Positions 1 to 64,000 of a stretch of DNA of 64,000 nt are shown piece after piece; within the stretch, counting starts at the first letter, position 1, and each line of letters starts with the position of its first letter. Where the stretch lies: NCBI RefSeq assembly GCF_014207635.1, contig NZ_JACHIE010000007.1, positions 1 through 64,000 of the forward strand. Direction: 5' to 3'. Source of the DNA: Acetobacter lovaniensis. GTDB taxonomy: Bacteria; Pseudomonadota; Alphaproteobacteria; Acetobacterales; Acetobacteraceae. A model generated the notes under the pieces. The model was given only the letters and a program-made list of their open reading frames with translations. It was not told the origin of the DNA and searched no databases. The translations under genes and the position numbers were made by a program.

Positions 1-479
1 CGACACAAGCATCATTCTGTTCTGATCGCTCTGTCATGAACAAAGCACATCACCACACCATAAACTCAACAAGGCGTCTCACACCGGAAGCTTACTGGAA
101 GACCTCCCTTGTTTGTATGAACATATGTATCACATACGTTTATACAAATGAAGTGTCATCGTATCGGCGGGTAAGCATCTGTTAAAATCTGATCGACGAT
201 CAAAACTGCCTTCTCATGCTTTGGAAGGCGTTAAACAGTGCTCACGATTATGTGATTCCCTGTTTTTTCGTGCGTCCATGATTGGAGGCTGAGCATTCAG
301 GACTTGTCGGAGAGTATTCTTGACTTGTCTTGACCCGGTTCTGTCTTCAGAACCATGACGATAGCCTTGATTACAACCAAGAACAAAACATGAAATCGCC
401 AATTTCCTACGCTATGATCCTTCCACAAGGTCTTGGATATGTCAGGCCTGTGTAATGGAACTCTCTCAGGAGGTGGATC
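1..479. other. Intergenic region upstream of the Rep-like gene
   Basis: No convincing gene is visible here; the short minus-strand frames lack good start signals. It is the leader of the Rep-like gene at 480 and includes the inverted repeat at 112-148. If the element began as a plasmid this would be a natural place for an origin or copy-control locus, but I see no iterons or clear double-strand origin. Confidence 0.4.
112..148. promoter_or_regulatory. Imperfect inverted repeat, operator-like
   Basis: Arms TTTGTATGAACATAT (112-126) and ATACGTTTATACAAA (134-148) are inverted copies matching at 13 of 15 positions around a 7-bp centre. The region is AT-rich and lies about 330 bp before the Rep-like gene. 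It could bind a dimeric repressor or an initiator protein; the role is inferred. Confidence 0.4.
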
Positions 480-1940
480 ATGGTCTCTTTTCGGAAACGA
501 TGCGCGACATTTGCGGAATTGGCAGCCCCGTGGACGGGACGCAAAACCGGTATGGATCATGACTTGCGTGAACGCCTTCGCAATATGGATGCCCGTCCTC
601 TCCGTCTTATGAAAGAAGCAGGTCTTGCGACCCATACGAGGACAGAGGAGATAGATCGTGTGTGCGAAGTGACCTTGGCGGTTGAACATCTGCCGGGCAT
701 TCGCCTACGTCGCACGTTGCTCATTCCTTCGCAGGCCTATGGTATCCGGCGGCAGTTAGCAGACGATCTTTTGTATTTTCATACGCTCACCTTCCCGAAA
801 AAACGCCGTGCTCCAAAAAACGAGGATGACAAGAGTTCTTTGAGAGGTCTTGTCCCTGTCATACCGCTTTGCGTCGGGACATTTACTTCAAAAGTGCATA
901 TTGGCGTTTACGGTGACCTTAAAAAAGAGATGAAGAAATTACGCGCTCGTATCAGCCGAATGCTCTATTGGTATAAAAAAAGTGCTTATGTGCAATTTGG
1001 ATTTCAAATTCATTTGCTCATGAATGACTTTGCTTTTGCCCGTTGTCCCAATCAAGACGTTAAGGTCAATGGACATGTGAATTTTTTCTATACTCTAAAC
1101 AAACCGATGCCCAAGGATATCTGGACAGAGTTTTGTCAGATCGTAAGGAAAAAATTTAAGCTTGGTTTCTATATTGATGGTCCTGTCCGCTCTCATAGCG
1201 ACACCATGGATTACATGGCCAAATTGTATAAGGCAGAGCGGACAAAGCCAGATGAAATTCTCTTTTCTGACCTGAGTGATGAAGCGGCAATCTGGTTTCT
1301 TGAAGAACTGAATGGAATGCGGAACATAACTCCCAAAGAGGGTTTTGCTGCCTTTCGGAAAGGGCTCAAAACACAGGGTGAGAAGGTGGTCCGGAAGAAA
1401 GCTGTTCCAACGCCCATGAACCCTAGCCCTGGTCATGAGTTGGTCAGAACCAAGAAATTGACTTCGCGCATCCTGTCTGGCGCGGATGGCTCTCCCTTTC
1501 CGAAGGGAAGCGTACCGAAGGAAAGCGTAGGACCGGGTGAGAAAAAAGCGCCGGTTGAAAATATGATTGTGGCTCGGGAACGCCCTTCACCGACTGCAGT
1601 CGGTATCTGGCAGCCCCATACGCTGGTCAAGAATTTCACCCTGACGCCTGTAACAGAACAGGGAAAGCGTAACCTCGGTCTTCTCCGACGCCATCACCTG
1701 CAGGCCTTGGGATGGGCTCAGAAGAACGGGTGGTTTGGGCGGCCATCGGGCGCTTTGGCGCGTCTCTTTGCGCCGCAGCATAATCCTGACGTTGTGAGGT
1801 GTTTTATGTATGCTAACTCTCCTCGGCTGAGGACAGATCGTGTTGATGACGGGGTTTTAGGAGGTGCGCTCTGGCGAGAAATCATGGCGGCTGAGGTGGC
1901 CATGCGTGCCAAACAGAGTGACGCGAGGCGTCATATCTGA
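480..1940 (+). CDS. Putative plasmid replication initiator-like protein
   Basis: A 486-residue protein with a strong Shine-Dalgarno (AGGAGGT) just before the ATG. The centre reads FQIHLLMNDFAFARC, then GHVNFFYTL, then about 55 residues later DYMAKLYK. That order (hydrophobic-H, His-rich strand, Tyr/Lys helix) resembles rolling-circle HUH initiators, although the second His of a canonical HUH is Asn here. The C-terminal third looks disordered, with a short repeat around PFPKGSVPKESVG. Its position beside a ParA-type gene and a MobF relaxase supports a plasmid role. I do not recognise the exact family; a transposon- or phage-type Rep is an alternative. Confidence 0.45.
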   Translation: MVSFRKRCATFAELAAPWTGRKTGMDHDLRERLRNMDARPLRLMKEAGLATHTRTEEIDRVCEVTLAVEHLPGIRLRRTLLIPSQAYGIRRQLADDLLYFHTLTFPKKRRAPKNEDDKSSLRGLVPVIPLCVGTFTSKVHIGVYGDLKKEMKKLRARISRMLYWYKKSAYVQFGFQIHLLMNDFAFARCPNQDVKVNGHVNFFYTLNKPMPKDIWTEFCQIVRKKFKLGFYIDGPVRSHSDTMDYMAKLYKAERTKPDEILFSDLSDEAAIWFLEELNGMRNITPKEGFAAFRKGLKTQGEKVVRKKAVPTPMNPSPGHELVRTKKLTSRILSGADGSPFPKGSVPKESVGPGEKKAPVENMIVARERPSPTAVGIWQPHTLVKNFTLTPVTEQGKRNLGLLRRHHLQALGWAQKNGWFGRPSGALARLFAPQHNPDVVRCFMYANSPRLRTDRVDDGVLGGALWREIMAAEVAMRAKQSDARRHI

Positions 1941-2113
1941 AAACGCCTCTGTCTTATTCCAGTCTTATACGCGTCTATACCATTTGATCAGCGTCCAGAG
2001 GGGTATCAGCCCTTTGGAGGACGACTGGCTTCGTCTTTTAGAAAAGCGGATACGGTCTGCGCACAGGAGAGGTTTGTCTGCCCGAATGAGGGGCAGGCCG
2101 CATCTAAGGGAGC

Positions 2114-2145
2114 AATAAAAAAGGGGAGGCGTAAAGCGCTCCCCT
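2114..2145 (-). terminator. Rho-independent terminator of the ParA operon
   Basis: Read on the minus strand, a GC-rich hairpin (AGGGGAG paired with CTCCCCT, 2122-2145) is followed by a run of T residues. It lies between the convergent Rep-like gene and the 2170-4074 minus-strand cluster and would end the latter. Confidence 0.65.
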
Positions 2146-2169
2146 CAGGGCTTTGGTTTCGTGAGGTTC

Positions 2170-2790
2170 TCAATCGCGGTCTTTCCTCCAGCGACGCACC
2201 TCGTCAAGGGGAGGCAGCACCAGAAGGGCTCTGATCAGGCGGTTTCTAACCGTCCAGCCAATGAGAAGACGCAGGATCACAAACAGCATTGGACCAGCGG
2301 CCAAAAGCGCCCACGGGTCGTAAGACGCCAGCCAGATGGAGGGTGTGTCATGCGTGCCGGCAGAACCGCCTTCCCAGAGTTTTGCCAACCAGACTCCCAG
2401 CCCGACCAAAACCGGCCCTATGCCCCACTGTGTGATCATGAGGTGTTGCTCTTTCACGCATGTCTGTCGTTCCAGACTGTCTTCGAGGCGGGTGGCAATC
2501 GTTTGTGCCAGGGTCTGGGCCAGTTCAGCCTGTCGGGCGGCAAGACGGGCCTGAGCGCTTGCCTCTGTCTGAGACTGGGCGGTTTCAAAAGCGCGGAGGG
2601 CTTTGGTCGTCGCCTGTTCCAGATCGGCAGAGAGCGCGTTCAGGGTTGTTTTAGTGTATTCTGTGACCAATAGGCGCACGACTTCCGGATCATCCGGGCT
2701 CAGGCCCAGATCCCCCAGAGTGGCCCAGACACATTTGCGGTCTTTGGGAGACATCTTCAGGGCCTTGGCCGTATCGTCAAAAATCGTCAT
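2170..2790 (-). CDS. Coiled-coil membrane protein downstream of ParA
   Basis: A 206-residue protein whose start (MTIFDD) is chosen because GGAGG lies 5 bases before it; a longer frame has no signal. Residues about 30-115 are Ala/Gln/Glu-rich and predicted coiled coil. Two hydrophobic stretches follow (around LMITQWGIGPVLVGLGVWLAKLW and PWALLAAGPMLFVILRLLIGW), so it is probably anchored in the inner membrane. It starts 10 bp after the ParA gene and is surely cotranscribed. The arrangement recalls accessory proteins of mobilisation or partition modules, but no family is recognised. Confidence 0.75.
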   Translation of the reverse strand: MTIFDDTAKALKMSPKDRKCVWATLGDLGLSPDDPEVVRLLVTEYTKTTLNALSADLEQATTKALRAFETAQSQTEASAQARLAARQAELAQTLAQTIATRLEDSLERQTCVKEQHLMITQWGIGPVLVGLGVWLAKLWEGGSAGTHDTPSIWLASYDPWALLAAGPMLFVILRLLIGWTVRNRLIRALLVLPPLDEVRRWRKDRD

Positions 2791-2800
2791 GGCTGCCTCC

Positions 2801-3568
2801 TCATTCCAGACCAAGAAAGGTTGCTGCCGGGGTCAGACTTTTATGAAAGTCGCGCAGAAAGCGAGAGACGGCACTCCGTTCTGTAATGGTCAGGTCCGGG
2901 TGCTTCAGACATTGAGCATATCGAAGGTTCAGGGCGTTGACCTTGGCGCGGGTGGCCGCGTGGAGACCGGGCATAGTGATTTCCACACCGCCCGCAGAGA
3001 GGATGCGCTCTCGCGCTTTACCGTAACGGCGTTGCCCTGAGACCTCATGACCATACCAGTATGGGAAGTCATTGCGCAGGTCGCGGCTTTCCCGGAGATT
3101 GAGAACGGCGACATGGTTGACCAGATCTGTGCCGAAGGTTTCCAGATACTGGCCGACGGATTGGGCACTCTCGATCTCATGATCCAGAAGATGCACAAGG
3201 GTAAGACGGACATGGTTTTCCGTCAGGGCGGTCAGAAACCCTTCGACGCTTTTACCATCGCCGATATCAATGATTTTCGAAATTTCAAACCGTGATCCAC
3301 CAGGCAGATCATGCAGAATGACGGCTTTGTCGGTATCAATGGAATTGAGAAGCGTGTCGCGTTCTCTCTCCTGCCTCAGGTCGTAAAACAGGACACCCAG
3401 ATCCTGATAGGTGCGGGCTAGACCACCCACCTGACCATCAGCGTCAAAGAGGGAGGCCTGTATTTTTCGGGTGTGATAAGTATCGACCAGAAGGCGAGCA
3501 AAGGTTGTTTTCCCAACGCCGCCTTTGCCAGAAACGATCAGCACGAGGCGTTTGACAGCCTGTTTCAT
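2801..3568 (-). CDS. ParA/MinD-type partition ATPase
   Basis: A 255-residue P-loop ATPase. The deviant Walker A motif SGKGGVGKTT lies at residues 13-22 with the signature Lys15 and catalytic Lys20 typical of ParA/MinD proteins. Such ATPases position plasmids or protein complexes on the nucleoid or membrane. No obvious ParB follows: the downstream gene is a membrane coiled-coil protein and the upstream one is a small putative DNA-binding protein. A conjugation-linked role (VirC1/TraL-like) is therefore as likely as plasmid partition. AGGA lies about 10 bases before the ATG. Confidence 0.85.
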   Translation of the reverse strand: MKQAVKRLVLIVSGKGGVGKTTFARLLVDTYHTRKIQASLFDADGQVGGLARTYQDLGVLFYDLRQERERDTLLNSIDTDKAVILHDLPGGSRFEISKIIDIGDGKSVEGFLTALTENHVRLTLVHLLDHEIESAQSVGQYLETFGTDLVNHVAVLNLRESRDLRNDFPYWYGHEVSGQRRYGKARERILSAGGVEITMPGLHAATRAKVNALNLRYAQCLKHPDLTITERSAVSRFLRDFHKSLTPAATFLGLE

Positions 3569-3690
3569 AACCTATGTCCTTTTGATTGGGAGGGCTTCAG
3601 TGCCTTCCCAATCAAGAGTGTAGGGTCGTCTTATGAAAAACTCAGATCGTGACAGGGGTGATGAGACGGCACCGGGAGGTCGAGATGGCC

Positions 3691-4074
3691 TCAGGCGTCC
3701 AGAAGTGGCGGTGGCTGGGAGATAAAGCCGCGCATGGAGGGCGATGGAGGAGACGGTGTCGCGGAATCCACTTTGGGTGTGCGCGGTGGTTTTGGCTTTA
3801 TGGTTCGTTTTTCCCGACCAATTTTCTTCATGTAGGTAGAGAGTGTTCCGGGGCTGAGGGTGATGCCTCGCGTTTTGAGCGTTGTGCAAATCTCCATATC
3901 TGACCAGCCATCGGCCTTCATCCTGAGAAGGGTTGGATAAATCTGTGTGATGACACCAAAGGCTGTGGCCGGTTTTCTGGCAGCACGCTCTTTGCGTTCA
4001 TTTTCCAGATCGGCAATCAGATCTTCAATCGTGCCGAGCATTGTAACTGAAGAAATTTTGTCTTTGCGAGGCAT
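3691..4074 (-). CDS. Small putative DNA-binding protein (TraK/MobC-like?)
   Basis: A 127-residue protein; start MPRKDKISS selected because GGAGGG precedes it, whereas the longer frame has no signal. The middle, WSDMEICTTLKTRGITLSPGTLSTYMKKI, looks like a helix-turn-helix with a recognition helix, and the C-terminus is Pro-rich and basic. It is first in the minus-strand cluster with the ParA ATPase and faces the MobF relaxase across 450 bp. It may be a relaxosome accessory or a partition regulator; this is inferred from context and the HTH pattern. Confidence 0.65.
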   Translation of the reverse strand: MPRKDKISSVTMLGTIEDLIADLENERKERAARKPATAFGVITQIYPTLLRMKADGWSDMEICTTLKTRGITLSPGTLSTYMKKIGREKRTIKPKPPRTPKVDSATPSPPSPSMRGFISQPPPLLDA

Positions 4075-4526
4075 GAGTATCCCTCCTGTGATGCAACAGA
4101 GTTTCAGGGAACAGGGTGTCATAGAATAAAAGAGCATCTTCTTTTCCCATGACCTGACAGGATCCTGATACGCAGAGTGTATCCGCCCTCACAGCAACCT
4201 TCACATCTTCGAAGACATGGTCTGGTTTCATACCTTCCTTTGTATTGTTCCCGTTCCCTTTAGAAATTAGCAACACACCACGCATCTTCGATGCTTTTAG
4301 GAAGAGACGGTGCATATTTTCCGGCAGGAAAGAGCCGTTTGTTTCGCGGAATCCATTGTGAAGGATCGTCAGGTATTTCAGATAGTTTTGCGGAGGATTC
4401 CGAGCATTATGTGGAATTCTTTTGAGCTTTCTGCCGGTCTTCCTGATGTGGCCTGAGGGGAAGAGGTGATCCTCTTCAGGCGACGCTATCCTGATCAGAC
4501 AAGTAGTCTTCTCAGGACATAAAAGC
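4075..4526. promoter_or_regulatory. Divergent intergenic region, candidate oriT for the MobF relaxase
   Basis: A 450-bp gap between the small DNA-binding gene and the MobF gene, with no convincing gene. A hairpin lies at 4452-4480 (AAGAGG / CCTCTT with outer CCTG / CAGG), about 50 bp before the relaxase start. MobF relaxases usually nick near inverted repeats close to their own gene, so oriT is plausible. No nic site can be identified by eye. Confidence 0.3.
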
Positions 4527-7500
4527 ATGTTTACCTGCACGCCCTTATCGGATGTCGAATATTATATTGACGCAGTGAATGAGGATCTCACGGCGCAAAG
4601 CGTTGTGACAGGGGAGGGGGCACGCCCTGCACGTGCCCCTCGGAAACGCGGTGATTGGTCAGGGCGGGATCGGGCTGCTTATTATCTGGATAATGGCACC
4701 GGCGAAAAGCCCGGCATCTGGTGGACCACTGTTTGTAAACTTCCGGGACAAAGCCTTCCGTTTGTTGAGCAAAAGGCAGAGGTCAGTCCATCTGATTTCA
4801 GGGCATTGGCAAGGGGATGCGATCCGCTGACGGGGCAGGCTCTGGTTCAAAGCAAAGGGCAGCGTCGTGTGGGGTATGATCTGCAATTTGCGGCCCCCAA
4901 ATCGGTATCGGTTTTGTGGGCCATGGGAACAGAGAGCCAACGTAATCGGATTGAGGCCGCGCAAGAAAAGGCCGTTTTTGCGGCACTTGAGTATGCCTTT
5001 ACAACCGGCCTGATCGTCACACGCAGGGGTCACAATGGCAGTCAGAAAGAAACACCCGCCGAATTAATGGCCGGCACATTTCTGCACACCACCAGTCGTG
5101 CGGGGGATCCTCAGATCCATACCCATGCGGTGTTGATGAATGTGTGTCGCCGTAAAGATGGCTCAACCGGCACGCTCGATAATCGGGAACTGCTTTTGCA
5201 CCAACAGGAAATGGGCGCGGTCTATCGTTTGGCATTGAGTGAGGCGCTGGAACGGGACCTTGGTCTGACAACACTCAAGGATGGTCGGAATTTCCGTGTG
5301 GCCGGTGTGGCGCCCAGTGTGGAAGAGCGCTTCTCAAAGAGACGGGCGGCCATTGAACAGGAAGCGCGTCATAGAGGGATACAGACAGCCCATCATAGGG
5401 AAGCGGCTGAACATATTTCCCGGAACACGCGTGGGGCCAAATCAGACCTGCCGTCACGGGCCGTTTTGCGGACGCGGTGGGAACAGGAAGTCCGGGAGGA
5501 GGGATGGACACCAGAGGCTCTATGGGAGTGTGCTTTGGCCGCGACAGGCTTGGAAGAGGTTCCATCACAGGATCCCCAAACGGTATTTGCCTGCGCCCTT
5601 GAGGAACTGACCCAGACAGAAGCTGTGTTTGAAGATCGCTATCTGATCGGCACCGTCTTGGAACACTGTCAGGGACGCAGGCTGACGTTGGCACAGGCCT
5701 TGGAAGAAGCCCATGCGGCCCGTCGGTCGGAGCATCTGATTGAGTTAACGGGGAACGCTCTCTCCCAGACCAGAAACCTGCATTACGCCACACCAGAGGT
5801 GATCAATGCGGAACGTGCGCTTGTGCGTCTGGCCACCACTCGTCGCGATGAACGGGCCTTTGTGTCACGAGACAGACTGGAAGGCGTTGTGGCAAAGAGA
5901 GAAACCCTTTCAGAGGAACAGGCCGATCTGGTGCGCCATGCTCTGAACCGCGATGGGGTGAGTGTCGTTGAAGGATCCGCTGGCACTGGGAAATCCTACA
6001 GTCTGGGAACAGCGGCAGCCGTGGCACGGGAGGCGGGCTGTCGGGTCTGGGTAACAGCGCCTTCCCATCAAGCGGTCTCTGTCATTGCGCAGGATACGCA
6101 AACACCCCCGGCACAGGCTGCTGTTCTGCGGAGTTTTCTGAATCGTCTGAAAGATCCTGATCATGCGCAGGCCATAACATTAGCGCGCCATGATGTGGTG
6201 ATCCTTGATGAGGGCGGCATGGTTGGTACCATGGAAATGGCGGAGCTTCTTGAGGTGACGTCCAAAGCGGGAGCCAAGGTCATTGTGGCGGGGGACACAC
6301 GGCAACTCAAACCGGTGGCTCCCGGATCTCCCATGCGGTTGTTGGCGGAGACACTGGGGACACAAAGACTGGAAGCCATCAGGCGCCAGAAAGAGATGTG
6401 GCAAAGACAGGCCAGTCAGGATTTGGCTGCCGGGCAGGTCGAACAGGCGGTAAGGTCTTATGACGCCCATGGTCGCATCATCGTAGGGGAAGGCGAGGCG
6501 TTGCAGCAGACATTGGTTGATGCGGTCTGTCAGGATGTCAGTGAAAACCCCAATGATACACGGCTGGTTCTGGCCCGTACCCATGCCGAAGTAAAAGCCC
6601 TTAATCAGGCGTTACGTTCTGTGCTGATCAGCAAGAGGGACCATGCTGGCGCGTGTGAGATTAGCGTTGAGGCAACAGCGCGTGGACGCAACCCCGTCGT
6701 CGAAGCCTTGCCTTTGGTTGCTGGTGATCGGCTCATCTTTGGAGAAACCCTAAAGGCCGGGGCGCATCTGGTGCGTAATAATGATCTGGCAACGGTGAAG
6801 GCGGCGTATCGGGACCCTGATGGAGAACCGGTTCTCTGTCTTGTTTTTGACCGGGGTTTTGAGGTGACGACACGCTGGACAGATTTGATCCCTGTCGGCC
6901 GCCATTCCAAGGGGCACAAAGAAGAACGTCCGATTAAGGTGCAACATGCCTATGCGGTAACACTTCATTCTGCCCAAGGGGCCAGTGTGGATCGGGCCTT
7001 TGTCCTCAATCGTGCGGGGTTGGATCGGGAACTGCTTTATGTGGCCATGACGCGGCATCGTCAGGCCTGCACACTCTATACCGATACGGCGCGCATGGCG
7101 CTTCTTTATCAAAAAAACCAGATCCGGCGTGACGGGGTGGTTGTGGATATTGATGGCGCTGGTCGGTTGGAGGCGCCTGATGCGCTGGATCAGGAGGACG
7201 AACAAACGCAGACCCTGACACCAAAAATGGCCATCAGGCAGATTATTCTGGAAGGACAGCAGTCTTCAGGAAAACAGAATGCGGCTGACTTCGTGGTGAA
7301 CCGGCAGGCATGGGCCGAGGCGCGTTCGGCTGAAGAGGCCGTAGCGCATGAGATCAGGACGCGGACGATCGCGTCAGAGGCTGTATTTGCCCAACCAAGA
7401 CAAGATCCCTCTTTTCTACCGCAAATTTCTAGGTCTTTTGCCAAACAGAGGTCAGATGGAGTGTCACATCGTGTGTCTGTACAGGACCAAAGGCAAGAAG

Positions 7501-7568
7501 AGGTGTGGAAGAAGGAAGCGATAAAAGAAACGCGGCCTCAAGGGCCGCGCCATGAACCAGAGTGGTAA
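4527..7568 (+). CDS. traA: MobF-family conjugative relaxase-helicase
   Basis: A 1013-residue TrwC/TraI-like relaxase. The N-terminal TrwC domain has paired tyrosines (EYYIDAV near residue 12, AYYLDNG near 52), the typical APKSVSVLWA stretch and the metal-binding HTHAVLMN motif (about 197-204). A RecD-like helicase follows, with Walker A EGSAGTGKS (about 480) and Walker B VVILDEGGMV. A late helicase motif reads AVTLHSAQGAS, and the charged tail is unconserved. It would nick oriT and unwind the transferred strand in the donor. No coupling protein or type IV secretion gene is visible nearby, so the element may be mobilisable rather than self-transmissible. Confidence 0.9.
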   Translation: MFTCTPLSDVEYYIDAVNEDLTAQSVVTGEGARPARAPRKRGDWSGRDRAAYYLDNGTGEKPGIWWTTVCKLPGQSLPFVEQKAEVSPSDFRALARGCDPLTGQALVQSKGQRRVGYDLQFAAPKSVSVLWAMGTESQRNRIEAAQEKAVFAALEYAFTTGLIVTRRGHNGSQKETPAELMAGTFLHTTSRAGDPQIHTHAVLMNVCRRKDGSTGTLDNRELLLHQQEMGAVYRLALSEALERDLGLTTLKDGRNFRVAGVAPSVEERFSKRRAAIEQEARHRGIQTAHHREAAEHISRNTRGAKSDLPSRAVLRTRWEQEVREEGWTPEALWECALAATGLEEVPSQDPQTVFACALEELTQTEAVFEDRYLIGTVLEHCQGRRLTLAQALEEAHAARRSEHLIELTGNALSQTRNLHYATPEVINAERALVRLATTRRDERAFVSRDRLEGVVAKRETLSEEQADLVRHALNRDGVSVVEGSAGTGKSYSLGTAAAVAREAGCRVWVTAPSHQAVSVIAQDTQTPPAQAAVLRSFLNRLKDPDHAQAITLARHDVVILDEGGMVGTMEMAELLEVTSKAGAKVIVAGDTRQLKPVAPGSPMRLLAETLGTQRLEAIRRQKEMWQRQASQDLAAGQVEQAVRSYDAHGRIIVGEGEALQQTLVDAVCQDVSENPNDTRLVLARTHAEVKALNQALRSVLISKRDHAGACEISVEATARGRNPVVEALPLVAGDRLIFGETLKAGAHLVRNNDLATVKAAYRDPDGEPVLCLVFDRGFEVTTRWTDLIPVGRHSKGHKEERPIKVQHAYAVTLHSAQGASVDRAFVLNRAGLDRELLYVAMTRHRQACTLYTDTARMALLYQKNQIRRDGVVVDIDGAGRLEAPDALDQEDEQTQTLTPKMAIRQIILEGQQSSGKQNAADFVVNRQAWAEARSAEEAVAHEIRTRTIASEAVFAQPRQDPSFLPQISRSFAKQRSDGVSHRVSVQDQRQEEVWKKEAIKETRPQGPRHEPEW

Positions 7569-7581
7569 ATATGGGGCGGTG

Positions 7582-8451
7582 TTATCCCCACCGGGGCCTT
7601 GGAGAACGAGAACGGACTTGTTTGGGGCCTGGTCCTTTGCTGGTTGTTATTCTGCCACTGCTTCCCAGAGGGGGGCGTGTGAAATGTGTCGGCGGAGTCA
7701 TGAAGGGCTGGAAATAGCAGTGGGGAATTGTGTCCAGAATGCTGAAAAGACGATTTTCGATCTCCCCTGTTCTGTCGAGGAAACCTTTGGAGCGCTCTGC
7801 AACATGATAGGCATCCGGCAGGTTTTCCATGACAGAAAACAGGATACTGGCCAAAAGGAACGACAAACGCCCGATCCTGTTATCTCCGATGTCTGTTGCG
7901 CGGGCAAAAGCATCCAGCAGATCTTCCCAGTTTGGGACCTCCTCGGGTCGTTCTCCCAGAAACGCCATAAGGGTCATTGTATTAGGAAGGGCCGGGAGGA
8001 TCCGGTCGACATCAACCTGTGCCCGATAGGTATGAAGGGCACCAGGGCGTGCGCCCATGAACAGGCGGGCGGCGATCATGGCGATGAAGATGTTTTCACC
8101 GTCCTGATCAAGGGTTTTTGAAGCCCATTGGAGGATTTTGGTTTCATGGACGGTCAGGATGTTCTGCTCATCCTTAAAGTCGAGGGCGGTGTGGGGGTGG
8201 TTGAGGGAGACCAGACTGGCACCTGAGAGACTTGTGAGAGGTTGGATCAGCAGTGTGTTTTCTGGATCCGGACGCAATGCTTCCAGATTGCCCAGAAGCT
8301 TGCGGACAGGTCTGTCGTCAAGGGTGATGAAGAGCAGATCATTCAGGAACGCGTTTTCGGCAGCCTGCGTCTGCATGGCCTGAAGGGTCTGCTGTGTTGT
8401 GACAGACAGGCGCAAGTCGTAACCATTCCAGTTTGGGTAAGTATTAGACAT
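7582..8451 (-). CDS. Hypothetical protein, last gene of a six-gene run
   Basis: A 289-residue protein of unknown family, ending 13 bp from the convergent relaxase gene. No signal peptide or membrane segment is evident. The body is mixed alpha with acidic stretches and several Met/Leu-rich helices (IFIAMIAARLFMG, LSFLLASILFSVM). The last 30 residues are basic and Ser/Pro/Arg-rich. AAGGAAG precedes the ATG. It is separated by 222 bp from the next gene upstream, so it may have its own promoter. Confidence 0.65.
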   Translation of the reverse strand: MSNTYPNWNGYDLRLSVTTQQTLQAMQTQAAENAFLNDLLFITLDDRPVRKLLGNLEALRPDPENTLLIQPLTSLSGASLVSLNHPHTALDFKDEQNILTVHETKILQWASKTLDQDGENIFIAMIAARLFMGARPGALHTYRAQVDVDRILPALPNTMTLMAFLGERPEEVPNWEDLLDAFARATDIGDNRIGRLSFLLASILFSVMENLPDAYHVAERSKGFLDRTGEIENRLFSILDTIPHCYFQPFMTPPTHFTRPPLGSSGRITTSKGPGPKQVRSRSPRPRWG

Positions 8452-8673
8452 GATATAGGCTTCCTTAAAACGTTATACACTCCTTGAGTCTAAGAGATGT
8501 GCGGTTGGATCTCATTTTTCGTGCAAATTTTTTCTGTCAAAAAAATCGTTCAGAGAAAATCATTTTTCAGAAAATGGCGGATTTCTGGGATATTCTGACC
8601 GTAAAATTCTCGTTTTCCGTGTGCAGACGCGCGGAATCGAAAGTTCAGATTTAAGAGAATAAGGATGCTGTTT

Positions 8674-9315
8674 TCAGGCGGCCTGTGGGGTCAGGGCCGC
8701 CAAGGAAAGGACCATCTTGAGGTTAGGAGAAAGAGGAAGGGGGCAGATGTGTATAAGCCCTGAGCCCTTAAGATATTTTTTTGCTGCATCAACACTCATG
8801 CCGGGTTTTCCCACAGATGGCCCAAAGACTTGCGCGACATACTCTGTCAGCCAGTGCTCGGCGGTTTCCTCGTCCGTTGTGACATACCCTGCAAAGTCGT
8901 TGTCTTTATCCAGCATCGCAATAAACAGAGAGTCACCAACAGTCTGACCAACGACTGGGACGAGGAGTGGTGAAACAAGAGCTGTTATTTTAATGTCCGG
9001 ATTGCTGAAATAATCATCAAGCGCGTGCTGCATCATGTCATCGAGCGCGTCTGGATCAAGAGTTTCGTCAGAAGCCAGCATGCGTATCTCTGAATTTGTA
9101 TAAACGCCTGAATACCAATAAGGGCAGAGCAATGCGGTATCAGGATATTTACGCTGATCTTCAGCATGCATTTCAGCCATGGAGCAGATGAATGTCGCAA
9201 TCATCTGGAGACAACGCCGCTTGGTTTCGGCGCCAAAGGGATAACACTGCCCGTCAACCGTCAGCCACCCGGCATAGAGGTTCATCGGAGAGGACGCACG
9301 ATCAGTCTGTGCCAT
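8674..9315 (-). CDS. Hypothetical cytoplasmic protein
   Basis: A 213-residue acidic protein with no recognised domain, signal peptide or clear membrane helix. AAGGAA stands 6 bases before the ATG. Pattern: an N-terminal segment with conserved-looking aromatics (LYAGWLTVDGQCYPFG, LLCPYWYSGVY), an acidic central helix (DALDDMMQHALDDYF) and a C-terminal hydrophobic stretch. It lies 36 bp downstream of the coiled-coil gene and is probably cotranscribed with it. Confidence 0.65.
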   Translation of the reverse strand: MAQTDRASSPMNLYAGWLTVDGQCYPFGAETKRRCLQMIATFICSMAEMHAEDQRKYPDTALLCPYWYSGVYTNSEIRMLASDETLDPDALDDMMQHALDDYFSNPDIKITALVSPLLVPVVGQTVGDSLFIAMLDKDNDFAGYVTTDEETAEHWLTEYVAQVFGPSVGKPGMSVDAAKKYLKGSGLIHICPLPLSPNLKMVLSLAALTPQAA

Positions 9316-9350
9316 GGTTATTCCTTCATTTTATTCCGGTGTTAGGAGGA

Positions 9351-10337
9351 TCAATCGGGTCTTTTCTCTTGGATCGTGACGGGACGGGTCAGGAAATCGC
9401 CTCTCTGTGCAACAGGGCAATGTGCGCTGACGAGGTGATCTGGGACATGATGGGCTGCCATCTCCCGCATCAGCGTTGCAAACCAAAGATACTCACGCAC
9501 GGTTAAAGGGTGACCGTCGACACGGTAATGCGACCCAAGAGAGTGCTCCATCATGGAAGGCTTGCCTTGAGCCGCCCACAACGCGTGTGTCTGTTCCATT
9601 AACGAGAGGGCCAACAGGGGAGCGGATGAAAGCGCTTCATTGACTAGGGAGGCGTCTCGAAGATCATGAGAAAGGTTCAGATGCTCGGCTTCTTCCTCGT
9701 GTAGAACCTGTTGGCTTCGCGTCAGATCAGATTTCAGGTCTTTGCATTTTTGTTCAAAATGATCAGCGGCAGACAGGAACGCCGCGTTGTCCTCATGAAG
9801 ACGCTGACGATCGCTTTCTGCCGCAGAAAGTGTTGCCCTCAATTTTTCATTCTCTGCCTGAAGAGCCGCCACCTTCTGCTGTTCAGCGGTCAGAGCCGCA
9901 TGTGTCGTATCCAGAGTATTGCTAAACCAATTCCAATCCTGTTTAAGCTGCGCGATTTCGTTATCCTTGTCGGCCGAACGGGACTTCTCATCCGCCAGTT
10001 GCTGTTCTACCGCGCGCTTCGCGTTTGTTTCCGCTTTCCGACCGGCGATTTCTTCATCCAGAAGACGCCTCGCCAAGACAGCATAGTCATCATGCTTCCT
10101 GACCAGATCGTTCGCAAAGGCTTTCCATTTTGCATTTTGCTCGCGTGCGTCATGGAGAAGCTGGTGATTCACAACCGCATATCGAGCGTTGGCGACTTCA
10201 AACGAATGGCGATGCTGGGCCAGACGGTTCGCCTCTTGGGTGCGTTCGAGCATCCCATAATACCAGTCCTCACCCGCACGGAATGTCGCGTTGATGAACT
10301 GGGGACTCATGATGATCGCTAATTCTTCAGGCCCCAT
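9351..10337 (-). CDS. Long coiled-coil protein of unknown function
   Basis: A 328-residue protein. Residues about 60-225 form a long heptad-rich coiled coil dense in Ala, Glu, Gln, Lys and Asp. A smaller globular C-terminus contains SLGSHYRVDGHPLTVREYLWFATLMREMAAHHVP. No secretion signal is seen, so it is probably cytoplasmic and filament- or scaffold-forming. It sits mid-operon between a membrane protein gene (30 bp upstream) and the 8674-9315 gene. AAGGGG precedes the chosen ATG; a second in-frame ATG at codon 10 is possible. Confidence 0.65.
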   Translation of the reverse strand: MGPEELAIIMSPQFINATFRAGEDWYYGMLERTQEANRLAQHRHSFEVANARYAVVNHQLLHDAREQNAKWKAFANDLVRKHDDYAVLARRLLDEEIAGRKAETNAKRAVEQQLADEKSRSADKDNEIAQLKQDWNWFSNTLDTTHAALTAEQQKVAALQAENEKLRATLSAAESDRQRLHEDNAAFLSAADHFEQKCKDLKSDLTRSQQVLHEEEAEHLNLSHDLRDASLVNEALSSAPLLALSLMEQTHALWAAQGKPSMMEHSLGSHYRVDGHPLTVREYLWFATLMREMAAHHVPDHLVSAHCPVAQRGDFLTRPVTIQEKRPD

Positions 10338-10366
10338 GATACTGTCCCCTTATTCTTTACCGTTGA

Positions 10367-11017
10367 TCAGCGTGCAATCGCGAGAGTGCCATCATTGAAT
10401 TGCTGGAAGATTTCTTCCCATTTCCTGCAGACGACTTCGGCGTTCTTGTCCTTGCCTGTATTGTAGAACCATTGCGGATGATCGAGACTCTTGACGGTCA
10501 ACCGGATACCACTGTTTTTCATGGCTTTGAGGGTGGGCGCCAGATTGGCAAAGGAGTCATTGACAAAACCCTGGAATGCCTGACCTGGGGAGCCTCCGGT
10601 CGTGATCTGCTTTTGTGGCGTGATAATGGCCCATTCCCACTGACGGACATCACTCCATTTCAATGAGGCCATCTTGTTCTTTTCAATAATGTAGAGGAAT
10701 TCACCATCGTAACAGATGGCGGTGAGGTAATCATCCACATCAAGCCGGTAATTAATCTGGATAGGCGGGTGAGCAAAAATCTCCCCATACATCTTTGGAA
10801 ATGAAACCAGAGGATCACCGCTGATCGCTCTGGCAATTTTGCGAGCAAGCCATCCGCCACCCCCGACGCAGAAAATGCCGAGAATAACACCGACTGGCCC
10901 GCCGTTTGAAAGCCCACCAAGAAGGCAGGTCATGAGAACAATGGCAACGAAGCCGCCAGCAACGGCAAGGTATCCTTTTGCTGTGTAGAATTTCAGGTCA
11001 ACATCTCTGATCAGCAT
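10367..11017 (-). CDS. Two-helix membrane protein with cytoplasmic domain
   Basis: A 216-residue protein. Two adjacent hydrophobic segments (GYLAVAGGFVAIVLMTCLLGGL and GGPVGVILGIFCVGGGGWLA) lie in the first 65 residues, followed by a soluble domain. That domain has alternating strands (YLTAICYDGEFLYIIEKNKMASLKWSDVRQWEW) resembling PH-like or DUF4755-type folds. The ATG at 11017 is preferred over the TTG at 11020 because AAGGAA lies 8 bases upstream. It is one gene below a lipoprotein gene, suggesting an envelope-associated complex. Function unknown. Confidence 0.65.
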   Translation of the reverse strand: MLIRDVDLKFYTAKGYLAVAGGFVAIVLMTCLLGGLSNGGPVGVILGIFCVGGGGWLARKIARAISGDPLVSFPKMYGEIFAHPPIQINYRLDVDDYLTAICYDGEFLYIIEKNKMASLKWSDVRQWEWAIITPQKQITTGGSPGQAFQGFVNDSFANLAPTLKAMKNSGIRLTVKSLDHPQWFYNTGKDKNAEVVCRKWEEIFQQFNDGTLAIAR

Positions 11018-11059
11018 CAATCAAATTCCTTTTTTGTCACTGGCGGATAATAAATCGCC

Positions 11060-11434
11060 TTATTCTTCGTATTGGCTCCATTTCCCTTCGATTTTGACGT
11101 AATCGAGCTTCTGTTTCTGCTGATCTTCCCCCACTTTGAAAGTCACATCACAACGGAAGATTGGCAGTTTTTCACCGTGAAACTCATAGGAACCCCGCGC
11201 TTCACACGTCCGTTCCGTGACCTTTACGACCGGGGGTGTCGGATGATTGTGACCCAGAATGTCTCCGAATGACCGGTTCCCTTCCACAGCATCCGCATAG
11301 TTTTGAGAGATTATGGACTGAAGTTCTTCCAGAGAAGGGCCACTCTCGCCACACCCGGCCAAGGGGAACAGTGCGAGAAGTCCACATACAGGAGCGGCCA
11401 TTCTGGAGATGGTGAGTATAGAGCGAGCGTTCAT
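11060..11434 (-). CDS. Small predicted lipoprotein
   Basis: A 124-residue protein with a basic N-terminus, a hydrophobic core and a clear lipobox LAGC (Cys at about residue 28), so it should be acylated and anchored in the envelope. The mature part is about 95 residues, with a Cys pair (TCEARGSYEF, PIFRCDVTF) that could form a disulphide, and ends in KIEGKWSQYEE. It lies between an exported-protein gene and a membrane-protein gene on the same strand. No family recognised. Confidence 0.7.
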   Translation of the reverse strand: MNARSILTISRMAAPVCGLLALFPLAGCGESGPSLEELQSIISQNYADAVEGNRSFGDILGHNHPTPPVVKVTERTCEARGSYEFHGEKLPIFRCDVTFKVGEDQQKQKLDYVKIEGKWSQYEE

Positions 11435-11493
11435 GATTCTCTCAGCAGATTTCGATTTAAGTGTGGAGAAAAAGATTAAAGACTAAGGTGAAA

Positions 11494-12036
11494 TCACCCT
11501 TGGCAAACGCCATCATCCAGCTTGCAGGCAGCAGGGATGGTCTTGCCGTTCTTCGTCAGGATTCCGGTCGTAAGGTCGTAAACATCGACTTCGGCCGGCG
11601 TGGTGACGTATTTCCCGATATTGCGCGGAAATTTCAGTGTGATCTTGCTCCCGAAAATGGACGGCTTGGCAGTTGAGCAATTCCCGAAGAATAGTGTGGG
11701 CGTCTTGATTCCGTTCGGCGTGACCGGCAGGATTGAATACTGAGCGTCACAAGCCTGACCGCCAACGGATGTTAAAAGAACGACATCAGTGTCGCCGGAT
11801 TCCGCTATTTTCTGGACGAAAAGCGCACTATTCCCGGCAATTTTCGGCGTTGTGGGCTGGCCGTTAATCAGCAAGGTATTGAGCGGACCGGTTCCAGAGG
11901 CCAGTCCGTAACGGGTCTGGGCTTCTCTCGGTGAGTCTGCCGATGCCAAAGTCAAACTCACCCCGCCCATAGTCAAAAAGGACAGGGCTGCAATCGAGAG
12001 GTGCATAAAACGAGATTTCTTTAAATCACGACACAT
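11494..12036 (-). CDS. Exported protein of unknown function, first gene of the run
   Basis: A 180-residue protein with an N-terminal signal peptide (positive start, core LSIAALSFLTMGGVSLTLASA), so probably periplasmic. Four cysteines in the mature part (QACDAQY, GNCSTA, AACKLDDGVC) suggest two disulphides. It is the first of six same-strand genes with small gaps. The 176 bp upstream separate it from the divergent serine recombinase and should hold the promoter. Confidence 0.65.
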   Translation of the reverse strand: MCRDLKKSRFMHLSIAALSFLTMGGVSLTLASADSPREAQTRYGLASGTGPLNTLLINGQPTTPKIAGNSALFVQKIAESGDTDVVLLTSVGGQACDAQYSILPVTPNGIKTPTLFFGNCSTAKPSIFGSKITLKFPRNIGKYVTTPAEVDVYDLTTGILTKNGKTIPAACKLDDGVCQG

Positions 12037-12212
12037 TATTTTCAGACCTTTACCAACACACTTTGAGACGGCGTGCTGTGTTCCGGAAATATGAAATCCT
12101 TCTCACGCCACACTACACTGAATGGTGTGAGCAGAATCCGTGGTTTTTGAACATCTCTCGCGTCATGCGGAAGATGTAAGAAATTCCGGGTCAAAAAGGG
12201 GGTTTATGGGTC

Positions 12213-12812
12213 ATGCGACGTTATGGGTATGTCAGGGTGTCGACAGAGCATCAGACCAATGATCCGCAGATTTTGGTTTTGCGGCAGGAAGGTCTTTCTG
12301 ATGAGCAGATTACACAGGATGTGATTTCAGGGGGTGTGCCGGCCCTTCACCGGCCTGGTCTCTCCTGCCTTCTGAAAATTCTTCAGTCAGGAGATTGTCT
12401 GGTTGCGGCCAAACTCGATCGCCTTGGTCGGGATACCGTGGATGTCATTGGTCTGATCCGGATCTTGAATGAGCGCGGTATCAAGCTAAGGATTATCAAT
12501 ATTGGTGTTGAAACGCATACGCCTAATGGGCGGTTGTTTCTGACCATTCTTGCGGGGTTTTCGGAGTTTGAGCGCGAGATTATCAGGGAGAGAACCATTG
12601 CTGGTCTGGCAGCCGCCCGTGAGGCCGGGGTGAGGCTTGGGCGTAAACCCAAGCTCACGGCGGCGCAGAAATCCCATGTCAGAATGCTGGCAACAACAGG
12701 TCAGACCAATGGTCAGATTGCTCAGGTCATGGGGGTGTCTGTCTCAACCATCCAGCGCCTGACAGCAGCAATCGACTCATCAAAAAGCCGCATTTTGGGT
12801 ATGTCATCATGA
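12213..12812 (+). CDS. Serine recombinase (resolvase/invertase family)
   Basis: A 199-residue small serine recombinase. The N-terminal catalytic domain begins YGYVRVSTEHQ with nucleophile Ser10. The arginine motif AKLDRLGRD and the E-helix segment FSEFEREIIRERT follow. A C-terminal helix-turn-helix (TNGQIAQVMGVSVSTIQRL) binds the crossover site. Such enzymes resolve plasmid multimers or invert DNA segments. Its stop overlaps the next start by four bases (ATGA), suggesting translational coupling. No flanking recombination site was identified by eye. Confidence 0.9.
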   Translation: MRRYGYVRVSTEHQTNDPQILVLRQEGLSDEQITQDVISGGVPALHRPGLSCLLKILQSGDCLVAAKLDRLGRDTVDVIGLIRILNERGIKLRIINIGVETHTPNGRLFLTILAGFSEFEREIIRERTIAGLAAAREAGVRLGRKPKLTAAQKSHVRMLATTGQTNGQIAQVMGVSVSTIQRLTAAIDSSKSRILGMSS

Positions 12813-13078
12813 CTGACAAAGATGGGTGCTTGACGGCAATCCGAAAACCACCGTTTTTGACTCTTTCTTCTTCCAAAACGAAGTCTGTCAGAACGGGTTC
12901 CAGAACCCCGATACTCTGCGGCGTATCACTGGTGACTGTGTTTCGCACACTGTTCGGCTTGGGGACTTTATATCTCTCCGCGCTTCCCTTGATGCTGATA
13001 AATCCCCACAGGCATGACTTTGTTTTGGCTGACCAAACTGCTTGTGTTCAATTTGAACGCGAGGCGTCCATATCATGA
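12809..13078 (+). CDS. Small coupled ORF, possible membrane peptide
   Basis: An 89-residue frame with no recognised domain. Support comes from layout: its ATG overlaps the recombinase stop by four bases, and its stop overlaps the ATG of the next gene by four bases, giving ATGA at both ends. A hydrophobic stretch (GVSLVTVFRTLFGLGTLYLSALPLMLI) could span the membrane. The 3' end contains one copy of the palindrome GTTCAATTTGAAC. It could still be a fortuitous frame. Confidence 0.4.
   Translation: MTDKDGCLTAIRKPPFLTLSSSKTKSVRTGSRTPILCGVSLVTVFRTLFGLGTLYLSALPLMLINPHRHDFVLADQTACVQFEREASIS
13046..13058. repeat. Palindrome GTTCAATTTGAAC, copy 1
   Basis: A 13-bp palindrome with a single central base, 17 bp before the start of the interrupted HTH gene. 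Identical copies lie at 13678-13690 and 15270-15282. It may be an operator for the HTH protein. Confidence 0.5.
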
Positions 13079-14020
13079 TGCTTGATCTTGAACGGCTGCG
13101 AAAAATCTGGACCCTTGTCGAGCGTGGTGGTTCAGCTGGGGAGCGCGCTGCGGCAAAGGACAGAGCATGCGCGATTGCTGGGCGGCATGGTTATGTGCTG
13201 GAGGATATTCCAGTCCTTCTGGCCGGTGGAAATGTGCATAAGGCTCGGGAGGTCCGGGAACGACAGCAACGTGAAAAAGAAACCCAGAGGCAGGAGGCAG
13301 AGGAGGCTTTAGCCAAAAAGGCGGCACTTAAGGCGCACCGTCAGGCTTTGCGTGATCAGGCGAATGAGATCACAGGACGTTATGAGGGAAGGCTGTTCCA
13401 TGTGATGCCTGACGAGCATATTCTCGTTGAAGCTGTGCAAAGCTACGCTCTGCCAGGGTGGCGTGCAGGATATGACTGGTCCTCAAGCGCGTTGGAGGCG
13501 TTGCGGAGCGCTCTTCCACTCTCAAAGACGATTGATGACGCTCTTGCGGAACTGAACCACTGGATCACGCTGCGGGATGATCGCCAGTTTGTAAGGCGTG
13601 CCTACAGACAAGCCAGTCAGGACGAGGATGTCATGCCAGAGGCTGTTTTGAAGCGTATGGTGATTCTCGCTGACCTTGTTCAATTTGAACTCCCCATCAA
13701 CACGATTGATGATCTGATGAAGCGGGTCAGTTTTCAGATGGACACAAGGAAAGGCCGCCAGATGTCGGAGGCGATAAATCTGGAAGCGATCCTGCGTGAT
13801 CTGGCGGCTGTTCGGCAGACCCATATCAGTGAGACTGAAGAACTGAAAACGCACATCAGGGAGACTGAGGCTCCGGAACCCCCCGATCCTGTGCAAACGA
13901 CATGTCCGCCCAAGCCCAGACACAATACGGCCACAGGGCGCAGGAAGGAGATTGAGGCCATCCTTGCCTCCCCGGACAGTCAGAAAATGACGTTGCGTGA
14001 GATTGCCAGTCTGGTCGGTG
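13075..14020 (+). pseudogene. HTH protein gene, 5' part, split by an IS3-family element
   Basis: The first 315 codons of a gene that originally encoded about 334 residues. The N-terminal half is a charged helical segment (RERQQREKETQRQEAEEALAKK), the middle is unrecognised, and the C-terminus reads MTLREIASLVG. That is the first half of a helix-turn-helix cut by the IS. Joining base 14020 to 15222 restores the frame and continues GVSPETVLNIRRRM to a stop at 15280. As it stands, translation runs only two codons into the IS and stops at 14025, removing the recognition helix. The protein was probably a plasmid regulator or partition/replication accessory. Confidence 0.8.
13678..13690. repeat. 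Palindrome GTTCAATTTGAAC, copy 2
   Basis: Exact copy of the 13-bp palindrome found at 13046 and 15270, here inside the HTH gene. Confidence 0.5.
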
Positions 14021-14059
14021 GGTAATCCCCCCACTTTTAGTGGGGTTCTGACTGAGAAT

Positions 14060-14887
14060 TCAGGCAATTGCTTTTAGTTTCTGAGCGGGTGTGAACCCGC
14101 CGTTCCCCATGTTGGGTCTGTCATGGTTATATGTCCAGAGCCATTGTGTTGCGACCTCCTGTACGTCCTGAATGCTTTCAAACAGAGACTGCTCCAGCCA
14201 TTCCTGCCGGACTGTTCTGTTGTAGCGTTCGATATAGGCGTTCTGTTGCGGATTGCCCGGTTGCGTATAGATCAAGGTAATTCCTTGTTTTGCGGCCCAT
14301 GAAACCAACGTATGACTGATATATTCAGGGCCATTATCCATTCTGATAGCCCCTGGCCTGCCGCGCCACTCCATAACCTGTTCCAGACAGCGGACAACCC
14401 GACAGGCCGGCAAGGAAAAATCAACCTCAATCGCCAGTCCTTCACGATTAAAGTCATCCAGAATGTTCAGGAGACGAAAAGCGCGTCCATCCAAAAGCCT
14501 GTCTGCCATAAAATCCATGGACCAGACCGTGTTGGGAAGGGTCGGAACCGAAAGTTTTTCAGGCTTTTCGCGAACCAGACGTCTGCGGGGTTTAATCCGC
14601 AGGTTAAGTTCCAGCTCCCGATAGATCCGATAAACCCGCTTATGGTTCCAGGGCTGTCCCTGCACATTACGTAGATACAGGAAACACAGGCCAAATCCCC
14701 ATCTCCTGTGAGCCTGGGTCAGTCCCACCAGAAGAGCGGCAATCCGGTCGTTCTCCGCTGCCAGTCGCGGACGATAGCGAAAGCAGGTTTCCGATATCCC
14801 AAAAATCCGACAGGCCAGCGCAATGCTGACCCCGTGATGCGCCACAGCCTCTACGGCCAGTTCCCGGCGCTGGACTGGCCTCTTCAT
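14060..14887 (-). CDS. IS3-family transposase OrfB (DDE integrase domain)
   Basis: A 275-residue catalytic part of an IS3 transposase. The DDE triad is visible: Asp in WSMDFMAD, Asp in DNGPEY and Glu in [10 protein letters not shown]. The region starts [10 protein letters not shown] directly at the OrfA stop. Its ATG overlaps that stop (ATGA) and the preceding A7 (14887-14893) allows a -1 frameshift making an OrfAB fusion, which is the active transposase in this family. Confidence 0.9.
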
Positions 14888-15147
14888 TTTTTTCCAAAGG
14901 CTTCCTTCAGGATATCCGTCTGCATGCTCAGATCCGCATACATACGCTTCAGCCGACGGTTCTCCTCTTCCAGAGCCTTCATCTGACTGATCATAGACGC
15001 ATCCATGCCGCCATATTTCGCGCGCCACCGGTAAAACGTGGCATTGCTGATCCCATGCTCCCGGCACAGCTCTGGAACCGGGACGCCACCTTCAGCCTGA
15101 CGGACCACACCCATGATCTGCGCGTCAGTAAAGCGATCACTCTTCAT
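14884..15147 (-). CDS. IS3-family transposase OrfA (HTH domain)
   Basis: An 87-residue protein with a helix-turn-helix ([24 protein letters not shown]) that recognises the IS ends, then a leucine-zipper-like segment ([18 protein letters not shown]). Start MKSDRFTD is chosen because AGGAG lies six bases upstream. It ends in the A7 slippery run shared with OrfB. Confidence 0.88.
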
Positions 15148-15217
15148 CAGAATCTCCTCATTCCATACGCTGAGAAAATTCTCATTCAAAAGCCACTCTT
15201 TTTATGGGGGGATTACC

Positions 15218-15280
15218 GGTGTATCGCCAGAAACGGTTCTGAATATTCGGCGCAGGATGGAAAGGGGGCGTTCAATTTGA
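15218..15280 (+). pseudogene. 3' remnant of the split HTH gene
   Basis: Beginning in the second copy of the GGTG duplication, this stretch reads in frame GVSPETVLNIRRRMERGRSI and a stop. It supplies the missing recognition helix of the gene starting at 13075. The stop codon overlaps a third copy of GTTCAATTTGAAC (15270-15282). Confidence 0.8.
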
Positions 15281-15282
15281 AC
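15270..15282. repeat. Palindrome GTTCAATTTGAAC, copy 3
   Basis: Third identical copy, overlapping the stop codon of the split HTH gene. Confidence 0.5.
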
Positions 15283-15673
15283 ATGAGGTCACAGAGGGTG
15301 AGAGGTCAGTCATGTTTCTCTTTCTGTGATCTCGTGCTCCAATCATCACTCTCTGTGGGCCAATAATATCGGCGGTTATGGGATGGAACTGCGCAGCCAT
15401 TGGGCATTGCGCTGATCGATGGGCTGCTGGCAAGTCAGGCCCAGCCCATGTTCATGATCAAAGCGTTTGATGGCAGATATGGGGGGGGAAGCGAAAGTCC
15501 GCTATCTGCGCTTGAACGTAAAATAGCAGACGTTCTTATTCATCTAAACTGTATGTTGAACGATGTGAAAACCTTCGTCTGGTTTGGGCAGCGTGAAACC
15601 TTGAGAATGTAACGTTGCCGTTGATAATCTCACTGTAAGATCCAGAGCAATTCAACCGTAGGAAAGCCACTGA
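15281..15673. other. Non-coding gap after the split gene
   Basis: About 390 bp with no convincing gene. A 70-codon frame at 15400 lacks a start signal and family resemblance and may be debris. The tail holds the leader of the alpha/beta hydrolase. Confidence 0.4.
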
Positions 15674-16444
15674 ATGTTTGACACAGGGAAGTTTGTATCC
15701 GTTGGCGATACAAATTTGTTCGTCTCTGAAGCCGGGAACCCAAAAGGAAGAGTTATAGTCCTGCTTCATGGAGGCTTGCAGAGCCGTCTCGATTTCATCC
15801 CACTCGCAAAGCATCTCTCAGAAGATTACAGGCTGATTGCTATTGATACGCGTGGGCATGGTCGATCCGGTATCGGGACCGCCCCTCTGACATATCGACA
15901 GCTTCAGGATGATTTTACCGTGGTTCTTACCACGATGGGGCTGCAAAAATCCGGTATAATTGGACATAGTGACGGTGGCATTGTCGCTTTGCGGCTGGCT
16001 GCATCGCGTGCCGTACAACCGGAGTTCGTCATAGCGGTCGGCGCGCATTGGGTGTTGCCGGAAAATGATCCGGCCCGGCAGATTTATCAGACGATCACTC
16101 TTGAAAAATGGCGTGCGATGTTCGGGAGTCAAATATCGGTCTACAACGCGGAAAATCCCGACCCGGATTTCGGCAAGCTATTCACGGCGGCGACGCAGAT
16201 GTGGCTCGGCTGCGATGAAGATGCCTATCCCGGCGCGTCTGTAAAAAACATCCGGTGCCCTCTGCTCGTAGTGCATGGTGACGATGATATGCTGGTGTCT
16301 CGGCAACAGGCCTTTGACCTTACTGAGCAGGTCAAAGGTGCCAGGTTACTTAACCTGCCCTTCGCTAAACACACGCTACTTGAAGACATGCCTGAGAGTG
16401 TTCTTCCCTTCTTACAGGATTTCATCACGCGCGTTACAATCTGA
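15674..16444 (+). CDS. Alpha/beta-fold hydrolase
   Basis: A 256-residue enzyme of the alpha/beta hydrolase superfamily. The oxyanion motif HGG is at 32-34, the nucleophile elbow GHSDGG has Ser99, the acid is probably in VVHGDDDMLV, and the catalytic His is in LPFAKHTLLED. The DTRGHGRS stretch is typical of the family. There is no signal peptide, so it is cytoplasmic. Substrate cannot be assigned; esterases, lactonases and haloperoxidase-like enzymes share this pattern. It is followed on the same strand by a LysR regulator and an SDR and may form a small catabolic module with them. Confidence 0.85.
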   Translation: MFDTGKFVSVGDTNLFVSEAGNPKGRVIVLLHGGLQSRLDFIPLAKHLSEDYRLIAIDTRGHGRSGIGTAPLTYRQLQDDFTVVLTTMGLQKSGIIGHSDGGIVALRLAASRAVQPEFVIAVGAHWVLPENDPARQIYQTITLEKWRAMFGSQISVYNAENPDPDFGKLFTAATQMWLGCDEDAYPGASVKNIRCPLLVVHGDDDMLVSRQQAFDLTEQVKGARLLNLPFAKHTLLEDMPESVLPFLQDFITRVTI

Positions 16445-16613
16445 AGGCTATGCAGTTTTATGTCCCGTCATAGCAATCCCTTTCTGATTCCCGAATGTCT
16501 GCCATGAGGCGTATCCCGTCAATCCGCCACACTCCCAACTGACGGATCCTCTGGGTTGGGACGATCAATCGCCCTTGGCACCATAAACTGGTCGATTTGT
16601 GCTAAAGAAAGGT

Positions 16614-17513
16614 ATGTCTGACCGCTACTATTCTGATCTTCGCGCACTGTGCTGTATTATCGATCGCGGCAGTTTTGTCGCCGCTGCGAGAGAACTTTGT
16701 GTATCGCGTTCAACGCTCAGTGAAACGATCCGCCGACTGGAAAACTTTGTTGGCGTCCAGCTCCTGAACCGAACGACACGCAGTGTCAGCCCCACGCCCG
16801 CCGGTGAACGTCTGGCGGCGCGGTTCGGCGTGGCGTTCGAAGAAATCGGGGCCGCTATAAGCGAGGCCGGTGCGATGGGTGGCGAAATCGCGGGACCCGT
16901 GAGGGTTCACGCCCAACGTCTTGGTTATGAGCTCTTTCTAAAATCGCTCTTGCCTGACTTTGTCCGACGTTTCCCCCGGATCAGCGTAGAGGTGCAGATT
17001 GATGATGCTGGCTTGGACATCGTACACGAACGGTTCGACGTAGGCATACGGCTTGGAGAGATGCTGGATCAGGATGCTATTGCGTTTCCGCTTCAGCCCG
17101 GTTTGCGGCAGATTGCCGTTGCCGCCCCGTCCTACCTTAATCAGCACGGGGTACCACTCCATCCGCGTGAACTCCGCGATCATCTCTGCATCGGCTTTCG
17201 CTGGCCGGGGCACGCTGCCTTGTACAACTGGGAATTCTGCGAAAATGGCGTCTGGTTCTCCGTAGCCGTATCCGGCCCGCTGACCTTCAATGATCAGCGG
17301 GCCGCACTTGATGCCGCCGTTGCTGGTGCGGGCATTGCATTATGGGTTGAGAGCGAGGTCCAGCCGCTCATTGAGGCCGGCCATCTTGTTCCCCTGCTGA
17401 CGGAGTATTCCGCCGCTTTTCCTGGCTTTGCGCTTTACTATCCCCCACACCGTCATCGGTCGACTGCGGTGAAGACCTTTATTGCCGCCGTGCGCGGTGC
17501 AAAGAAGCCGTGA
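16614..17513 (+). CDS. LysR-family transcriptional regulator
   Basis: A 299-residue LysR-type regulator. The N-terminal winged HTH is clear (FVAAARELCVSRSTLSETIRRLENFVGVQLLNRTTRSVSPTPAGE), followed by a substrate-binding effector domain. The ATG at 16614 is favoured over an upstream GTG because AAAGG lies just before it. It sits between the hydrolase and the SDR on the same strand; LysR proteins usually control a neighbouring gene, so the SDR is the likeliest target. The inducer is unknown. Confidence 0.88.
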   Translation: MSDRYYSDLRALCCIIDRGSFVAAARELCVSRSTLSETIRRLENFVGVQLLNRTTRSVSPTPAGERLAARFGVAFEEIGAAISEAGAMGGEIAGPVRVHAQRLGYELFLKSLLPDFVRRFPRISVEVQIDDAGLDIVHERFDVGIRLGEMLDQDAIAFPLQPGLRQIAVAAPSYLNQHGVPLHPRELRDHLCIGFRWPGHAALYNWEFCENGVWFSVAVSGPLTFNDQRAALDAAVAGAGIALWVESEVQPLIEAGHLVPLLTEYSAAFPGFALYYPPHRHRSTAVKTFIAAVRGAKKP

Positions 17514-17615
17514 CAGATTGTACCTGCCCAGCCGTATAACCCATCCCGAATATCCGGTATTAAACTTATGGCCCGGTCACTCCAGATAATGTCCTCGACA
17601 TCACAGGAGGTTTGT

Positions 17616-18377
17616 ATGGATCCGGAAAACACATCAGGAAATTTTGCAGGCAAAGTCGCGATTGTTACCGGCGCTGCAAGCGGGATCGGTCGCGCAACTG
17701 TGGAACTACTTCATGCGCGTGGGGCATCGGTTATTGCGGAAGACCACGATCCCAGTGTCAGCACTCTGGCCCGGCCTGGCATCGTCCCGCTCGTCGGGGA
17801 CGTGACAGAAGAAGGCGCTGCCCGACTGGCCGTGGCAACGGCGGTCGAGAAGTTCGGTCAGCTGGATATTCTCGTAAATAATGCGGGCATCATCATCAAC
17901 AAACTGGTGGTGCACATGACTCTTGAGGACTGGGACCGCATCTTCGCCGTCAATATCAGGGGCGTATTCCTGCACTCACGTGAGGCGATGCGTGCGATGA
18001 TCCCGAACGGTAGCGGAGCTATCGTCAATGTCGGCTCCTATGCCTGCTTTCAGACATTTCCATCGATCGCAGCTTATGCCGCATCAAAAGGGGCTCTCGC
18101 ACAGTTCACCCGGACCCTTGCAGTGGAAGCAATCGGTCATGGGATCCGGGTGAATGCCGTGGGCGCTGGAGATACCGTGACCAATATTCTCAACCATATT
18201 CATGCAGACGGCCAAGCAGCCCTTGCAGACTATGGCAAACACGCCCCCATCGGACGTGCGGCTCAGCCAGAGGAGATCGCAAGGGTAATAGCCTTTCTCG
18301 CATCTGACGAGGCCAGCTTCATGGTCGGGGCAATCACAATGGCCGATGGTGGGAAAAGCGTAGTTCTTCCCGCCTGA
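17616..18377 (+). CDS. Short-chain dehydrogenase/reductase
   Basis: A 253-residue classical SDR. The cofactor motif TGAASGIG follows VAIVTG at the N-terminus, NNAG is in the middle, and the catalytic YAASK is near residue 150. AGGAGG seven bases before the ATG fixes the start. Such enzymes oxidise or reduce alcohols and ketones with NAD(P). The specificity is unknown; it follows a LysR gene by 100 bp. Confidence 0.88.
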   Translation: MDPENTSGNFAGKVAIVTGAASGIGRATVELLHARGASVIAEDHDPSVSTLARPGIVPLVGDVTEEGAARLAVATAVEKFGQLDILVNNAGIIINKLVVHMTLEDWDRIFAVNIRGVFLHSREAMRAMIPNGSGAIVNVGSYACFQTFPSIAAYAASKGALAQFTRTLAVEAIGHGIRVNAVGAGDTVTNILNHIHADGQAALADYGKHAPIGRAAQPEEIARVIAFLASDEASFMVGAITMADGGKSVVLPA

Positions 18378-18669
18378 TCAGATCATTTCCACTCTCTCGC
18401 TGCTCGTCATGGCCAGGTCTGCTTTGCGGAACGGGCTATGACCGAGCGGATGACGGGGATGAGGCGACTGCAGTCTGTCCGCTATGTTTCCATTAAGACG
18501 ATAGGTAGTTGTGGGGCTGAATGGAACGTCGTCTGTAAGGTGAAATACTGACTCAGTCGACATTCATGTGCGCGTTTTTCACCATCATTCCCGTCTTGCT
18601 AACGGGCTTTTTGCGCGCCATATTCCTTGCATCGTCCGACACTGCTTATCAGATACGGAGGATTCCAAA

Positions 18670-19245
18670 ATGCATTTTTCGCGGATGATTCACGCTGGCG
18701 CTGTTGTCGCCACATTGGCTTTCGGGGTGGCTGCCATGCCAGCGCAAGCACAGGGTAATTTGCACGTCATTGATGCGCAAGGGCATCAGGTTGGCATTCT
18801 GGTGCCAGTCCAGAATATTCCCGCCACCCCCTCGATATCCGATATCGCGATGTTTGACGCCCTTGATCGCATGATGACACACGATATCGCTGTCATGGAG
18901 GCTGCCGACCGGGAACTGACAGCACGACTGGTCAGCACGTTACGCGCCGTTCCGGCTATTGAGCACGGGCTGCCGAAGCAGGTCATGTCCGAGCAGCGTG
19001 TCGAAGCTGTCAGTATCGGTGGGCCCAGCGCATCCTGTACGCAGACAATTATGATGACCTCGAACGGTCAGTCGGCGCCGATCGTTTATGTGTCGAGCAC
19101 CGGAGGCAAGGCCTGCTCGACGCTTGTATCATCACTGACCGTTGGAAAGCCCGAGAGTCAAAAGCCTGAGGCCATGACCTTGACCCCCGCCGTGGATACG
19201 CGGAAGGTAGGTTCCGTGAACGAGCATGCCGGGAGTGTCCTGTAA
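18670..19245 (+). CDS. Exported protein of unknown function
   Basis: A 191-residue protein with a signal peptide (core AVVATLAFGVAAM, cleavage near AQA), probably periplasmic. GGAGG precedes the chosen ATG; a longer upstream frame has no signal. The mature part has two Cys (SASCTQTIMM, GKACSTLVSS). No recognised domain. It follows 290 bp with no gene and precedes the PsiE-like gene. Confidence 0.65.
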   Translation: MHFSRMIHAGAVVATLAFGVAAMPAQAQGNLHVIDAQGHQVGILVPVQNIPATPSISDIAMFDALDRMMTHDIAVMEAADRELTARLVSTLRAVPAIEHGLPKQVMSEQRVEAVSIGGPSASCTQTIMMTSNGQSAPIVYVSSTGGKACSTLVSSLTVGKPESQKPEAMTLTPAVDTRKVGSVNEHAGSVL

Positions 19246-19404
19246 AAAGCAGTCCCTTCCCGCAGGAACGAAGCGATGCTGTTCAAACGGACGGTGAACG
19301 CTTTTGATCTGTGTCGTGTCCTGCATGGCGATACGCTCCGTTGTGGGAAAGCCCAACAGAAGGCGTGAAACAGTATAATTCAGTTATTGGATGGGAAAAC
19401 GGTT

Positions 19405-19962
19405 ATGGATGATATTTCTCTGAAACGTTCCTGGCACAGCAGGGACTGGTCCCGCCTCATCAGACTGTTCAGCGGCCTGACATTCTATGAGCGCTTTGAA
19501 CAGGCGATCATCTTGACCCTGATCGCGCTCATTATGCTGGTCAGCGCCGTTGCGACGATGCATCTGATCCGGGCGGTCTGGCATCTGGTTGTCGACGTCG
19601 GGGTCGATCCTATCAACCAGACAGTTTTTCAGACGATTTTCGGTGCGATCTTTACTGTCATCATCGCCCTTGAATTCAAGCATTCCTTGTTGGTCGTTCT
19701 TGCCCAACATGAGAACGTCATCCGGGTGCGGACCATAGTTCTGATCGCCCTGTTAGCGATTGCCCGCAAATTCATCCTGCTGGATCTGCATGAGTTAACC
19801 GCCGCAGAATTGTTCGCTCTTTCAGCCGCTGTTCTGGCTCTGGGTATCGTCTACTGGTTGGTTCGCGATCAGGATGCACGCGTCGCGCGAGATGCCCGGG
19901 AACAGGCACGTCTCGAAGACACTGCCCTGTCCTGCCGCAAGGCTAAATATCCCTCGGCCTGA
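19405..19962 (+). CDS. PsiE-like inner-membrane protein
   Basis: A 185-residue protein of the phosphate-starvation-inducible PsiE type. Four hydrophobic segments are visible (AIILTLIALIMLVSAVA, TIFGAIFTVIIALEF, RTIVLIALLAIARKFILLD, ELFALSAAVLALGIVYWLV), and FERFEQAI plus IARKFILLD match the family. The role is poorly known; members occur in stress-related clusters of acetic-acid-bacterium plasmids and islands (from memory). The ATG at 19405 is preferred to a TTG six codons upstream. Confidence 0.75.
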   Translation: MDDISLKRSWHSRDWSRLIRLFSGLTFYERFEQAIILTLIALIMLVSAVATMHLIRAVWHLVVDVGVDPINQTVFQTIFGAIFTVIIALEFKHSLLVVLAQHENVIRVRTIVLIALLAIARKFILLDLHELTAAELFALSAAVLALGIVYWLVRDQDARVARDAREQARLEDTALSCRKAKYPSA

Positions 19963-20015
19963 ACTGTCAAGGAGAAGGCGGCACGAGAAAGTGCCACCTT
20001 CTCCTAAGGTTCATA

Positions 20016-20372
20016 TTACATGACGTGCGACGAAGGCGTATTCTTTGTTGTCTCCTGGCCTGATCGGCTCAGATGCTCTGTGTCGATCGCCCGGAAGGGC
20101 GGGATGGGCTGTCCGGGATAATAAACCGGCCCATTATAGTTCTGATCCAACTGGCTTTCATTCAGCCGGTCAATCAGCATATCGCCTGTGCCGTCCACAT
20201 AACGAGTGCGCGGCTCGCTTTTTTGCGTTGCAGAAGTCGACGGTGCCGTTCTTGCATCGAATGATGTCTGGGTCTTCCGGGTAACACCATCAGCATATGC
20301 ACCCGATTGGCACAGCAGAGGCGCAATCAGGGCCAGGCACGACAAAACTCCTCTCATTCTTTTCATGCTCAT
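20016..20372 (-). CDS. Small exported protein
   Basis: A 118-residue protein with a signal peptide (GVLSCLALIAPLLCQSGAYA). The mature part is short, polar and rich in Ser, Thr and Pro, containing TRYVDGTGDMLIDRLNESQLDQNYNGPVYYPG. No family is recognised. It is convergent with the PsiE-like gene and downstream of the small heat-shock gene on the same strand. Confidence 0.6.
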   Translation of the reverse strand: MSMKRMRGVLSCLALIAPLLCQSGAYADGVTRKTQTSFDARTAPSTSATQKSEPRTRYVDGTGDMLIDRLNESQLDQNYNGPVYYPGQPIPPFRAIDTEHLSRSGQETTKNTPSSHVM

Positions 20373-20431
20373 GATCTTTCGAGACTTCCCCTGGTCGTTC
20401 AGCCGACCGGGGAAGAGTTTTTGTCACGCCA

Positions 20432-20920
20432 TCAGGCAGCCTCTTTCTGCGCCTCAATCTGAGGCACAACTTGCCCTGCAGGCGTCGTGGACGACGTGAT
20501 TGCGATACGGCGCGGTTTCAGCGCTTCCGGTATCTCACGCCTCAGGGTGATGGACAGGAGCCCGTTCTCGAAGCGGGCGTCGGTGACTTTCATATGCTCG
20601 GCCAGAGCGAAGCGACATTCGAACTCTCTGCCTGCAATGCCGCGATGGAGATACTCGATCGCGTCTTGAGGCTCGGGCGCCTTTCGCCCTGTCACGACCA
20701 GAGTATTACGCTCCTGCGTGATCGTAAGGTCATTCTCGGCAAGACCGGCAACTGCCATGTCGATCCGGTAATCATCCTCACCGGTCTTGAGGATGTCGTA
20801 AGGCGGCCAATTATCGACCGTCGGAATCCGGTTGGCGAGATCAAGAGCGTTCAGCATTCTGTCAAAGCCGATGCTTGAACGGAACAGGGGTGCAAAGTCA
20901 ACAGTGGCTCTCATAGCCAT
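20432..20920 (-). CDS. Small heat-shock protein (Hsp20/IbpA family)
   Basis: A 162-residue alpha-crystallin-type chaperone. The beta-sandwich core is visible (YRIDMAVAGLAENDLTITQERNTLVVTG), with the hallmark ARFENGLLSITLRREIP near the C-terminus. It would hold unfolded proteins as oligomers in the cytoplasm. The start at 20920 is set by AAAGGAG; the frame extends further without a signal. Copies on mobile elements are common in acetic acid bacteria and fit heat or acid stress. Confidence 0.9.
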   Translation of the reverse strand: MAMRATVDFAPLFRSSIGFDRMLNALDLANRIPTVDNWPPYDILKTGEDDYRIDMAVAGLAENDLTITQERNTLVVTGRKAPEPQDAIEYLHRGIAGREFECRFALAEHMKVTDARFENGLLSITLRREIPEALKPRRIAITSSTTPAGQVVPQIEAQKEAA

Positions 20921-21239
20921 ATTCTCCTTTGAGCAACATGGACACAAGATTAATGCAGCTTCTGACTGCACGCCGACCCCTTTCGGCAGCCAGCAATCTG
21001 TATCTGGATTTCCCTTCAGAGTCTTCAAGAGGCGAAAATGAAAATAACACTGTAATCCCGACTCTCCCTATATCGTGGATCTGAAATACTGCGGCTTAGA
21101 GAAGAAACGTTGGAAGAACGACGTCTGCTCTCCGAAAACTTATGTAGGCCTTAAAATGTCGATAGAGAGGGCGATTGCCGCCTGTCTGCTGTTGCCATGC
21201 CGAGGAATAAGGGAAGTGGGGAAAGGAAAGGGGCGTGTT
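20921..21239. promoter_or_regulatory. Upstream region of the heat-shock gene, possible sigma-32-like promoter
   Basis: No gene is seen. On the minus strand CTTGAA (21029-21024) and CCAGATA (21007-21001) lie 16 bp apart, weakly resembling the RpoH pattern CTTGAA / CCCCAT. They sit about 80 bp before the small heat-shock gene, a reasonable distance; the match is suggestive only. Confidence 0.3.
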
Positions 21240-22130
21240 TCAGGCACGGGCTGAGAAACGATCCCATGCGGTAATTTCACGGGTGAGCAGGGCGACCTCA
21301 CGAAGATAGATTTCTGTTTTCAGGAAATGCTGTTCGTCTTCTTTTTGCGCCTGCGGCACTTCGGTAAACCACGCTTTGGGGCGACCATCTGTGCCGTCAT
21401 TCCAGCGGTAGCCACGCGCCTTGAGCTTATCTTTAAGGTCAAAGGGGGCATTCTCCGCCCAGATCTGCCAGCGGGGTTGCCGCGCTTCCTGAAGCAGGAC
21501 GGAGAGGGCTGGGGTCTGTGTTTTAGGCAGACATGTGCTGAGTAAGGTAACACCAGCCAGACAATCATCAGCGGTCCGGTGTCCCTCAAAAAACCACCCG
21601 GCCTGCATGACGAGATAACCAAGGCTGCGCCCTTCATAGCCTTCTGCCTGCCAGGGCACATCTTCCATGGAACAGGCCCAGGGCAGTGTTGAAAATCCCT
21701 CCCAGAAGCGTTCGGCAAATAGCCTGTCAAAGCGGGCGTTATGGGCGACGATGAGGGCTGCCTGGGCCGCGAACTGGGCGACCTCTTCAGGGGCGATGGT
21801 TTTACCTGCAACCATCTCCTGTGTGATGCCGGTAAGGGCTGTAATGTCGGAAGGGATGGGGTGGGAAGGCTCTCTCAGACGATTGAAGGGCGGTAAGGTG
21901 CCGAGAACGCGCCCATCCAGCGTATAGACAAAGGGCACCATCCCGAATTCGATGATTTCATGACAGGCCGGGTCGAGGCCGGTGGTTTCAAGATCCAGAA
22001 AAAGGCCCACACGGGTCTGGTCGCGCGGTACGTGCGTCTCAAGCGGAAGGGGCGCGATACGACGTAAAACCCGGTAAGCACCTGTGGCTTCCAAGGTGCG
22101 TGCCTGATCTTCCAGCGAGGTGTGTTGCAC
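21240..22130 (-). CDS. DnaQ-like 3'-5' exonuclease
   Basis: A 296-residue DEDDh-type exonuclease. Exo I is FLDLETTGLD (Asp46, Glu48), Exo II lies in IVAHNARFDR and Exo III in HRTADDC. The C-terminal 90 residues (PFDLKDKLKARGYRWNDGTDGRPKAWF) form a separate domain often found with such exonucleases and of unclear role. It would degrade single-stranded DNA or RNA ends. It is on a mobile element and not near polymerase genes, so it is probably an accessory nuclease and not the replicative proofreading subunit. Confidence 0.85.
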   Translation of the reverse strand: MQHTSLEDQARTLEATGAYRVLRRIAPLPLETHVPRDQTRVGLFLDLETTGLDPACHEIIEFGMVPFVYTLDGRVLGTLPPFNRLREPSHPIPSDITALTGITQEMVAGKTIAPEEVAQFAAQAALIVAHNARFDRLFAERFWEGFSTLPWACSMEDVPWQAEGYEGRSLGYLVMQAGWFFEGHRTADDCLAGVTLLSTCLPKTQTPALSVLLQEARQPRWQIWAENAPFDLKDKLKARGYRWNDGTDGRPKAWFTEVPQAQKEDEQHFLKTEIYLREVALLTREITAWDRFSARA

Positions 22131-22212
22131 AGAAGCGCTCCCTTAACGCCTGGTGTGATAAACAGGGGGCAATCCGTTACAGGCTGTGACAGCATTAGAA
22201 GGAGGAAGTCTC

Positions 22213-22545
22213 ATGCGCAAAGCCGGTTTTATGTTGATGATAGCCCTTGGTCTTTTAGGGCCGGTTTGTGGTTTTGCCCAGTCATCGGGGGACTGGCTGC
22301 CGCAGTCGGGTGTGAAATCCCCCTATAGTCCGTTGGCGGTTCCCACGACGTTGAAACCACTTGCGTTGTCTTTGACCGAGTTATTGAACAAGGGTTTCAA
22401 GGTCATCAGCGCGACGGATTATTCTGGGCAAGGGGTTCTTTTAACAGTAGAGGGGCGTAAGCAAACTGTGTTGTGTGTGTTAACCGCACCCAATCTCCAG
22501 ACAGATCAGAACGTGCCGACTTCACGCTGTTGGGCTTTGAATTAA
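22213..22545 (+). CDS. Small exported protein
   Basis: A 110-residue protein with a signal peptide (AGFMLMIALGLLGPVCGFAQ) and a strong GGAGGA before the ATG. The mature domain is about 85 residues with two Cys (TVLCVLTA, TSRCWALN) likely to form a disulphide. No family is recognised. It is divergent from the exonuclease and lies just before the palindrome array. Confidence 0.6.
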   Translation: MRKAGFMLMIALGLLGPVCGFAQSSGDWLPQSGVKSPYSPLAVPTTLKPLALSLTELLNKGFKVISATDYSGQGVLLTVEGRKQTVLCVLTAPNLQTDQNVPTSRCWALN

Positions 22546-22961
22546 GGGACTGATTTAACGTCATAAATTGATTGGGAAGAGGTGTCCGGTTGGGCAACAG
22601 CGCATCTTTTTGCGGACACTGTGAGGGGCGTTTTATGCGACCATTGGTCGCCTAGGTTTCCTCTCAAAGCGACCAATGGTCGCATTTGAGGGTTTGGCCA
22701 TGCGACCAAGGGTCGTTGATGAAGGGAGGATGGTGCGACCGTTGGTCGCCTGGGTTTCCTTCCAAAGCGACCAATGGTCGCACTTGAGGGTTTGACCATG
22801 CGACCAATGGTCGTTGATGAAGGGAGGGTGATGCGACCGTTGGTCGCCTAGGTTTCCTTTCAAAGCGACCAATGGTCGCATGGCGAGAAAGGGCTGGTGA
22901 TAAGAAACAGCACCAGTGTCCTTCATCCGGTCCCTAAAGCCAGCGCAGGCCGGCTAGGTGT
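22546..22961. other. Gene-free region holding the palindrome array
   Basis: Between a small exported-protein gene and the integrase stop. The only content seen is the array at 22638-22878 with short flanks. Two minus-strand frames cross the array, but the repeat period (98 bp) is not a multiple of three and they lack start signals. Confidence 0.6.
22638..22878. repeat. Phased array of eight CGACC-N3-GGTCG palindromes
   Basis: Eight 13-bp sites, each CGACC, three bases, GGTCG, begin at 22638, 22670, 22703, 22736, 22768, 22801, 22834 and 22866. Spacing is 32 or 33 bp throughout, close to three helical turns, so all sites would face the same side. The spacers also recur, giving a 98-bp three-site superunit present about 2.7 times. 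This looks like a multi-site protein-binding array (centromere, iteron or regulator); the binding protein is unknown. Confidence 0.85.
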
Positions 22962-24557
22962 TCACCAGTTTGCAATGTCATCGGGATAGGTAATGGCCTC
23001 CACAACCCGCTGGAGATTTTGCAGATAAATAGCCGATGTGTATTGGGTCGTGCCCTGACTTTTATGAGTGGCTTCATGGCCTAACAGGTCATCAATCCAA
23101 AGCTCTCGAATGTGATTGTCCTGATTTCTGAGCACGGTTGAAACCAGATGGCGGAAGGAGTGAAAGGTGACCTGCGTTGGCAGGTTCAGGCGCCGTTTAT
23201 GTTTGGAAAAGATCAGTTCAAAATTGGCGCCCCGCACCCCGAAATTGGAGATAGGCAGTTCGCTGAAGAAATAGGGGCCGGCGTTTCTGAATTCCTCAAG
23301 GATCCCTTTTTCCAGAAGTTTGCTGTGAATGGGCACGATACGGGTGCCAGCCGATGTCTTGGGAGACCATTCCCGAATTTTGCCGTCGATCTCAACCGTA
23401 TGGGGCCGGATGTGGAAACAGGGAATACCGTTCAGGACTTCGATATCCTCATTCCTCAGATTGCAGATCTCGCCCAGACGCATGCCGGTATAAAGAGCAA
23501 TGCGCACAATGCCCCGATAGGTGCGTTCGGGGAAAACACGTCCCAGCCATTTTGACGTCAGGAGTGTTCTCAGTTCGTCTTCTGACCAGGCCCGGCGATT
23601 GGTCTTTTGTGTTAAATCGAAAGACCAGTTGGCCCAAGGGTTTTTGGGGGCGAGGTCTCGTAAAACTAATGCATTCCATATTGGGGACATGCGCGAGAAA
23701 TGATTTTTGACGGTCTTGCCGGAGACGAGTTCCGCTCCATCTTCCTCCGCCTCTCTGACAGCGTCTCGAAGGGGGAGGGTGATCTTTCCTTTACCATGGG
23801 TGGTCGGCAGGCCAGACAGCAGGTCGTAAAATTCTCCAACAATGTCGCCTGTGATCTGATGAACCGGGATATCCCCGAAGGCTTCGGTGAAGAGGGCTAC
23901 GGTCTTGCCAGTTCCCTTGATAGTGCCAGCACTTTTGGATGGCACTGAGAAGACAAATTTGTCCGCCGCCGTCGACAGTTTCATGCTGCGCGGTTGTTTG
24001 GACGAGGATTTCTGCCCATCGGTTTTGTCTTCATTGTGAGGCAGGTGGGTCTGGATCAAGTTACAGAACGTGGTGATCTGGTTTTGTAAGCCCTGTTTTT
24101 CGGTGACAGACCAGATTTCTCGTTTTTCGAGGGTGTGCCTGAGTTGTCCCAGTCCCTTCAGAAGGCCTTCCATGTGAGGCAGGACCGTATTGAGGAAGGT
24201 GGACTGCTTGGTGACCAGATCGGCTTTTTCAATGAGATGCTGGGCGCGCTCGGCTTCGAGCACTTTCTCGGCACTCTCTTCCTGAGCCTTCAGAGCGGCC
24301 TCGTAGCTTTGGATCAGGTCGCGATAGAGGGCCAGAAGGTCGTCTTTGGTGGGGTGTTGCATCTTGCCTGCTCTGAAAAGCTGTCCCGTCCTGGCATACA
24401 GGGCGGCTGCACGTTCACGGGCGACCAGTTTATCAGAGGTATGGAGGACAAGGGAAATCTCGGTCTTGCCCAACAGGGGACGGAGCAGTGCCGGGACGAT
24501 GCGGCGGAAGTGATAACGAGGCTGTCCTGTGCGTCGGGACGGGATGGCGCGGAGCAT
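22962..24557 (-). CDS. Tyrosine recombinase (integrase of the left element)
   Basis: A 531-residue phage-type integrase. The C-terminal catalytic domain has the first Arg in YTGMRLGEICNLR, the HSFRH box, the second His in LLGHEATHKSQ and the probable nucleophile in TTQYTS. The N-terminal half is long and partly coiled coil. It starts 63 bp from a copy of the tRNA-Leu 3' end, as expected for an integrase beside its attachment site. It is clearly related to the integrase at 42152-43777 (YHFRR.P..LRPLLG+TEISL at both N-termini). It would integrate and excise the left element. Confidence 0.9.
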   Translation of the reverse strand: MLRAIPSRRTGQPRYHFRRIVPALLRPLLGKTEISLVLHTSDKLVARERAAALYARTGQLFRAGKMQHPTKDDLLALYRDLIQSYEAALKAQEESAEKVLEAERAQHLIEKADLVTKQSTFLNTVLPHMEGLLKGLGQLRHTLEKREIWSVTEKQGLQNQITTFCNLIQTHLPHNEDKTDGQKSSSKQPRSMKLSTAADKFVFSVPSKSAGTIKGTGKTVALFTEAFGDIPVHQITGDIVGEFYDLLSGLPTTHGKGKITLPLRDAVREAEEDGAELVSGKTVKNHFSRMSPIWNALVLRDLAPKNPWANWSFDLTQKTNRRAWSEDELRTLLTSKWLGRVFPERTYRGIVRIALYTGMRLGEICNLRNEDIEVLNGIPCFHIRPHTVEIDGKIREWSPKTSAGTRIVPIHSKLLEKGILEEFRNAGPYFFSELPISNFGVRGANFELIFSKHKRRLNLPTQVTFHSFRHLVSTVLRNQDNHIRELWIDDLLGHEATHKSQGTTQYTSAIYLQNLQRVVEAITYPDDIANW

Positions 24558-24561
24558 GAAG

Positions 24562-24580
24562 TTTTCCCATTATGGGAAAA
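24562..24580. promoter_or_regulatory. Palindrome TTTTCCCATTATGGGAAAA upstream of the left integrase
   Basis: A perfect 9-bp-arm palindrome ending five bases before the integrase ATG. Its core TTCCCATTATGGGAA recurs at the same place before the second integrase. It is probably an operator or arm-type site. Confidence 0.6.
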
Positions 24581-24619
24581 TTCCCTCTCGGACAAAATAC
24601 CTCTGTTTTTCAACAGCTT

Positions 24620-24645
24620 GTGGTGCGAACTGCGGGACTCGAACC
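24620..24645 (-). other. Attachment-site copy from the tRNA-Leu 3' end
   Basis: These 26 bp are identical to 43864-43889, the 3' end (CCA and TPsiC arm) of the complete tRNA-Leu gene, and diverge at the next base. The rest of the tRNA is absent, so this is not a tRNA gene but an att core left by integration. It marks the boundary of the middle island and also lies next to the left integrase. Confidence 0.85.
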
Positions 24646-24858
24646 TTCATAGTCCTGCACAGTCCCGCAGTTAACCTCTTGAAAAGACGAACAAAGTGCT
24701 CTGTCGTCACCTTCGGGGTTGAATTTCTGGTAGGCATTTTGGTTGAACATTATGGGAAGGTCAAGCCGGGCAAGGGGCCGCATTCGCGGTGTTGCGTAGT
24801 GTGGGAATACGGTATGACTACATGAAGGTATGAAGCGTAGCAGAAGGTAAAGAGCAGC

Positions 24859-25260
24859 ATGTTGTATCTCACGCCATTGGAAAGGGCTCTTGACCGTTTG
24901 AAAGAAGGTTGGGTGCGGCATGAGGCTGAACCAACGGATGAGCAGTTACGCGATGGCCTGATACAACGCTTTGAGTTTACCTATGAACTTAGCCACAAAA
25001 CCCTGAAACGGTTTTTGGAACAGAATTCCGCCTCACCAGAAGAATATGACCGGATGGGATTTCCAGACCTTATTCGCTCCGCCAATGAAGCTGGTCTCCT
25101 AAAAGGGTCTTGGGCTGAATGGAGTGTGTATCGGAAGATGCGCAATTTAACGAGCCATACCTATAACGAGATAACGGCACGGCAGGTTGTGGCGGGTATT
25201 CCTGATTTTATAGAAGAGGCTGCATTCTTGTTGCAGGTCTTAAAAGAACGCACCGCATGA
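24859..25260 (+). CDS. HEPN-domain toxin (nucleotidyltransferase substrate-binding type)
   Basis: A 133-residue all-helical HEPN protein. The RX4HXY motif is present at Arg95-His100-Tyr102 (RNLTSHTY). In HEPN/MNT modules this protein is an RNase toxin that its partner silences by adenylylation. Its stop overlaps the partner start by four bases (ATGA). It is the first gene next to the att site, a common place for island-stabilising toxin-antitoxin pairs. Confidence 0.85.
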   Translation: MLYLTPLERALDRLKEGWVRHEAEPTDEQLRDGLIQRFEFTYELSHKTLKRFLEQNSASPEEYDRMGFPDLIRSANEAGLLKGSWAEWSVYRKMRNLTSHTYNEITARQVVAGIPDFIEEAAFLLQVLKERTA

Positions 25261-25580
25261 CATCTGCTTTGGCTCTTTCCTCAAAAGAGAAACTCACAGT
25301 CACAACTCTTCTCAAAGAGTTTGTGCCAGATAAAGAGGTTTGGGTGTTTGGTTCCAGAGCAAAAGGAACTGCCAAGCCATATTCAGATTTGGACCTTGTG
25401 ATTATTGGCGAAGAGCCACTGCCTTTACTGGTGCGCGTCGGTTTGGAAGAGGCTTTTTCTTCATCTCTGCTGCCTTGGAAAGTCGATGTGCTGGACTGGG
25501 CAATAACCGATGACGTTTTTCGTGACCTGATTCAGAAAGACCATATTGTTATTCAAATACCCTTAGAAAATATTTGCTAA
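25257..25580 (+). CDS. MNT-type nucleotidyltransferase antitoxin
   Basis: A 107-residue minimal nucleotidyltransferase with the signature GSRAKG then SDLDL (Gly32, Ser33, Asp44, Asp46) and a third acidic residue probably in KVDVLDW. It would inactivate the HEPN partner by transferring AMP to the Tyr of its motif, as established for characterised HEPN/MNT pairs. Translation is coupled to the toxin gene. Confidence 0.85.
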   Translation: MTSALALSSKEKLTVTTLLKEFVPDKEVWVFGSRAKGTAKPYSDLDLVIIGEEPLPLLVRVGLEEAFSSSLLPWKVDVLDWAITDDVFRDLIQKDHIVIQIPLENIC

Positions 25581-25884
25581 AGACGCGTTCACTGAGGGTT
25601 CCTTTTCTCTGACGTCCCTCGTTTAACAGTCTTCTGAAAATACCTTTTAAAGGTGAGCTGTTGAGAACTCATCAAGAGCTAAAAGGCCTTTTCCAGCACT
25701 AGAGCCTGCCACACAGTGAGGGCATCACATTCCCAGCCCGGTCACTTGCAGAAAAGTTGGTTACCTTAAAGCCAGCCGTGCAAACCAGCGGACACGTTGT
25801 GTCGCGATGGTTTGCAATCTGGTCAGGGGGAAGCGTTGCTTTCCCCCGTGAACCCCCTTTTCTGTGGTGAAGGAGTGCCTTGCC
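25581..25884. promoter_or_regulatory. Intergenic region with oriT-like inverted repeats
   Basis: No gene is seen. Two nested structures lie 40-100 bp before mobC: GCAAACCA (25780-25787) with TGGTTTGC (25808-25815), and GGGGGAAGC (25826-25834) with GCTTTCCCCC (25838-25847, one bulged base). Inverted repeats directly upstream of a mobC-relaxase pair are the usual form of an oriT in mobilisable elements. The nick site cannot be read by eye. Confidence 0.5.
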
Positions 25885-26235
25885 ATGTCTGTCAGACAAT
25901 CCCCAAAAACCCATGGCCGGTGCCATGATATGCGTATCCGCCTGTCCGATGCGGAACATGCTGTTTTAAAGCGTGCGGCATGTGCCGCTGGTGTCACCTG
26001 TTCGTCATGGCTGCGGTCTGTGATGCTGGCTGCTATTGCAACCAGAGGGCGACATGACGCCCTTGTTGTTGCCTTGCAGGAGGTGGCGCATCAGCTCTCG
26101 GCCATTGGCAATAACCTGAATCAGATAGCTCATGTTTTAAACGGGGGCCGGAGTGCCGATGTTGGACAAACCCTCCTGGCCGTCGATGACGCTACCGCTC
26201 ATACTCGTGCTCTTTTGCGGGAGATACGGGCGTGA
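25885..26235 (+). CDS. mobC: MobC-like relaxosome protein
   Basis: A 116-residue mobilisation accessory protein. It starts with a ribbon-helix-helix-like stretch (HDMRIRLSDAEHAVLKRAACAAGVTCSSWLRSVML), and the C-terminal half carries the bacterial MobC pattern HQLSAIGNNLNQIAHVLN. It would bind oriT and help the relaxase. AGGAG nine bases upstream fixes the start at 25885. Its TGA overlaps the GTG start of the relaxase (GTGA), showing coupling. Confidence 0.88.
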   Translation: MSVRQSPKTHGRCHDMRIRLSDAEHAVLKRAACAAGVTCSSWLRSVMLAAIATRGRHDALVVALQEVAHQLSAIGNNLNQIAHVLNGGRSADVGQTLLAVDDATAHTRALLREIRA

Positions 26236-27653
26236 TTATCAAGGCCTCCCGTATCACGGCAGAAAGCACGCACCGGCATCTGTTCCGCCACCTCATGCGG
26301 ACGGACGAGAATGAAGAGGTCCGAATAGTGCAGGGTAGAGAGTTTGCCCTTGCCGAGGCGGTCAAAGATGCACGCCACGCTAAACGGCGGTATGGCTTGC
26401 GTCACGTTATTCTCAGCCCGGAACAGGCGACATCTCCTGAGACATTCCAGAAGATAGTGACACTCTACCAAAGTGAATTTGGGGCTGACCCACCTCTGAT
26501 GATTGTAGAGCACCAGAAAAAGCGGGCTGATGGTCTAAGCTATGACAGGCACTGGCATGTGGTGTTTGCTGAAACCCTCGCTAACGGGCGCAGTCTGGAC
26601 TCTCGCTTTATCCGTATCAGGAACGAAAAGGTGGCCCGATTTACGGAACTGGCCTTTGGTCACCCTCTGACATCAGGCAAGCATAATGATGCAGTCATCA
26701 GGGCGCTGGAAGCCTCTTCTAATCCCCATATGCAGCGGGCTGCCACAGACCTCAAGCAGGCTTTCTGGGGAGAAGGCCATACGCCACAGTCAACATTTAC
26801 GGACAAGGCCCATCAGGTCACGAAGCGCAAAGCTGGGAAATCAGTGTTACCAGTCCTGCGAACGCACTTGCGCAAACGTTGGCAGGAAGAGGGAAGGGTC
26901 TTACTTTCTTTTATCGAACGGGTAGCTGAAGAGGGGTATCTTCTGCGAGAGGGAGAGAAGCCTGACGTCTGGTTGATTGGTCAAAATGGAGGCGCTCATC
27001 TTGCTTTGCATCGTGTGCTAGGGCTGAAGAAAAAAGAGCTCGTCGCCTTATTGTCGGATGCCAATAGGTCTGTTTCCTTATCTCCACCGCGTTTGACGGT
27101 ACGGGAGATGAAGGCAGTCAAGCCTCGGCCCGTGGTTGTGCCTCCTGAATACGCACAGAGGCTTGAAGCGTTAATAAAACGTATTCGGCCAAGGTGGAAA
27201 CGGTCTGAGTGTCGGGCGGAATTAATTGCCTTACCCTACCAAAACATGGTGCGACGACTGGAAAACAGCACGTTGGGAGAGATGCTGGAGCGGCTGCTGG
27301 CAGCCCTTATTGCCCGAATGCTGAGGGCACTCTTTGGGTTGTCCATAGAGGTGCCTCCCATAACAGCAGTCGAAGCGAGAGGGCGGATTTCAAAGGCGTG
27401 CGCGGAGGTAGCCTCTTTACGGCAGCAGGACGTGCAGGAGCATTTTGCATCACCAGAAGTGCAGGCAGCCTTGAAAGAACGCAGGCTTTTAAAGCAGTGC
27501 CTGGTGTCAGCCAATCCGGTAACGCGGCAGGCGATGCAGGAGGGTGCGTGGACGGAGGCAATGATGAGTCTAAGAGGCGAGCCGCGTGTGCCAGTTCACG
27601 CTGTGCTAAAAATGCAGCAGCAGAAGACGGTCTCGTATTTAGGTGGTCTGTAG
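26232..27653 (+). CDS. Relaxase/mobilisation nuclease
   Basis: A 473-residue relaxase, probably of the MobP/VirD2-related group. The metal-binding stretch is YDRHWHVVFAE near residue 115, with an upstream GLRHVILSPEQ segment. The N-terminal catalytic Tyr is less clear. The C-terminal half is basic and helical. It starts with GTG overlapping the mobC stop. It would nick the middle island at oriT for transfer by a helper conjugation system; no type IV secretion genes are in the window. It differs in class from the MobF relaxase of the left element. Confidence 0.8.
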   Translation: MIIKASRITAESTHRHLFRHLMRTDENEEVRIVQGREFALAEAVKDARHAKRRYGLRHVILSPEQATSPETFQKIVTLYQSEFGADPPLMIVEHQKKRADGLSYDRHWHVVFAETLANGRSLDSRFIRIRNEKVARFTELAFGHPLTSGKHNDAVIRALEASSNPHMQRAATDLKQAFWGEGHTPQSTFTDKAHQVTKRKAGKSVLPVLRTHLRKRWQEEGRVLLSFIERVAEEGYLLREGEKPDVWLIGQNGGAHLALHRVLGLKKKELVALLSDANRSVSLSPPRLTVREMKAVKPRPVVVPPEYAQRLEALIKRIRPRWKRSECRAELIALPYQNMVRRLENSTLGEMLERLLAALIARMLRALFGLSIEVPPITAVEARGRISKACAEVASLRQQDVQEHFASPEVQAALKERRLLKQCLVSANPVTRQAMQEGAWTEAMMSLRGEPRVPVHAVLKMQQQKTVSYLGGL

Positions 27654-27750
27654 GCTCTCTGGCCTTTCGGGGGCATGAACTGGTTTTGCTGTCAAACATC
27701 TTCATGGTTATGGTCGGCTAACGCCTCTTCTCGGTCGTAAAGAGAGTCGC

Positions 27751-28842
27751 TCAAGGTTTTGGTAAGCGGACATCCTGTGTCGGTGATGCAAGCCAGTCCG
27801 TGAGTTGCCGGACCATGGATCGCGCGACACGGCCCGCTCCCAGGAGGGTTGCGGATGCGGGACCGCACCAGAAGCCATACCCCAGCAGCCACAGGCGTGG
27901 CTCCCTGACGGCCTGCTGCCCGTTCACGTGGATCAGCCCGTCCGGCTCGATCACGTCGAGTGGTGCAAATGCAGAGAGCGCGGGACGGAAGCCTGTACAC
28001 CAGATGATCGCGTCAATGGCTTCTTCCTGTCCGCCGGGCCAGACGACGCCCGTAGCCGTCATGCGCACGAACGGGCGCACCGCGTGGAAGACACCGCGCT
28101 CCCGGGCGGCCCGTACGGGCGGCACCATGACGATATCGCCAAAGCCTCCTGTCGGCATGGCGCCGGCGTTGCCCAGGACTCGTGCGGTCGCCCGTTCGAA
28201 CAGAACCCGTCCATCCACATCGTCGGGCAGGAATACCGGATCCTGCAGCGTCACCCACGTTGCGTTCGCGAGCAGTGACACTTCCGCCAGGATCTGCGCC
28301 CCGGAGTTACCGCCACCGACCACGAGCACGCGCCGACCGGCAAAAGGTGCGGGGATCTGATAGTGCGCGGAATGGATCTGCGTCCCGCCGAAGAGGTCAC
28401 GCCCCGCGACATCGGGAACAAAGGGGGCTGACCACGTACCGGTCGCCCCGATAACCGCACGGCCAAGAAGATCACCCGCGCTGGTTCTGACAGTCAGAAG
28501 TTTTCCGTTCGCGCGCTCCACACACTCGACCATGACCGGACGGCGGATCGGCGGCGCATAGCGCGCCTCGTAGCGGTGCAGATAGTCCAACACCTCGTCA
28601 CGGGTCGGATAGCCGCCATCCGGCATGTCTGGCATCGGCCAGCCGGGCAGCGAACTGTAGGACGCGGGTGAAAACAGATGCAGGGAGTCCCAGCCATGCA
28701 CCCATGCACCACCCGCCTGCGTCCCGTTATCAAGAATGACGTAACGCAGTCCGGTCCGTCGTAGAAAATACGACGCGGCGAGGGCCGCCTGACCGCCTCC
28801 CACGATCACAACATCGAACTGTTCCGCCATTGCCCGGCTCAC
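27751..28842 (-). CDS. arsO: FAD-dependent monooxygenase, ArsO-like
   Basis: A 363-residue flavoprotein. The FAD dinucleotide motif [13 protein letters not shown] is at the N-terminus and a second NADPH-type motif [13 protein letters not shown] is mid-protein; [12 protein letters not shown] is typical of this monooxygenase branch. As the last gene of the arsenic operon it fits ArsO, a flavoprotein often found after arsH. Its reaction is unproven; a role in organoarsenical or arsenite oxidation is inferred from context. The GTG start overlaps the arsH stop; an in-frame ATG lies at 28830. Confidence 0.75.
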
Positions 28843-29554
28843 AGACTTTCCGGGAGACGGAATTCCGCCTTGCGTTCGCTGTAGCGATCAACGAGGTAGT
28901 CGGCCCGGTCGCGCAGCAGCCATGTGAACTTCATCAGCTCCTCCATGACATCTACCATCCGGTCATAGAGGGGGGATGGCTTCATCCGGTCATCGTCACC
29001 GAACTGGGTATAGGCCATCGGCACGCTGGACTGATTGGGGACGGTGAACATCCGCATCCACCGGCCCAGCACCCGTAGGGCATTGACGGAATTGAAGCTC
29101 TGCGATCCGCCCGAAACCTGCATGACCGCCAGCGTGCGGCCTTGAGTCGGACGGATCGATCCTTCGGACAATGGCAGCCAGTCGATCTGGTTCTTGAACA
29201 CGGCGGTAATGTTCCCGTGCCGTTCGGGGCTGCACCAGACTTGACCTTCCGACCAGATCGAGAGTTCCCGTAGTTCCTGCACTTTCGGATGGGTCGCGGA
29301 CACAGAATCCGCTACCGGCAGGTCGGTCGGGTCAAACACCCGTGTCTCGGCCCCCAGCACCTTCAGGATGCGTTCCGCCTCAAGAACCAACAGATGGCTG
29401 AAGGATCGGGAACGTAAAGAGCCATAGAGCAGTAGGATACGCGGCGGATGGTCCACACGCGGTTGCGGTTCCAGCCGCGCGAGATCGACCTGTTCAAGAT
29501 ATTCGGGGTGGAGGGCTGGCAAGTCAGATTCGGTCATTATGGTCCATTCGTGCA

Positions 29555-29555
<1 letters not shown>
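28839..29555 (-). CDS. arsH: ArsH, NADPH-dependent FMN reductase
   Basis: A 238-residue flavodoxin-fold oxidoreductase. The FMN phosphate loop is [12 protein letters not shown], and [23 protein letters not shown] is highly characteristic of ArsH, which oxidises trivalent organoarsenicals. The ATG at 29555 shares a base with the arsB stop (TAATG); a second ATG at 29537 is equally possible because neither has a good ribosome site. The frame continues upstream inside arsB without meaning. Confidence 0.9.
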
Positions 29556-30849
<1,294 letters not shown>

Positions 30850-30850
<1 letters not shown>

Positions 30851-31272
30851 CAGGAGATCCGCTTTCCGGATTCATCGACGATCTTCTCGCCGTCCTCTTT
30901 GACGAAAGCGCCCCGCTGCGGGTTGGGCAGGATTTCCAGAGCCGCCTCGGACGGACGGCAGAGCGCAACACCGAGGGGGGTGACGACGATCGGCCGGTTC
31001 ATCAGGATCGGGTGTGCGATCATGGCGTCGATCAGCGTATCGTCCGTCAGGGTCGGATTATCGAGGCCGAGCTCGTGAAAGGGCGTGCCCTTTTCCCGCA
31101 GGACCGAGCGCACCGGAAGCCCCATACGGGCGATCAGATCGACCAGTTCGGCCCGGCTCGGCGGCGTTTTCAGATATTCGATGATCCGGGGCTCCTCGCC
31201 GCTGTTGCGGATCAGTGCCAGCACGTTGCGCGACGTGCCGCAGGCCGGGTTGTGGTAGATCGTGATGGTCAT
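30850..31272 (-). CDS. arsC: ArsC, glutaredoxin-coupled arsenate reductase
   Basis: A 140-residue thioredoxin-fold enzyme. The catalytic motif [10 protein letters not shown] places Cys11 as the nucleophile, and the arginines expected to bind arsenate appear in the family segments ([15 protein letters not shown]). It reduces arsenate to arsenite for export by ArsB. The start overlaps the arsR stop by four bases. Confidence 0.93.
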
Positions 31273-31622
31273 GGGCAGGATTCCCGGGATGGGCAGCAGG
31301 AGGACAGGTTCGCGACCAGGGGCGCGCAGAGTTCGGGGCTGCCCGCACAGCAGTCTCTTACGAGGAAGAGCATCAGGTCGCGCAAGCGCGGAAGGCGCGC
31401 ACGATAGACGATCAGCCGGCTGTAGCGCTGCGAGGTCAGCAGGCCGGCACGGGTCAGGGTGGCAAGATGGGCCGAGATCGTGTTCTGCGAGACATCGAGA
31501 TGCCGCGCGACGTCTCCAGCGGGTAGTCCGTCCGGTTCGTGGCGCACCAGCAGGCGGAAGATCTCCATTCGCGTGGACTGCGACAGAGCGCTCAGGGCAG
31601 CGAGGGCAGATTCTGTATCCAT
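31269..31622 (-). CDS. arsR: ArsR-family metalloregulator
   Basis: A 117-residue ArsR/SmtB repressor with a winged HTH (GDVARHLDVSQNTISAHLATLTRAGLL). It lacks the classical ELCVCDL metal site in the DNA-binding helix. Instead, cysteines cluster at the C-terminus (Cys91, Cys92, Cys99, then Cys109, Cys110, Cys116), which fits an alternative arsenite site of the kind described for atypical ArsR proteins. It heads the operon; a TTGACT -35-like hexamer lies at 31657-31652 upstream, without a clear -10. Confidence 0.88.
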   Translation of the reverse strand: MDTESALAALSALSQSTRMEIFRLLVRHEPDGLPAGDVARHLDVSQNTISAHLATLTRAGLLTSQRYSRLIVYRARLPRLRDLMLFLVRDCCAGSPELCAPLVANLSSCCPSRESCP

Positions 31623-31699
31623 AAATCGACGATCACGGATATATTAGATGAAGTCAACACTACCGAGGACATGCCTCGTTCAAAACCTGGAATACGGTG

Positions 31700-32395
31700 T
31701 CACACGCCGAACAGGCGGCCGATTCCGCCCGTGACGATCATCGCAACAATACCCCAGAACGTCACACGCAGTGCTGGCCGCAGAGGCGCCGCGCCGCCGG
31801 CAAGCGCGCCGACGACGCCCAAAATGGCGAGAACCACGACCGAGGTCAGGGACACGCCCCAGGATACCCACGCGACAGGGGTCAGAACAGCTGCCAGTAC
31901 GGGCAGCAAGGCTCCGGACGAAAAGGCGGTTGCCGAGGCGAATGCCGCCTGTATGGGTCGTGCCGCCGTGGCTTCGGACAGACCCAGTTCATCCCTGGCA
32001 TGAGCACCGAGCGCATCATGTTTCATAAGGGCGACGGCGACCTCGTGTGAGAGGTCTCCATCCAGTCCTCTTTTCTGATAGATCCCGGCCAGTTCGGCGA
32101 CCTCCCCCTCCCAGTCCGTGGCCAGCTCCTGTTTTTCGCGGGCGATGTCAGCGTGTTCGGAATCGGCCTGGGAACTGACCGAGACATACTCGCCCGCCGC
32201 CATGGACAGGGCGCCCGCGACAAGCGCGGACAGTCCCGCGACGAGAATGCTGCCGCGTGTCGCATGAGAACTGGCAACGCCGACGATGAGGCTGCCGGTC
32301 GACAGCGTTCCGTCATTGGCGCCGAGAACAGCCGCACGCAGCCATCCCAGTTTCTCGACGGCATGACGTTCGGCCAAAGGATGGAGACGCGACAT
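31700..32395 (-). CDS. VIT1/CCC1-family transporter
   Basis: A 231-residue membrane protein of the Fe/Mn vacuolar transporter type. LGANDGTLSTGSLIVGVASS and MAAGEYVSVSSQADSEHADI are diagnostic. A soluble cytoplasmic helical loop between segments 2 and 3 and three C-terminal membrane segments follow. Bacterial members export iron or manganese. The start MSRLHP is chosen because upstream codons are AT-rich and unlike the family. It precedes arsR by 77 bp on the same strand, but a link to arsenic is unknown. Confidence 0.85.
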   Translation of the reverse strand: MSRLHPLAERHAVEKLGWLRAAVLGANDGTLSTGSLIVGVASSHATRGSILVAGLSALVAGALSMAAGEYVSVSSQADSEHADIAREKQELATDWEGEVAELAGIYQKRGLDGDLSHEVAVALMKHDALGAHARDELGLSEATAARPIQAAFASATAFSSGALLPVLAAVLTPVAWVSWGVSLTSVVVLAILGVVGALAGGAAPLRPALRVTFWGIVAMIVTGGIGRLFGV

Positions 32396-32591
32396 AAGAT
32401 GACCTGCTGCTTCTGGTGAATACAAATAAAGGTTAAGATGCATCATTTGCCGCGACAACAGATATTTCATTCTGATATTGCGAGTTATTTTCAATATTAT
32501 TTATGTTTTAGGAAAATCTGTTCTGTTCAGAATCCTGTCAGGTAAGCATGATACGGAAGTGGATTCAGGGTTCTTTTTTGCCGAGACGTAT

Positions 32592-33161
32592 ATGCCTTAT
32601 TCAACGCCGGACATCACAGATAGCCTGCTGCGTTACGACAGGCCGACGATCATCCTTCACTGGATGACGGCCTTTCTGGTGCTGCTTCAGTTTGCTCTTG
32701 GCGAAACCTGGAATTGGCCAACAAAATCCGTCCATCATCTGATGGTGGTCGCGCATCTGACAGCCGGCATCCTGCTGACCGCAATTATGGTGTTCCGCAT
32801 TGTCTGGCGTCTGACGAAAGGCCGGCATCTGTCGGACCTTCTCGTGCCTGTGGACCGGGTATTCGCCCTTGGAGCAGAGTACACGCTCTATGTGCTGCTT
32901 CTGGCGGAAATCTTGCTGGGCTATCTCTGGCGATGGGGTGCCGGGCAGACGATGAGTTTTTTCGGCCTCCTGATTCCATCCCCGTTCGCGCGGTTCCCGG
33001 CGGAAACCGTGACGTGGTTTCAGACGCTACATTACTGGAACGCCTGGTTGATTATGGGTCTTGCGACAGGCCATGGCGCGGCGGCGCTTTTTCATCAGTT
33101 TGTCCTGAAAGACAAAGTGCTTGGACGCATGCTGCCGCGGGGTTCCTCACTCAGTCAGTGA
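32592..33161 (+). CDS. Cytochrome b561 family protein
   Basis: A 189-residue di-haem membrane cytochrome. Four hydrophobic helices carry candidate haem ligands: His in IILHWMTAF, HHLMVVAHLTAG and TLHYWNAWLIMGLATGHGAAAL. Such proteins pass electrons from quinol to periplasmic acceptors or superoxide. The ATG at 32592 begins the conserved region; the longer frame runs into AT-rich DNA opposite the VIT gene leader. Confidence 0.85.
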   Translation: MPYSTPDITDSLLRYDRPTIILHWMTAFLVLLQFALGETWNWPTKSVHHLMVVAHLTAGILLTAIMVFRIVWRLTKGRHLSDLLVPVDRVFALGAEYTLYVLLLAEILLGYLWRWGAGQTMSFFGLLIPSPFARFPAETVTWFQTLHYWNAWLIMGLATGHGAAALFHQFVLKDKVLGRMLPRGSSLSQ

Positions 33162-33280
33162 TTGCGATCGGGAACCTATCTGATTTTCATGATTGGGCAG
33201 CATCGTGATGCTGGATTGCCAACAACGTCAGCTTTTTTCGGCTTCCGTTGTACAACAGATGTTCCGCTGTCCCCTCAAAT

Positions 33281-33341
33281 CTGCCTGTCGGCTTCACCAA
33301 TTAAGCAGACAGGCAGTGCTCACCTCAAGTCAGACGAGGTG
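33281..33341. promoter_or_regulatory. Inverted repeats upstream of the Old Yellow Enzyme gene
   Basis: CTGCCTGTC (33281-33289) and GACAGGCAG (33308-33316) form a 9-bp inverted repeat, followed by CACCTC / GAGGTG. They lie within 135 bp of the enoate reductase start and may be an operator or an upstream terminator. Confidence 0.3.
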
Positions 33342-33414
33342 GTAAGTCTTCTGTTGTATTCCTCGTGAGGCTTCCCAAATTCATAGGAACTGCGTCTTTT
33401 AAGAAGGATCTGTC

Positions 33415-34488
33415 ATGACCAGCCTGTTTGAGCCGATTGAACTGGGAAGCATTTACGCCAAAAACAGAATTCTCATGGCGCCGCTGACACGCGGTCGGAG
33501 CACCCGTGATCATGTGCCCACCCCCATCATGGCCGAATATTACGCGCAACGGGCCGGAGCCGGTCTGATCATCTCAGAAGCGACCGGGATCAGCCGCGAA
33601 GGTCTTGGCTGGCCGTATGCGCCGGGCCTGTGGTCGCAGGAACAGGTGGAAGCCTGGAAGCCCATCACCGCCGCAGTTCACGCCAAGGGCGGAAAGATTG
33701 TGGCCCAGCTCTGGCATATGGGTCGGATGGTTCATTCCAGCGTGACGGGCCAGCAACCTGTGTCCTGCTCGGCGACAAAAGCGCCTGAAGCCCTCCATAC
33801 TTACGATGGCAAGCAGGCTCCCGAAGTCGCCCGCCCTCTCACCAAGGAGGACATTGCCCGCATCCTGAACGACTACGAAAATGCTGCTCGCAATGCCCTT
33901 CAGGCAGGCTTTGACGGTGTGCAGATTCATGCCGCCAACGGTTATCTGATCGACGAATTTCTGCGGGACGGCACCAATCATCGTTCCGACGAATATGGCG
34001 GTTCGCCGGAAAACCGCATCCGCTTCCTGCGTGAAGTCACCGAACGCGTGATCGCAACGATTGGCGCGCACAAAACGTCAGTAAGGCTGTCCCCCAATGG
34101 CGATACGGTGGGCTGCATCGACAGTCATCCAGAGCAGGTTTTTGTGCCGGCCGCAAAGCTGCTGAATGACCTCGATATCGCTTTCCTTGAACTGCGCGAG
34201 CCCGGACCGAACGGCACGTTCGGCAAGACCGACCAGCCCAAGCTGCATGGTCCGATCCGCGAAGTCTTCAGGAAGCCGCTGGTTCTGAATCAGGACTACA
34301 CACGGGAAGAAGCGATCGAGACAGTCGCTACCGGTGTTGCGGACGCCATTTCGTTTGGTCGGCCTTTCCTCGCCAATCCGGACCTCGTGCGTCGTCTGGA
34401 AGACAATCTGCCCCAGAACAAGGACGATATCCGCACCTGGTACTCGCAGGGTGCAGAAGGCTATACGGATTATCCGCTTGCTCGCTGA
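33415..34488 (+). CDS. Old Yellow Enzyme-family alkene reductase
   Basis: A 357-residue FMN oxidoreductase of the OYE/NemA type. It begins LFEPIELGSIYAKNRILMAPLTRGRS, contains the substrate-binding pair in VQIHAANGYLIDEFL and the SDEYGGSPENR motif, and ends near ISFGRPFLANPDLV. It reduces activated C=C bonds (enals, enones, maleimides) using NADPH. AGGAT precedes the ATG. It stands alone between the cytochrome and the restriction locus and may act in electrophile detoxification. Confidence 0.92.
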   Translation: MTSLFEPIELGSIYAKNRILMAPLTRGRSTRDHVPTPIMAEYYAQRAGAGLIISEATGISREGLGWPYAPGLWSQEQVEAWKPITAAVHAKGGKIVAQLWHMGRMVHSSVTGQQPVSCSATKAPEALHTYDGKQAPEVARPLTKEDIARILNDYENAARNALQAGFDGVQIHAANGYLIDEFLRDGTNHRSDEYGGSPENRIRFLREVTERVIATIGAHKTSVRLSPNGDTVGCIDSHPEQVFVPAAKLLNDLDIAFLELREPGPNGTFGKTDQPKLHGPIREVFRKPLVLNQDYTREEAIETVATGVADAISFGRPFLANPDLVRRLEDNLPQNKDDIRTWYSQGAEGYTDYPLAR

Positions 34489-34503
34489 TACCCTATTTTT
34501 CCC

Positions 34504-34532
34504 GCAAGTTCCTTCCAATGGAAGGAACTTGC
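34504..34532. terminator. Perfect hairpin after the Old Yellow Enzyme gene
   Basis: GCAAGTTCCTTCC (34504-34516) pairs fully with GGAAGGAACTTGC (34520-34532), 15 bp after the stop codon. T residues follow only weakly on the plus strand; on the minus strand the tail is a run of A and G. It is probably a terminator between convergent genes. Confidence 0.55.
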
Positions 34533-34702
34533 ATTTGAACTATAGAAAATATTTAGCCGCCGACGTGATACTTGTCGTGAAGTAGGCGAAATCACCTGAA
34601 TAGCTCTACTCCCTGCCATGAATGTGAACACTGCGAAAGGCTGTTTTCGGTAACTCCATCCCGATAGCCGACTGTCTGTTTCCCCCCCCCATATCTGCCG
34701 CA

Positions 34703-35431
34703 TCAGCGTGTGAGGAGCAGTTCTGCCATATTGTCTAGCCGTACCTTATGTCGCTCCCAGTCGGGCATAACGCGTTCAAGGAGTGCCCAGAAGGCAGGGC
34801 TATGGTTGCGTTCTTTGAGGTGGCACAGTTCATGCAAAAGCACATAGTCAATGCAGTCTCTTGGCGCTTTGACCAGATGGGGGTTGAGTGTAATGGTGCC
34901 GCCCGGTGAACAATTACCCCATTGGGTTTGCATAATCTGAAGCTTGAGGGCCGGGGCCTGTGTAACCCACAATGTGGAGGGCAGTAAGGCTTGCAGCCGT
35001 GCCTGAAACACCTGTTGTGCCCGCTTAAAATACCAAAGCTCTAATAGCTTTTGAATACGTAAGGGGTGGCGCTCCTGTACGCAAACGTCTAGCCGCCCAC
35101 GCAGCATACGCACGGTTTCTGGGGTGTTAGGCTGATGGTGCACTTTAAGTAGATGCCGCCGCCCGAGATAGAAATGGCTCTCGCCACTCACATAAGCGCG
35201 TGGTGTGGCCTGTTCCTGCACAGCACGGAAGTCACGCAGTTTTTGCCATATCCAGCGGGTTTTCTGGTGTAACGCCTGCTCTAGAGCAGTGTCAGAGGTT
35301 CCCTCAGGTACAAAAGCCTGCACGCTCAGGTCTGGGTAGACTTTAAGGCGTAGTGTTGAGCCAAGGCGGGGGCGTGGCAACAACTCCACACGGATAGTGT
35401 CTCCCCCATAGGTTAAAATGCGCTCTGCCAT
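34703..35431 (-). CDS. YgjP-like metallopeptidase (DUF45) of the restriction locus
   Basis: A 242-residue zinc-metalloprotein of the YgjP/WLM group. The HExxH-like motif is HELCHLKERNHSPAFW. It begins three bases after the hsdR stop, so it belongs to the hsd operon. Such genes are frequent neighbours of type I restriction systems, but their function there is unsettled. A second paralogue lies at 44016-44738, outside the island. Confidence 0.85.
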   Translation of the reverse strand: MAERILTYGGDTIRVELLPRPRLGSTLRLKVYPDLSVQAFVPEGTSDTALEQALHQKTRWIWQKLRDFRAVQEQATPRAYVSGESHFYLGRRHLLKVHHQPNTPETVRMLRGRLDVCVQERHPLRIQKLLELWYFKRAQQVFQARLQALLPSTLWVTQAPALKLQIMQTQWGNCSPGGTITLNPHLVKAPRDCIDYVLLHELCHLKERNHSPAFWALLERVMPDWERHKVRLDNMAELLLTR

Positions 35432-35433
35432 GC

Positions 35434-38400
35434 TCAGCCGCGTAAGGTATCAGCAGGGCCTGCCCGCATAATCTGAATAACCTGTGTGGTAATTTCGGTA
35501 ATTTTATCCAGACCAAATCCTATTTTTTGCCCAACAGGAAAAAGAAGGGAGATGAGCGCCAGTGTAACAGTTTTTTCCATGTCCGGACGGCTCAGAGAGT
35601 TTTCCCGCACGGCTTTGCTGACAATGCTGTCAATTTGAAAGGCCAGATCAATCCAGCTTTGCTGCTCTTCTTCTGTTTGTTTATGGTTAAAAATTGCTGC
35701 AAAGGTTTTGAGGAACACCCCATAGTAAGCCTGTGCATGGCGGTGGCCTTCAAAAATTGCCGGAATAGTATCGAGTTTGCGTTCTGTAACCTGTTCCTCA
35801 AACTCCTTAAACAGCATGAGTTGCTTTAAAGGGTGGTCAAACAGGCTTTCTGCTTCTTCAATAACCTTGCGCAGCAGGGCGGAGAAGGCCTCTTTGGCAT
35901 AGGGGTCATCCTGCATCTCATGGTCAATAACCTTTGTAATGCGGGTGCGAATAAGGTCTGTCTCGTTACGGGTTTTTTCTTCTGTCCAGTTTTCTGGTTT
36001 TTCGTCTTCTAGTTTTTGGCCCATTTTGCCAACAGCATACAGGCCGCCAGACTCATGCACTTTTACGCCTGCCACATGCCGGTCGAGCAGTTTTTTAACC
36101 TGTTCGGCATAGTGGTCAAAGTCTACGGTCTCACCTGTATCTTGCAGCACCATCTGGCGCAGGCTGGTGAGTTGCTTCAGCGTCTCCTTGTAGGTGGCGC
36201 GGTCCTTTTCCGTAAAGCTGGTGTCTTCAAAAAACGCCACGGATTGCAGCGCCACTTTCAGGCAGGCGGCAAACTTCGTCAGCGCCTCATAGAAATCATC
36301 CCGGCGCTTGAGGTTCACGTCCACCATCTGGCCGTGTTCCTCCACCATGCGGGGCATGAGCACGGCACGCAGCTGCTGGAGGTCACTCCTGTTCTTCACG
36401 CCCTCAAAAATGGCCCAGAGCGCTTTGTGCAGGGCGGGGAGTTCGCGGTATTCCGTGCTCATCTGGCTATACAGCCCGGCAATGTCCTTCGGGTCATACC
36501 CGCCGACATTCTCGGCCGCCAGTTCGTCGTATTTGGCCAGTGTGGTGTCCAGTTCCGCCAGAATGCCGCGATAGTCGATCAGCAGCCCGTGCTTCTTCTG
36601 GTCATGTAGCCGGTTCACCCGCGCAATGGCCTGAAGCAGATTGTGCTGCTTGAGCGGCTTGTCGATATACAGCACCGCGTTCTTCGGCTCATCAAACCCG
36701 GTCAGCAGCTTGTCGACCACGATGATCAGCCTGAGATCCGGGTCATTCTCGAAGCGCTCGATGACGCCGCGCGTGTAGTCATCCTCGCTCTGGCTGCCGA
36801 CATTCTCCTTCCACCAGGCCTGGATCTCGGGCTGCCTGCGTTCATCCACTTCCGTATGGCCTTCGCGCGTATCGGGCGGGCTCATGACGATGGCGCTTTC
36901 GAACAGCCCGACCTCGTCCAGATACTGCTTGTAGCGGATGGCGGAGAGCTTGCTGTCACAGGCCAGCATGCCCTTGAGGCCGCTGTCGATGTTGCTGTCG
37001 AAATGCGTTGCCAGATCCATGGCGATCAGCCGGATGCGGTCATCCGCCTTGTAAACCTGATTGGCGCGGGCGAAGCGCTTCTTGAGGTCCGTGACCTGCT
37101 CCTCGGTCAGCCCCTGTGTGATACGCTCGAACCACGCATCAATGGCCCGGTCATTCACGTCCAGATCGGGCTTGCGCTCTTCATAGAGCAGGGGCGTCAC
37201 CGTCCCGTCCGCGACGGCCTGCTGCATGGTGTAGGAGTGGATGATCTTGCCAAAACGGTTGGTGGTCTCACTCCCTTTGAGCAGCGGTGTGCCGGTAAAG
37301 GCGATGAAGGCGGCGTTGGGCAGGGCGTGCTTCATGCGGGCATGGTTTTCACCGCCCTGACTGCGATGGCCTTCATCTACCAGCACGATAATGTCCGCGC
37401 TGTCGTTATGGCATTCGGGCAGGGTGGTGGCGGTGTGGAATTTGTTGATGAGCGAGAAGATGATGCGTTCCTGGCCGTGCCCGATCTGCTGCGCCAGACG
37501 GCGGCCTGAGGTGGCCAGCGCCTCTTCCTTGTCCTTCTTGTCCGCCAGTTCACCTCCTGTGGAGAAGGTGGTGCTCAACTGGCGTTCCAGATCCTTGCGG
37601 TCTGTCACGACAATAATGCGACATTGCTTGAGATCATCATCCAGAATGAGGGCGCGGCTGAGGAACACCATGGTGAAGGACTTGCCCGACCCCGTGGTGT
37701 GCCAGACCACGCCGCCCTCACGCCCGCCATCGCTGCGGCGGGACTTGATGCGTTCCAGCAGGCGCTTGATGCCAAAGACCTGCTGATAGCGGGCGACGAT
37801 CTTGCCTGCCTTGCGGTCGACCAGCGTGAAGAACCGCGCCATGTCCAGCAGGCGATCGGGCGAGAGCAGGCCGATCAGCAGCCGGTCCTGATCCGTGACA
37901 TGCAGCGGGCGGGAGGCCCAGTCCTCGAACCATATCCGGGCCGGGGGCTTTCGATCGGCAAACAGCGCGTCTTTTTGCGCACCCGAAAGCGGCGTGTTCT
38001 TGAGCGTCTCCATCCGGCTTTCAGGAATGTCCTCTTCCTTCCAGCTTGCCCAGAATTTTTTGGGTGTGCCGCAGGTGCCATAGCGCCCGTCATGCCCGGT
38101 GATGGACAGCAGCAGCTGGCTGTAGGCAAAAAGCTGGGGGATTTCATCTTTGTTCTGATTGCGGATGCTCTGGGAAATTCCGGCGTCCACGGTCGGGCCT
38201 TTGCCCGGCTGGCCATCAGGACGCTTGGCCTCGATCACCGCCAGCGGTATGCCGTTGACGAAACACACGATATCCGGCCTGCGCGTCTGTGTCAGATCCG
38301 TGCGGAGGACGCTGAATTCTTCGGTAAAGGTAAAGCTGTTATTTTCCGGGTTCTGCCAGTCGATGAGGGCGATGGTCGGGTTGGCCTTGCGGCCGTTAAT

Positions 38401-38730
38401 GAACTCGGTAATGGCAATGCCGAACAGCAGATGCGTGGTCATCTTGTCATTGGCATCGCGCAGGCCGGAGACGAAATCCGGATGCGTGACGTGGGAGACC
38501 AGCGCATCAATGCCCTGATCGGACAGGGCGTGTTCCTGTCCTTCAAACGTAAAGCGGCGTTTTTTCAGTTCCGCCCGCAGGAGAGAGTCCAGCACCACGG
38601 CGTCCTGTTTGCCGCCCCGCAACGCCAGCGCCTCGGATGGCGGCAGAAACCGCCAGCCGAGGGTGCTGAGCAGGGCCAATGCTGGTAGTTTGGCGCTGTA
38701 TTCTTCCTGAAACTTCGGGACGGAAACCAT
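35434..38730 (-). CDS. hsdR: Type I restriction enzyme, HsdR subunit
   Basis: A 1098-residue motor and nuclease subunit. The PD-(D/E)xK nuclease motif is RPDIVCFVNGIPLAVIEAKRP in the N-terminal part. Walker A WHTTGSGKSFTM and the DEAD-like VDEGHRS motif of the SF2 translocase follow, and later TGFDEPKNAVLYIDKPL is typical. It cuts DNA lacking the methylation made by HsdM-HsdS. The gene is GC-rich except its 3' 600 bp, which are more AT-rich. It ends the hsdM-hsdS-hsdR order. Confidence 0.95.
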   Translation of the reverse strand: MVSVPKFQEEYSAKLPALALLSTLGWRFLPPSEALALRGGKQDAVVLDSLLRAELKKRRFTFEGQEHALSDQGIDALVSHVTHPDFVSGLRDANDKMTTHLLFGIAITEFINGRKANPTIALIDWQNPENNSFTFTEEFSVLRTDLTQTRRPDIVCFVNGIPLAVIEAKRPDGQPGKGPTVDAGISQSIRNQNKDEIPQLFAYSQLLLSITGHDGRYGTCGTPKKFWASWKEEDIPESRMETLKNTPLSGAQKDALFADRKPPARIWFEDWASRPLHVTDQDRLLIGLLSPDRLLDMARFFTLVDRKAGKIVARYQQVFGIKRLLERIKSRRSDGGREGGVVWHTTGSGKSFTMVFLSRALILDDDLKQCRIIVVTDRKDLERQLSTTFSTGGELADKKDKEEALATSGRRLAQQIGHGQERIIFSLINKFHTATTLPECHNDSADIIVLVDEGHRSQGGENHARMKHALPNAAFIAFTGTPLLKGSETTNRFGKIIHSYTMQQAVADGTVTPLLYEERKPDLDVNDRAIDAWFERITQGLTEEQVTDLKKRFARANQVYKADDRIRLIAMDLATHFDSNIDSGLKGMLACDSKLSAIRYKQYLDEVGLFESAIVMSPPDTREGHTEVDERRQPEIQAWWKENVGSQSEDDYTRGVIERFENDPDLRLIIVVDKLLTGFDEPKNAVLYIDKPLKQHNLLQAIARVNRLHDQKKHGLLIDYRGILAELDTTLAKYDELAAENVGGYDPKDIAGLYSQMSTEYRELPALHKALWAIFEGVKNRSDLQQLRAVLMPRMVEEHGQMVDVNLKRRDDFYEALTKFAACLKVALQSVAFFEDTSFTEKDRATYKETLKQLTSLRQMVLQDTGETVDFDHYAEQVKKLLDRHVAGVKVHESGGLYAVGKMGQKLEDEKPENWTEEKTRNETDLIRTRITKVIDHEMQDDPYAKEAFSALLRKVIEEAESLFDHPLKQLMLFKEFEEQVTERKLDTIPAIFEGHRHAQAYYGVFLKTFAAIFNHKQTEEEQQSWIDLAFQIDSIVSKAVRENSLSRPDMEKTVTLALISLLFPVGQKIGFGLDKITEITTQVIQIMRAGPADTLRG

Positions 38731-38759
38731 GTTTTCAAATATCCTGTTTCTGAAATACC

Positions 38760-39902
38760 TTAATCGACCGTCACGCGGCGCTTGCCCGTGAGAAGTTGCT
38801 GCATCAGGGCTTTCTTCTCCTGACGCAGGCGCAAAAGGTCGGATTCAAGGGCGGTGATTTCTTCGTCTGCTGAGCTCAGGACAGCAGCTATGGCTTTCTG
38901 TTCATTCGTATCTATTGGATGATGTATCAGAAGTGATTCCAGAGATTTTTTTTGAATATTGGGAAGTCCTGATCCAACCCTAAGTCTCATGATTGTGGGC
39001 TGTGAAAATTTTAGAGTTTGATAAAGAAATTCGATGAATATCTTGGGTTGTTCTACAGAATAACAATGTCCGCCGCACCAAAATTTTTCTTTTTGGTAAT
39101 CAACATATCCACACGAATTTCCTCCTTCGCTGATAGTGATCGTACCTGCTGGGCGATTGGCCTCATTCGTATATCCTGATGGAGTAATCCCGCCGTTAAT
39201 TACTGGAAATGTTCCATCACTCACACAGTCAAGACGATTGAGCTGTGAACCTTTGGTGAGTTGCGCAGTTTTCTTGAAAGGTAACGTCTCCCACTCCCCC
39301 GTGAACCCCGGGAGGCGCTTTTTGCCTGTGAGGAGTTGCTGCATGAGGGCTTTTTTCTGCTGCTGGCTGTTGGCCAGAAGCTCCTCCGTCCCCTCAATCG
39401 CACGATCCCACGTCGAGAGGATCGCCGCGATCTTCTTCTGTTCGGGGAGAGGGGGAAGGAGGATGTTTGAACTTTTGATGGTTTTTAAAGATAAATTTCG
39501 TATTGTTGTGCCTGTTAACTCTGACAGAAAGTAGTTTTGTAGATGTGACGATCTTAGGGAGTGAAGAATAAAAATAAGATCTATGCTCTTCTTTATATTA
39601 AGGTAGCAGGCGCTTTTACCAAGAACAACACGCTCATTGTTATATAAACATGTATTTCCAATTGTGCCGTTTATAGACATAAGAATGGTATTTGATCCAA
39701 TGTCTTTTTTGTATTTTTCATAATCACGCTGAGAAACCTTTTTTGTATTTTCAAAAAAGTTCAGGCCATCAGTTTGTATATTATTGCCGTTTACAAAGAA
39801 AACGTCAGAATTTTCATCGTAATTAGGTGTTGTATGTATACCATCGCTGATCTTCTCGCATAGATCACCAAGTCTTTCTTCTTTCCACCCCTCAGGAAGC
39901 AT
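38760..39902 (-). CDS. hsdS: Type I restriction enzyme, specificity subunit HsdS
   Basis: A 380-residue protein with two target-recognition domains. Each is followed by a conserved helical repeat (QQKKALMQQLLTGKKRLPGF near the middle, QEKKALMQQLLTGKRR at the end). The recognition domains are strikingly AT-rich compared with the surrounding genes, as expected for sequence swapped by recombination. It guides methylation and cleavage to a bipartite site. It overlaps hsdM by 11 bp. Confidence 0.93.
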   Translation of the reverse strand: MLPEGWKEERLGDLCEKISDGIHTTPNYDENSDVFFVNGNNIQTDGLNFFENTKKVSQRDYEKYKKDIGSNTILMSINGTIGNTCLYNNERVVLGKSACYLNIKKSIDLIFILHSLRSSHLQNYFLSELTGTTIRNLSLKTIKSSNILLPPLPEQKKIAAILSTWDRAIEGTEELLANSQQQKKALMQQLLTGKKRLPGFTGEWETLPFKKTAQLTKGSQLNRLDCVSDGTFPVINGGITPSGYTNEANRPAGTITISEGGNSCGYVDYQKEKFWCGGHCYSVEQPKIFIEFLYQTLKFSQPTIMRLRVGSGLPNIQKKSLESLLIHHPIDTNEQKAIAAVLSSADEEITALESDLLRLRQEKKALMQQLLTGKRRVTVD

Positions 39903-41418
39903 AACCCAGCTCCTTCAGATAAGCGTCCATCTGGGCTTCCAGCTTTGACAGTTCCGCCTTGATCTCCGCCCGTTCCTTGCGCACGGCGTTCAGGTCAATC
40001 TCCTCTTCTTCCTCAAATGTATCGACATAACGCGGAATGTTCAGGTTGTAGTTGTTCTCCCTGATCTCGTCCGGCGTGGCGAGGTGGGCGTATTTGTCCA
40101 CGTCCTTGCGGGCGCGGTAGGTGTCCACAATCTTCGTGATGTTCTCTTCGGTCAGTACGTTCTGGTTCTTGCCCGCCTTGAACTCGCGGCTGGCGTCAAT
40201 GAACAGCACGTCCTTCGTCTTGCGGTCCTTGCGGAAGATCAGGATGGCGGCCGGAATGCCCGTGCCAAAGAACAGCTTTTCCGGCAGGCCGATCACCGCA
40301 TCCAGCAGGTTTTCCTCAATCAGCTTCTGGCGGATTTTGCCTTCCGAACTGCCCCGGAACAGCACGCCATGCGGCACCACAACACCCATGCGGCCCGTGC
40401 GATCCTTCAGCGTGGCAATCATGTGCAGGATAAAGGCGTAATCACCCTTGGTCTTGGGCGGCACGCCCCGGGCAAAGCGGTGATGCACGTCCTGCTCAGC
40501 CTCGTCATGCCCCCATTTGTCGAGGCTGAAGGGCGGGTTGGCTGTCACCACATCAAAGCGCATCAGGTGGTTCTTGTCATCCAGCAGCTTGGGGTTGCGG
40601 ATGGTGTCGCCCCATTCAATGCGATGATTGTCCTCACCATGCAGGAACATGTTCATCTTGGCAAACGACCATGTGGAGCCAATGGCTTCCTGCCCATACA
40701 GGGCGTAGTCCTTGCTGCCGTTATGGTTTTGCGTCACCTGCTTGCCGCACTTCATGAGCAGGGAGGCCGAACCACAGGCCGGGTCACAAATGCTCTCACC
40801 CGGCTGAGGGCTTAGAATACGGGCCAGCAGTTCACTCACTTCCGGCGGGGTGTAGAACTCGCCCGCCTTCTGTCCGCCACTGGCGGCAAAGTTCTTGATC
40901 AGGAATTCATAGCCGTTGCCAATCACATCCAGATTGCCAACGCGTGAGGGGCGCAGGTTCAGGTCAGGCTTGGCAAAATCTTCCAGCAGATGCCGCAGAA
41001 TGGTGTTTTTCTGCTTTTCATCACCCAGCTTGTCAGAATTGAAGCTGATGTCCTGGAAGACGCTCTTGCCTGCGTCCTTCAGCTTGGTGCCATTGGCCTC
41101 TTCAATGGCGTGCAGCGCCTTGTCAATCCGCTCGCCATTGCCGGGGGCATTGCGTTCTTTATAGAGGGTATAGAAATCAGCACCTTTTGGCAGAACAAAG
41201 CGTTCCTGCTGAAGCATGGCTTCAATCAGGTCCGGATTGTCCCCATATTCCTTTTTGTAAGCATCATAATGGTCCTGCCACACATCGGAGATGTATTTCA
41301 GGAACAGCAGGGTCAGCACGTAATCGCGGTAGGTGTCAGGGCTGACGGTGCCACGAAAGGTATCGCACGCGCTCCATAGGGTTCTGTTAACGGTATCTTG
41401 TGAAATTTTTTCGGTCAT
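39892..41418 (-). CDS. hsdM: Type I restriction enzyme, methyltransferase HsdM
   Basis: A 508-residue N6-adenine methyltransferase. The AdoMet motif is DPACGSASLLMK and the catalytic motif IV is TANPPFS. The N-terminal HsdM helical domain starts TLWSACDTFRGTVSPDTYRDYVLTLLFLKYISDVW. ATG 41418 follows a GTG one codon upstream; AGGAC lies before both. It methylates adenines at the HsdS target. Confidence 0.95.
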   Translation of the reverse strand: MTEKISQDTVNRTLWSACDTFRGTVSPDTYRDYVLTLLFLKYISDVWQDHYDAYKKEYGDNPDLIEAMLQQERFVLPKGADFYTLYKERNAPGNGERIDKALHAIEEANGTKLKDAGKSVFQDISFNSDKLGDEKQKNTILRHLLEDFAKPDLNLRPSRVGNLDVIGNGYEFLIKNFAASGGQKAGEFYTPPEVSELLARILSPQPGESICDPACGSASLLMKCGKQVTQNHNGSKDYALYGQEAIGSTWSFAKMNMFLHGEDNHRIEWGDTIRNPKLLDDKNHLMRFDVVTANPPFSLDKWGHDEAEQDVHHRFARGVPPKTKGDYAFILHMIATLKDRTGRMGVVVPHGVLFRGSSEGKIRQKLIEENLLDAVIGLPEKLFFGTGIPAAILIFRKDRKTKDVLFIDASREFKAGKNQNVLTEENITKIVDTYRARKDVDKYAHLATPDEIRENNYNLNIPRYVDTFEEEEEIDLNAVRKERAEIKAELSKLEAQMDAYLKELGYAS

Positions 41419-41439
41419 CACTGTTGTCCTGCTTTCAAA

Positions 41440-42036
41440 TCAGCGTGCCAGAAGGTCTCTGGCTAGTCCGGTCATAATGTGTTGATTGCTTTGGCGAAGG
41501 CGCATCAGAAGGGTTTCTTCTTGGTGCATGGCTAACGCCACGCCCGCAAGCTTCTGCTGTTCGGCAAGGGGGGGTAACGCAAGGGGCGTTGTTTCCAGCA
41601 CTGTGCGGGCAATGTTACGCACAAGGGTAGAACTCTGGGCATTTTGCTCTAGGTGGCGCTGTACGGGGTCTTGGTTCAGCCACCATGCCAAATAAGCGGG
41701 CAACAGGCTGGCTTTCTTGGTGCGCAGCAGAAAGAAATGGGGGGCAGCAACGGCCTTAAGGGTGCCAATCTGCTCATCAATTAAAACAGCACGAGACACG
41801 TTGCCACGGGCCGGAAAGAGAACATCCCCCGTTTGCAACCAGTCTGGTTCACGCCGCCCCGGCACGGTAGTGCGCACGCAAGAGGCCCAGTTGACCCCAT
41901 CGGGCGCAGTATCGCGCATTTGCACAACTAGTGTCTCAGCACCCGCAACAGGCTCAATCCGCCCTCTAAAGGGGTGGCCTGCTATGATTGTTACCTGCGC
42001 TGAGAGGGGTAGTTTTTTCACACCATTGTCTTTCAT
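41440..42036 (-). CDS. Half-size HsdS-like protein, one recognition domain
   Basis: A 198-residue protein resembling one half of an HsdS. A single target-recognition domain (residues about 10-150, ending ARTVLETTPLALPPLAEQQKLAGVAL) is followed by one helical spacer, without the second half. It lies 21 bp upstream of hsdM on the same strand, so it is first in the hsd operon. It may be an alternative or regulatory specificity protein that could dimerise, or a decayed gene; it is intact in frame. Confidence 0.7.
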   Translation of the reverse strand: MKDNGVKKLPLSAQVTIIAGHPFRGRIEPVAGAETLVVQMRDTAPDGVNWASCVRTTVPGRREPDWLQTGDVLFPARGNVSRAVLIDEQIGTLKAVAAPHFFLLRTKKASLLPAYLAWWLNQDPVQRHLEQNAQSSTLVRNIARTVLETTPLALPPLAEQQKLAGVALAMHQEETLLMRLRQSNQHIMTGLARDLLAR

Positions 42037-42151
42037 GTGGTGTAGATGCTCTCATAAACGGGTGTCGTCAACAGATTTTTTCCGCTCCACTTCCTTTGGT
42101 GCGGTTTGAGGGGGCAATTCCTTCATGTTGCTCTTTGTGGCTGGGTTAAGC

Positions 42152-43777
42152 TTATTCAGGCAGCGGAATATGAAAGGTGGGATAGTTCAGAGCCTCTACG
42201 ACCTGTTGCAGGTTCTGTACAGCAATGCCGCTTGTGTAGGTTGTGGTACCCTGAGACCGATGGCTGGCTTCATGGCCCAGCAAGGTATCAATCCAGAGTT
42301 CTCTGATATTGCCACCTTGGTTTCGCAGTTTGGTCGAAACTGTATGCCGGAAAGAATGGAAGGTGACACTTTCTGGCAGGCCAAGGCGTTTCTTGAATTT
42401 TGAAAAGGCTTGGGCAAAGTCCGTTCCGCGGCCTCGGGCGGAGGAGTTCAGGTCTGGGAACAGGTAATGTTCTCCCTCCTGCACAAGGTCGAGCACACCC
42501 CATTGCAAAAGATGGCTATGGATAGGGATAAGCCGTGTTCCAGCTACTGTTTTGGGTGACCAGTTATCCTCCGGGTGAGGGCGGACATGGAAGCAGCGAA
42601 TGCCATTGACGGTCACAATATCCTGCGTGCGCAGGTTGCAGAGTTCCCCAAGGCGCATGCCGGTATACAGGGCGATGGTAATCATCCCGACATAACTGCG
42701 TAAGGATGTTGTGGTGCTTGTCCAGCGTGCTGTGGAAAGCTGGGCCAGTTCGAGGTCTGTCCAGTCCCGACGGTCAATCTTCTGGGTGACATCATAGCTC
42801 CACCCGGCCCAGGGATTACGGGTCACGATTTCGCGTTGTACCAGGTGCCCCCAGAGGGCGGAGAGGCGTGAGAAATGGTTTTTGACCGTCTTACCGCTGA
42901 GGGTTTCCAGCTCTTGCTCCTTGGCGCGCACAATTGCGTCATGAATGCCAGGAGAGTTCTTATGTTTGCCATGCGTAGAGGGCAGGGCGAAGAGCATATC
43001 CCGGAACTCCCCAGCCACCCCGCCGGTAATCTGGTCAACAGGCTTGTCGCCAAAGGCTTCTACAAAAAGACCGATGGTCTTGCCGGTATCGCGAATAATG
43101 CCGGGGCTTTTGGTTTTATCACGGTAAATGAACTGCTCAGCCATTTCCGTGATGGTCGGCGCTGTCGTCTTCTTAGCGTTGGGTGTGGCTTTGTTGGGAG
43201 CTGTGCGGGCGGAGGGCTCCGCCTGCACAGGCATGAAGGCGGCCTCCGTTTCCTGCGCTGAGTTTTTGATAGACACCACGATGCTGCTCAGGTTGGCAAT
43301 CTGCTCGCGCAGCATGGTTTTTTCTGTGGCGTTGCGTAGATAGTCCTTGGAGGCCGTGGCGTGCAGTTTTTTGAAGCCTGCCATCAGCCTGTCTATGCCG
43401 TCATTGGATATCTTAATAAACTCTTGCAGTTGCTTCAGGCTGTGCGCCTTGTCGAGGTAGAACCTTGCCTTTTCATAAGTGCGTTCGAGTCTCACTTTCT
43501 TTTCTTCAATAGCAATCATACGGTCTGTATCGCGTATGAGGTCCTCATAGTGGGCAAGAAGCTTTCTCAGTTCTTCTGGAGAGGCGTCTTCGTACATGGC
43601 TTTGGCTTTACTAAAGAACAGTCCTGTTCTGGCATAAAGCCCGGCTGCGCGTTCGCGTGCAACCCGTTTGCTGTTGGTCTGGAGAGAGAGCGAGATTTCT
43701 GTGCGGCCCAGCAGGGGGCGAAGGGTGTGGGGAATGGCACGGCGGAAGTGGTAGTGTGAGCCAAGCAGACGGAGCAT
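42152..43777 (-). CDS. Tyrosine recombinase (integrase of the middle island)
   Basis: A 541-residue phage-type integrase with first Arg in YTGMRLGELCNLR, HSFRH box, second His in LLGHEASHRSQ and probable nucleophile in TTTYTS. It starts 87 bp from the tRNA-Leu gene and points away from it, so the tRNA 3' end is its attachment site. It is a paralogue of the left integrase with similar length and domain plan. ATG 43777 is preferred; an ATG at 43789 falls within the palindrome. Confidence 0.9.
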   Translation of the reverse strand: MLRLLGSHYHFRRAIPHTLRPLLGRTEISLSLQTNSKRVARERAAGLYARTGLFFSKAKAMYEDASPEELRKLLAHYEDLIRDTDRMIAIEEKKVRLERTYEKARFYLDKAHSLKQLQEFIKISNDGIDRLMAGFKKLHATASKDYLRNATEKTMLREQIANLSSIVVSIKNSAQETEAAFMPVQAEPSARTAPNKATPNAKKTTAPTITEMAEQFIYRDKTKSPGIIRDTGKTIGLFVEAFGDKPVDQITGGVAGEFRDMLFALPSTHGKHKNSPGIHDAIVRAKEQELETLSGKTVKNHFSRLSALWGHLVQREIVTRNPWAGWSYDVTQKIDRRDWTDLELAQLSTARWTSTTTSLRSYVGMITIALYTGMRLGELCNLRTQDIVTVNGIRCFHVRPHPEDNWSPKTVAGTRLIPIHSHLLQWGVLDLVQEGEHYLFPDLNSSARGRGTDFAQAFSKFKKRLGLPESVTFHSFRHTVSTKLRNQGGNIRELWIDTLLGHEASHRSQGTTTYTSGIAVQNLQQVVEALNYPTFHIPLPE

Positions 43778-43782
43778 GTCGG

Positions 43783-43797
43783 TTCCCATTATGGGAA
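43783..43797. promoter_or_regulatory. Palindrome TTCCCATTATGGGAA before the second integrase
   Basis: The same 15-bp palindrome core stands before the left integrase (24564-24578). It lies six bases upstream of the preferred start and would overlap the leader, so it may be a repressor or integrase site. Confidence 0.6.
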
Positions 43798-43864
43798 GGT
43801 GAACGGGACACGGTCCTTTTGTCCTGCCAAGCAGGTACTTTATTCAATATTTTCAATAGGTTAG

Positions 43865-43950
43865 TGGTGCGAACTGCGGGACTCGAACCCGCACGCCCAT
43901 ACGGGCTGGAGATTTTAAGTCTCCTGCGTCTACCATTCCGCCAAGTTCGC
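43865..43950 (-). tRNA. tRNA-Leu (UAA)
   Basis: An 86-base tRNA. The acceptor stem GCGAACT pairs with AGTTCGC, and the 3' ACCA is encoded. The anticodon loop CTTAAAA reads UAA. The long variable arm (CCCGTATGGGCG region) and the GGTTCGAGTCC TPsiC arm are typical of leucine tRNAs. It is complete and serves as the attachment site: its last 25-26 bases are duplicated at 24620-24645. Confidence 0.95.
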
Positions 43951-44015
43951 ATATGCTTTGTATGGCCTATGCGGCTGTTCTTTAGCATGCTTCAGCTATT
44001 GCGCAAATCTTCGGT

Positions 44016-44738
44016 TTATCTAGCTTGCAAAAGGAGTGGTCCTTTCTGTCGGAGCCATGTTTCAGCTTGTGTTTTATGTGGTGTGATTCTGTTCACGCAT
44101 TGCCAGAAGAGTGGACCGTGGTTCATGTGCAGGAGGTGGCTCAGTTCATGGGCAATCAGGTAGTGCCGTACCAGTTCCGGGGCCATGATTACGCGCCAGG
44201 ATAGCATGATCCGCCCTGTTGATGAGCAACTTCCCCAGCGGCTGGATGTGTCTCGGATGTCCACCCGGGTCGGGCGCAGGCCTGTGTAATGGGCCATTGC
44301 CTGCACTTCTCTTTTCAATACGGTCGCGGCATGGCTGCGGAGAAAATCGGTCACGCGCCTGTTAATGAACGCTACATCTCCACTGACCATAAGGTGGTCG
44401 TTTTCCAGCCATGCGCCCCCCAGTTGTTCTGGGGAGTGGACAATCCGGTATGGCTTTCCTTCAATCAGAATTATGTTATTGGCTGAAAAGAACGGTGCTT
44501 TTTCCAGTTTCTTTAAACGCTCACTAATCCATGCATGATTTTTCTGGACAAATGAAAGTGCCTGGGCGGAGGTGCAGCCTTGCGGGATGGTCACAACAAG
44601 CTGTTGCTCGTGCGGCGCAATGCGCAGGGTTAGGTGCCTTGCCCGTAAGGAGTGTTTCCAGATGACCTGTAAAGGCTCCTGAGCAGAAATGTTAATTTCC
44701 GTCGGGAGTTGCTGCAGGCTCTGCTGGCCAGTCAACAA
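44016..44738 (-). CDS. YgjP-like metallopeptidase (DUF45), chromosomal copy
   Basis: A 240-residue zinc-metalloprotein with HELSHLLHMNHGPLFW, the same motif as the copy in the restriction locus. Its assigned ATG lies 47 bp inside the preceding cysteine-cluster gene, so a later start is possible, though none is marked by a ribosome site. It is the last gene of the operon beginning at 47851. Confidence 0.8.
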   Translation of the reverse strand: MLTGQQSLQQLPTEINISAQEPLQVIWKHSLRARHLTLRIAPHEQQLVVTIPQGCTSAQALSFVQKNHAWISERLKKLEKAPFFSANNIILIEGKPYRIVHSPEQLGGAWLENDHLMVSGDVAFINRRVTDFLRSHAATVLKREVQAMAHYTGLRPTRVDIRDTSSRWGSCSSTGRIMLSWRVIMAPELVRHYLIAHELSHLLHMNHGPLFWQCVNRITPHKTQAETWLRQKGPLLLQAR

Positions 44739-45165
44739 TGTAATCCTCCAGTGCTCCTGCGCGTCTTTCGCTAATGCAGCGTCCGGCGGCGGATGCGCCG
44801 GAGGTGATAACCGTGCTGGGGTCGCCTGTGATCAGTGGGTGCCATGCGGGCAGGTCGTGTCCGTCAGACAGTCGCTTGTAAGCACAGTCTGGAGGGAGCC
44901 AGTCCAGATCAGGGATCATGGCGGGGGTTAAGGTCACGCAATCCTGCACTTTACGGTGGCGGTTGGGATAGTCCGTGCACTGGCATGTTTTTACGTCCAG
45001 AAGTCTGCAGGCGACAGATGTATAATGAAGTTCTTCCGTGTCATCATCACGAAGTTTGTGCAGGCAGCACCGACCACAGCCATCGCATAGAGACTCCCAT
45101 TGTTCGGTTGTCATGTCCACAAGGGGAGTCGTTTTCCAGAAGGGGGCAGAGGGTGAGGATGTCAT
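44692..45165 (-). CDS. YkgJ/YcgN-family cysteine-cluster protein
   Basis: A 157-residue protein of the UPF0260 (YcgN) type. Cysteines occur in the set CDGCGRCCLHKL, VACRLLDVKTCQCTDYPNR, DCV and LPPDCAYK, a likely zinc or iron-sulphur site. The function is unknown. Its ATG overlaps the stop of the half-permease by four bases. Confidence 0.9.
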   Translation of the reverse strand: MTSSPSAPFWKTTPLVDMTTEQWESLCDGCGRCCLHKLRDDDTEELHYTSVACRLLDVKTCQCTDYPNRHRKVQDCVTLTPAMIPDLDWLPPDCAYKRLSDGHDLPAWHPLITGDPSTVITSGASAAGRCISERRAGALEDYIVDWPAEPAATPDGN

Positions 45166-45584
45166 TGTACGATGCTAAAGAAAATTGAGAGAAAAAGACT
45201 AGCACAGGCAGAATTTTTCAGGAGTGGCCACCAGAAAAGACGGAGCCTTGCTTGCCTGTCTGCGCCGAGTTCCCGTGCTGTTGCAGACCAGTCCCTCTGC
45301 AGGGTTCTGATGGGCAGGGATAACGGAAACAAAAGCAGGGGAAGAAGACAAATCCCCTGCAAGAATGGTGTGGTTTGTGCGGATAGCAAAAAGGGCAGCA
45401 TTACGGACAGGCCGACACAAGGAAGCAGGAGAAAAAGCGTGGTGGCATAAAGCCATTGCTCAATACGCAGGACAATACTCAGCCCCAAGAGCAGGGCTGT
45501 AACCACCAGACCTGTTATTACGATCAGCACGCCGTGGAAGCATGCTGCGTGTACATCAGCAAGACCCCAGTAATATGGAATCAT
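45162..45584 (-). CDS. Half-length ABC transporter permease
   Basis: A 140-residue membrane protein with about four hydrophobic segments. It contains an EAA-loop-like stretch, SATARELGADRQARLRLFWWPLLKNS, the contact site for the ATPase in binding-protein-dependent permeases. Normal permeases of this family have about 270 residues and six helices, so roughly the N-terminal half is missing. The start MIPYYWG is set by an ATGA overlap with the binding-protein stop. Confidence 0.75.
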   Translation of the reverse strand: MIPYYWGLADVHAACFHGVLIVITGLVVTALLLGLSIVLRIEQWLYATTLFLLLPCVGLSVMLPFLLSAQTTPFLQGICLLPLLLFPLSLPIRTLQRDWSATARELGADRQARLRLFWWPLLKNSACASLFLSIFFSIVQ

Positions 45585-46693
45585 GCGTGGTGCATCCATT
45601 GCTGGAAGCGCTCATCCAGTGCCCCCAGATTGGCTTCCCAGAAGGTGTCATCTACCGTAATGGCGGGTGGAATATGCTCAAGGTGTGGGGCAAGGGCGTT
45701 CAGTTCCGTTAGGGAGGGGAGGGAGGGCCAGGCATTGGCAAATGCCTGTTGTTGTGCCGCCTGTTCCAGCCAGGATACAAAAGCCAGAGCAGCGGGGTTG
45801 CGTGCTGCTGATGTCAGCACACCCCAGCCATATTGGACCAGAAAGCGCTGTTGCCAGTGCAGGCCAAAACGCTGGCGATCTGGCTCGGATGAACCTAGAA
45901 TTTCCCCTGTGGGAACGCATCCCATAAGAGCGCCTCCCGAAGTCAGGATATGTCCGGCCTCTTCTGGTGTGGACCACCAGGCAATATAGGGCCTAACCTG
46001 TTCAAGTTTGAGAAAAGCGCGGTCAACCCCTTTGGGTGTGGCCAGAACAGTGTAGAGCGCATTGGCCGGTACGCCATCGGCCAGCAGGGCGATTTCCAGC
46101 GTCAGGCGTGGGTCACGGCGGAGGCTGCGGCGACCGGGGTGGCGCGCAACATCCCACAAATCGGGCCAGCCGGGTTCTGTGTCAAACCGGGCGCGGTCCC
46201 ATGCCATGGCGTAATCTATGGCGGCGGAAGGCTGGCCACAATTACTCAGGGAACTATCCGTCTGGTGGCGTGACAGAAGCTTGAGGTTGCAGCCGATGCG
46301 CAGGCTGCTGCTTTCCATCATGGCCGCTGCCAGAGGGTGGTGTGTCTGTTTTATAACGTGTTCCAGATCGTTGATCTGTCCATTCCATCCGTGCGGGATA
46401 ATGGTCTGGTGGGTGAGCTGCTCGTAAGGTTTGAAGAGGATTTTGCTCTGTATCCCGGCAATTTTTCCTGAAAAGGTCAGAATATGCAGGTGTTTTGCGG
46501 CGCTGGTCGGTGCGGTGGGGCGTCGGGTCATGGCAGAGGCGGGGACTAGCGGAGCCAGACAGCCCAGCCCGGCCAGCAATGCGCGACGGCGCGATAAGAC
46601 GCTAGGAGAAGGAACCTGCCCCTGTTCCTGGGAGGAGACTGCCTGCCTGTCGGATGTGTTCAGGAAAGGGAGAGAGAACAGGGTAAACCTCAT
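45581..46693 (-). CDS. Tat-type extracellular solute-binding protein
   Basis: A 370-residue protein with a twin-arginine-like signal (SRRRALLAGLGCLAPLVPASA) near residue 35. The mature part resembles polyamine/iron-type binding proteins of the PotD group (PWLDLWDVARHPGRR-like region, WWSTPEEAGHILTSGGALMGCVPTGEI). It would be exported folded, possibly with a cofactor or metal. It is in an operon with a degenerate ATPase and a half-permease, so transport function is doubtful. Confidence 0.8.
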   Translation of the reverse strand: MRFTLFSLPFLNTSDRQAVSSQEQGQVPSPSVLSRRRALLAGLGCLAPLVPASAMTRRPTAPTSAAKHLHILTFSGKIAGIQSKILFKPYEQLTHQTIIPHGWNGQINDLEHVIKQTHHPLAAAMMESSSLRIGCNLKLLSRHQTDSSLSNCGQPSAAIDYAMAWDRARFDTEPGWPDLWDVARHPGRRSLRRDPRLTLEIALLADGVPANALYTVLATPKGVDRAFLKLEQVRPYIAWWSTPEEAGHILTSGGALMGCVPTGEILGSSEPDRQRFGLHWQQRFLVQYGWGVLTSAARNPAALAFVSWLEQAAQQQAFANAWPSLPSLTELNALAPHLEHIPPAITVDDTFWEANLGALDERFQQWMHHA

Positions 46694-46729
46694 GCGTCGT
46701 TAGTGTTGGCCAGTTTTGGCAGCCTAAAT

Positions 46730-47851
46730 CTAGCTGGTTTTTTTATCCATCGGAAAGGCTGTTGCGTTCCGTGTTTGCCAGGCCAGCAGGGCGGGGCGGC
46801 CTGCGCTTAGCTCGCGCGGTGTATGCACGGGGGGGCGGTTAACGGTTATTTCCGTTCCGTCCCGCAGGCGCATGCGCAGGATAATGGTGTGGCCAAGATG
46901 GTGGGCGGAGACAAGAGTGCAGGGCAGGTCGCCTGCTTCGGCACTGTTATCAGCCTCCATCTGTCGTGGAAAGAGAACGGAAAGCCGGTCGGGTAGAATA
47001 CAGATGCTCGCCAGATCATGCTCTGCCAGATCCCCATCGGCCATTGCCTCGACTGTTTCGCCTGATGGTAGCCGGAGCTCGGCCACATCATCTTCAAGGC
47101 GCAAAACCTTGCCGGTCAGGATGTTGGCGTCTCCCAATGCCAGCGCCACGGCAGGCGTGGCAGGGCGGTTGAGCAGGGTGGGCGCATCCGCCACCTGTAG
47201 CAAATGCCCCTGGTCAAGCACACCAATGGTGTTGGCGGCCATGAAGGCCTCGGTCCGGTCCGAGGTGAGGAACAGGGATGTCAGGCCAATGGCCTGGCGG
47301 AGTCGTTCCAGAAACGCCAGAGAGCGTTTTGCGGCCTGCGCGGGCATACCCTTCAAAGGCTGGTTGAGTACGAGCAGATCGGGAGAGGTAATCAGCGCGC
47401 GCGCCAGTGCCACGCGAAAAACCTGCTCGGTGGAAAGTGCAGGGGGAAAGCACGAGCGCACTGCATCCAGCCCTGTCAGGGCCAGAACCTCGTCACGCCT
47501 GCGGCTGATCTCGGCGGGGGAGAGCAGGCCCGTGGCGCGGAGGGGAAACAGGATGTTGTCGCTCACACTCAGATGGTCAAACAGAGGTGCATGCCCCCCT
47601 ACCGTAGCGATCCCACGGTGTCCTTGCGACCGATGGCTGACATCCACCCCGTGTAGACATACCTGCCCCGATGCCGGGCGACGTCCCGCCAGAGCCTCGG
47701 TCAGTGCGTTCAGGTCATCTGTGGCGGAGCCGATTCCCAGCAGGGCCATGCAGCAGCCGGAACTCAGGCGTAAGGCAAAGGGGGAGGCTTTGGGCAGGAC
47801 AGTAAAATCCGTAAGCGCCAAAGCCGGGAGTGAGCCATGCGCTGGCGGCAT
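46730..47851 (-). CDS. Degenerate ABC transporter ATPase (PotA/CysA type)
   Basis: A 373-residue protein aligning along its length with PotA-type ABC ATPases, including the C-terminal TOBE-like domain. Its catalytic residues are all replaced. Walker A reads GIGSATDD (Lys to Asp45), the Q-loop Gln is Gly86, the signature is LSTEQ, Walker B ends VLNQP (Asp-Glu to Asn163-Gln164) and the switch His is Ser197. It cannot be expected to hydrolyse ATP. The frame is intact, so it may serve as a scaffold or regulator. It begins the operon down to 44016. Confidence 0.85.
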   Translation of the reverse strand: MPPAHGSLPALALTDFTVLPKASPFALRLSSGCCMALLGIGSATDDLNALTEALAGRRPASGQVCLHGVDVSHRSQGHRGIATVGGHAPLFDHLSVSDNILFPLRATGLLSPAEISRRRDEVLALTGLDAVRSCFPPALSTEQVFRVALARALITSPDLLVLNQPLKGMPAQAAKRSLAFLERLRQAIGLTSLFLTSDRTEAFMAANTIGVLDQGHLLQVADAPTLLNRPATPAVALALGDANILTGKVLRLEDDVAELRLPSGETVEAMADGDLAEHDLASICILPDRLSVLFPRQMEADNSAEAGDLPCTLVSAHHLGHTIILRMRLRDGTEITVNRPPVHTPRELSAGRPALLAWQTRNATAFPMDKKTS

Positions 47852-47924
47852 GCAACTATGTCCTTTTTTATGGGTTATATAAGGTGTTGTAATTTAAAAC
47901 GGTAAAGTCAACGAGGTTTGTTTC

Positions 47925-48227
47925 ATGTCATCAGATAAAATCAAAGACGTTAAGCTGGCTGGCGAGGCCGCAGCCGAAACCGCGCGTGAAGAACTGGAGG
48001 CCGTTAAAGCCCATATCGAGCGTCTGGTTACACAACATATTGTTCCCGCACTGGGTCGCGCAGGCGGCAAAGCGGGTGATCTGACAGAACAGGCAGTTGC
48101 CAATGCCCGCGAACTGGCGGATCATACGCGGAACGATCTTGCAAAGCGTACAGGCAGTCGTTCGTCCTGGTTGTCCATTGCCATTTCCGGCGTGGTAGGG
48201 TTTATCATCGGGCGCATGTCTCGCTGA
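47925..48227 (+). CDS. YqjD/ElaB-like DUF883 membrane-anchored protein
   Basis: A 100-residue protein. A helical Ala/Glu-rich region precedes a C-terminal hydrophobic anchor (SWLSIAISGVVGFIIGRMSR), the YqjD/ElaB pattern. Enterobacterial members bind ribosomes and are induced in stationary phase; extension to this organism is inferred. It is followed 40 bp later by another membrane protein. Confidence 0.75.
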   Translation: MSSDKIKDVKLAGEAAAETAREELEAVKAHIERLVTQHIVPALGRAGGKAGDLTEQAVANARELADHTRNDLAKRTGSRSSWLSIAISGVVGFIIGRMSR

Positions 48228-48267
48228 CGTTTTGCGCGTCATCTGAACGAAGGTAGCTCCAGAGCCC

Positions 48268-48693
48268 ATGCGCATCTTTGATCTTGGTAAATCCGCCCTA
48301 TCTGCCCAGTCTTCCCTGATGCAGCAGATGGCCATCCGTTACGGTCGTCAGGCCGCTTTTTTGATCATGGCTGCGGTGTTTGGCCTTTTTGCCCTGATCA
48401 CGGGGCATGGTCTGCTCTGGATTCTTCTTGTGTTTGTTGGCCACTTCGGGCCGGTTGGCGCATCCTTTACCGTTTTCGGGCTGGATGTGCTGGCCGCCCT
48501 TGTGTGCGTTCTGTTTGGCCGCCGCTCCTACCTGACAACGGAGGAAGTGGAAGCCCGGATCATGCGTGACCGCTGCATGACCCAGATGCGCGACTCCGTA
48601 ACCATGGCTGCGGTTACGGCCACCGTTGCCACCGCCGTTGGCCGCGGTGGCACCCGCAAGGTGTGGGATATTGTGCGCGGTAAAAAGGACTGA
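48268..48693 (+). CDS. Small membrane protein, YqjE-like
   Basis: A 141-residue protein with two central hydrophobic helices (FLIMAAVFGLFALITGHGLLWILLVFVG and SFTVFGLDVLAALVCVLFG) between polar ends. It follows the DUF883 gene and the pair recalls yqjD-yqjE. No enzymatic motif is present. Confidence 0.65.
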   Translation: MRIFDLGKSALSAQSSLMQQMAIRYGRQAAFLIMAAVFGLFALITGHGLLWILLVFVGHFGPVGASFTVFGLDVLAALVCVLFGRRSYLTTEEVEARIMRDRCMTQMRDSVTMAAVTATVATAVGRGGTRKVWDIVRGKKD

Positions 48694-48827
48694 ATCTGTC
48701 CAGTCTAGGTTAAGCCATAGGTTCCATTCCAAATTTGCATTGGCGCGCTGGATTGTTTCTGTAAATGATGGCGTCAGTCTTTTGTGAGTGTGCAAATTTT
48801 TTGCATACTCGCTAGTGTGAGCAGTGA

Positions 48828-49322
48828 ATGGAACTTGAGCATAATCCTGTTGTGGACAACGAGACCCGCCGGTCCTTTGGTTACCGGCTGGCTCGACTTG
48901 CGTCCATGTGGCGGCGGGAAATTGATGCCGATCTGCGGGTATTCGGCCTGACAGACGCCACGTGGCGGCCCATTTATTATCTCAATTTTTCATCCTCATC
49001 CATGCGTCAGACCGATCTGGCCCGTTCCCTGTCACTTGAGGCCCCTTCACTGGTGCGGCTTCTGGATGTGCTGGAAAAACGTGGCTACGTCGTGCGTGAG
49101 ACGGATGAGGAAGACAGACGTTCCAAGCTTGTCAGCATTACGTCCGAGGGCAGGCAGGTGGCGGCTCTGGTCAGTCGTGTGGCGGATCAGGTTACCGCCC
49201 GGCTTATGGCGGGTGTGTCCGACCCGGAGCTGGAACAGTGCTGTGGCATTCTGGACCGGGTAGAGCAGGCGGCTCAGGCCCATAAAGAGAGTGCCGATGC
49301 TGAAAAAAGGGACGCACGGTAA
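48828..49322 (+). CDS. MarR-family transcriptional regulator
   Basis: A 164-residue MarR regulator. The winged HTH is LARSLSLEAPSLVRLLDVLEKRGYVVRETDEEDRRSKLVSIT. It is the first gene of a same-strand cluster with a DUF1656 protein, a membrane-fusion protein and an outer-membrane factor, which it probably represses. The effector is unknown; aromatic acids or biocides are plausible from related systems. Confidence 0.9.
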   Translation: MELEHNPVVDNETRRSFGYRLARLASMWRREIDADLRVFGLTDATWRPIYYLNFSSSSMRQTDLARSLSLEAPSLVRLLDVLEKRGYVVRETDEEDRRSKLVSITSEGRQVAALVSRVADQVTARLMAGVSDPELEQCCGILDRVEQAAQAHKESADAEKRDAR

Positions 49323-49344
49323 TGCTGGTGTCCAGGACGGTGTC

Positions 49345-49539
49345 ATGCTGACGGAATTTAATCTCTTTGGCGTCTTCATGGCGCCTATTGTTGTGTATGC
49401 GCTGGCAGCACTCCCACTGACCATGTGTATCCGGTTTGCGTTGTGGTGGAGTGGCCTTTTAGGCTGGTTCTGGCACATCGCACTGTTTGAAGTTTCGCTT
49501 TACGTCTGCATTCTCTGTCTGCTGATCCTCTACGTCTGA
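49345..49539 (+). CDS. DUF1656 small membrane protein (AaeX-like)
   Basis: A 64-residue protein with two hydrophobic helices (FGVFMAPIVVYALAALPLTMCI and WHIALFEVSLYVCILCLLILYV), the AaeX/DUF1656 pattern. The ATG at 49345 is preferred because AGGACGG precedes it. It accompanies the HlyD-type gene 26 bp downstream. In known systems a FUSC pump (AaeB) is also encoded; none is seen here. Confidence 0.8.
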   Translation: MLTEFNLFGVFMAPIVVYALAALPLTMCIRFALWWSGLLGWFWHIALFEVSLYVCILCLLILYV

Positions 49540-49565
49540 CCTGAAAAGGCTTTTGAGTCTCTGCA

Positions 49566-50477
49566 ATGCCCCTTCTGCGCACCCTGATACGAGTTGTTCT
49601 GACCCTGGCGGTCGTCTCTCTTGCGATTGTTCTGGGGATCACTCTCTGGAACGTCTACATGATCGCCCCCTGGACCCGTGACGGGCGCGTGCGTGTTTAC
49701 GTGGTCGATGTGGCTCCCGAAGTCTCTGGCACCGTGGTGCAGATTCCGGTGGTGGATAACCAGTTTGTCCACAAGGGCGATCCGCTCTTTGTGCTTGATC
49801 CGGTCCGCTTCCGTCTGGCTATCCGCGAGGCGCAGGCCCGGCTGGATGGCGCATTGGAAGACCTGAAGCTCAAACGCAATGACGCCAAGCGCCGTATGGG
49901 CCTGGGTGGCATTGTGTCGGCCGAAGAGCAGGAAGTGTTCAACTCCAACGTGGCAACCCAGATTGCCGCGGTTGATGCCGCCCGCGCCGCGCTGGACGTG
50001 GCCAAACTGAACCTGCAGCGCTCGGTTCTGTATTCCCCCGTCAATGGTTATGTGACCAACCTGAACCTGCGGGTGGGCGATTACGCAGCCGCCAGTCAGG
50101 CGCGTATGGCGGTGATCGACGCCGACTCCTACTGGGTTTACGGGTATTTTGAAGAAACCAAGATGTGGGGCGTGCATGTGGGTGATGTCGCCCGCGTCAA
50201 GCTCATGGGGTACAAGCCAATCCTCGCCGGGCATGTTGTCAGCATTGCGCGTGGTATTAACGATACCAACGGCACGCCGGACAAGCTGGGCCTGCAGGAT
50301 GTGAACCCGATCTTTACATGGGTGCGTCTGGCCCAGCGTATTCCGGTGCGTATCCATCTTGACCATGTGCCTGATAGCGTCACCCTCGCAGCAGGTATGA
50401 CAGCCACGGTCAGTGTGGGGCCGGAGCCAACCGGGCGCAGGGGTACGTTGACCACCTGGCTGCAAGATCATCTCTGA
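49566..50477 (+). CDS. HlyD/EmrA-family membrane-fusion protein
   Basis: A 303-residue periplasmic adaptor. One N-terminal membrane helix (VVLTLAVVSLAIVLGITLW) is followed by the lipoyl-like segment VAPEVSGTVVQIPVVDNQFVHKGDPLFVLDP, a helical hairpin and a second half-lipoyl motif (VLYSPVNGYVTNLNLRVGDYA). It joins an inner-membrane pump to an outer-membrane channel. AaeA-like proteins export aromatic acids. Confidence 0.9.
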   Translation: MPLLRTLIRVVLTLAVVSLAIVLGITLWNVYMIAPWTRDGRVRVYVVDVAPEVSGTVVQIPVVDNQFVHKGDPLFVLDPVRFRLAIREAQARLDGALEDLKLKRNDAKRRMGLGGIVSAEEQEVFNSNVATQIAAVDAARAALDVAKLNLQRSVLYSPVNGYVTNLNLRVGDYAAASQARMAVIDADSYWVYGYFEETKMWGVHVGDVARVKLMGYKPILAGHVVSIARGINDTNGTPDKLGLQDVNPIFTWVRLAQRIPVRIHLDHVPDSVTLAAGMTATVSVGPEPTGRRGTLTTWLQDHL

Positions 50478-50490
50478 GCGTGGGCCAAGG

Positions 50491-52014
50491 ATGAAGCGCA
50501 TGAAGGCTCGCCGTCGCTTTGGGTTATGTGCCGCAACAGGCATGTTTCTCTCCGCCTGTACCGTTGGGCCCAATTATCAGCCTGACCGTATGAAGCTGCC
50601 TGCCCAGTTCAAGGAGGCAGCGGAGGAACATGTTGCCACTCCTGAAGAGATTGAGCGCACAAACAAGGAAATGGTCGAATGGTGGGCCCTGTTCAAGGAC
50701 CCCCTGCTCTCCCGCCTTGTGGAAGACGCCATAAAGGGGAACTATGACCTCCAGATTGCGGGGCAGCGTATTCTGGCCGAACGCGCCATGCGTGACCGTT
50801 CCGCCGCGCAGTGGTACCCGCAGATGGATGCCAACATGGGGGGCGGGGATGTCCGCTACTCCCTGAACATTGATAACTGGCCAATCCGCCCGGGTAATCC
50901 AATGAACAGGCCGGAAGCCTCCATGCTGACCTATGGTGCTACCGCATCGTGGGAGCTGGACATGTTCGGGCGTATCCGGCGTGATGTGCAGGCCCGTGAA
51001 CACGCGGTTGAAGCCACGATTGAGGCTCGCCGTGCGGTGCTCATGGGGCTTTTGTCCGAACTGGCGTCGGATTACATGCTGCTGCGCGTAACGCAGTTGC
51101 AGATCCAGATTGCCACGGACAACATCCGCGTTGCCAAGGATGCCGTGGACCTGACCAACAAGCTGTATCTGGAAGGGGTGGGGAATACCTTGCAGATCGC
51201 GCAGGCTCAGGCGGAACTGGATGCCCAGATCGCAGCACGTGAACCGCTTAAAACCCGTGTTTCTCAGGTTACGCATGCCATTGCGGTGCTGCTGGGTAAA
51301 ATGCCGGGTGAACTGGAAGACGAACTGAAGCAGCAGCGCCCGCTTCCTGTTGTACCGGAGTTCCCGGCGGTTCTGCCTTCTGTTGTCATTGCCAACCGCC
51401 CGGATGTGCGCATGGCGGAGCGACGTTACGCAGTCGCTACGGCCCAGATTGGCGTTGCAGTCGCCAATCTGTACCCACACTTTGTGGTGCCACTGACCTT
51501 CAACCCCAACGCGTCTGCCATGTATCAGGCGTTTCAGGTCAATGCGATGAGCTGGCAGTTCCTGCTTATGGCCAGCCTGCCGCTGATGCATGGTGGGAAG
51601 ATGACGGCAGAAGTCCGCGCAACGCAGGCTTCAGCCGAGGCAGCACGCCTGACATACCGGCAGACAGTTCTGACGGCCTTCAAGGAGGTCGAAGACTCCA
51701 TGGCGGCCTGGCATGATGATATTGAATATGCCGAGCAATTGCACAAAGCGGCGGAAGATAGCGCAACTGCGAGTGACCGTGCCCGTAAACTGTACGGCGC
51801 AGGGTTGGTTGGCTTTCTGGAAGTGCTGACAACCGAACGTACCACACTGAACGCGCAGAACATGGAAGCTCTGGCCCGCCTTGAACGCCTGCGCGATGCG
51901 GTGAACCTTTACACTGCCCTTGGTGCGGGGTGGAAGGGTGTGGCCCTTACCAACTCTACCCTGCCAGTGTCGCTTGAAACGCAGAATATTCTGGCAAGAG
52001 CTTTCTCGCAGTAA
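50491..52014 (+). CDS. Outer-membrane efflux lipoprotein (NodT family)
   Basis: A 507-residue TolC-like channel. The lipobox FLSACTVGPNYQ shows lipid anchoring, and the two repeated helical halves include SWELDMFGRIRRDVQA and SAEAARLTYRQTVLTAFKEVEDSMAAW. It starts 13 bp after the membrane-fusion gene and completes the exit duct of the efflux pathway. Confidence 0.93.
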   Translation: MKRMKARRRFGLCAATGMFLSACTVGPNYQPDRMKLPAQFKEAAEEHVATPEEIERTNKEMVEWWALFKDPLLSRLVEDAIKGNYDLQIAGQRILAERAMRDRSAAQWYPQMDANMGGGDVRYSLNIDNWPIRPGNPMNRPEASMLTYGATASWELDMFGRIRRDVQAREHAVEATIEARRAVLMGLLSELASDYMLLRVTQLQIQIATDNIRVAKDAVDLTNKLYLEGVGNTLQIAQAQAELDAQIAAREPLKTRVSQVTHAIAVLLGKMPGELEDELKQQRPLPVVPEFPAVLPSVVIANRPDVRMAERRYAVATAQIGVAVANLYPHFVVPLTFNPNASAMYQAFQVNAMSWQFLLMASLPLMHGGKMTAEVRATQASAEAARLTYRQTVLTAFKEVEDSMAAWHDDIEYAEQLHKAAEDSATASDRARKLYGAGLVGFLEVLTTERTTLNAQNMEALARLERLRDAVNLYTALGAGWKGVALTNSTLPVSLETQNILARAFSQ

Positions 52015-52040
52015 CGCACTCTGGTTCGTATGCTTAAAAA

Positions 52041-52067
52041 AACCGCCCGGTTATTTGCCGGGCGGTT
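52041..52067 (+). terminator. Rho-independent terminator of the efflux operon
   Basis: AACCGCCCGG (52041-52050) pairs with CCGGGCGGTT (52058-52067) and is followed by a T run. An A run precedes it, so it could also work in the other direction. Confidence 0.9.
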
Positions 52068-52076
52068 TTTTGTTGT

Positions 52077-52119
52077 GGGTCGGGGCTAAGCATCGGGGCG
52101 CGATGCTTAGCCCCGACCC
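52077..52119. repeat. 19-bp perfect inverted repeat next to the terminator
   Basis: GGGTCGGGGCTAAGCATCG (52077-52095) pairs fully with 52101-52119 across a 5-bp loop. No T tract follows on either side. It is longer and GC-richer than needed for termination and lies 73 bp from the hpnG stop. Confidence 0.75.
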
Positions 52120-52192
52120 CTGTATCCTGCATGCAAGGGCAGGGTGCTGCGTAGAGTTGCGGGCCCGGATGTGCCTGGGCCTGTTGGTTGCG

Positions 52193-52918
52193 TCAACCTT
52201 GCGTGGTGCGGGCGGCAAGCTGCTGGAATGCGGGGCGGGTGGTCTGCCCGTGCAGAAAGCGCAGCATGGCTTTGCGCGCCAGCCCGGCATCCCGCCCCAG
52301 AGAGATCAATCCACCAATCTGGGAAGGGTGGCGGAGCAGGGAGCGCAGCAGCAGGCCGATTTGCAACCCACCATCGGGGGACAGAACACAGGCCGTAATG
52401 GGGGGGAGGGAGCGTGTCGCCGGGTCACACACAACACGCAGCACGGCAAAGGGCAGACCTGCTTCATGGGCCGCACGGGCCAAAAAGCCACTTTCCATAT
52501 CCAGTGCGGCACATTGTGTGCTGGCAAACAGTTCGGCCTTGTGCTGGGACTGCAACACGACCTGATCGCTGTGGAGGAGAGGTCCACTGATAACCCCTGT
52601 TTGCTCCCCACCCAGAATATGGCGCAAGGTCGGGTCACTGGGCCAGACATTGCCCCATGCCTGAACGGCGCCGGGAATAACAATGGTTCCAGGGGGCAGG
52701 GCCGGGTCCAGTCCCGCTGCAAGCCCAAAGGATAACAGGCAGTCTGTTCCACACGCAGCGAGCCGGTTGGCCTCGTGCTGCGCACCAGCACTTGTAGCGC
52801 CACTTGCGGCAATGGCCGCACGGGGGAAGACTTTCCGGATAAGCTGTGCTTCCGCCTTAAGCCCGACCAGAATGCCAGGGTGTGTCGGGGCGTGGTGCGG
52901 AGGAGTTGGTTGTGTCAT
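52193..52918 (-). CDS. hpnG: Hopanoid-associated phosphorylase HpnG
   Basis: A 241-residue nucleosidase/phosphorylase-fold protein. Family motifs include GLKAEAQLIRKVF at the start, SFGLAAGLDP in the middle and AALDMESGFLARAAHEAGLPFAVLRVVCDP with the catalytic acidic region. HpnG converts adenosylhopane to phosphoribosylhopane or ribosylhopane in side-chain synthesis. It is downstream of hpnE on the same strand. Confidence 0.85.
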   Translation of the reverse strand: MTQPTPPHHAPTHPGILVGLKAEAQLIRKVFPRAAIAASGATSAGAQHEANRLAACGTDCLLSFGLAAGLDPALPPGTIVIPGAVQAWGNVWPSDPTLRHILGGEQTGVISGPLLHSDQVVLQSQHKAELFASTQCAALDMESGFLARAAHEAGLPFAVLRVVCDPATRSLPPITACVLSPDGGLQIGLLLRSLLRHPSQIGGLISLGRDAGLARKAMLRFLHGQTTRPAFQQLAARTTQG

Positions 52919-53150
52919 GGATCAGAACCTAAGCCTTGATGGACACGAAAAGACAATCGGAGGAGCAGTGTGATGGGCTCCAGCCAGCGGGTAGGTTTTT
53001 GAGCCAGTACAGATGGCACGTGTAGCCGCCTCAAACAGTCTGGCGACTGGCCTGCGCTTAACCACAGGGTATACGGATCAAGGTGATACTTTCCCCCGCA
53101 ATTTCGTAACGGGCCGTGGGGGCAGACTAACGGCCGCAGCCCGTGTGCGT
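52919..53150. other. Gap between hpnG and hpnE where shc is often found
   Basis: About 230 bp with no gene and no similarity that I can see to the end of a squalene-hopene cyclase. It may hold the hpnG promoter. Confidence 0.5.
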
Positions 53151-54449
53151 TCAGGATGGCGTCTTAAGGCCCAGTGCATGGACTGCGCGTAGGCCCGAGC
53201 GCATAGCGCCTTCCAGAGTCGCGGGCAGGCCGGTATTGGTCCAGTCCCCTGCCAGTGCCAGATTGATCAGAGGAGTGGCCGAACCTGGTCTGCGACGGTT
53301 CTGTTCCGGGGTGGCGGCAAAGGTTGCGCGCTTTTCCCATACAATACGCTGGGCATCCGGTGCGGGGGGGAGGGGTTGCTCCAAGACCGCATCACAGGCG
53401 CTGCGGAGTTCGGACCAGATGATACGGGCCAGTTCCTCGTGGTCATGCTTGGCGTAGCGGTTGGCCGCACTGACGGTCACAGACAGGATATTCCCACGCA
53501 GGAACACCCATTCCGTCACGCCGCCAATAACCCCCATAAATCCGCATTGGGCAAAAGAACCAACTGGGCGCGGGGCCTCTGCCAGACGGAAATGCAGGTT
53601 AAGAATACTCTCAAACGCATTGGGTGTTATCAGCCCGGCCATGTGCTGGCTCAGCAGCCCTTCGGCGACCGGTGCGGTGGTGGCGACAATCACCTTATCA
53701 TGCCCGGACAGGGTAATGCTGTCCTGCGCGGTATGGAGCGTAGTGACCCGGCCTTTGGCGACATCCATCCCCGTGATGCGGGTTTGTGTGCGGATCTCGG
53801 CGTTCATGGACTCCAGATAGGCAACGGCAGGGTCCACGAGAGACTCGGAAAGACCGTCACGCGCAAACCACGGCACGCAGGCATGCCCCCCGAGCGAGAG
53901 CGATTCCCGCACCACAGCGCCAAGCAGTGCCGCGCTACCTGTATCGCTCAGGGTATTCAGGGCGGAAATGGAAAAAGGTTCAAGCAGCCTGCGGGTAAAG
54001 GCACCGGGCAGCAGGCAGTCGGCTACGGTTGTCTGGTCGTCTGCGCGGATCAGGCGGTAGAGGCTCTGCAACTCGGGCAGGCGCATGTCCGGCACGCGGC
54101 GGTGGGGCTGGAAAACCCATAACGGCAGACGCCCGCGGGACAAATCCAGCGTCCAGCGGGCATCCTCGGCCAGATCAACAAACGGGAAAACCGGTTTGCC
54201 CGGTCCGCTGAGCGTATCCAGTGCTCCCGTGATGCCAAGGTAGCGGAACATCGTGCTATTGGCGGACAGGAGCAGGTGGTTGCCATTATCTATGCGGCAG
54301 TCCAGATGCCGGTCATGGTAGGAGCGGGCGCGCCCGCCGCATGTCCGCCCGGCTTCATGCACGATCACACGCGTGCCGGTGCCCGCGACTTCCACCGCGG
54401 CGGCAAGACCAGCCATACCACCGCCAATAATATGCAGAATACCAGACAT
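53151..54449 (-). CDS. hpnE: Hydroxysqualene dehydroxylase HpnE
   Basis: A 432-residue FAD-dependent amine-oxidase-fold enzyme. The Rossmann motif is HIIGGGMAGLAAAVEVA at the N-terminus and a C-terminal FAD-contact segment is LALAGDWTNTGLPATLEGAMRSG. HpnE reduces hydroxysqualene to squalene. The start MSGILHIIGG is chosen because it begins the domain; the longer frame is unrelated sequence. It follows hpnD by 19 bp. Confidence 0.92.
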   Translation of the reverse strand: MSGILHIIGGGMAGLAAAVEVAGTGTRVIVHEAGRTCGGRARSYHDRHLDCRIDNGNHLLLSANSTMFRYLGITGALDTLSGPGKPVFPFVDLAEDARWTLDLSRGRLPLWVFQPHRRVPDMRLPELQSLYRLIRADDQTTVADCLLPGAFTRRLLEPFSISALNTLSDTGSAALLGAVVRESLSLGGHACVPWFARDGLSESLVDPAVAYLESMNAEIRTQTRITGMDVAKGRVTTLHTAQDSITLSGHDKVIVATTAPVAEGLLSQHMAGLITPNAFESILNLHFRLAEAPRPVGSFAQCGFMGVIGGVTEWVFLRGNILSVTVSAANRYAKHDHEELARIIWSELRSACDAVLEQPLPPAPDAQRIVWEKRATFAATPEQNRRRPGSATPLINLALAGDWTNTGLPATLEGAMRSGLRAVHALGLKTPS

Positions 54450-54468
54450 GCCGCGTTTTGCCGTTATC

Positions 54469-55368
54469 TCAGGACGTGTAGGAAAGGGCAAACCACCGGG
54501 CTTTGCCAAGAAGGGAGGTATGGGGGCGTTTGCGCAGCACGTCTGCGCCCCAGCCACGCTTGCACAGCGCCTTGAGAATGGACTCGTAGCTTGCCCCCAT
54601 AATGCGGGCCGGGAGCATGGAGCGGGGCTGGCAGATTTTCATGGTGGCAAAGGCCGTGCGGAAGTGGTCCTGCGCACGGGCGGCCATAATGCGGGCGACC
54701 AGTTCCAGCCCCGGAGCGGACAGGGCCTTGATCGGGTCTTTGGGTACATCAAAGCGTTCCAGCAGATCAGCAGGCAGGTACAGCCGCCCACGGATTGCAT
54801 CTTCGGGAATGTCACGCAGGATGTTGGTGATCTGCAAGGCCCGGCCGAGATGGAAGGCCACGAGGTCACCATTTTCTGAACTGTCGCCAAAAATGCGAAC
54901 AGACAGACGGCCCACGGCGGAGGCTACGCGGTCGCAATACAGGTCCAGCGTTTTTTCGTCCGGGGCAACAATGGCGGTCTGCGTGTCCATCAGCATGCCA
55001 TCAATCACGGCATCAAAATCAGCCTGCTGAAGAGAGAAAAAGTTGATGGTGGCCAGCAGAACCCGGTCCAGCGGTTCGGTCGGGAGGACAGCCCGTTCCG
55101 CAAAAAGTTCGGCAATGCGCTGGTGCCAGTCTTCCAGACCTTTGGTGCGTTCGGCCAGTGGGGCCGTGCCATCTGCAATATCGTCCACAACGCGGCAGAA
55201 GGCGTAAATGGCGTACATGCCGTACCGCCGCATGGGCGGAAGGATGCGCATACCAGCGGCAAAGGAGGTGCCTGCCTGTTTGACGGTGCTTTCCACCCAG
55301 GCAAGATCAGCCGGATCGCATCCGAGCGGGGTCGGTTTATCGTGCATCTGGATGTTTACGGCTGTCAC
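54469..55368 (-). CDS. hpnD: Presqualene diphosphate synthase HpnD
   Basis: A 299-residue trans-isoprenyl head-to-head synthase. The first Asp-rich motif is CRVVDDIADG and the second is ALQITNILRDIPEDAIRGRLYLP. It condenses two farnesyl diphosphates to presqualene diphosphate. It lies between hpnC and hpnE in the usual order. Confidence 0.93.
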   Translation of the reverse strand: MTAVNIQMHDKPTPLGCDPADLAWVESTVKQAGTSFAAGMRILPPMRRYGMYAIYAFCRVVDDIADGTAPLAERTKGLEDWHQRIAELFAERAVLPTEPLDRVLLATINFFSLQQADFDAVIDGMLMDTQTAIVAPDEKTLDLYCDRVASAVGRLSVRIFGDSSENGDLVAFHLGRALQITNILRDIPEDAIRGRLYLPADLLERFDVPKDPIKALSAPGLELVARIMAARAQDHFRTAFATMKICQPRSMLPARIMGASYESILKALCKRGWGADVLRKRPHTSLLGKARWFALSYTS

Positions 55369-55443
55369 GCGCTTTTCACCTGTTATTCGTCAAGATTGAA
55401 GAGAACCGGTCCCTTTTTACAGAACTTTCACCGTTCGGGAAGG

Positions 55444-56304
55444 TCATGCCCACGCCCGCAGGGCCGCAATGGCTGCATGCATGGCGTCTGTCCGGCGCAG
55501 GGCCACCCGTCCGGCCAGCGGGTCTTCACGGCGCAGGCGCTGTGTCAGGCGGTGGGCAAGGTCCACAATGGCCGCGCATTCCATACGGAAACGCCGGTCC
55601 CTGATATGGGCAGGCAGGGTGCTGGCCTGTCGGTTAAGGGCGTCCACTCCGTCTAACAGGGTGTTGAACACCCTGCGCATGGCAGGGCTGGTCTGGCCTG
55701 CCAGAAGGTCCTGGGCGGAGGTGCCCGCACGTTGCATCAGTTCGGTGGGCATGTAGCAGCGCTGGAGCCGTTTCAGGTCCTTGGCGCAATCCTGCAGGTG
55801 GTTCAGAATCTGCAAGGAGGTGCAAAGAGCGTCCGACGGGTCAAAGGCCGCGGTGTCTTCCCCGTGCAGGCAGATCAGGTAGCGCCCGACCGGGTTGGCG
55901 GAATATTTGCAGTAGTGCAGCAGATCATCCCATGTGCGGTATTCATGGCCGCGTGAATCATCGCGGAAGGCGATCAGCAGGTCTGTTGCGGTTTCGAACG
56001 GCACATTGGTCTGTATGAGCGAGGCCCGCAGCCGTGCGGCGCTGAGCGCATCGGCGCGGTTAATGGCACTGCGCTGGCCAAGGAGCACCTCCTCCATGGC
56101 GTTCAGCCGGGTGATCTTGTCTTCGGGGAGGAGGGTTTCGCAGTCTGCTATGTCATCGATAACACGGGCATAGTCGTAATAGGCATGCACATGCGGGCGC
56201 AGTTTGCGGCTGAGAAGGAAGGAACCGACAGGAAAATTCTCGTCAGACGCACCCTTGCCGGATGAAACGTCAGCTTTTCCCCAGATGCGTGTATCGTCAG
56301 TCAT
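55444..56304 (-). CDS. hpnC: Hydroxysqualene synthase HpnC
   Basis: A 286-residue homologue of HpnD, with DYARVIDDIADC as the first Asp-rich motif and a second altered region around LQILNHLQDCAKDLKRLQRCYMP. HpnC converts presqualene diphosphate to hydroxysqualene. The N-terminus DENFPVGSFLLSRKLRPHVHAYY is characteristic. It is 75 bp upstream of hpnD. Confidence 0.93.
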   Translation of the reverse strand: MTDDTRIWGKADVSSGKGASDENFPVGSFLLSRKLRPHVHAYYDYARVIDDIADCETLLPEDKITRLNAMEEVLLGQRSAINRADALSAARLRASLIQTNVPFETATDLLIAFRDDSRGHEYRTWDDLLHYCKYSANPVGRYLICLHGEDTAAFDPSDALCTSLQILNHLQDCAKDLKRLQRCYMPTELMQRAGTSAQDLLAGQTSPAMRRVFNTLLDGVDALNRQASTLPAHIRDRRFRMECAAIVDLAHRLTQRLRREDPLAGRVALRRTDAMHAAIAALRAWA

Positions 56305-56410
56305 GCCGTGCCGTGTTCAAAAAAAGGGACCCCAAGGGCAGCTTGGTGTTTACATGAGGCCGCCTGCCATGCCTATCCCTTAATGCCGGAGGGCAGGTGG
56401 CGGCAAAATT

Positions 56411-57628
56411 CTACCGGCCCGGGATCTGGATGTTCTGTCCTGCTTCGGGGGGGCTGGCTCGCCCGTTGTTGGGAATGACCCCGGTATAGGCCCGGTTCTT
56501 CCACACTACACCGTGACCACGGTGGTGGTTGAGAGCAGAACCAAGGGTGGCGGCGGTATAAAAAGCGGCAATCAGGGGCAAAGCCAGCGCCCAGAGGGGA
56601 GAAAGCCGAAAACGCCTGAGCGTGGGTAAAAAGGACAGGGTGGAGGCAAGCCACACCCCGGTTCCAATCCATTGTGCGGCCCCGTGGGCGTAAAGAGCCA
56701 GCGTGATGGGGGCAACCCAGACCACCAGCATGGCCAGAACGGTCAGAACCAGCAGCAGGGGAGAAAAGTTGAGCTGCACGTAAGCCGTGCGCGTGATCAT
56801 GCGCCAGATATCGGCAGCCGACGGGTAGGGGCGAATGGAACGGGCAAGGCAGGAATGACCAAGATAGAGCCGCCCCCCCGCCTGCTTGACGCATGCGGCC
56901 AGCGTGCAATCATCAATCAGAGCCCCTTTCAAGGCCTCAATGCCCCCGATCTGGCGGAGCATGTCGCGCCGGAGCAGGATGGTTCCTCCCGCGGCCCCGG
57001 CTGTTTTGTCCTTGGGGTTGTTGACCTTGGCAAAGGGGTAAAGCAGCGTAAAAAAGAAGACAAACGCAGGCACCAGCGCCCGTTCGGCCAGTGTGACGCA
57101 CTGAAGCTCCACCATTTCGGAAACCATGTGCAACCGGTCGGTCTGCGCTTTGGCGACAAGAGTGGAAATATGGGCAGGGTCGTGAATAATGTCGGCATCG
57201 GTCAGGAACAGATAGCCACTGCCATGCGGGCTCTGACGCTCCGCCTCGTGTACGCCCTGTGCTACGGCCCATAATTTACCGCTCCAGCCTGCTTCGGGGT
57301 TTGCGCCCTCCAGTACACTCAGCCGGTTATGGGTGTCAGGCAGGGCTCTGGCCAGAGCACCCGTCCCATCGGTACTGCGGTCATTGACTAAAATGACCGA
57401 GAGCGCGCCGGGGTAGTCCTGTTGCAGCAGGGAGCCAAGTGCAGCCTCAATGGACGCCTCTTCGTCACGGGCGGGTACAACCACCGTAACATCGGGGGCA
57501 ATATCGGCCTGCGCTCCCGCCACGCTGGCGGGCTGGAGTATGGGGCCAGACTGCCAGAAGTGTCCGTGGCAGAAAAGAAGGCCCATCCAGATTATGGCGC
57601 ATAGAACAGCCAGAGCCACCAGAAACAT
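56411..57628 (-). CDS. hpnB: Hopene-associated glycosyltransferase HpnB
   Basis: A 405-residue family-2 glycosyltransferase. An N-terminal membrane helix precedes the GT-A domain (VTVVVPARDEEASIEAALGSLLQQDYPG, DRSTDGTG, FLTDADIIHDP), and C-terminal membrane helices anchor it (LLLVLTVLAMLVVWVAPITLALYA). It belongs to the hopanoid cluster, but its acceptor is not established. Confidence 0.9.
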   Translation of the reverse strand: MFLVALAVLCAIIWMGLLFCHGHFWQSGPILQPASVAGAQADIAPDVTVVVPARDEEASIEAALGSLLQQDYPGALSVILVNDRSTDGTGALARALPDTHNRLSVLEGANPEAGWSGKLWAVAQGVHEAERQSPHGSGYLFLTDADIIHDPAHISTLVAKAQTDRLHMVSEMVELQCVTLAERALVPAFVFFFTLLYPFAKVNNPKDKTAGAAGGTILLRRDMLRQIGGIEALKGALIDDCTLAACVKQAGGRLYLGHSCLARSIRPYPSAADIWRMITRTAYVQLNFSPLLLVLTVLAMLVVWVAPITLALYAHGAAQWIGTGVWLASTLSFLPTLRRFRLSPLWALALPLIAAFYTAATLGSALNHHRGHGVVWKNRAYTGVIPNNGRASPPEAGQNIQIPGR

Positions 57629-57641
57629 GATGGACCGTTCC

Positions 57642-58637
57642 TTATTTCAGCATGCCGTTATTGCGGAACCATGTAATGGCGTCTTCCACCGCCTTGCGGG
57701 CCGGACGCGGGGCGTAACCCAGTTCGTTCATGGCTTTTGCGGAGGAGAAGAACATTTTCTTGCGGGACATGGCGAGCATCTCCCGCGTGACACGGGGCGA
57801 AAAGCCAAAAGCGCGGGACAGCCATTCGGACACAACAGCCACCGGCCAGATGACTTCCTGCGGCAGGCGGATCCTGGGCGGGGGCACATGCGCGATTTCG
57901 GACACCATGGCAAACAGGTCACGCAGTAGATAGTTCTCGCCACCCAGAATGTATTTTTCGCCAATTCTGCCCCGTTCAAGGGCGAGGGCATGGCCTTCCG
58001 CCACGTCATCCACATGCACAATGTTCACGCCCGTATCCACGTAAGCGGGCATGCGGCCTGCCGCGCAGTCCAGAATCATCTGGCCTGTGGGGGTGGGTTT
58101 GATGTCGCGCGGGCCAACGGGGGTGGAGGGGTTCACAATAACCGCTGGCAGATTCTGGTCGCGCACAAGGCGCAGCACTTCCTGCTCGGCGCGGTATTTG
58201 GAGCGTTTGTAAATGCCGATAACGGCATGTTCTTCTACCGGCGTGTTCTCATCCGCAATGGTACCATCGCCAATCAGGCCAAGGGCCGCCACGGAGGAAC
58301 AGTACACAATACGTTCCACACCGGCCTGCTGGGCTGCCAGCATAAGTAGGCGGGTGCCTTCCACGTTGGCGGTCATCATGGGGGCGGGGTCGGGCACCCA
58401 CAGGCGGTAGTCGGCCGCGACATGAAAAACATACCGGCAGCCTTTGACTGCACGCGCAAATGTGTCCGGCTGTGACAGGTCGCCTTCCACCAGCTCGGCC
58501 GGAATGTCGGCAATGTTGCTACGGTCGCTTCCTTCTCGCACCATAAGGCGCAGGGAATGGCCACGTTCCAGCAGTGTGCGCGCCACGGCGGAACCGACAA
58601 AACCAGTTGCGCCGGTTACGAGCGTATGAGCAGTCAT
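57642..58637 (-). CDS. hpnA: Hopanoid-associated sugar epimerase HpnA
   Basis: A 331-residue extended SDR. The cofactor motif is LVTGATGFVGSAVA at the start, the Tyr-Lys pair lies in YKRSKYRAEQEVLR, and ending PARKAVEDAITWFRNNGML is family-typical. It begins the minus-strand hpn operon. The frame extends 270 codons upstream, but the domain starts at 58637. Confidence 0.92.
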   Translation of the reverse strand: MTAHTLVTGATGFVGSAVARTLLERGHSLRLMVREGSDRSNIADIPAELVEGDLSQPDTFARAVKGCRYVFHVAADYRLWVPDPAPMMTANVEGTRLLMLAAQQAGVERIVYCSSVAALGLIGDGTIADENTPVEEHAVIGIYKRSKYRAEQEVLRLVRDQNLPAVIVNPSTPVGPRDIKPTPTGQMILDCAAGRMPAYVDTGVNIVHVDDVAEGHALALERGRIGEKYILGGENYLLRDLFAMVSEIAHVPPPRIRLPQEVIWPVAVVSEWLSRAFGFSPRVTREMLAMSRKKMFFSSAKAMNELGYAPRPARKAVEDAITWFRNNGMLK

Positions 58638-58854
58638 GAAGGATGCGCTCCCGGTAGAGGGCTGAAAGAAAAAACAGGTGTTGGGCATTAAACCCGAACA
58701 ACTGGTCTGTCTCTTTATCCTGACACCCGAGGTGGCGCCAGACCCCGTGGTAGTGTAAGGGGGCGGAACATTCACACATGCGCCCGGTTGGGCTTCGGGC
58801 GTGCCCATGGGCGTGACGGAGCCGCGGGCGTAACAGGCGGACAGAGCTGAGGCC

Positions 58855-59925
58855 TTGAAGAAGCTTACGGTTTTTCTCACTTTTCTTGGACTCGTGGTCG
58901 TTACGGCAGCAATGGCGTGGAGCGGTTTCGATTCCGTTTTACGTGCTGTTATGCGTATTGGTCTTGGCGGCTTTCTGCTTATGGTATGCTGCCAGCTGGC
59001 CGTGGATGGCCTGCTGGGCATGGCCTGGCATGCCGCGTTTCCAGAAATTGGGTATGTCCGTCTTCTGCTGGCCCGCATGGTGCGTGATGCGGCTGCAACC
59101 TGTCTGCCGTTTTCGCAGGTTGGGGGCATTGTCATTGGTATTCGCGCGACCTGTTCGGGCCATGGCGTGCACCGCGCCACCGACCGGGAAGTGGAACTGC
59201 CCGAGGCCGCCTGCGCTAACCTTGTGGATATTACAACCGAGGTCATGGGGCAGGTGGCGTTTGTACTGCTGGCTGTGGCCTGCCTTGTTGCGCACCAGCG
59301 TTCCAGCCCGTTTGTGGTGCCGGTGGTCGGAGGGACCGTGTTCCTGATCGCGGGAACCGCAGGTTTTATCTGGACCCAGACGCATGGTGGTAACCTGTTC
59401 CGCAAGTTCGGGGGAATGTTTACCCGCAGTCTGGCCTCCCAGTGGCGGGACAATATTCTGGCCGGTGCGGATAACCTGCAGGAACGTATGGAAGCCGCCT
59501 GGAGCCGCCCGTGGCATATCTGCCGTTCGGCCAGCTATCACCTGCTTGGCTGGCTGGGCGGTGCTGGCATGCTGTGGCTGACGGCGCGCTTTTTGGGCGC
59601 GCACCTGACTTTTCCCGGTGCTGTGGCGGTGGAGGGTGTAACCTGCGCCATTATGTCCGTCGGGTTTCTGGTTCCCGGCAGTCTGGGCGTGCAGGAAGGA
59701 GCCTATATGGCGCTCGGTCATGCGTTTGGCATAGACCCGTCCCTGTCCCTTGGTATTTCCCTGCTTCGCCGTGGGCGGGAAATTACCATTGGCATTCCCG
59801 TTCTGCTGTTGTGGCAGTTTATGGAAATGCGTGGTCTGCGCCAGAATGCGCCCCAGCAGCCAGCGTCGGTCAAGAGCGAGACTATGGGATATTCTGCCCC
59901 CTCCAACACAATCAAGGACAGCTGA
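58855..59925 (+). CDS. hpnL: HpnL-like hopanoid-associated membrane protein
   Basis: A 356-residue membrane protein with about eight hydrophobic segments, of the HpnL/UPF0104 group. The C-terminal signature is FLVPGSLGVQEGAYMALGHAFGIDPSLSLGISLLRRGREI. It begins with TTG; the next ATG (codon 20) would cut off the first helix. It is divergent from hpnA and is thought to aid hopanoid lipid transport or attachment. Confidence 0.88.
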   Translation: MKKLTVFLTFLGLVVVTAAMAWSGFDSVLRAVMRIGLGGFLLMVCCQLAVDGLLGMAWHAAFPEIGYVRLLLARMVRDAAATCLPFSQVGGIVIGIRATCSGHGVHRATDREVELPEAACANLVDITTEVMGQVAFVLLAVACLVAHQRSSPFVVPVVGGTVFLIAGTAGFIWTQTHGGNLFRKFGGMFTRSLASQWRDNILAGADNLQERMEAAWSRPWHICRSASYHLLGWLGGAGMLWLTARFLGAHLTFPGAVAVEGVTCAIMSVGFLVPGSLGVQEGAYMALGHAFGIDPSLSLGISLLRRGREITIGIPVLLLWQFMEMRGLRQNAPQQPASVKSETMGYSAPSNTIKDS

Positions 59926-59928
59926 ACC

Positions 59929-60828
59929 GTGGCGGAAGAGCATCTTCAGGTCGTGTTTGACACGCTTGTTGTGGTTGGGCCGGGGCTTATCGGTTCGTCC
60001 GTGCTGCGGCGTGCCAAAGTGCATGGTCATCTGGCCCGCAGACTGATCGCGGTGGATAACAGTGCGGATGTCTGCGCGCGGGTGATGGAACTGGGGCTGG
60101 CGGATGAGGCAACAACAGACGCCGTCGCCGCTGCTGCACAGGCGGATTGCGTTATGCTGTGCGTGCCGGTCGGGGCCATGGGGCCCGTTGCCGCACAGGT
60201 TATTCCTGCCATGAAGCCGGGTGCCGTGTTGACCGATGTGGGGTCCACCAAGGTGTCGGTCACTGAGGCCATTTTACCCAGCCTGCGGGCTGATGTGCCC
60301 TATGTGCCTGCACACCCCATGGCTGGTACGGAGTTCTCCGGCCCGGATGCGGGGCTGGCAGACCTGTTTGAAAACCGCTGGTGCTTGCTAACCCCGCTGG
60401 AAGCCACAACGCCAGAAGCCCTGCAACAGATCCGCGAATTATGGACGCGCTGTGGTGCCCGCCTGCGGGAAATGACCCCCGCCCACCATGACCGTGTATG
60501 CGCCATTGTGAGCCACCTGCCGCATCTGCTGGCCTTTACCATCTGCGGCACGGCTGATGATCTGGCAGAAGAAACCCGCTCGGAAGTGCTGGACTTGGCG
60601 GCCTCGGGCTTCAGGGATTTTACCCGGATTGCAGCTTCCGATCCTATTATGTGGCGCGATATTTTTCTGGCCAACCGTGAGGCTCTGCTGGAAATGCTGG
60701 GGCGCTTTATGGAAGATGCTCAGGCCATGGCCCGCGCGATCCGCTGGGGAGATGCGGATTATATTGTGAACAAGATCGAGCGTGGCCGCGAGATCCGCAA
60801 AAGCCTGATTGAAAACCGGCAGGCCTGA
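59929..60828 (+). CDS. Prephenate/arogenate dehydrogenase
   Basis: A 299-residue TyrA-type enzyme. The NAD motif is LVVVGPGLIGSSVLRRA, followed by VLTDVGSTKVSV, HPMAGTEFSGPDAG and SHLPHLLAF. It converts prephenate or arogenate in tyrosine synthesis. The GTG start is three bases after the hpnL stop, so the two are cotranscribed. Confidence 0.92.
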   Translation: MAEEHLQVVFDTLVVVGPGLIGSSVLRRAKVHGHLARRLIAVDNSADVCARVMELGLADEATTDAVAAAAQADCVMLCVPVGAMGPVAAQVIPAMKPGAVLTDVGSTKVSVTEAILPSLRADVPYVPAHPMAGTEFSGPDAGLADLFENRWCLLTPLEATTPEALQQIRELWTRCGARLREMTPAHHDRVCAIVSHLPHLLAFTICGTADDLAEETRSEVLDLAASGFRDFTRIAASDPIMWRDIFLANREALLEMLGRFMEDAQAMARAIRWGDADYIVNKIERGREIRKSLIENRQA

Positions 60829-60834
60829 GCCTGC

Positions 60835-61569
60835 TCAGGTTGGCTGGCCAAAAGCCTTGATGCGTAGGGAATCGGAGCGTTTGTGGCTCCTGTCCAGCAT
60901 GGGGTTGAGGGCGGTTGCCTTTTGCCATGCTTTAAGTGCGGCCTGACCATCGTTCAGGTGTTCTTCCACACTGGCCAGCAGGCTCCAGCTCTGTGCGTCC
61001 TCCGCGTCACGCATCAGGGCCTCCCCCAAATCTGATACAGCGCCTTTCAGGTTGCCTGCGACAAGGCGCATCTGGGCACGGGTGCGCCACAGAATGGCCT
61101 GATCGGGCTGAAGCGCCAGTGCGTCCCCCATATCGTCCACGGCATCATCCGGCTTTTCGGATGTCAGGTCTTTTTCCGCACGGCGGACCAGAAGTTGCGT
61201 GGTGGGGGAAAGGTGCGCTGCGCGTAAGGTTTCAAGCCTTTCTTGCAGGGTATGGGCATCTTCAGGTGTTGGGGCTTGGGCAAGCTGCTTGACCAGCAGG
61301 GCAATCTGTTTTGCAGTGCCAGTGCCAGTGCCAGTGCCAGTGCCAGTGCCAGTGCCAGTGCCAGTGCCAGTGCCAGTTGCTGGAACTGGGGCTGCCAAAG
61401 GGGCTGGCTGGGTTTTGGGCGCTGTATCCGCCCATGCAGCAGGGACAGCCGTAATGCTGAGGGCTGTGGACAGGCCGAAAAACAAAAACCCGTTCCTTCG
61501 GGGACCGAGGGAACGGGCTTTATGCATGATCATCATGATAAGCTTGCCCGTAAGGGCCAGACCAACCAT
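60835..61569 (-). CDS. TPR-like exported protein with a Gly-Thr repeat
   Basis: A 244-residue protein. A signal-like segment (GFLFFGLSTALSITAVPAAWA) is followed by a Pro/Ala linker with about ten consecutive Gly-Thr pairs, then TPR-like helices (DDMGDALALQPDQAILWRTRAQMRLVAGNLKGAVSDLGEAL). It is probably periplasmic. The start is uncertain: an ATG at 61569 opens the frame and another begins MHKARS at codon 15, with no clear ribosome site for either. It ends near the prephenate dehydrogenase stop, convergent. Confidence 0.75.
   Translation of the reverse strand: MVGLALTGKLIMMIMHKARSLGPRRNGFLFFGLSTALSITAVPAAWADTAPKTQPAPLAAPVPATGTGTGTGTGTGTGTGTGTGTAKQIALLVKQLAQAPTPEDAHTLQERLETLRAAHLSPTTQLLVRRAEKDLTSEKPDDAVDDMGDALALQPDQAILWRTRAQMRLVAGNLKGAVSDLGEALMRDAEDAQSWSLLASVEEHLNDGQAALKAWQKATALNPMLDRSHKRSDSLRIKAFGQPT
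61315..61374. repeat. Ten copies of the hexamer AGTGCC
   Basis: A perfect run of ten AGTGCC units (plus strand) encoding the Gly-Thr repeat of the TPR protein. Changes in unit number would keep the frame and alter linker length. Confidence 0.95.
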
Positions 61570-61572
61570 GAA

Positions 61573-61698
61573 TTAGCCCTGACGGGCCTTCATGCGGGGG
61601 TTCTTTTTGTTGATGACGTAAACCCGGCCACGACGACGAACCACACGGCAGTCTTTGTCGCGCACCTTGGCTGACTTCAGGCTATTTCTGATTTTCAT
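61573..61698 (-). CDS. rpmJ: Ribosomal protein L36
   Basis: A 41-residue basic protein, [18 protein letters not shown] at the start, followed by [23 protein letters not shown]. This is bL36 of the long alpha-/gammaproteobacterial type, with one of the usual zinc cysteines visible and the others missing (a zinc-independent C- form). It is too short to be flagged by simple gene length filters. It lies just upstream of the TPR gene on the same strand. Confidence 0.95.
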
Positions 61699-61852
61699 GG
61701 CCCGTATTCTCCGTCGATGCCGCTCAATGCATAAATAAGTTGGCTCGGCACATACCGGCCCCGTGCGCCTGAGTCAATATTCCGCGCATTTTTCTTGCGG
61801 ATTTTGCCGCCTAGAGCGCGTTTTATCGCATGGAGGCGGGCAGATTGAGCGC

Positions 61853-62788
61853 TTAAGCAGGGTCCAGTGCAAGTGTGAGCAGCGTGCTGGCCAGAGTGGA
61901 AAAATCAGTAGTCCGGGGGGAGCGGGGTCGCCAGGCTAGGCCAATGGTGCGCCACGCTGCGCCATCGGCAAGGGGGCGGGCGGCAATTTTACGGTTTTTA
62001 AGAATGCCCCCGTTAATGGCCAGAGCTGGCATGATGGCGATTCCTAGACCCAGTTCCACCATTTCCGCCATGCTGTGGAGGGACATGGCGGTAAAGGTGG
62101 GTTCGCTCTCCCCTTCCGCGCCACTGCGGCTGGGGCTTTGGCGGCAGATGGCCAGTGTCTGCTCGCGCAGGCAGTGCCCATCTTCCATCATGACCATATT
62201 GTATTCGGACAACCGCTCCACGGGCACGCTCTCCAGTGCCGCAAAGGGGTGATTGGAGGGCATGATCACATAAAAGGGGTCCTGCCACAGGGGGTGGGTT
62301 TCCGTGCCATCACACAGGCAGGGCATGGCCAGCACCAGCATGTCCAGCTGCCCAAGGGAGAGCTTTTCCAGCAGATGTTCTGTGGTGTCTTCTGTCAGGG
62401 ACAAAAGCAGGCGGGGGAAGTGCTCGCGCAGGATATGCACCGTGCGGGGGATAAGGAACGGGCCAATGGTGGGAATAACCCCGAGTCGTAATGGGCCAGT
62501 CAAAGGGGTGCGGGCGGCTGCGGCCAGTTGGGGCACGGCCTCCAGCGCGGCCAGTGCCTGCCGGGCTTTGAGTGCGATCTCGTGCCCCAGAGGGGTAAAA
62601 ACCACTTTTTTGCCCACGGTGCGGTCCAGCAACGGGGTATCCAGCTGGCGCTCCAGTGTCATAATCCCGGCAGACAGGGTGGACTGGGTTACGGCACAGG
62701 CCGCCGCGGCCCGGCCAAAGTGGCGCAGTTCGGAAAGGGCGATCAGGTAGCGGAGCTGCTGTGCGGAGGGGAGGGGAAGCATGGCCAA
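61853..62788 (-). CDS. oxyR: OxyR-type hydrogen peroxide sensor
   Basis: A 311-residue LysR-type regulator. The HTH is FGRAAAACAVTQSTLSAGIMTLERQL. The redox cysteines are Cys206 and Cys215 (GHCLREQTLAIC), with the nine-residue spacing of OxyR Cys199-Cys208. It is divergent from the ahpC gene, which it probably activates on peroxide stress. Confidence 0.92.
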   Translation of the reverse strand: MAMLPLPSAQQLRYLIALSELRHFGRAAAACAVTQSTLSAGIMTLERQLDTPLLDRTVGKKVVFTPLGHEIALKARQALAALEAVPQLAAAARTPLTGPLRLGVIPTIGPFLIPRTVHILREHFPRLLLSLTEDTTEHLLEKLSLGQLDMLVLAMPCLCDGTETHPLWQDPFYVIMPSNHPFAALESVPVERLSEYNMVMMEDGHCLREQTLAICRQSPSRSGAEGESEPTFTAMSLHSMAEMVELGLGIAIMPALAINGGILKNRKIAARPLADGAAWRTIGLAWRPRSPRTTDFSTLASTLLTLALDPA

Positions 62789-62948
62789 GTCCTACCTGAA
62801 AACCAGAGAATGGTTAATCGATACCTTCAATTGTTCTTATATAAAATATTCATTGGATTAAATGAAAAAGGCGGGTCATACATACCTGCACCGCCTGACC
62901 CAGCCTGAAGCAGGGTCAGGCACTGTGCCAGAAACAAGGAGCAAACAT
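62789..62948. promoter_or_regulatory. oxyR-ahpC divergent promoter region
   Basis: An AT-rich 160-bp gap (TATATAAAATATTCATT near 62840) between divergent oxyR and ahpC. An OxyR site is expected here from gene order; I cannot point to a clear four-block match. Confidence 0.5.
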
Positions 62949-63491
62949 ATGCTGACCGTTGGCGATAAGTTTCCCAGCTTTGATCTGACCGCCGTTCCGG
63001 GTGGGCCGGAAGGCCTGAAGGGCGAATTCGTTCAGATTTCCGACAAATCCGATGCCGGTAAGTGGAAAGTGGTGTTCTTCTGGCCGAAGGACTTCACCTT
63101 TGTCTGCCCGACCGAAATCGTGGCTTTTGGCAAGATGTCCAAGGACTTCGCAGACCGTGATGCGGTTGTGTATGGCGTGTCCATCGACAGCGAGTTCGTG
63201 CATCTCAACTGGCGCCTGCACCACGCTGACCTGAAGGATCTGCCGATCCCGATGCTGGCTGACATCAAGCGCGAACTGACCGAAGGCACGGGCGTGATGG
63301 CAAAGGACGCTGGCGTTGCCCTGCGTGCCACCTTCATTGTCGACCCGCACGGCGTGATCCGTCATGTGTCCGTCAACGACCTGTCCGTTGGTCGTAACCC
63401 GCAGGAAATCCTGCGTATCCTTGACGGTCTGCAGAGCGATGAGCTGTGTCCGTGCAACTGGAAAAAGGGCGAAGACTTTATCAAAGTCTGA
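62949..63491 (+). CDS. ahpC: AhpC-type peroxiredoxin
   Basis: A 180-residue peroxiredoxin. The peroxidatic Cys53 is in DFTFVCPTE, and further cysteines in LCPCNW near the C-terminus fit the AhpC type that is recycled through AhpD. AAGGAG lies eight bases before the ATG; the longer frame has no signal. It reduces hydrogen and organic peroxides in the cytoplasm. Confidence 0.95.
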   Translation: MLTVGDKFPSFDLTAVPGGPEGLKGEFVQISDKSDAGKWKVVFFWPKDFTFVCPTEIVAFGKMSKDFADRDAVVYGVSIDSEFVHLNWRLHHADLKDLPIPMLADIKRELTEGTGVMAKDAGVALRATFIVDPHGVIRHVSVNDLSVGRNPQEILRILDGLQSDELCPCNWKKGEDFIKV

Positions 63492-63691
63492 GTCTGACGC
63501 ACGACCCGGTTCGCGTTTGCGGGCCGGGAGTGGTTGCGGTGGCATACCTGCGTATTCTGCCGCACCCGCTCACTCTTCTGTCGGGGCTTTCTGGCCCGCT
63601 TCCAGCCGTTTTCAGGCTGTGCCTTGTGCTCCAGGTTCCATGTATTGGTCTGGCACAGATTTTTCCAAAATAAATCATGACGGAAAAAGCC

Positions 63692-64000
63692 ATGTCTATA
63701 GATGCACTCAAAGACCGTATTCCCGATTACGCCAAGGATCTGCGCCTGAATCTGGGGTCACTGGCGAGCGATATTACCCTGACCCCGCAGCAGCTTGGCG
63801 GCACGTTCATTGCCTCCGCCCTTGCCGCGCGGAATGATGATGTGACGCGTGAAATTGTGGCCCAGTTCCGCGATACGCTGTCCGAGCAGGCATTGGCTGC
63901 CGCGCAGTCTGCCAACGCCATTATGGGCATGAACAATATTTACTACCGCTTTGTGCATATGGCGGGTGGCGAATACACCAAGATGCCAGCACAGCTACGC
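63692..64000 (+). CDS. ahpD: AhpD alkylhydroperoxidase (partial)
   Basis: The first 103 residues, cut by the window end. The start [24 protein letters not shown] matches AhpD, and the frame follows ahpC by 200 bp. GGAAAA precedes the chosen ATG; an in-frame ATG lies five codons upstream. AhpD reduces AhpC using a CxxC disulphide that lies beyond the window. Confidence 0.9.

Follow-up and report, generated by a model that had tools for sequence, protein, structure and literature searches.

A palindrome array, possibly centromere-like, at the integrase end of a tRNA-Leu island in Acetobacter

What are eight nearly identical palindromes, repeated at regular steps between two genes of Acetobacter lovaniensis, likely to be? 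In the window (the whole stretch of DNA analysed, 64,000 nucleotides long), the array occupies 22635..22880 and lies inside a gap (22546-22961) between the stop codons of two convergent genes: a 119-aa gene (22186..22545, + strand), with a hydrophobic N-terminal stretch that looks signal-peptide-like by eye and no family match, and a tyrosine integrase of 531 aa (22962..24557, − strand) with DUF6538 and Phage_integrase domains. Also nearby are a 3'-5' exonuclease of 296 aa (21240..22130, −; RNase_T, NF006615) and, at the start of an hsp20 small heat-shock gene, a ROSE RNA thermometer at 20908-20993 (−; Rfam, 56.3 bits against a cut-off of 45). The gap had been described as gene-free and adjacent to the integrase. 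Mechanical ORF calling puts two frames over it, of 85 and 97 aa and both on the minus strand, but because the repeat unit of 98 bp is not divisible by 3, it was taken as non-coding.

TRF resolved 2.5 copies of this 98-bp unit (91% match) with three sites per unit, in agreement with the superunit of the earlier note; the second unit is 87% identical to the first. The sites read GCGACC-ATT-GGTCGC (22637..22651), GCGACC-AAT-GGTCGC (22669..22683, its dyad extended by the flanks CTCAAA..TTTGAG), GCGACC-AAG-GGTCGT (22702..22716), GCGACC-GTT-GGTCGC (22735..22749), GCGACC-AAT-GGTCGC (22767..22781), GCGACC-AAT-GGTCGT (22800..22814), GCGACC-GTT-GGTCGC (22833..22847), and GCGACC-AAT-GGTCGC (22865..22879). 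All eight CGACC-N3-GGTCG palindromes that the earlier note had placed at 22638..22878 were recovered as exact 13-mers (starts at 22638, 22670, 22703, 22736, 22768, 22801, 22834, and 22866). With up to one mismatch the window contains nine, including one at 2308; 2.14 would be expected, and 0 of 100 shuffles of the window had as many as nine. The 13-bp core is correct in sequence, although the 15-mer GCGACC-N3-GGTCGC, exact in six of the eight sites and ending in T in the other two, describes it better. A CRISPR, which the earlier note had already considered a poorer fit, along with a coding repeat, was rejected because the spacers recur within the 98-bp unit instead of being unique.

The regularity of the spacing is more restricted than first thought. 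The 32-33-bp steps are true of the window array (32, 33, 33, 32, 33, 33, and 32), but they are not a conserved rule, since two related arrays described below (genomes G224 and G212) have steps of 32/35/21. Likewise, the placement of all sites on one face of the DNA stands near 10.9 bp/turn, where the eight sites give a resultant of 0.98, but fails at 10.4, 10.5, and 10.6 bp/turn (0.13, 0.13, and 0.44; four values were tried). For the steps of the 88-bp-unit array the resultants at the same four values are 0.11, 0.04, 0.25, and 0.84, and at 10.5 bp/turn steps of 32, 33, 35, and 21 leave 17, 51, 120, and 0 degrees.

The two-site pattern is present in five of 49 genomes of the genus (G000, which is the window's own, G218, G207, G224, and G212), and in a draw of 200 genomes from the family, four of them from the genus, it was found only in the window's own. 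By blastn with the array DNA, three of the 49 genus genomes were detected, G212 and G224 being missed for the divergence of their arrays, and no copy was found in the plasmid collection at E 0.01. Matches to the integrase are far more common, at E 1e-20 in 39 of the 49 genomes; 30 matches were taken as loci, and the array is present at five of them, always in the same place and within one integrase clade, the five integrases being 81-100% identical to the window's. The other 25 have no array, including that of G203, in which the integrase end and the array position are deleted; in G222, G221, G214, G243, and G227 the 119-aa gene is kept beside an integrase C-terminal fragment and a common deletion removes the array. 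One integrase locus, L146, has a different 4-base palindrome three times with uneven spacing. Two observations would suit an accessory recombination site, with arm-type or enhancer sites in the array recognised by the integrase or by an excision factor: the array occurs solely beside the 3' ends of integrases from a single clade, and at least two distinct deletions (that of G203 and that of the other five genomes, the 119-aa gene being retained) took it away along with the C-terminus of the integrase. However, proximity alone would account for the joint deletion, the array lies 1.7 kb from the att site, its motif is by eye unlike the att core, and, leaving aside the decayed copy in G203, the array is missing from 24 further loci of related integrases that were inspected; we consider this explanation very improbable.

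The exact 15-mer is confined to the array in all five carriers, which rules out an operator of a global regulator there, and a promoter operator elsewhere in these genomes was rejected for the same reason. With one mismatch it occurs at six further places in G000, and in all it is rarer than a reversed control pattern (14 vs 39); G203, which has no array, has the exact 15-mer at two other places. A pattern scan of bacterial contigs gave, among the matches listed, mostly Stenotrophomonas and Planctomycetota/Pirellulales, which we read as repeats of those taxa's own.

Comparison of the five arrays bears on whether the palindromes are maintained. The arrays of 98-bp units have eight positions in G000, eight in G218, and six in G207 (the sixth with an inner arm change), that of G224 has seven positions in 88-bp units with steps of 32, 35, and 21, two of them degenerate, and that of G212 has four full positions, one of them degenerate, before an insertion sequence interrupts it. 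The interrupting piece (3731-3841 of locus L236) matches window 15107-15217 at 95% identity across 111 bases. Such variation in copy number and unit length, the degeneration of one position per 88-bp unit, and the loss of the array from six remnant loci are compatible with a functionless tandem repeat spread from one palindrome by slippage or unequal crossing-over. Against this, the arms are kept while the spacers drift: G000 and G218 differ at 0/80 arm, 1/24 centre, and 11/139 spacer positions (Fisher p=0.008), and unit against unit the arms are unchanged (0/50 in each array) while the spacers have changed at 9/80 positions in G000 (p=0.013) and 7/80 in G218 (p=0.04). The difference between G000 and G207 is not significant (arm 1/60 vs spacer 7/99, p=0.26), a point in favor of the functionless repeat, and all these arm-versus-spacer tests overstate independence because units homogenise. 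Taken with both sides, a repeat devoid of function seems to us improbable. The 12 arm bases recur exactly in the diverged 88-bp arrays, at five of seven positions in G224 and three of four in G212 (whose fifth is cut), with different spacers, which points to recognition of the sequence and not of an exact spacing; no compensatory arm changes were seen there by eye.

Convergent 3' ends flank the array in four of the five carriers, those with both genes visible, the G212 array being cut before the second gene. This setting suggests an array of hairpins, in which stem-loops of RNA or extruded DNA would block read-through, RNase, or polymerase collision, similar in function to REP/BIME elements, which PMC3733652 reports mostly between unidirectional and convergent ORFs. 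In addition, the predicted folding of either strand is much stronger than that of shuffled sequence (z −10.1 and −12.0), folding of four short stretches as DNA gave stems across array sites, and, among the matches listed, some loci of other bacteria have GACC-N3-GGTC arrays with 29-36-bp steps. Strong folding is nevertheless expected of any palindrome array and therefore does not discriminate between the readings, and of three terminator-like sites found (1.5 expected) none is an array palindrome, although one (22606-22628, +) abuts the array. The arms are moreover kept in sequence, with no compensatory pairs by eye, and carrier genomes have no dispersed copies. On balance, the hairpin explanation is unlikely, though it deserves serious consideration. 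An array of intrinsic terminators was rejected, since on neither strand is an array palindrome among the terminator-like sites and the stems are not each followed by a T-run. True REP/BIME elements of the RAYT type likewise have palindromes in tandem between convergent genes, but the array differs from them in having no dispersed exact copies and, by eye, no GTAG tag; this identity was rejected on the confinement of the 15-mer and on Y1_Tnp, detected in none of the five carriers (one assembly being 86% complete) vs five of 14 control genomes. Replication iterons resemble the array in being tandem, intergenic, and carried by a mobile element, but they are as a rule direct repeats next to a rep gene; no Rep protein was recognised among the proteins scanned. 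A 486-aa protein was rejected as a Rep, its model having a mean pLDDT of 43 and its best fold matches being mitoribosomal, DapE, and ferredoxin-like, none at E 0.001. An Rfam match to MIR1444 over 20000-26000 (32 bits in the array against a cut-off of 80) was put down to the palindromes.

Whether the array follows plasmids, islands, or chromosomes had been left to a search of relatives for the 13-mer, and the answer is a mobile island. The element with the array has its att copy, which corresponds to the 3' end of tRNA-Leu, at 24622..24645, just before the integrase start, and a second copy at 43866 falls inside the tRNA-Leu gene proper, beside a related integrase (42152-43789). On our reading, two islands are stacked at a single tRNA-Leu, with the array as part of the outer one. 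The second island, 24622-43889 between the two att copies, has that integrase as its own and a HepT/MNT-like pair at 24859-25580. Stacked islands are also found in G207 (stretch 186000-256000), with four att copies at 189741, 202465, 238637, and 250500; there, the element with the array would span 202465-238637, and the block it has in common with window 96-15501 shows about 97% identity, apart from an insertion sequence of the window only. This insertion sequence (14060-15067, rve transposase) adjoins the HTH gene at 13075 and is absent there in G207.

In G207, one pair of att copies encloses the array and a module with StbA-like protein, ATPase, and relaxase. The window counterpart consists of a 148-aa HTH protein (3691..4137, −), StbA-like by predicted fold, a ParA/TraL-like ATPase of 255 aa with a KGGVGKT motif (2801..3568, −), putatively StbB-like by its position, and a MobF (TrwC-type) relaxase of 1013 aa (4527..7568, +). 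G000, G233, G220, and G030 share the 21-nt CAACACACCACGCATCTTCGA (4271..4291, + in the window) between their StbA-like and relaxase genes, and it probably marks the oriT/nic region. The fold match and the neighboring ATPase and relaxase make it credible that the 3691 protein binds DNA as part of a mobilization/partition-type module, as judged from a predicted structure whose match to StbA has a low Z for a helical domain; a family absent from the list of the second fold comparison (VIA-align) is not thereby ruled out. The earlier note had offered it as a candidate for the cognate binder, and it stands as a credible one but not as an obligate partner, since G212 and G224, two of the five carriers, have no match to it at E 0.001; neither have they a match to the ATPase or relaxase of the module, and in G218 both of these genes are broken. 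StbA is poorly conserved according to PMC3098194, so a diverged StbA in G212 and G224 could be missed. The other candidate of the earlier note, the split HTH protein at 13075, has no Pfam or PHROGs match. Neither the StbA-like nor the 486-aa protein was found on plasmids.

Two known systems are close enough to be instructive. The sopC site of plasmid F also has GACC/GGTC arms. Like the array, it is made of tandem units with inverted repeats; according to PMC9178275 it has twelve 43-bp tandem repeats, and a dimer binds the single 16-bp inverted repeat in each of them. However, sopC is plasmid-borne and downstream of sopAB, while the array has 32-33-bp steps, an N3 centre, and no adjacent SopAB-type pair: where ParABS type Ia has adjacent parA and parB genes, the neighbors here are the integrase and the 119-aa gene, and ParB_N had no match within the G207 element (202465-238637). 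The stb-MOB region of R388, in turn, has StbA, a StbB-type ATPase, the TrwC relaxase, and a multi-copy site, the stbDRs, as described in PMC3098194, and the element has a StbA-like protein (by fold only), a ParA-like ATPase, a TrwC-type relaxase, and a multi-copy site as well. The stbDRs differ: they are 9-bp direct repeats, in two sets of five, and lie at the stb promoter, whereas the array is palindromic and 18 kb away; upstream of the StbA-like gene of G000 (4041-4530) there are no tandem repeats beyond 20 shuffles, which leaves the array as the only conspicuous candidate target seen.

The conservation of the arms, the occurrence in one and the same place, the confinement of the 15-mer, and the StbA-like/ParA-like/MobF module on the element were all counted in favor of a protein-binding site. 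The reading we prefer, at a little under even confidence, is that the array is a cis-acting, multi-site, centromere-like element of an integrative mobilizable element at tRNA-Leu in Acetobacter. One dimer of a sequence-specific DNA-binding protein would occupy each 15-bp palindrome, and several dimers over about 245 bp could form a single nucleoprotein complex, as SopB does on sopC and StbA on stbDRs. Its most likely use would be centromere-like, in tethering or partition of the circle that the element would form on excision, perhaps also marking that circle for transfer, and the leading candidate for the binder would be the element's own 148-aa StbA-like protein. A more specific version is considerably more speculative, and we give it little credence: the integrated island would possess a multi-site centromere of its own near the integrase, with an R388-like stbAB-relaxase module 18 kb away, and the StbA-like protein would use these palindromes instead of promoter-linked direct repeats, so that the site would serve the segregation of the excised circle or its choice for transfer.

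The array offers a handle on how integrative elements persist in the excised state, and since it travels with one integrase lineage and there is a candidate protein on the same element, a direct test is possible. It can also serve to mark a family of islands that are stacked in tandem at tRNA-Leu in Acetobacter. In a literature search with most subscription papers outside its scope, the palindrome strings were found in no paper, and there was none on DUF6538 with an integrase and none joining ICE, palindromic repeats, centromere, and partition. At its far end, the array element of G207 carries a subtilase and an AAA ATPase (6845-10379 of locus L218) that resemble the anti-phage pair IteS/IteA at scores well below the NCBIfam cut-offs, and, near the far att copy, a protein with a Tle1-like phospholipase domain and LysM (10794-12176 of the same locus). 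In the window, a perfect CAGTGC hexamer repeat of 10.7 copies is found at 61314-61377.
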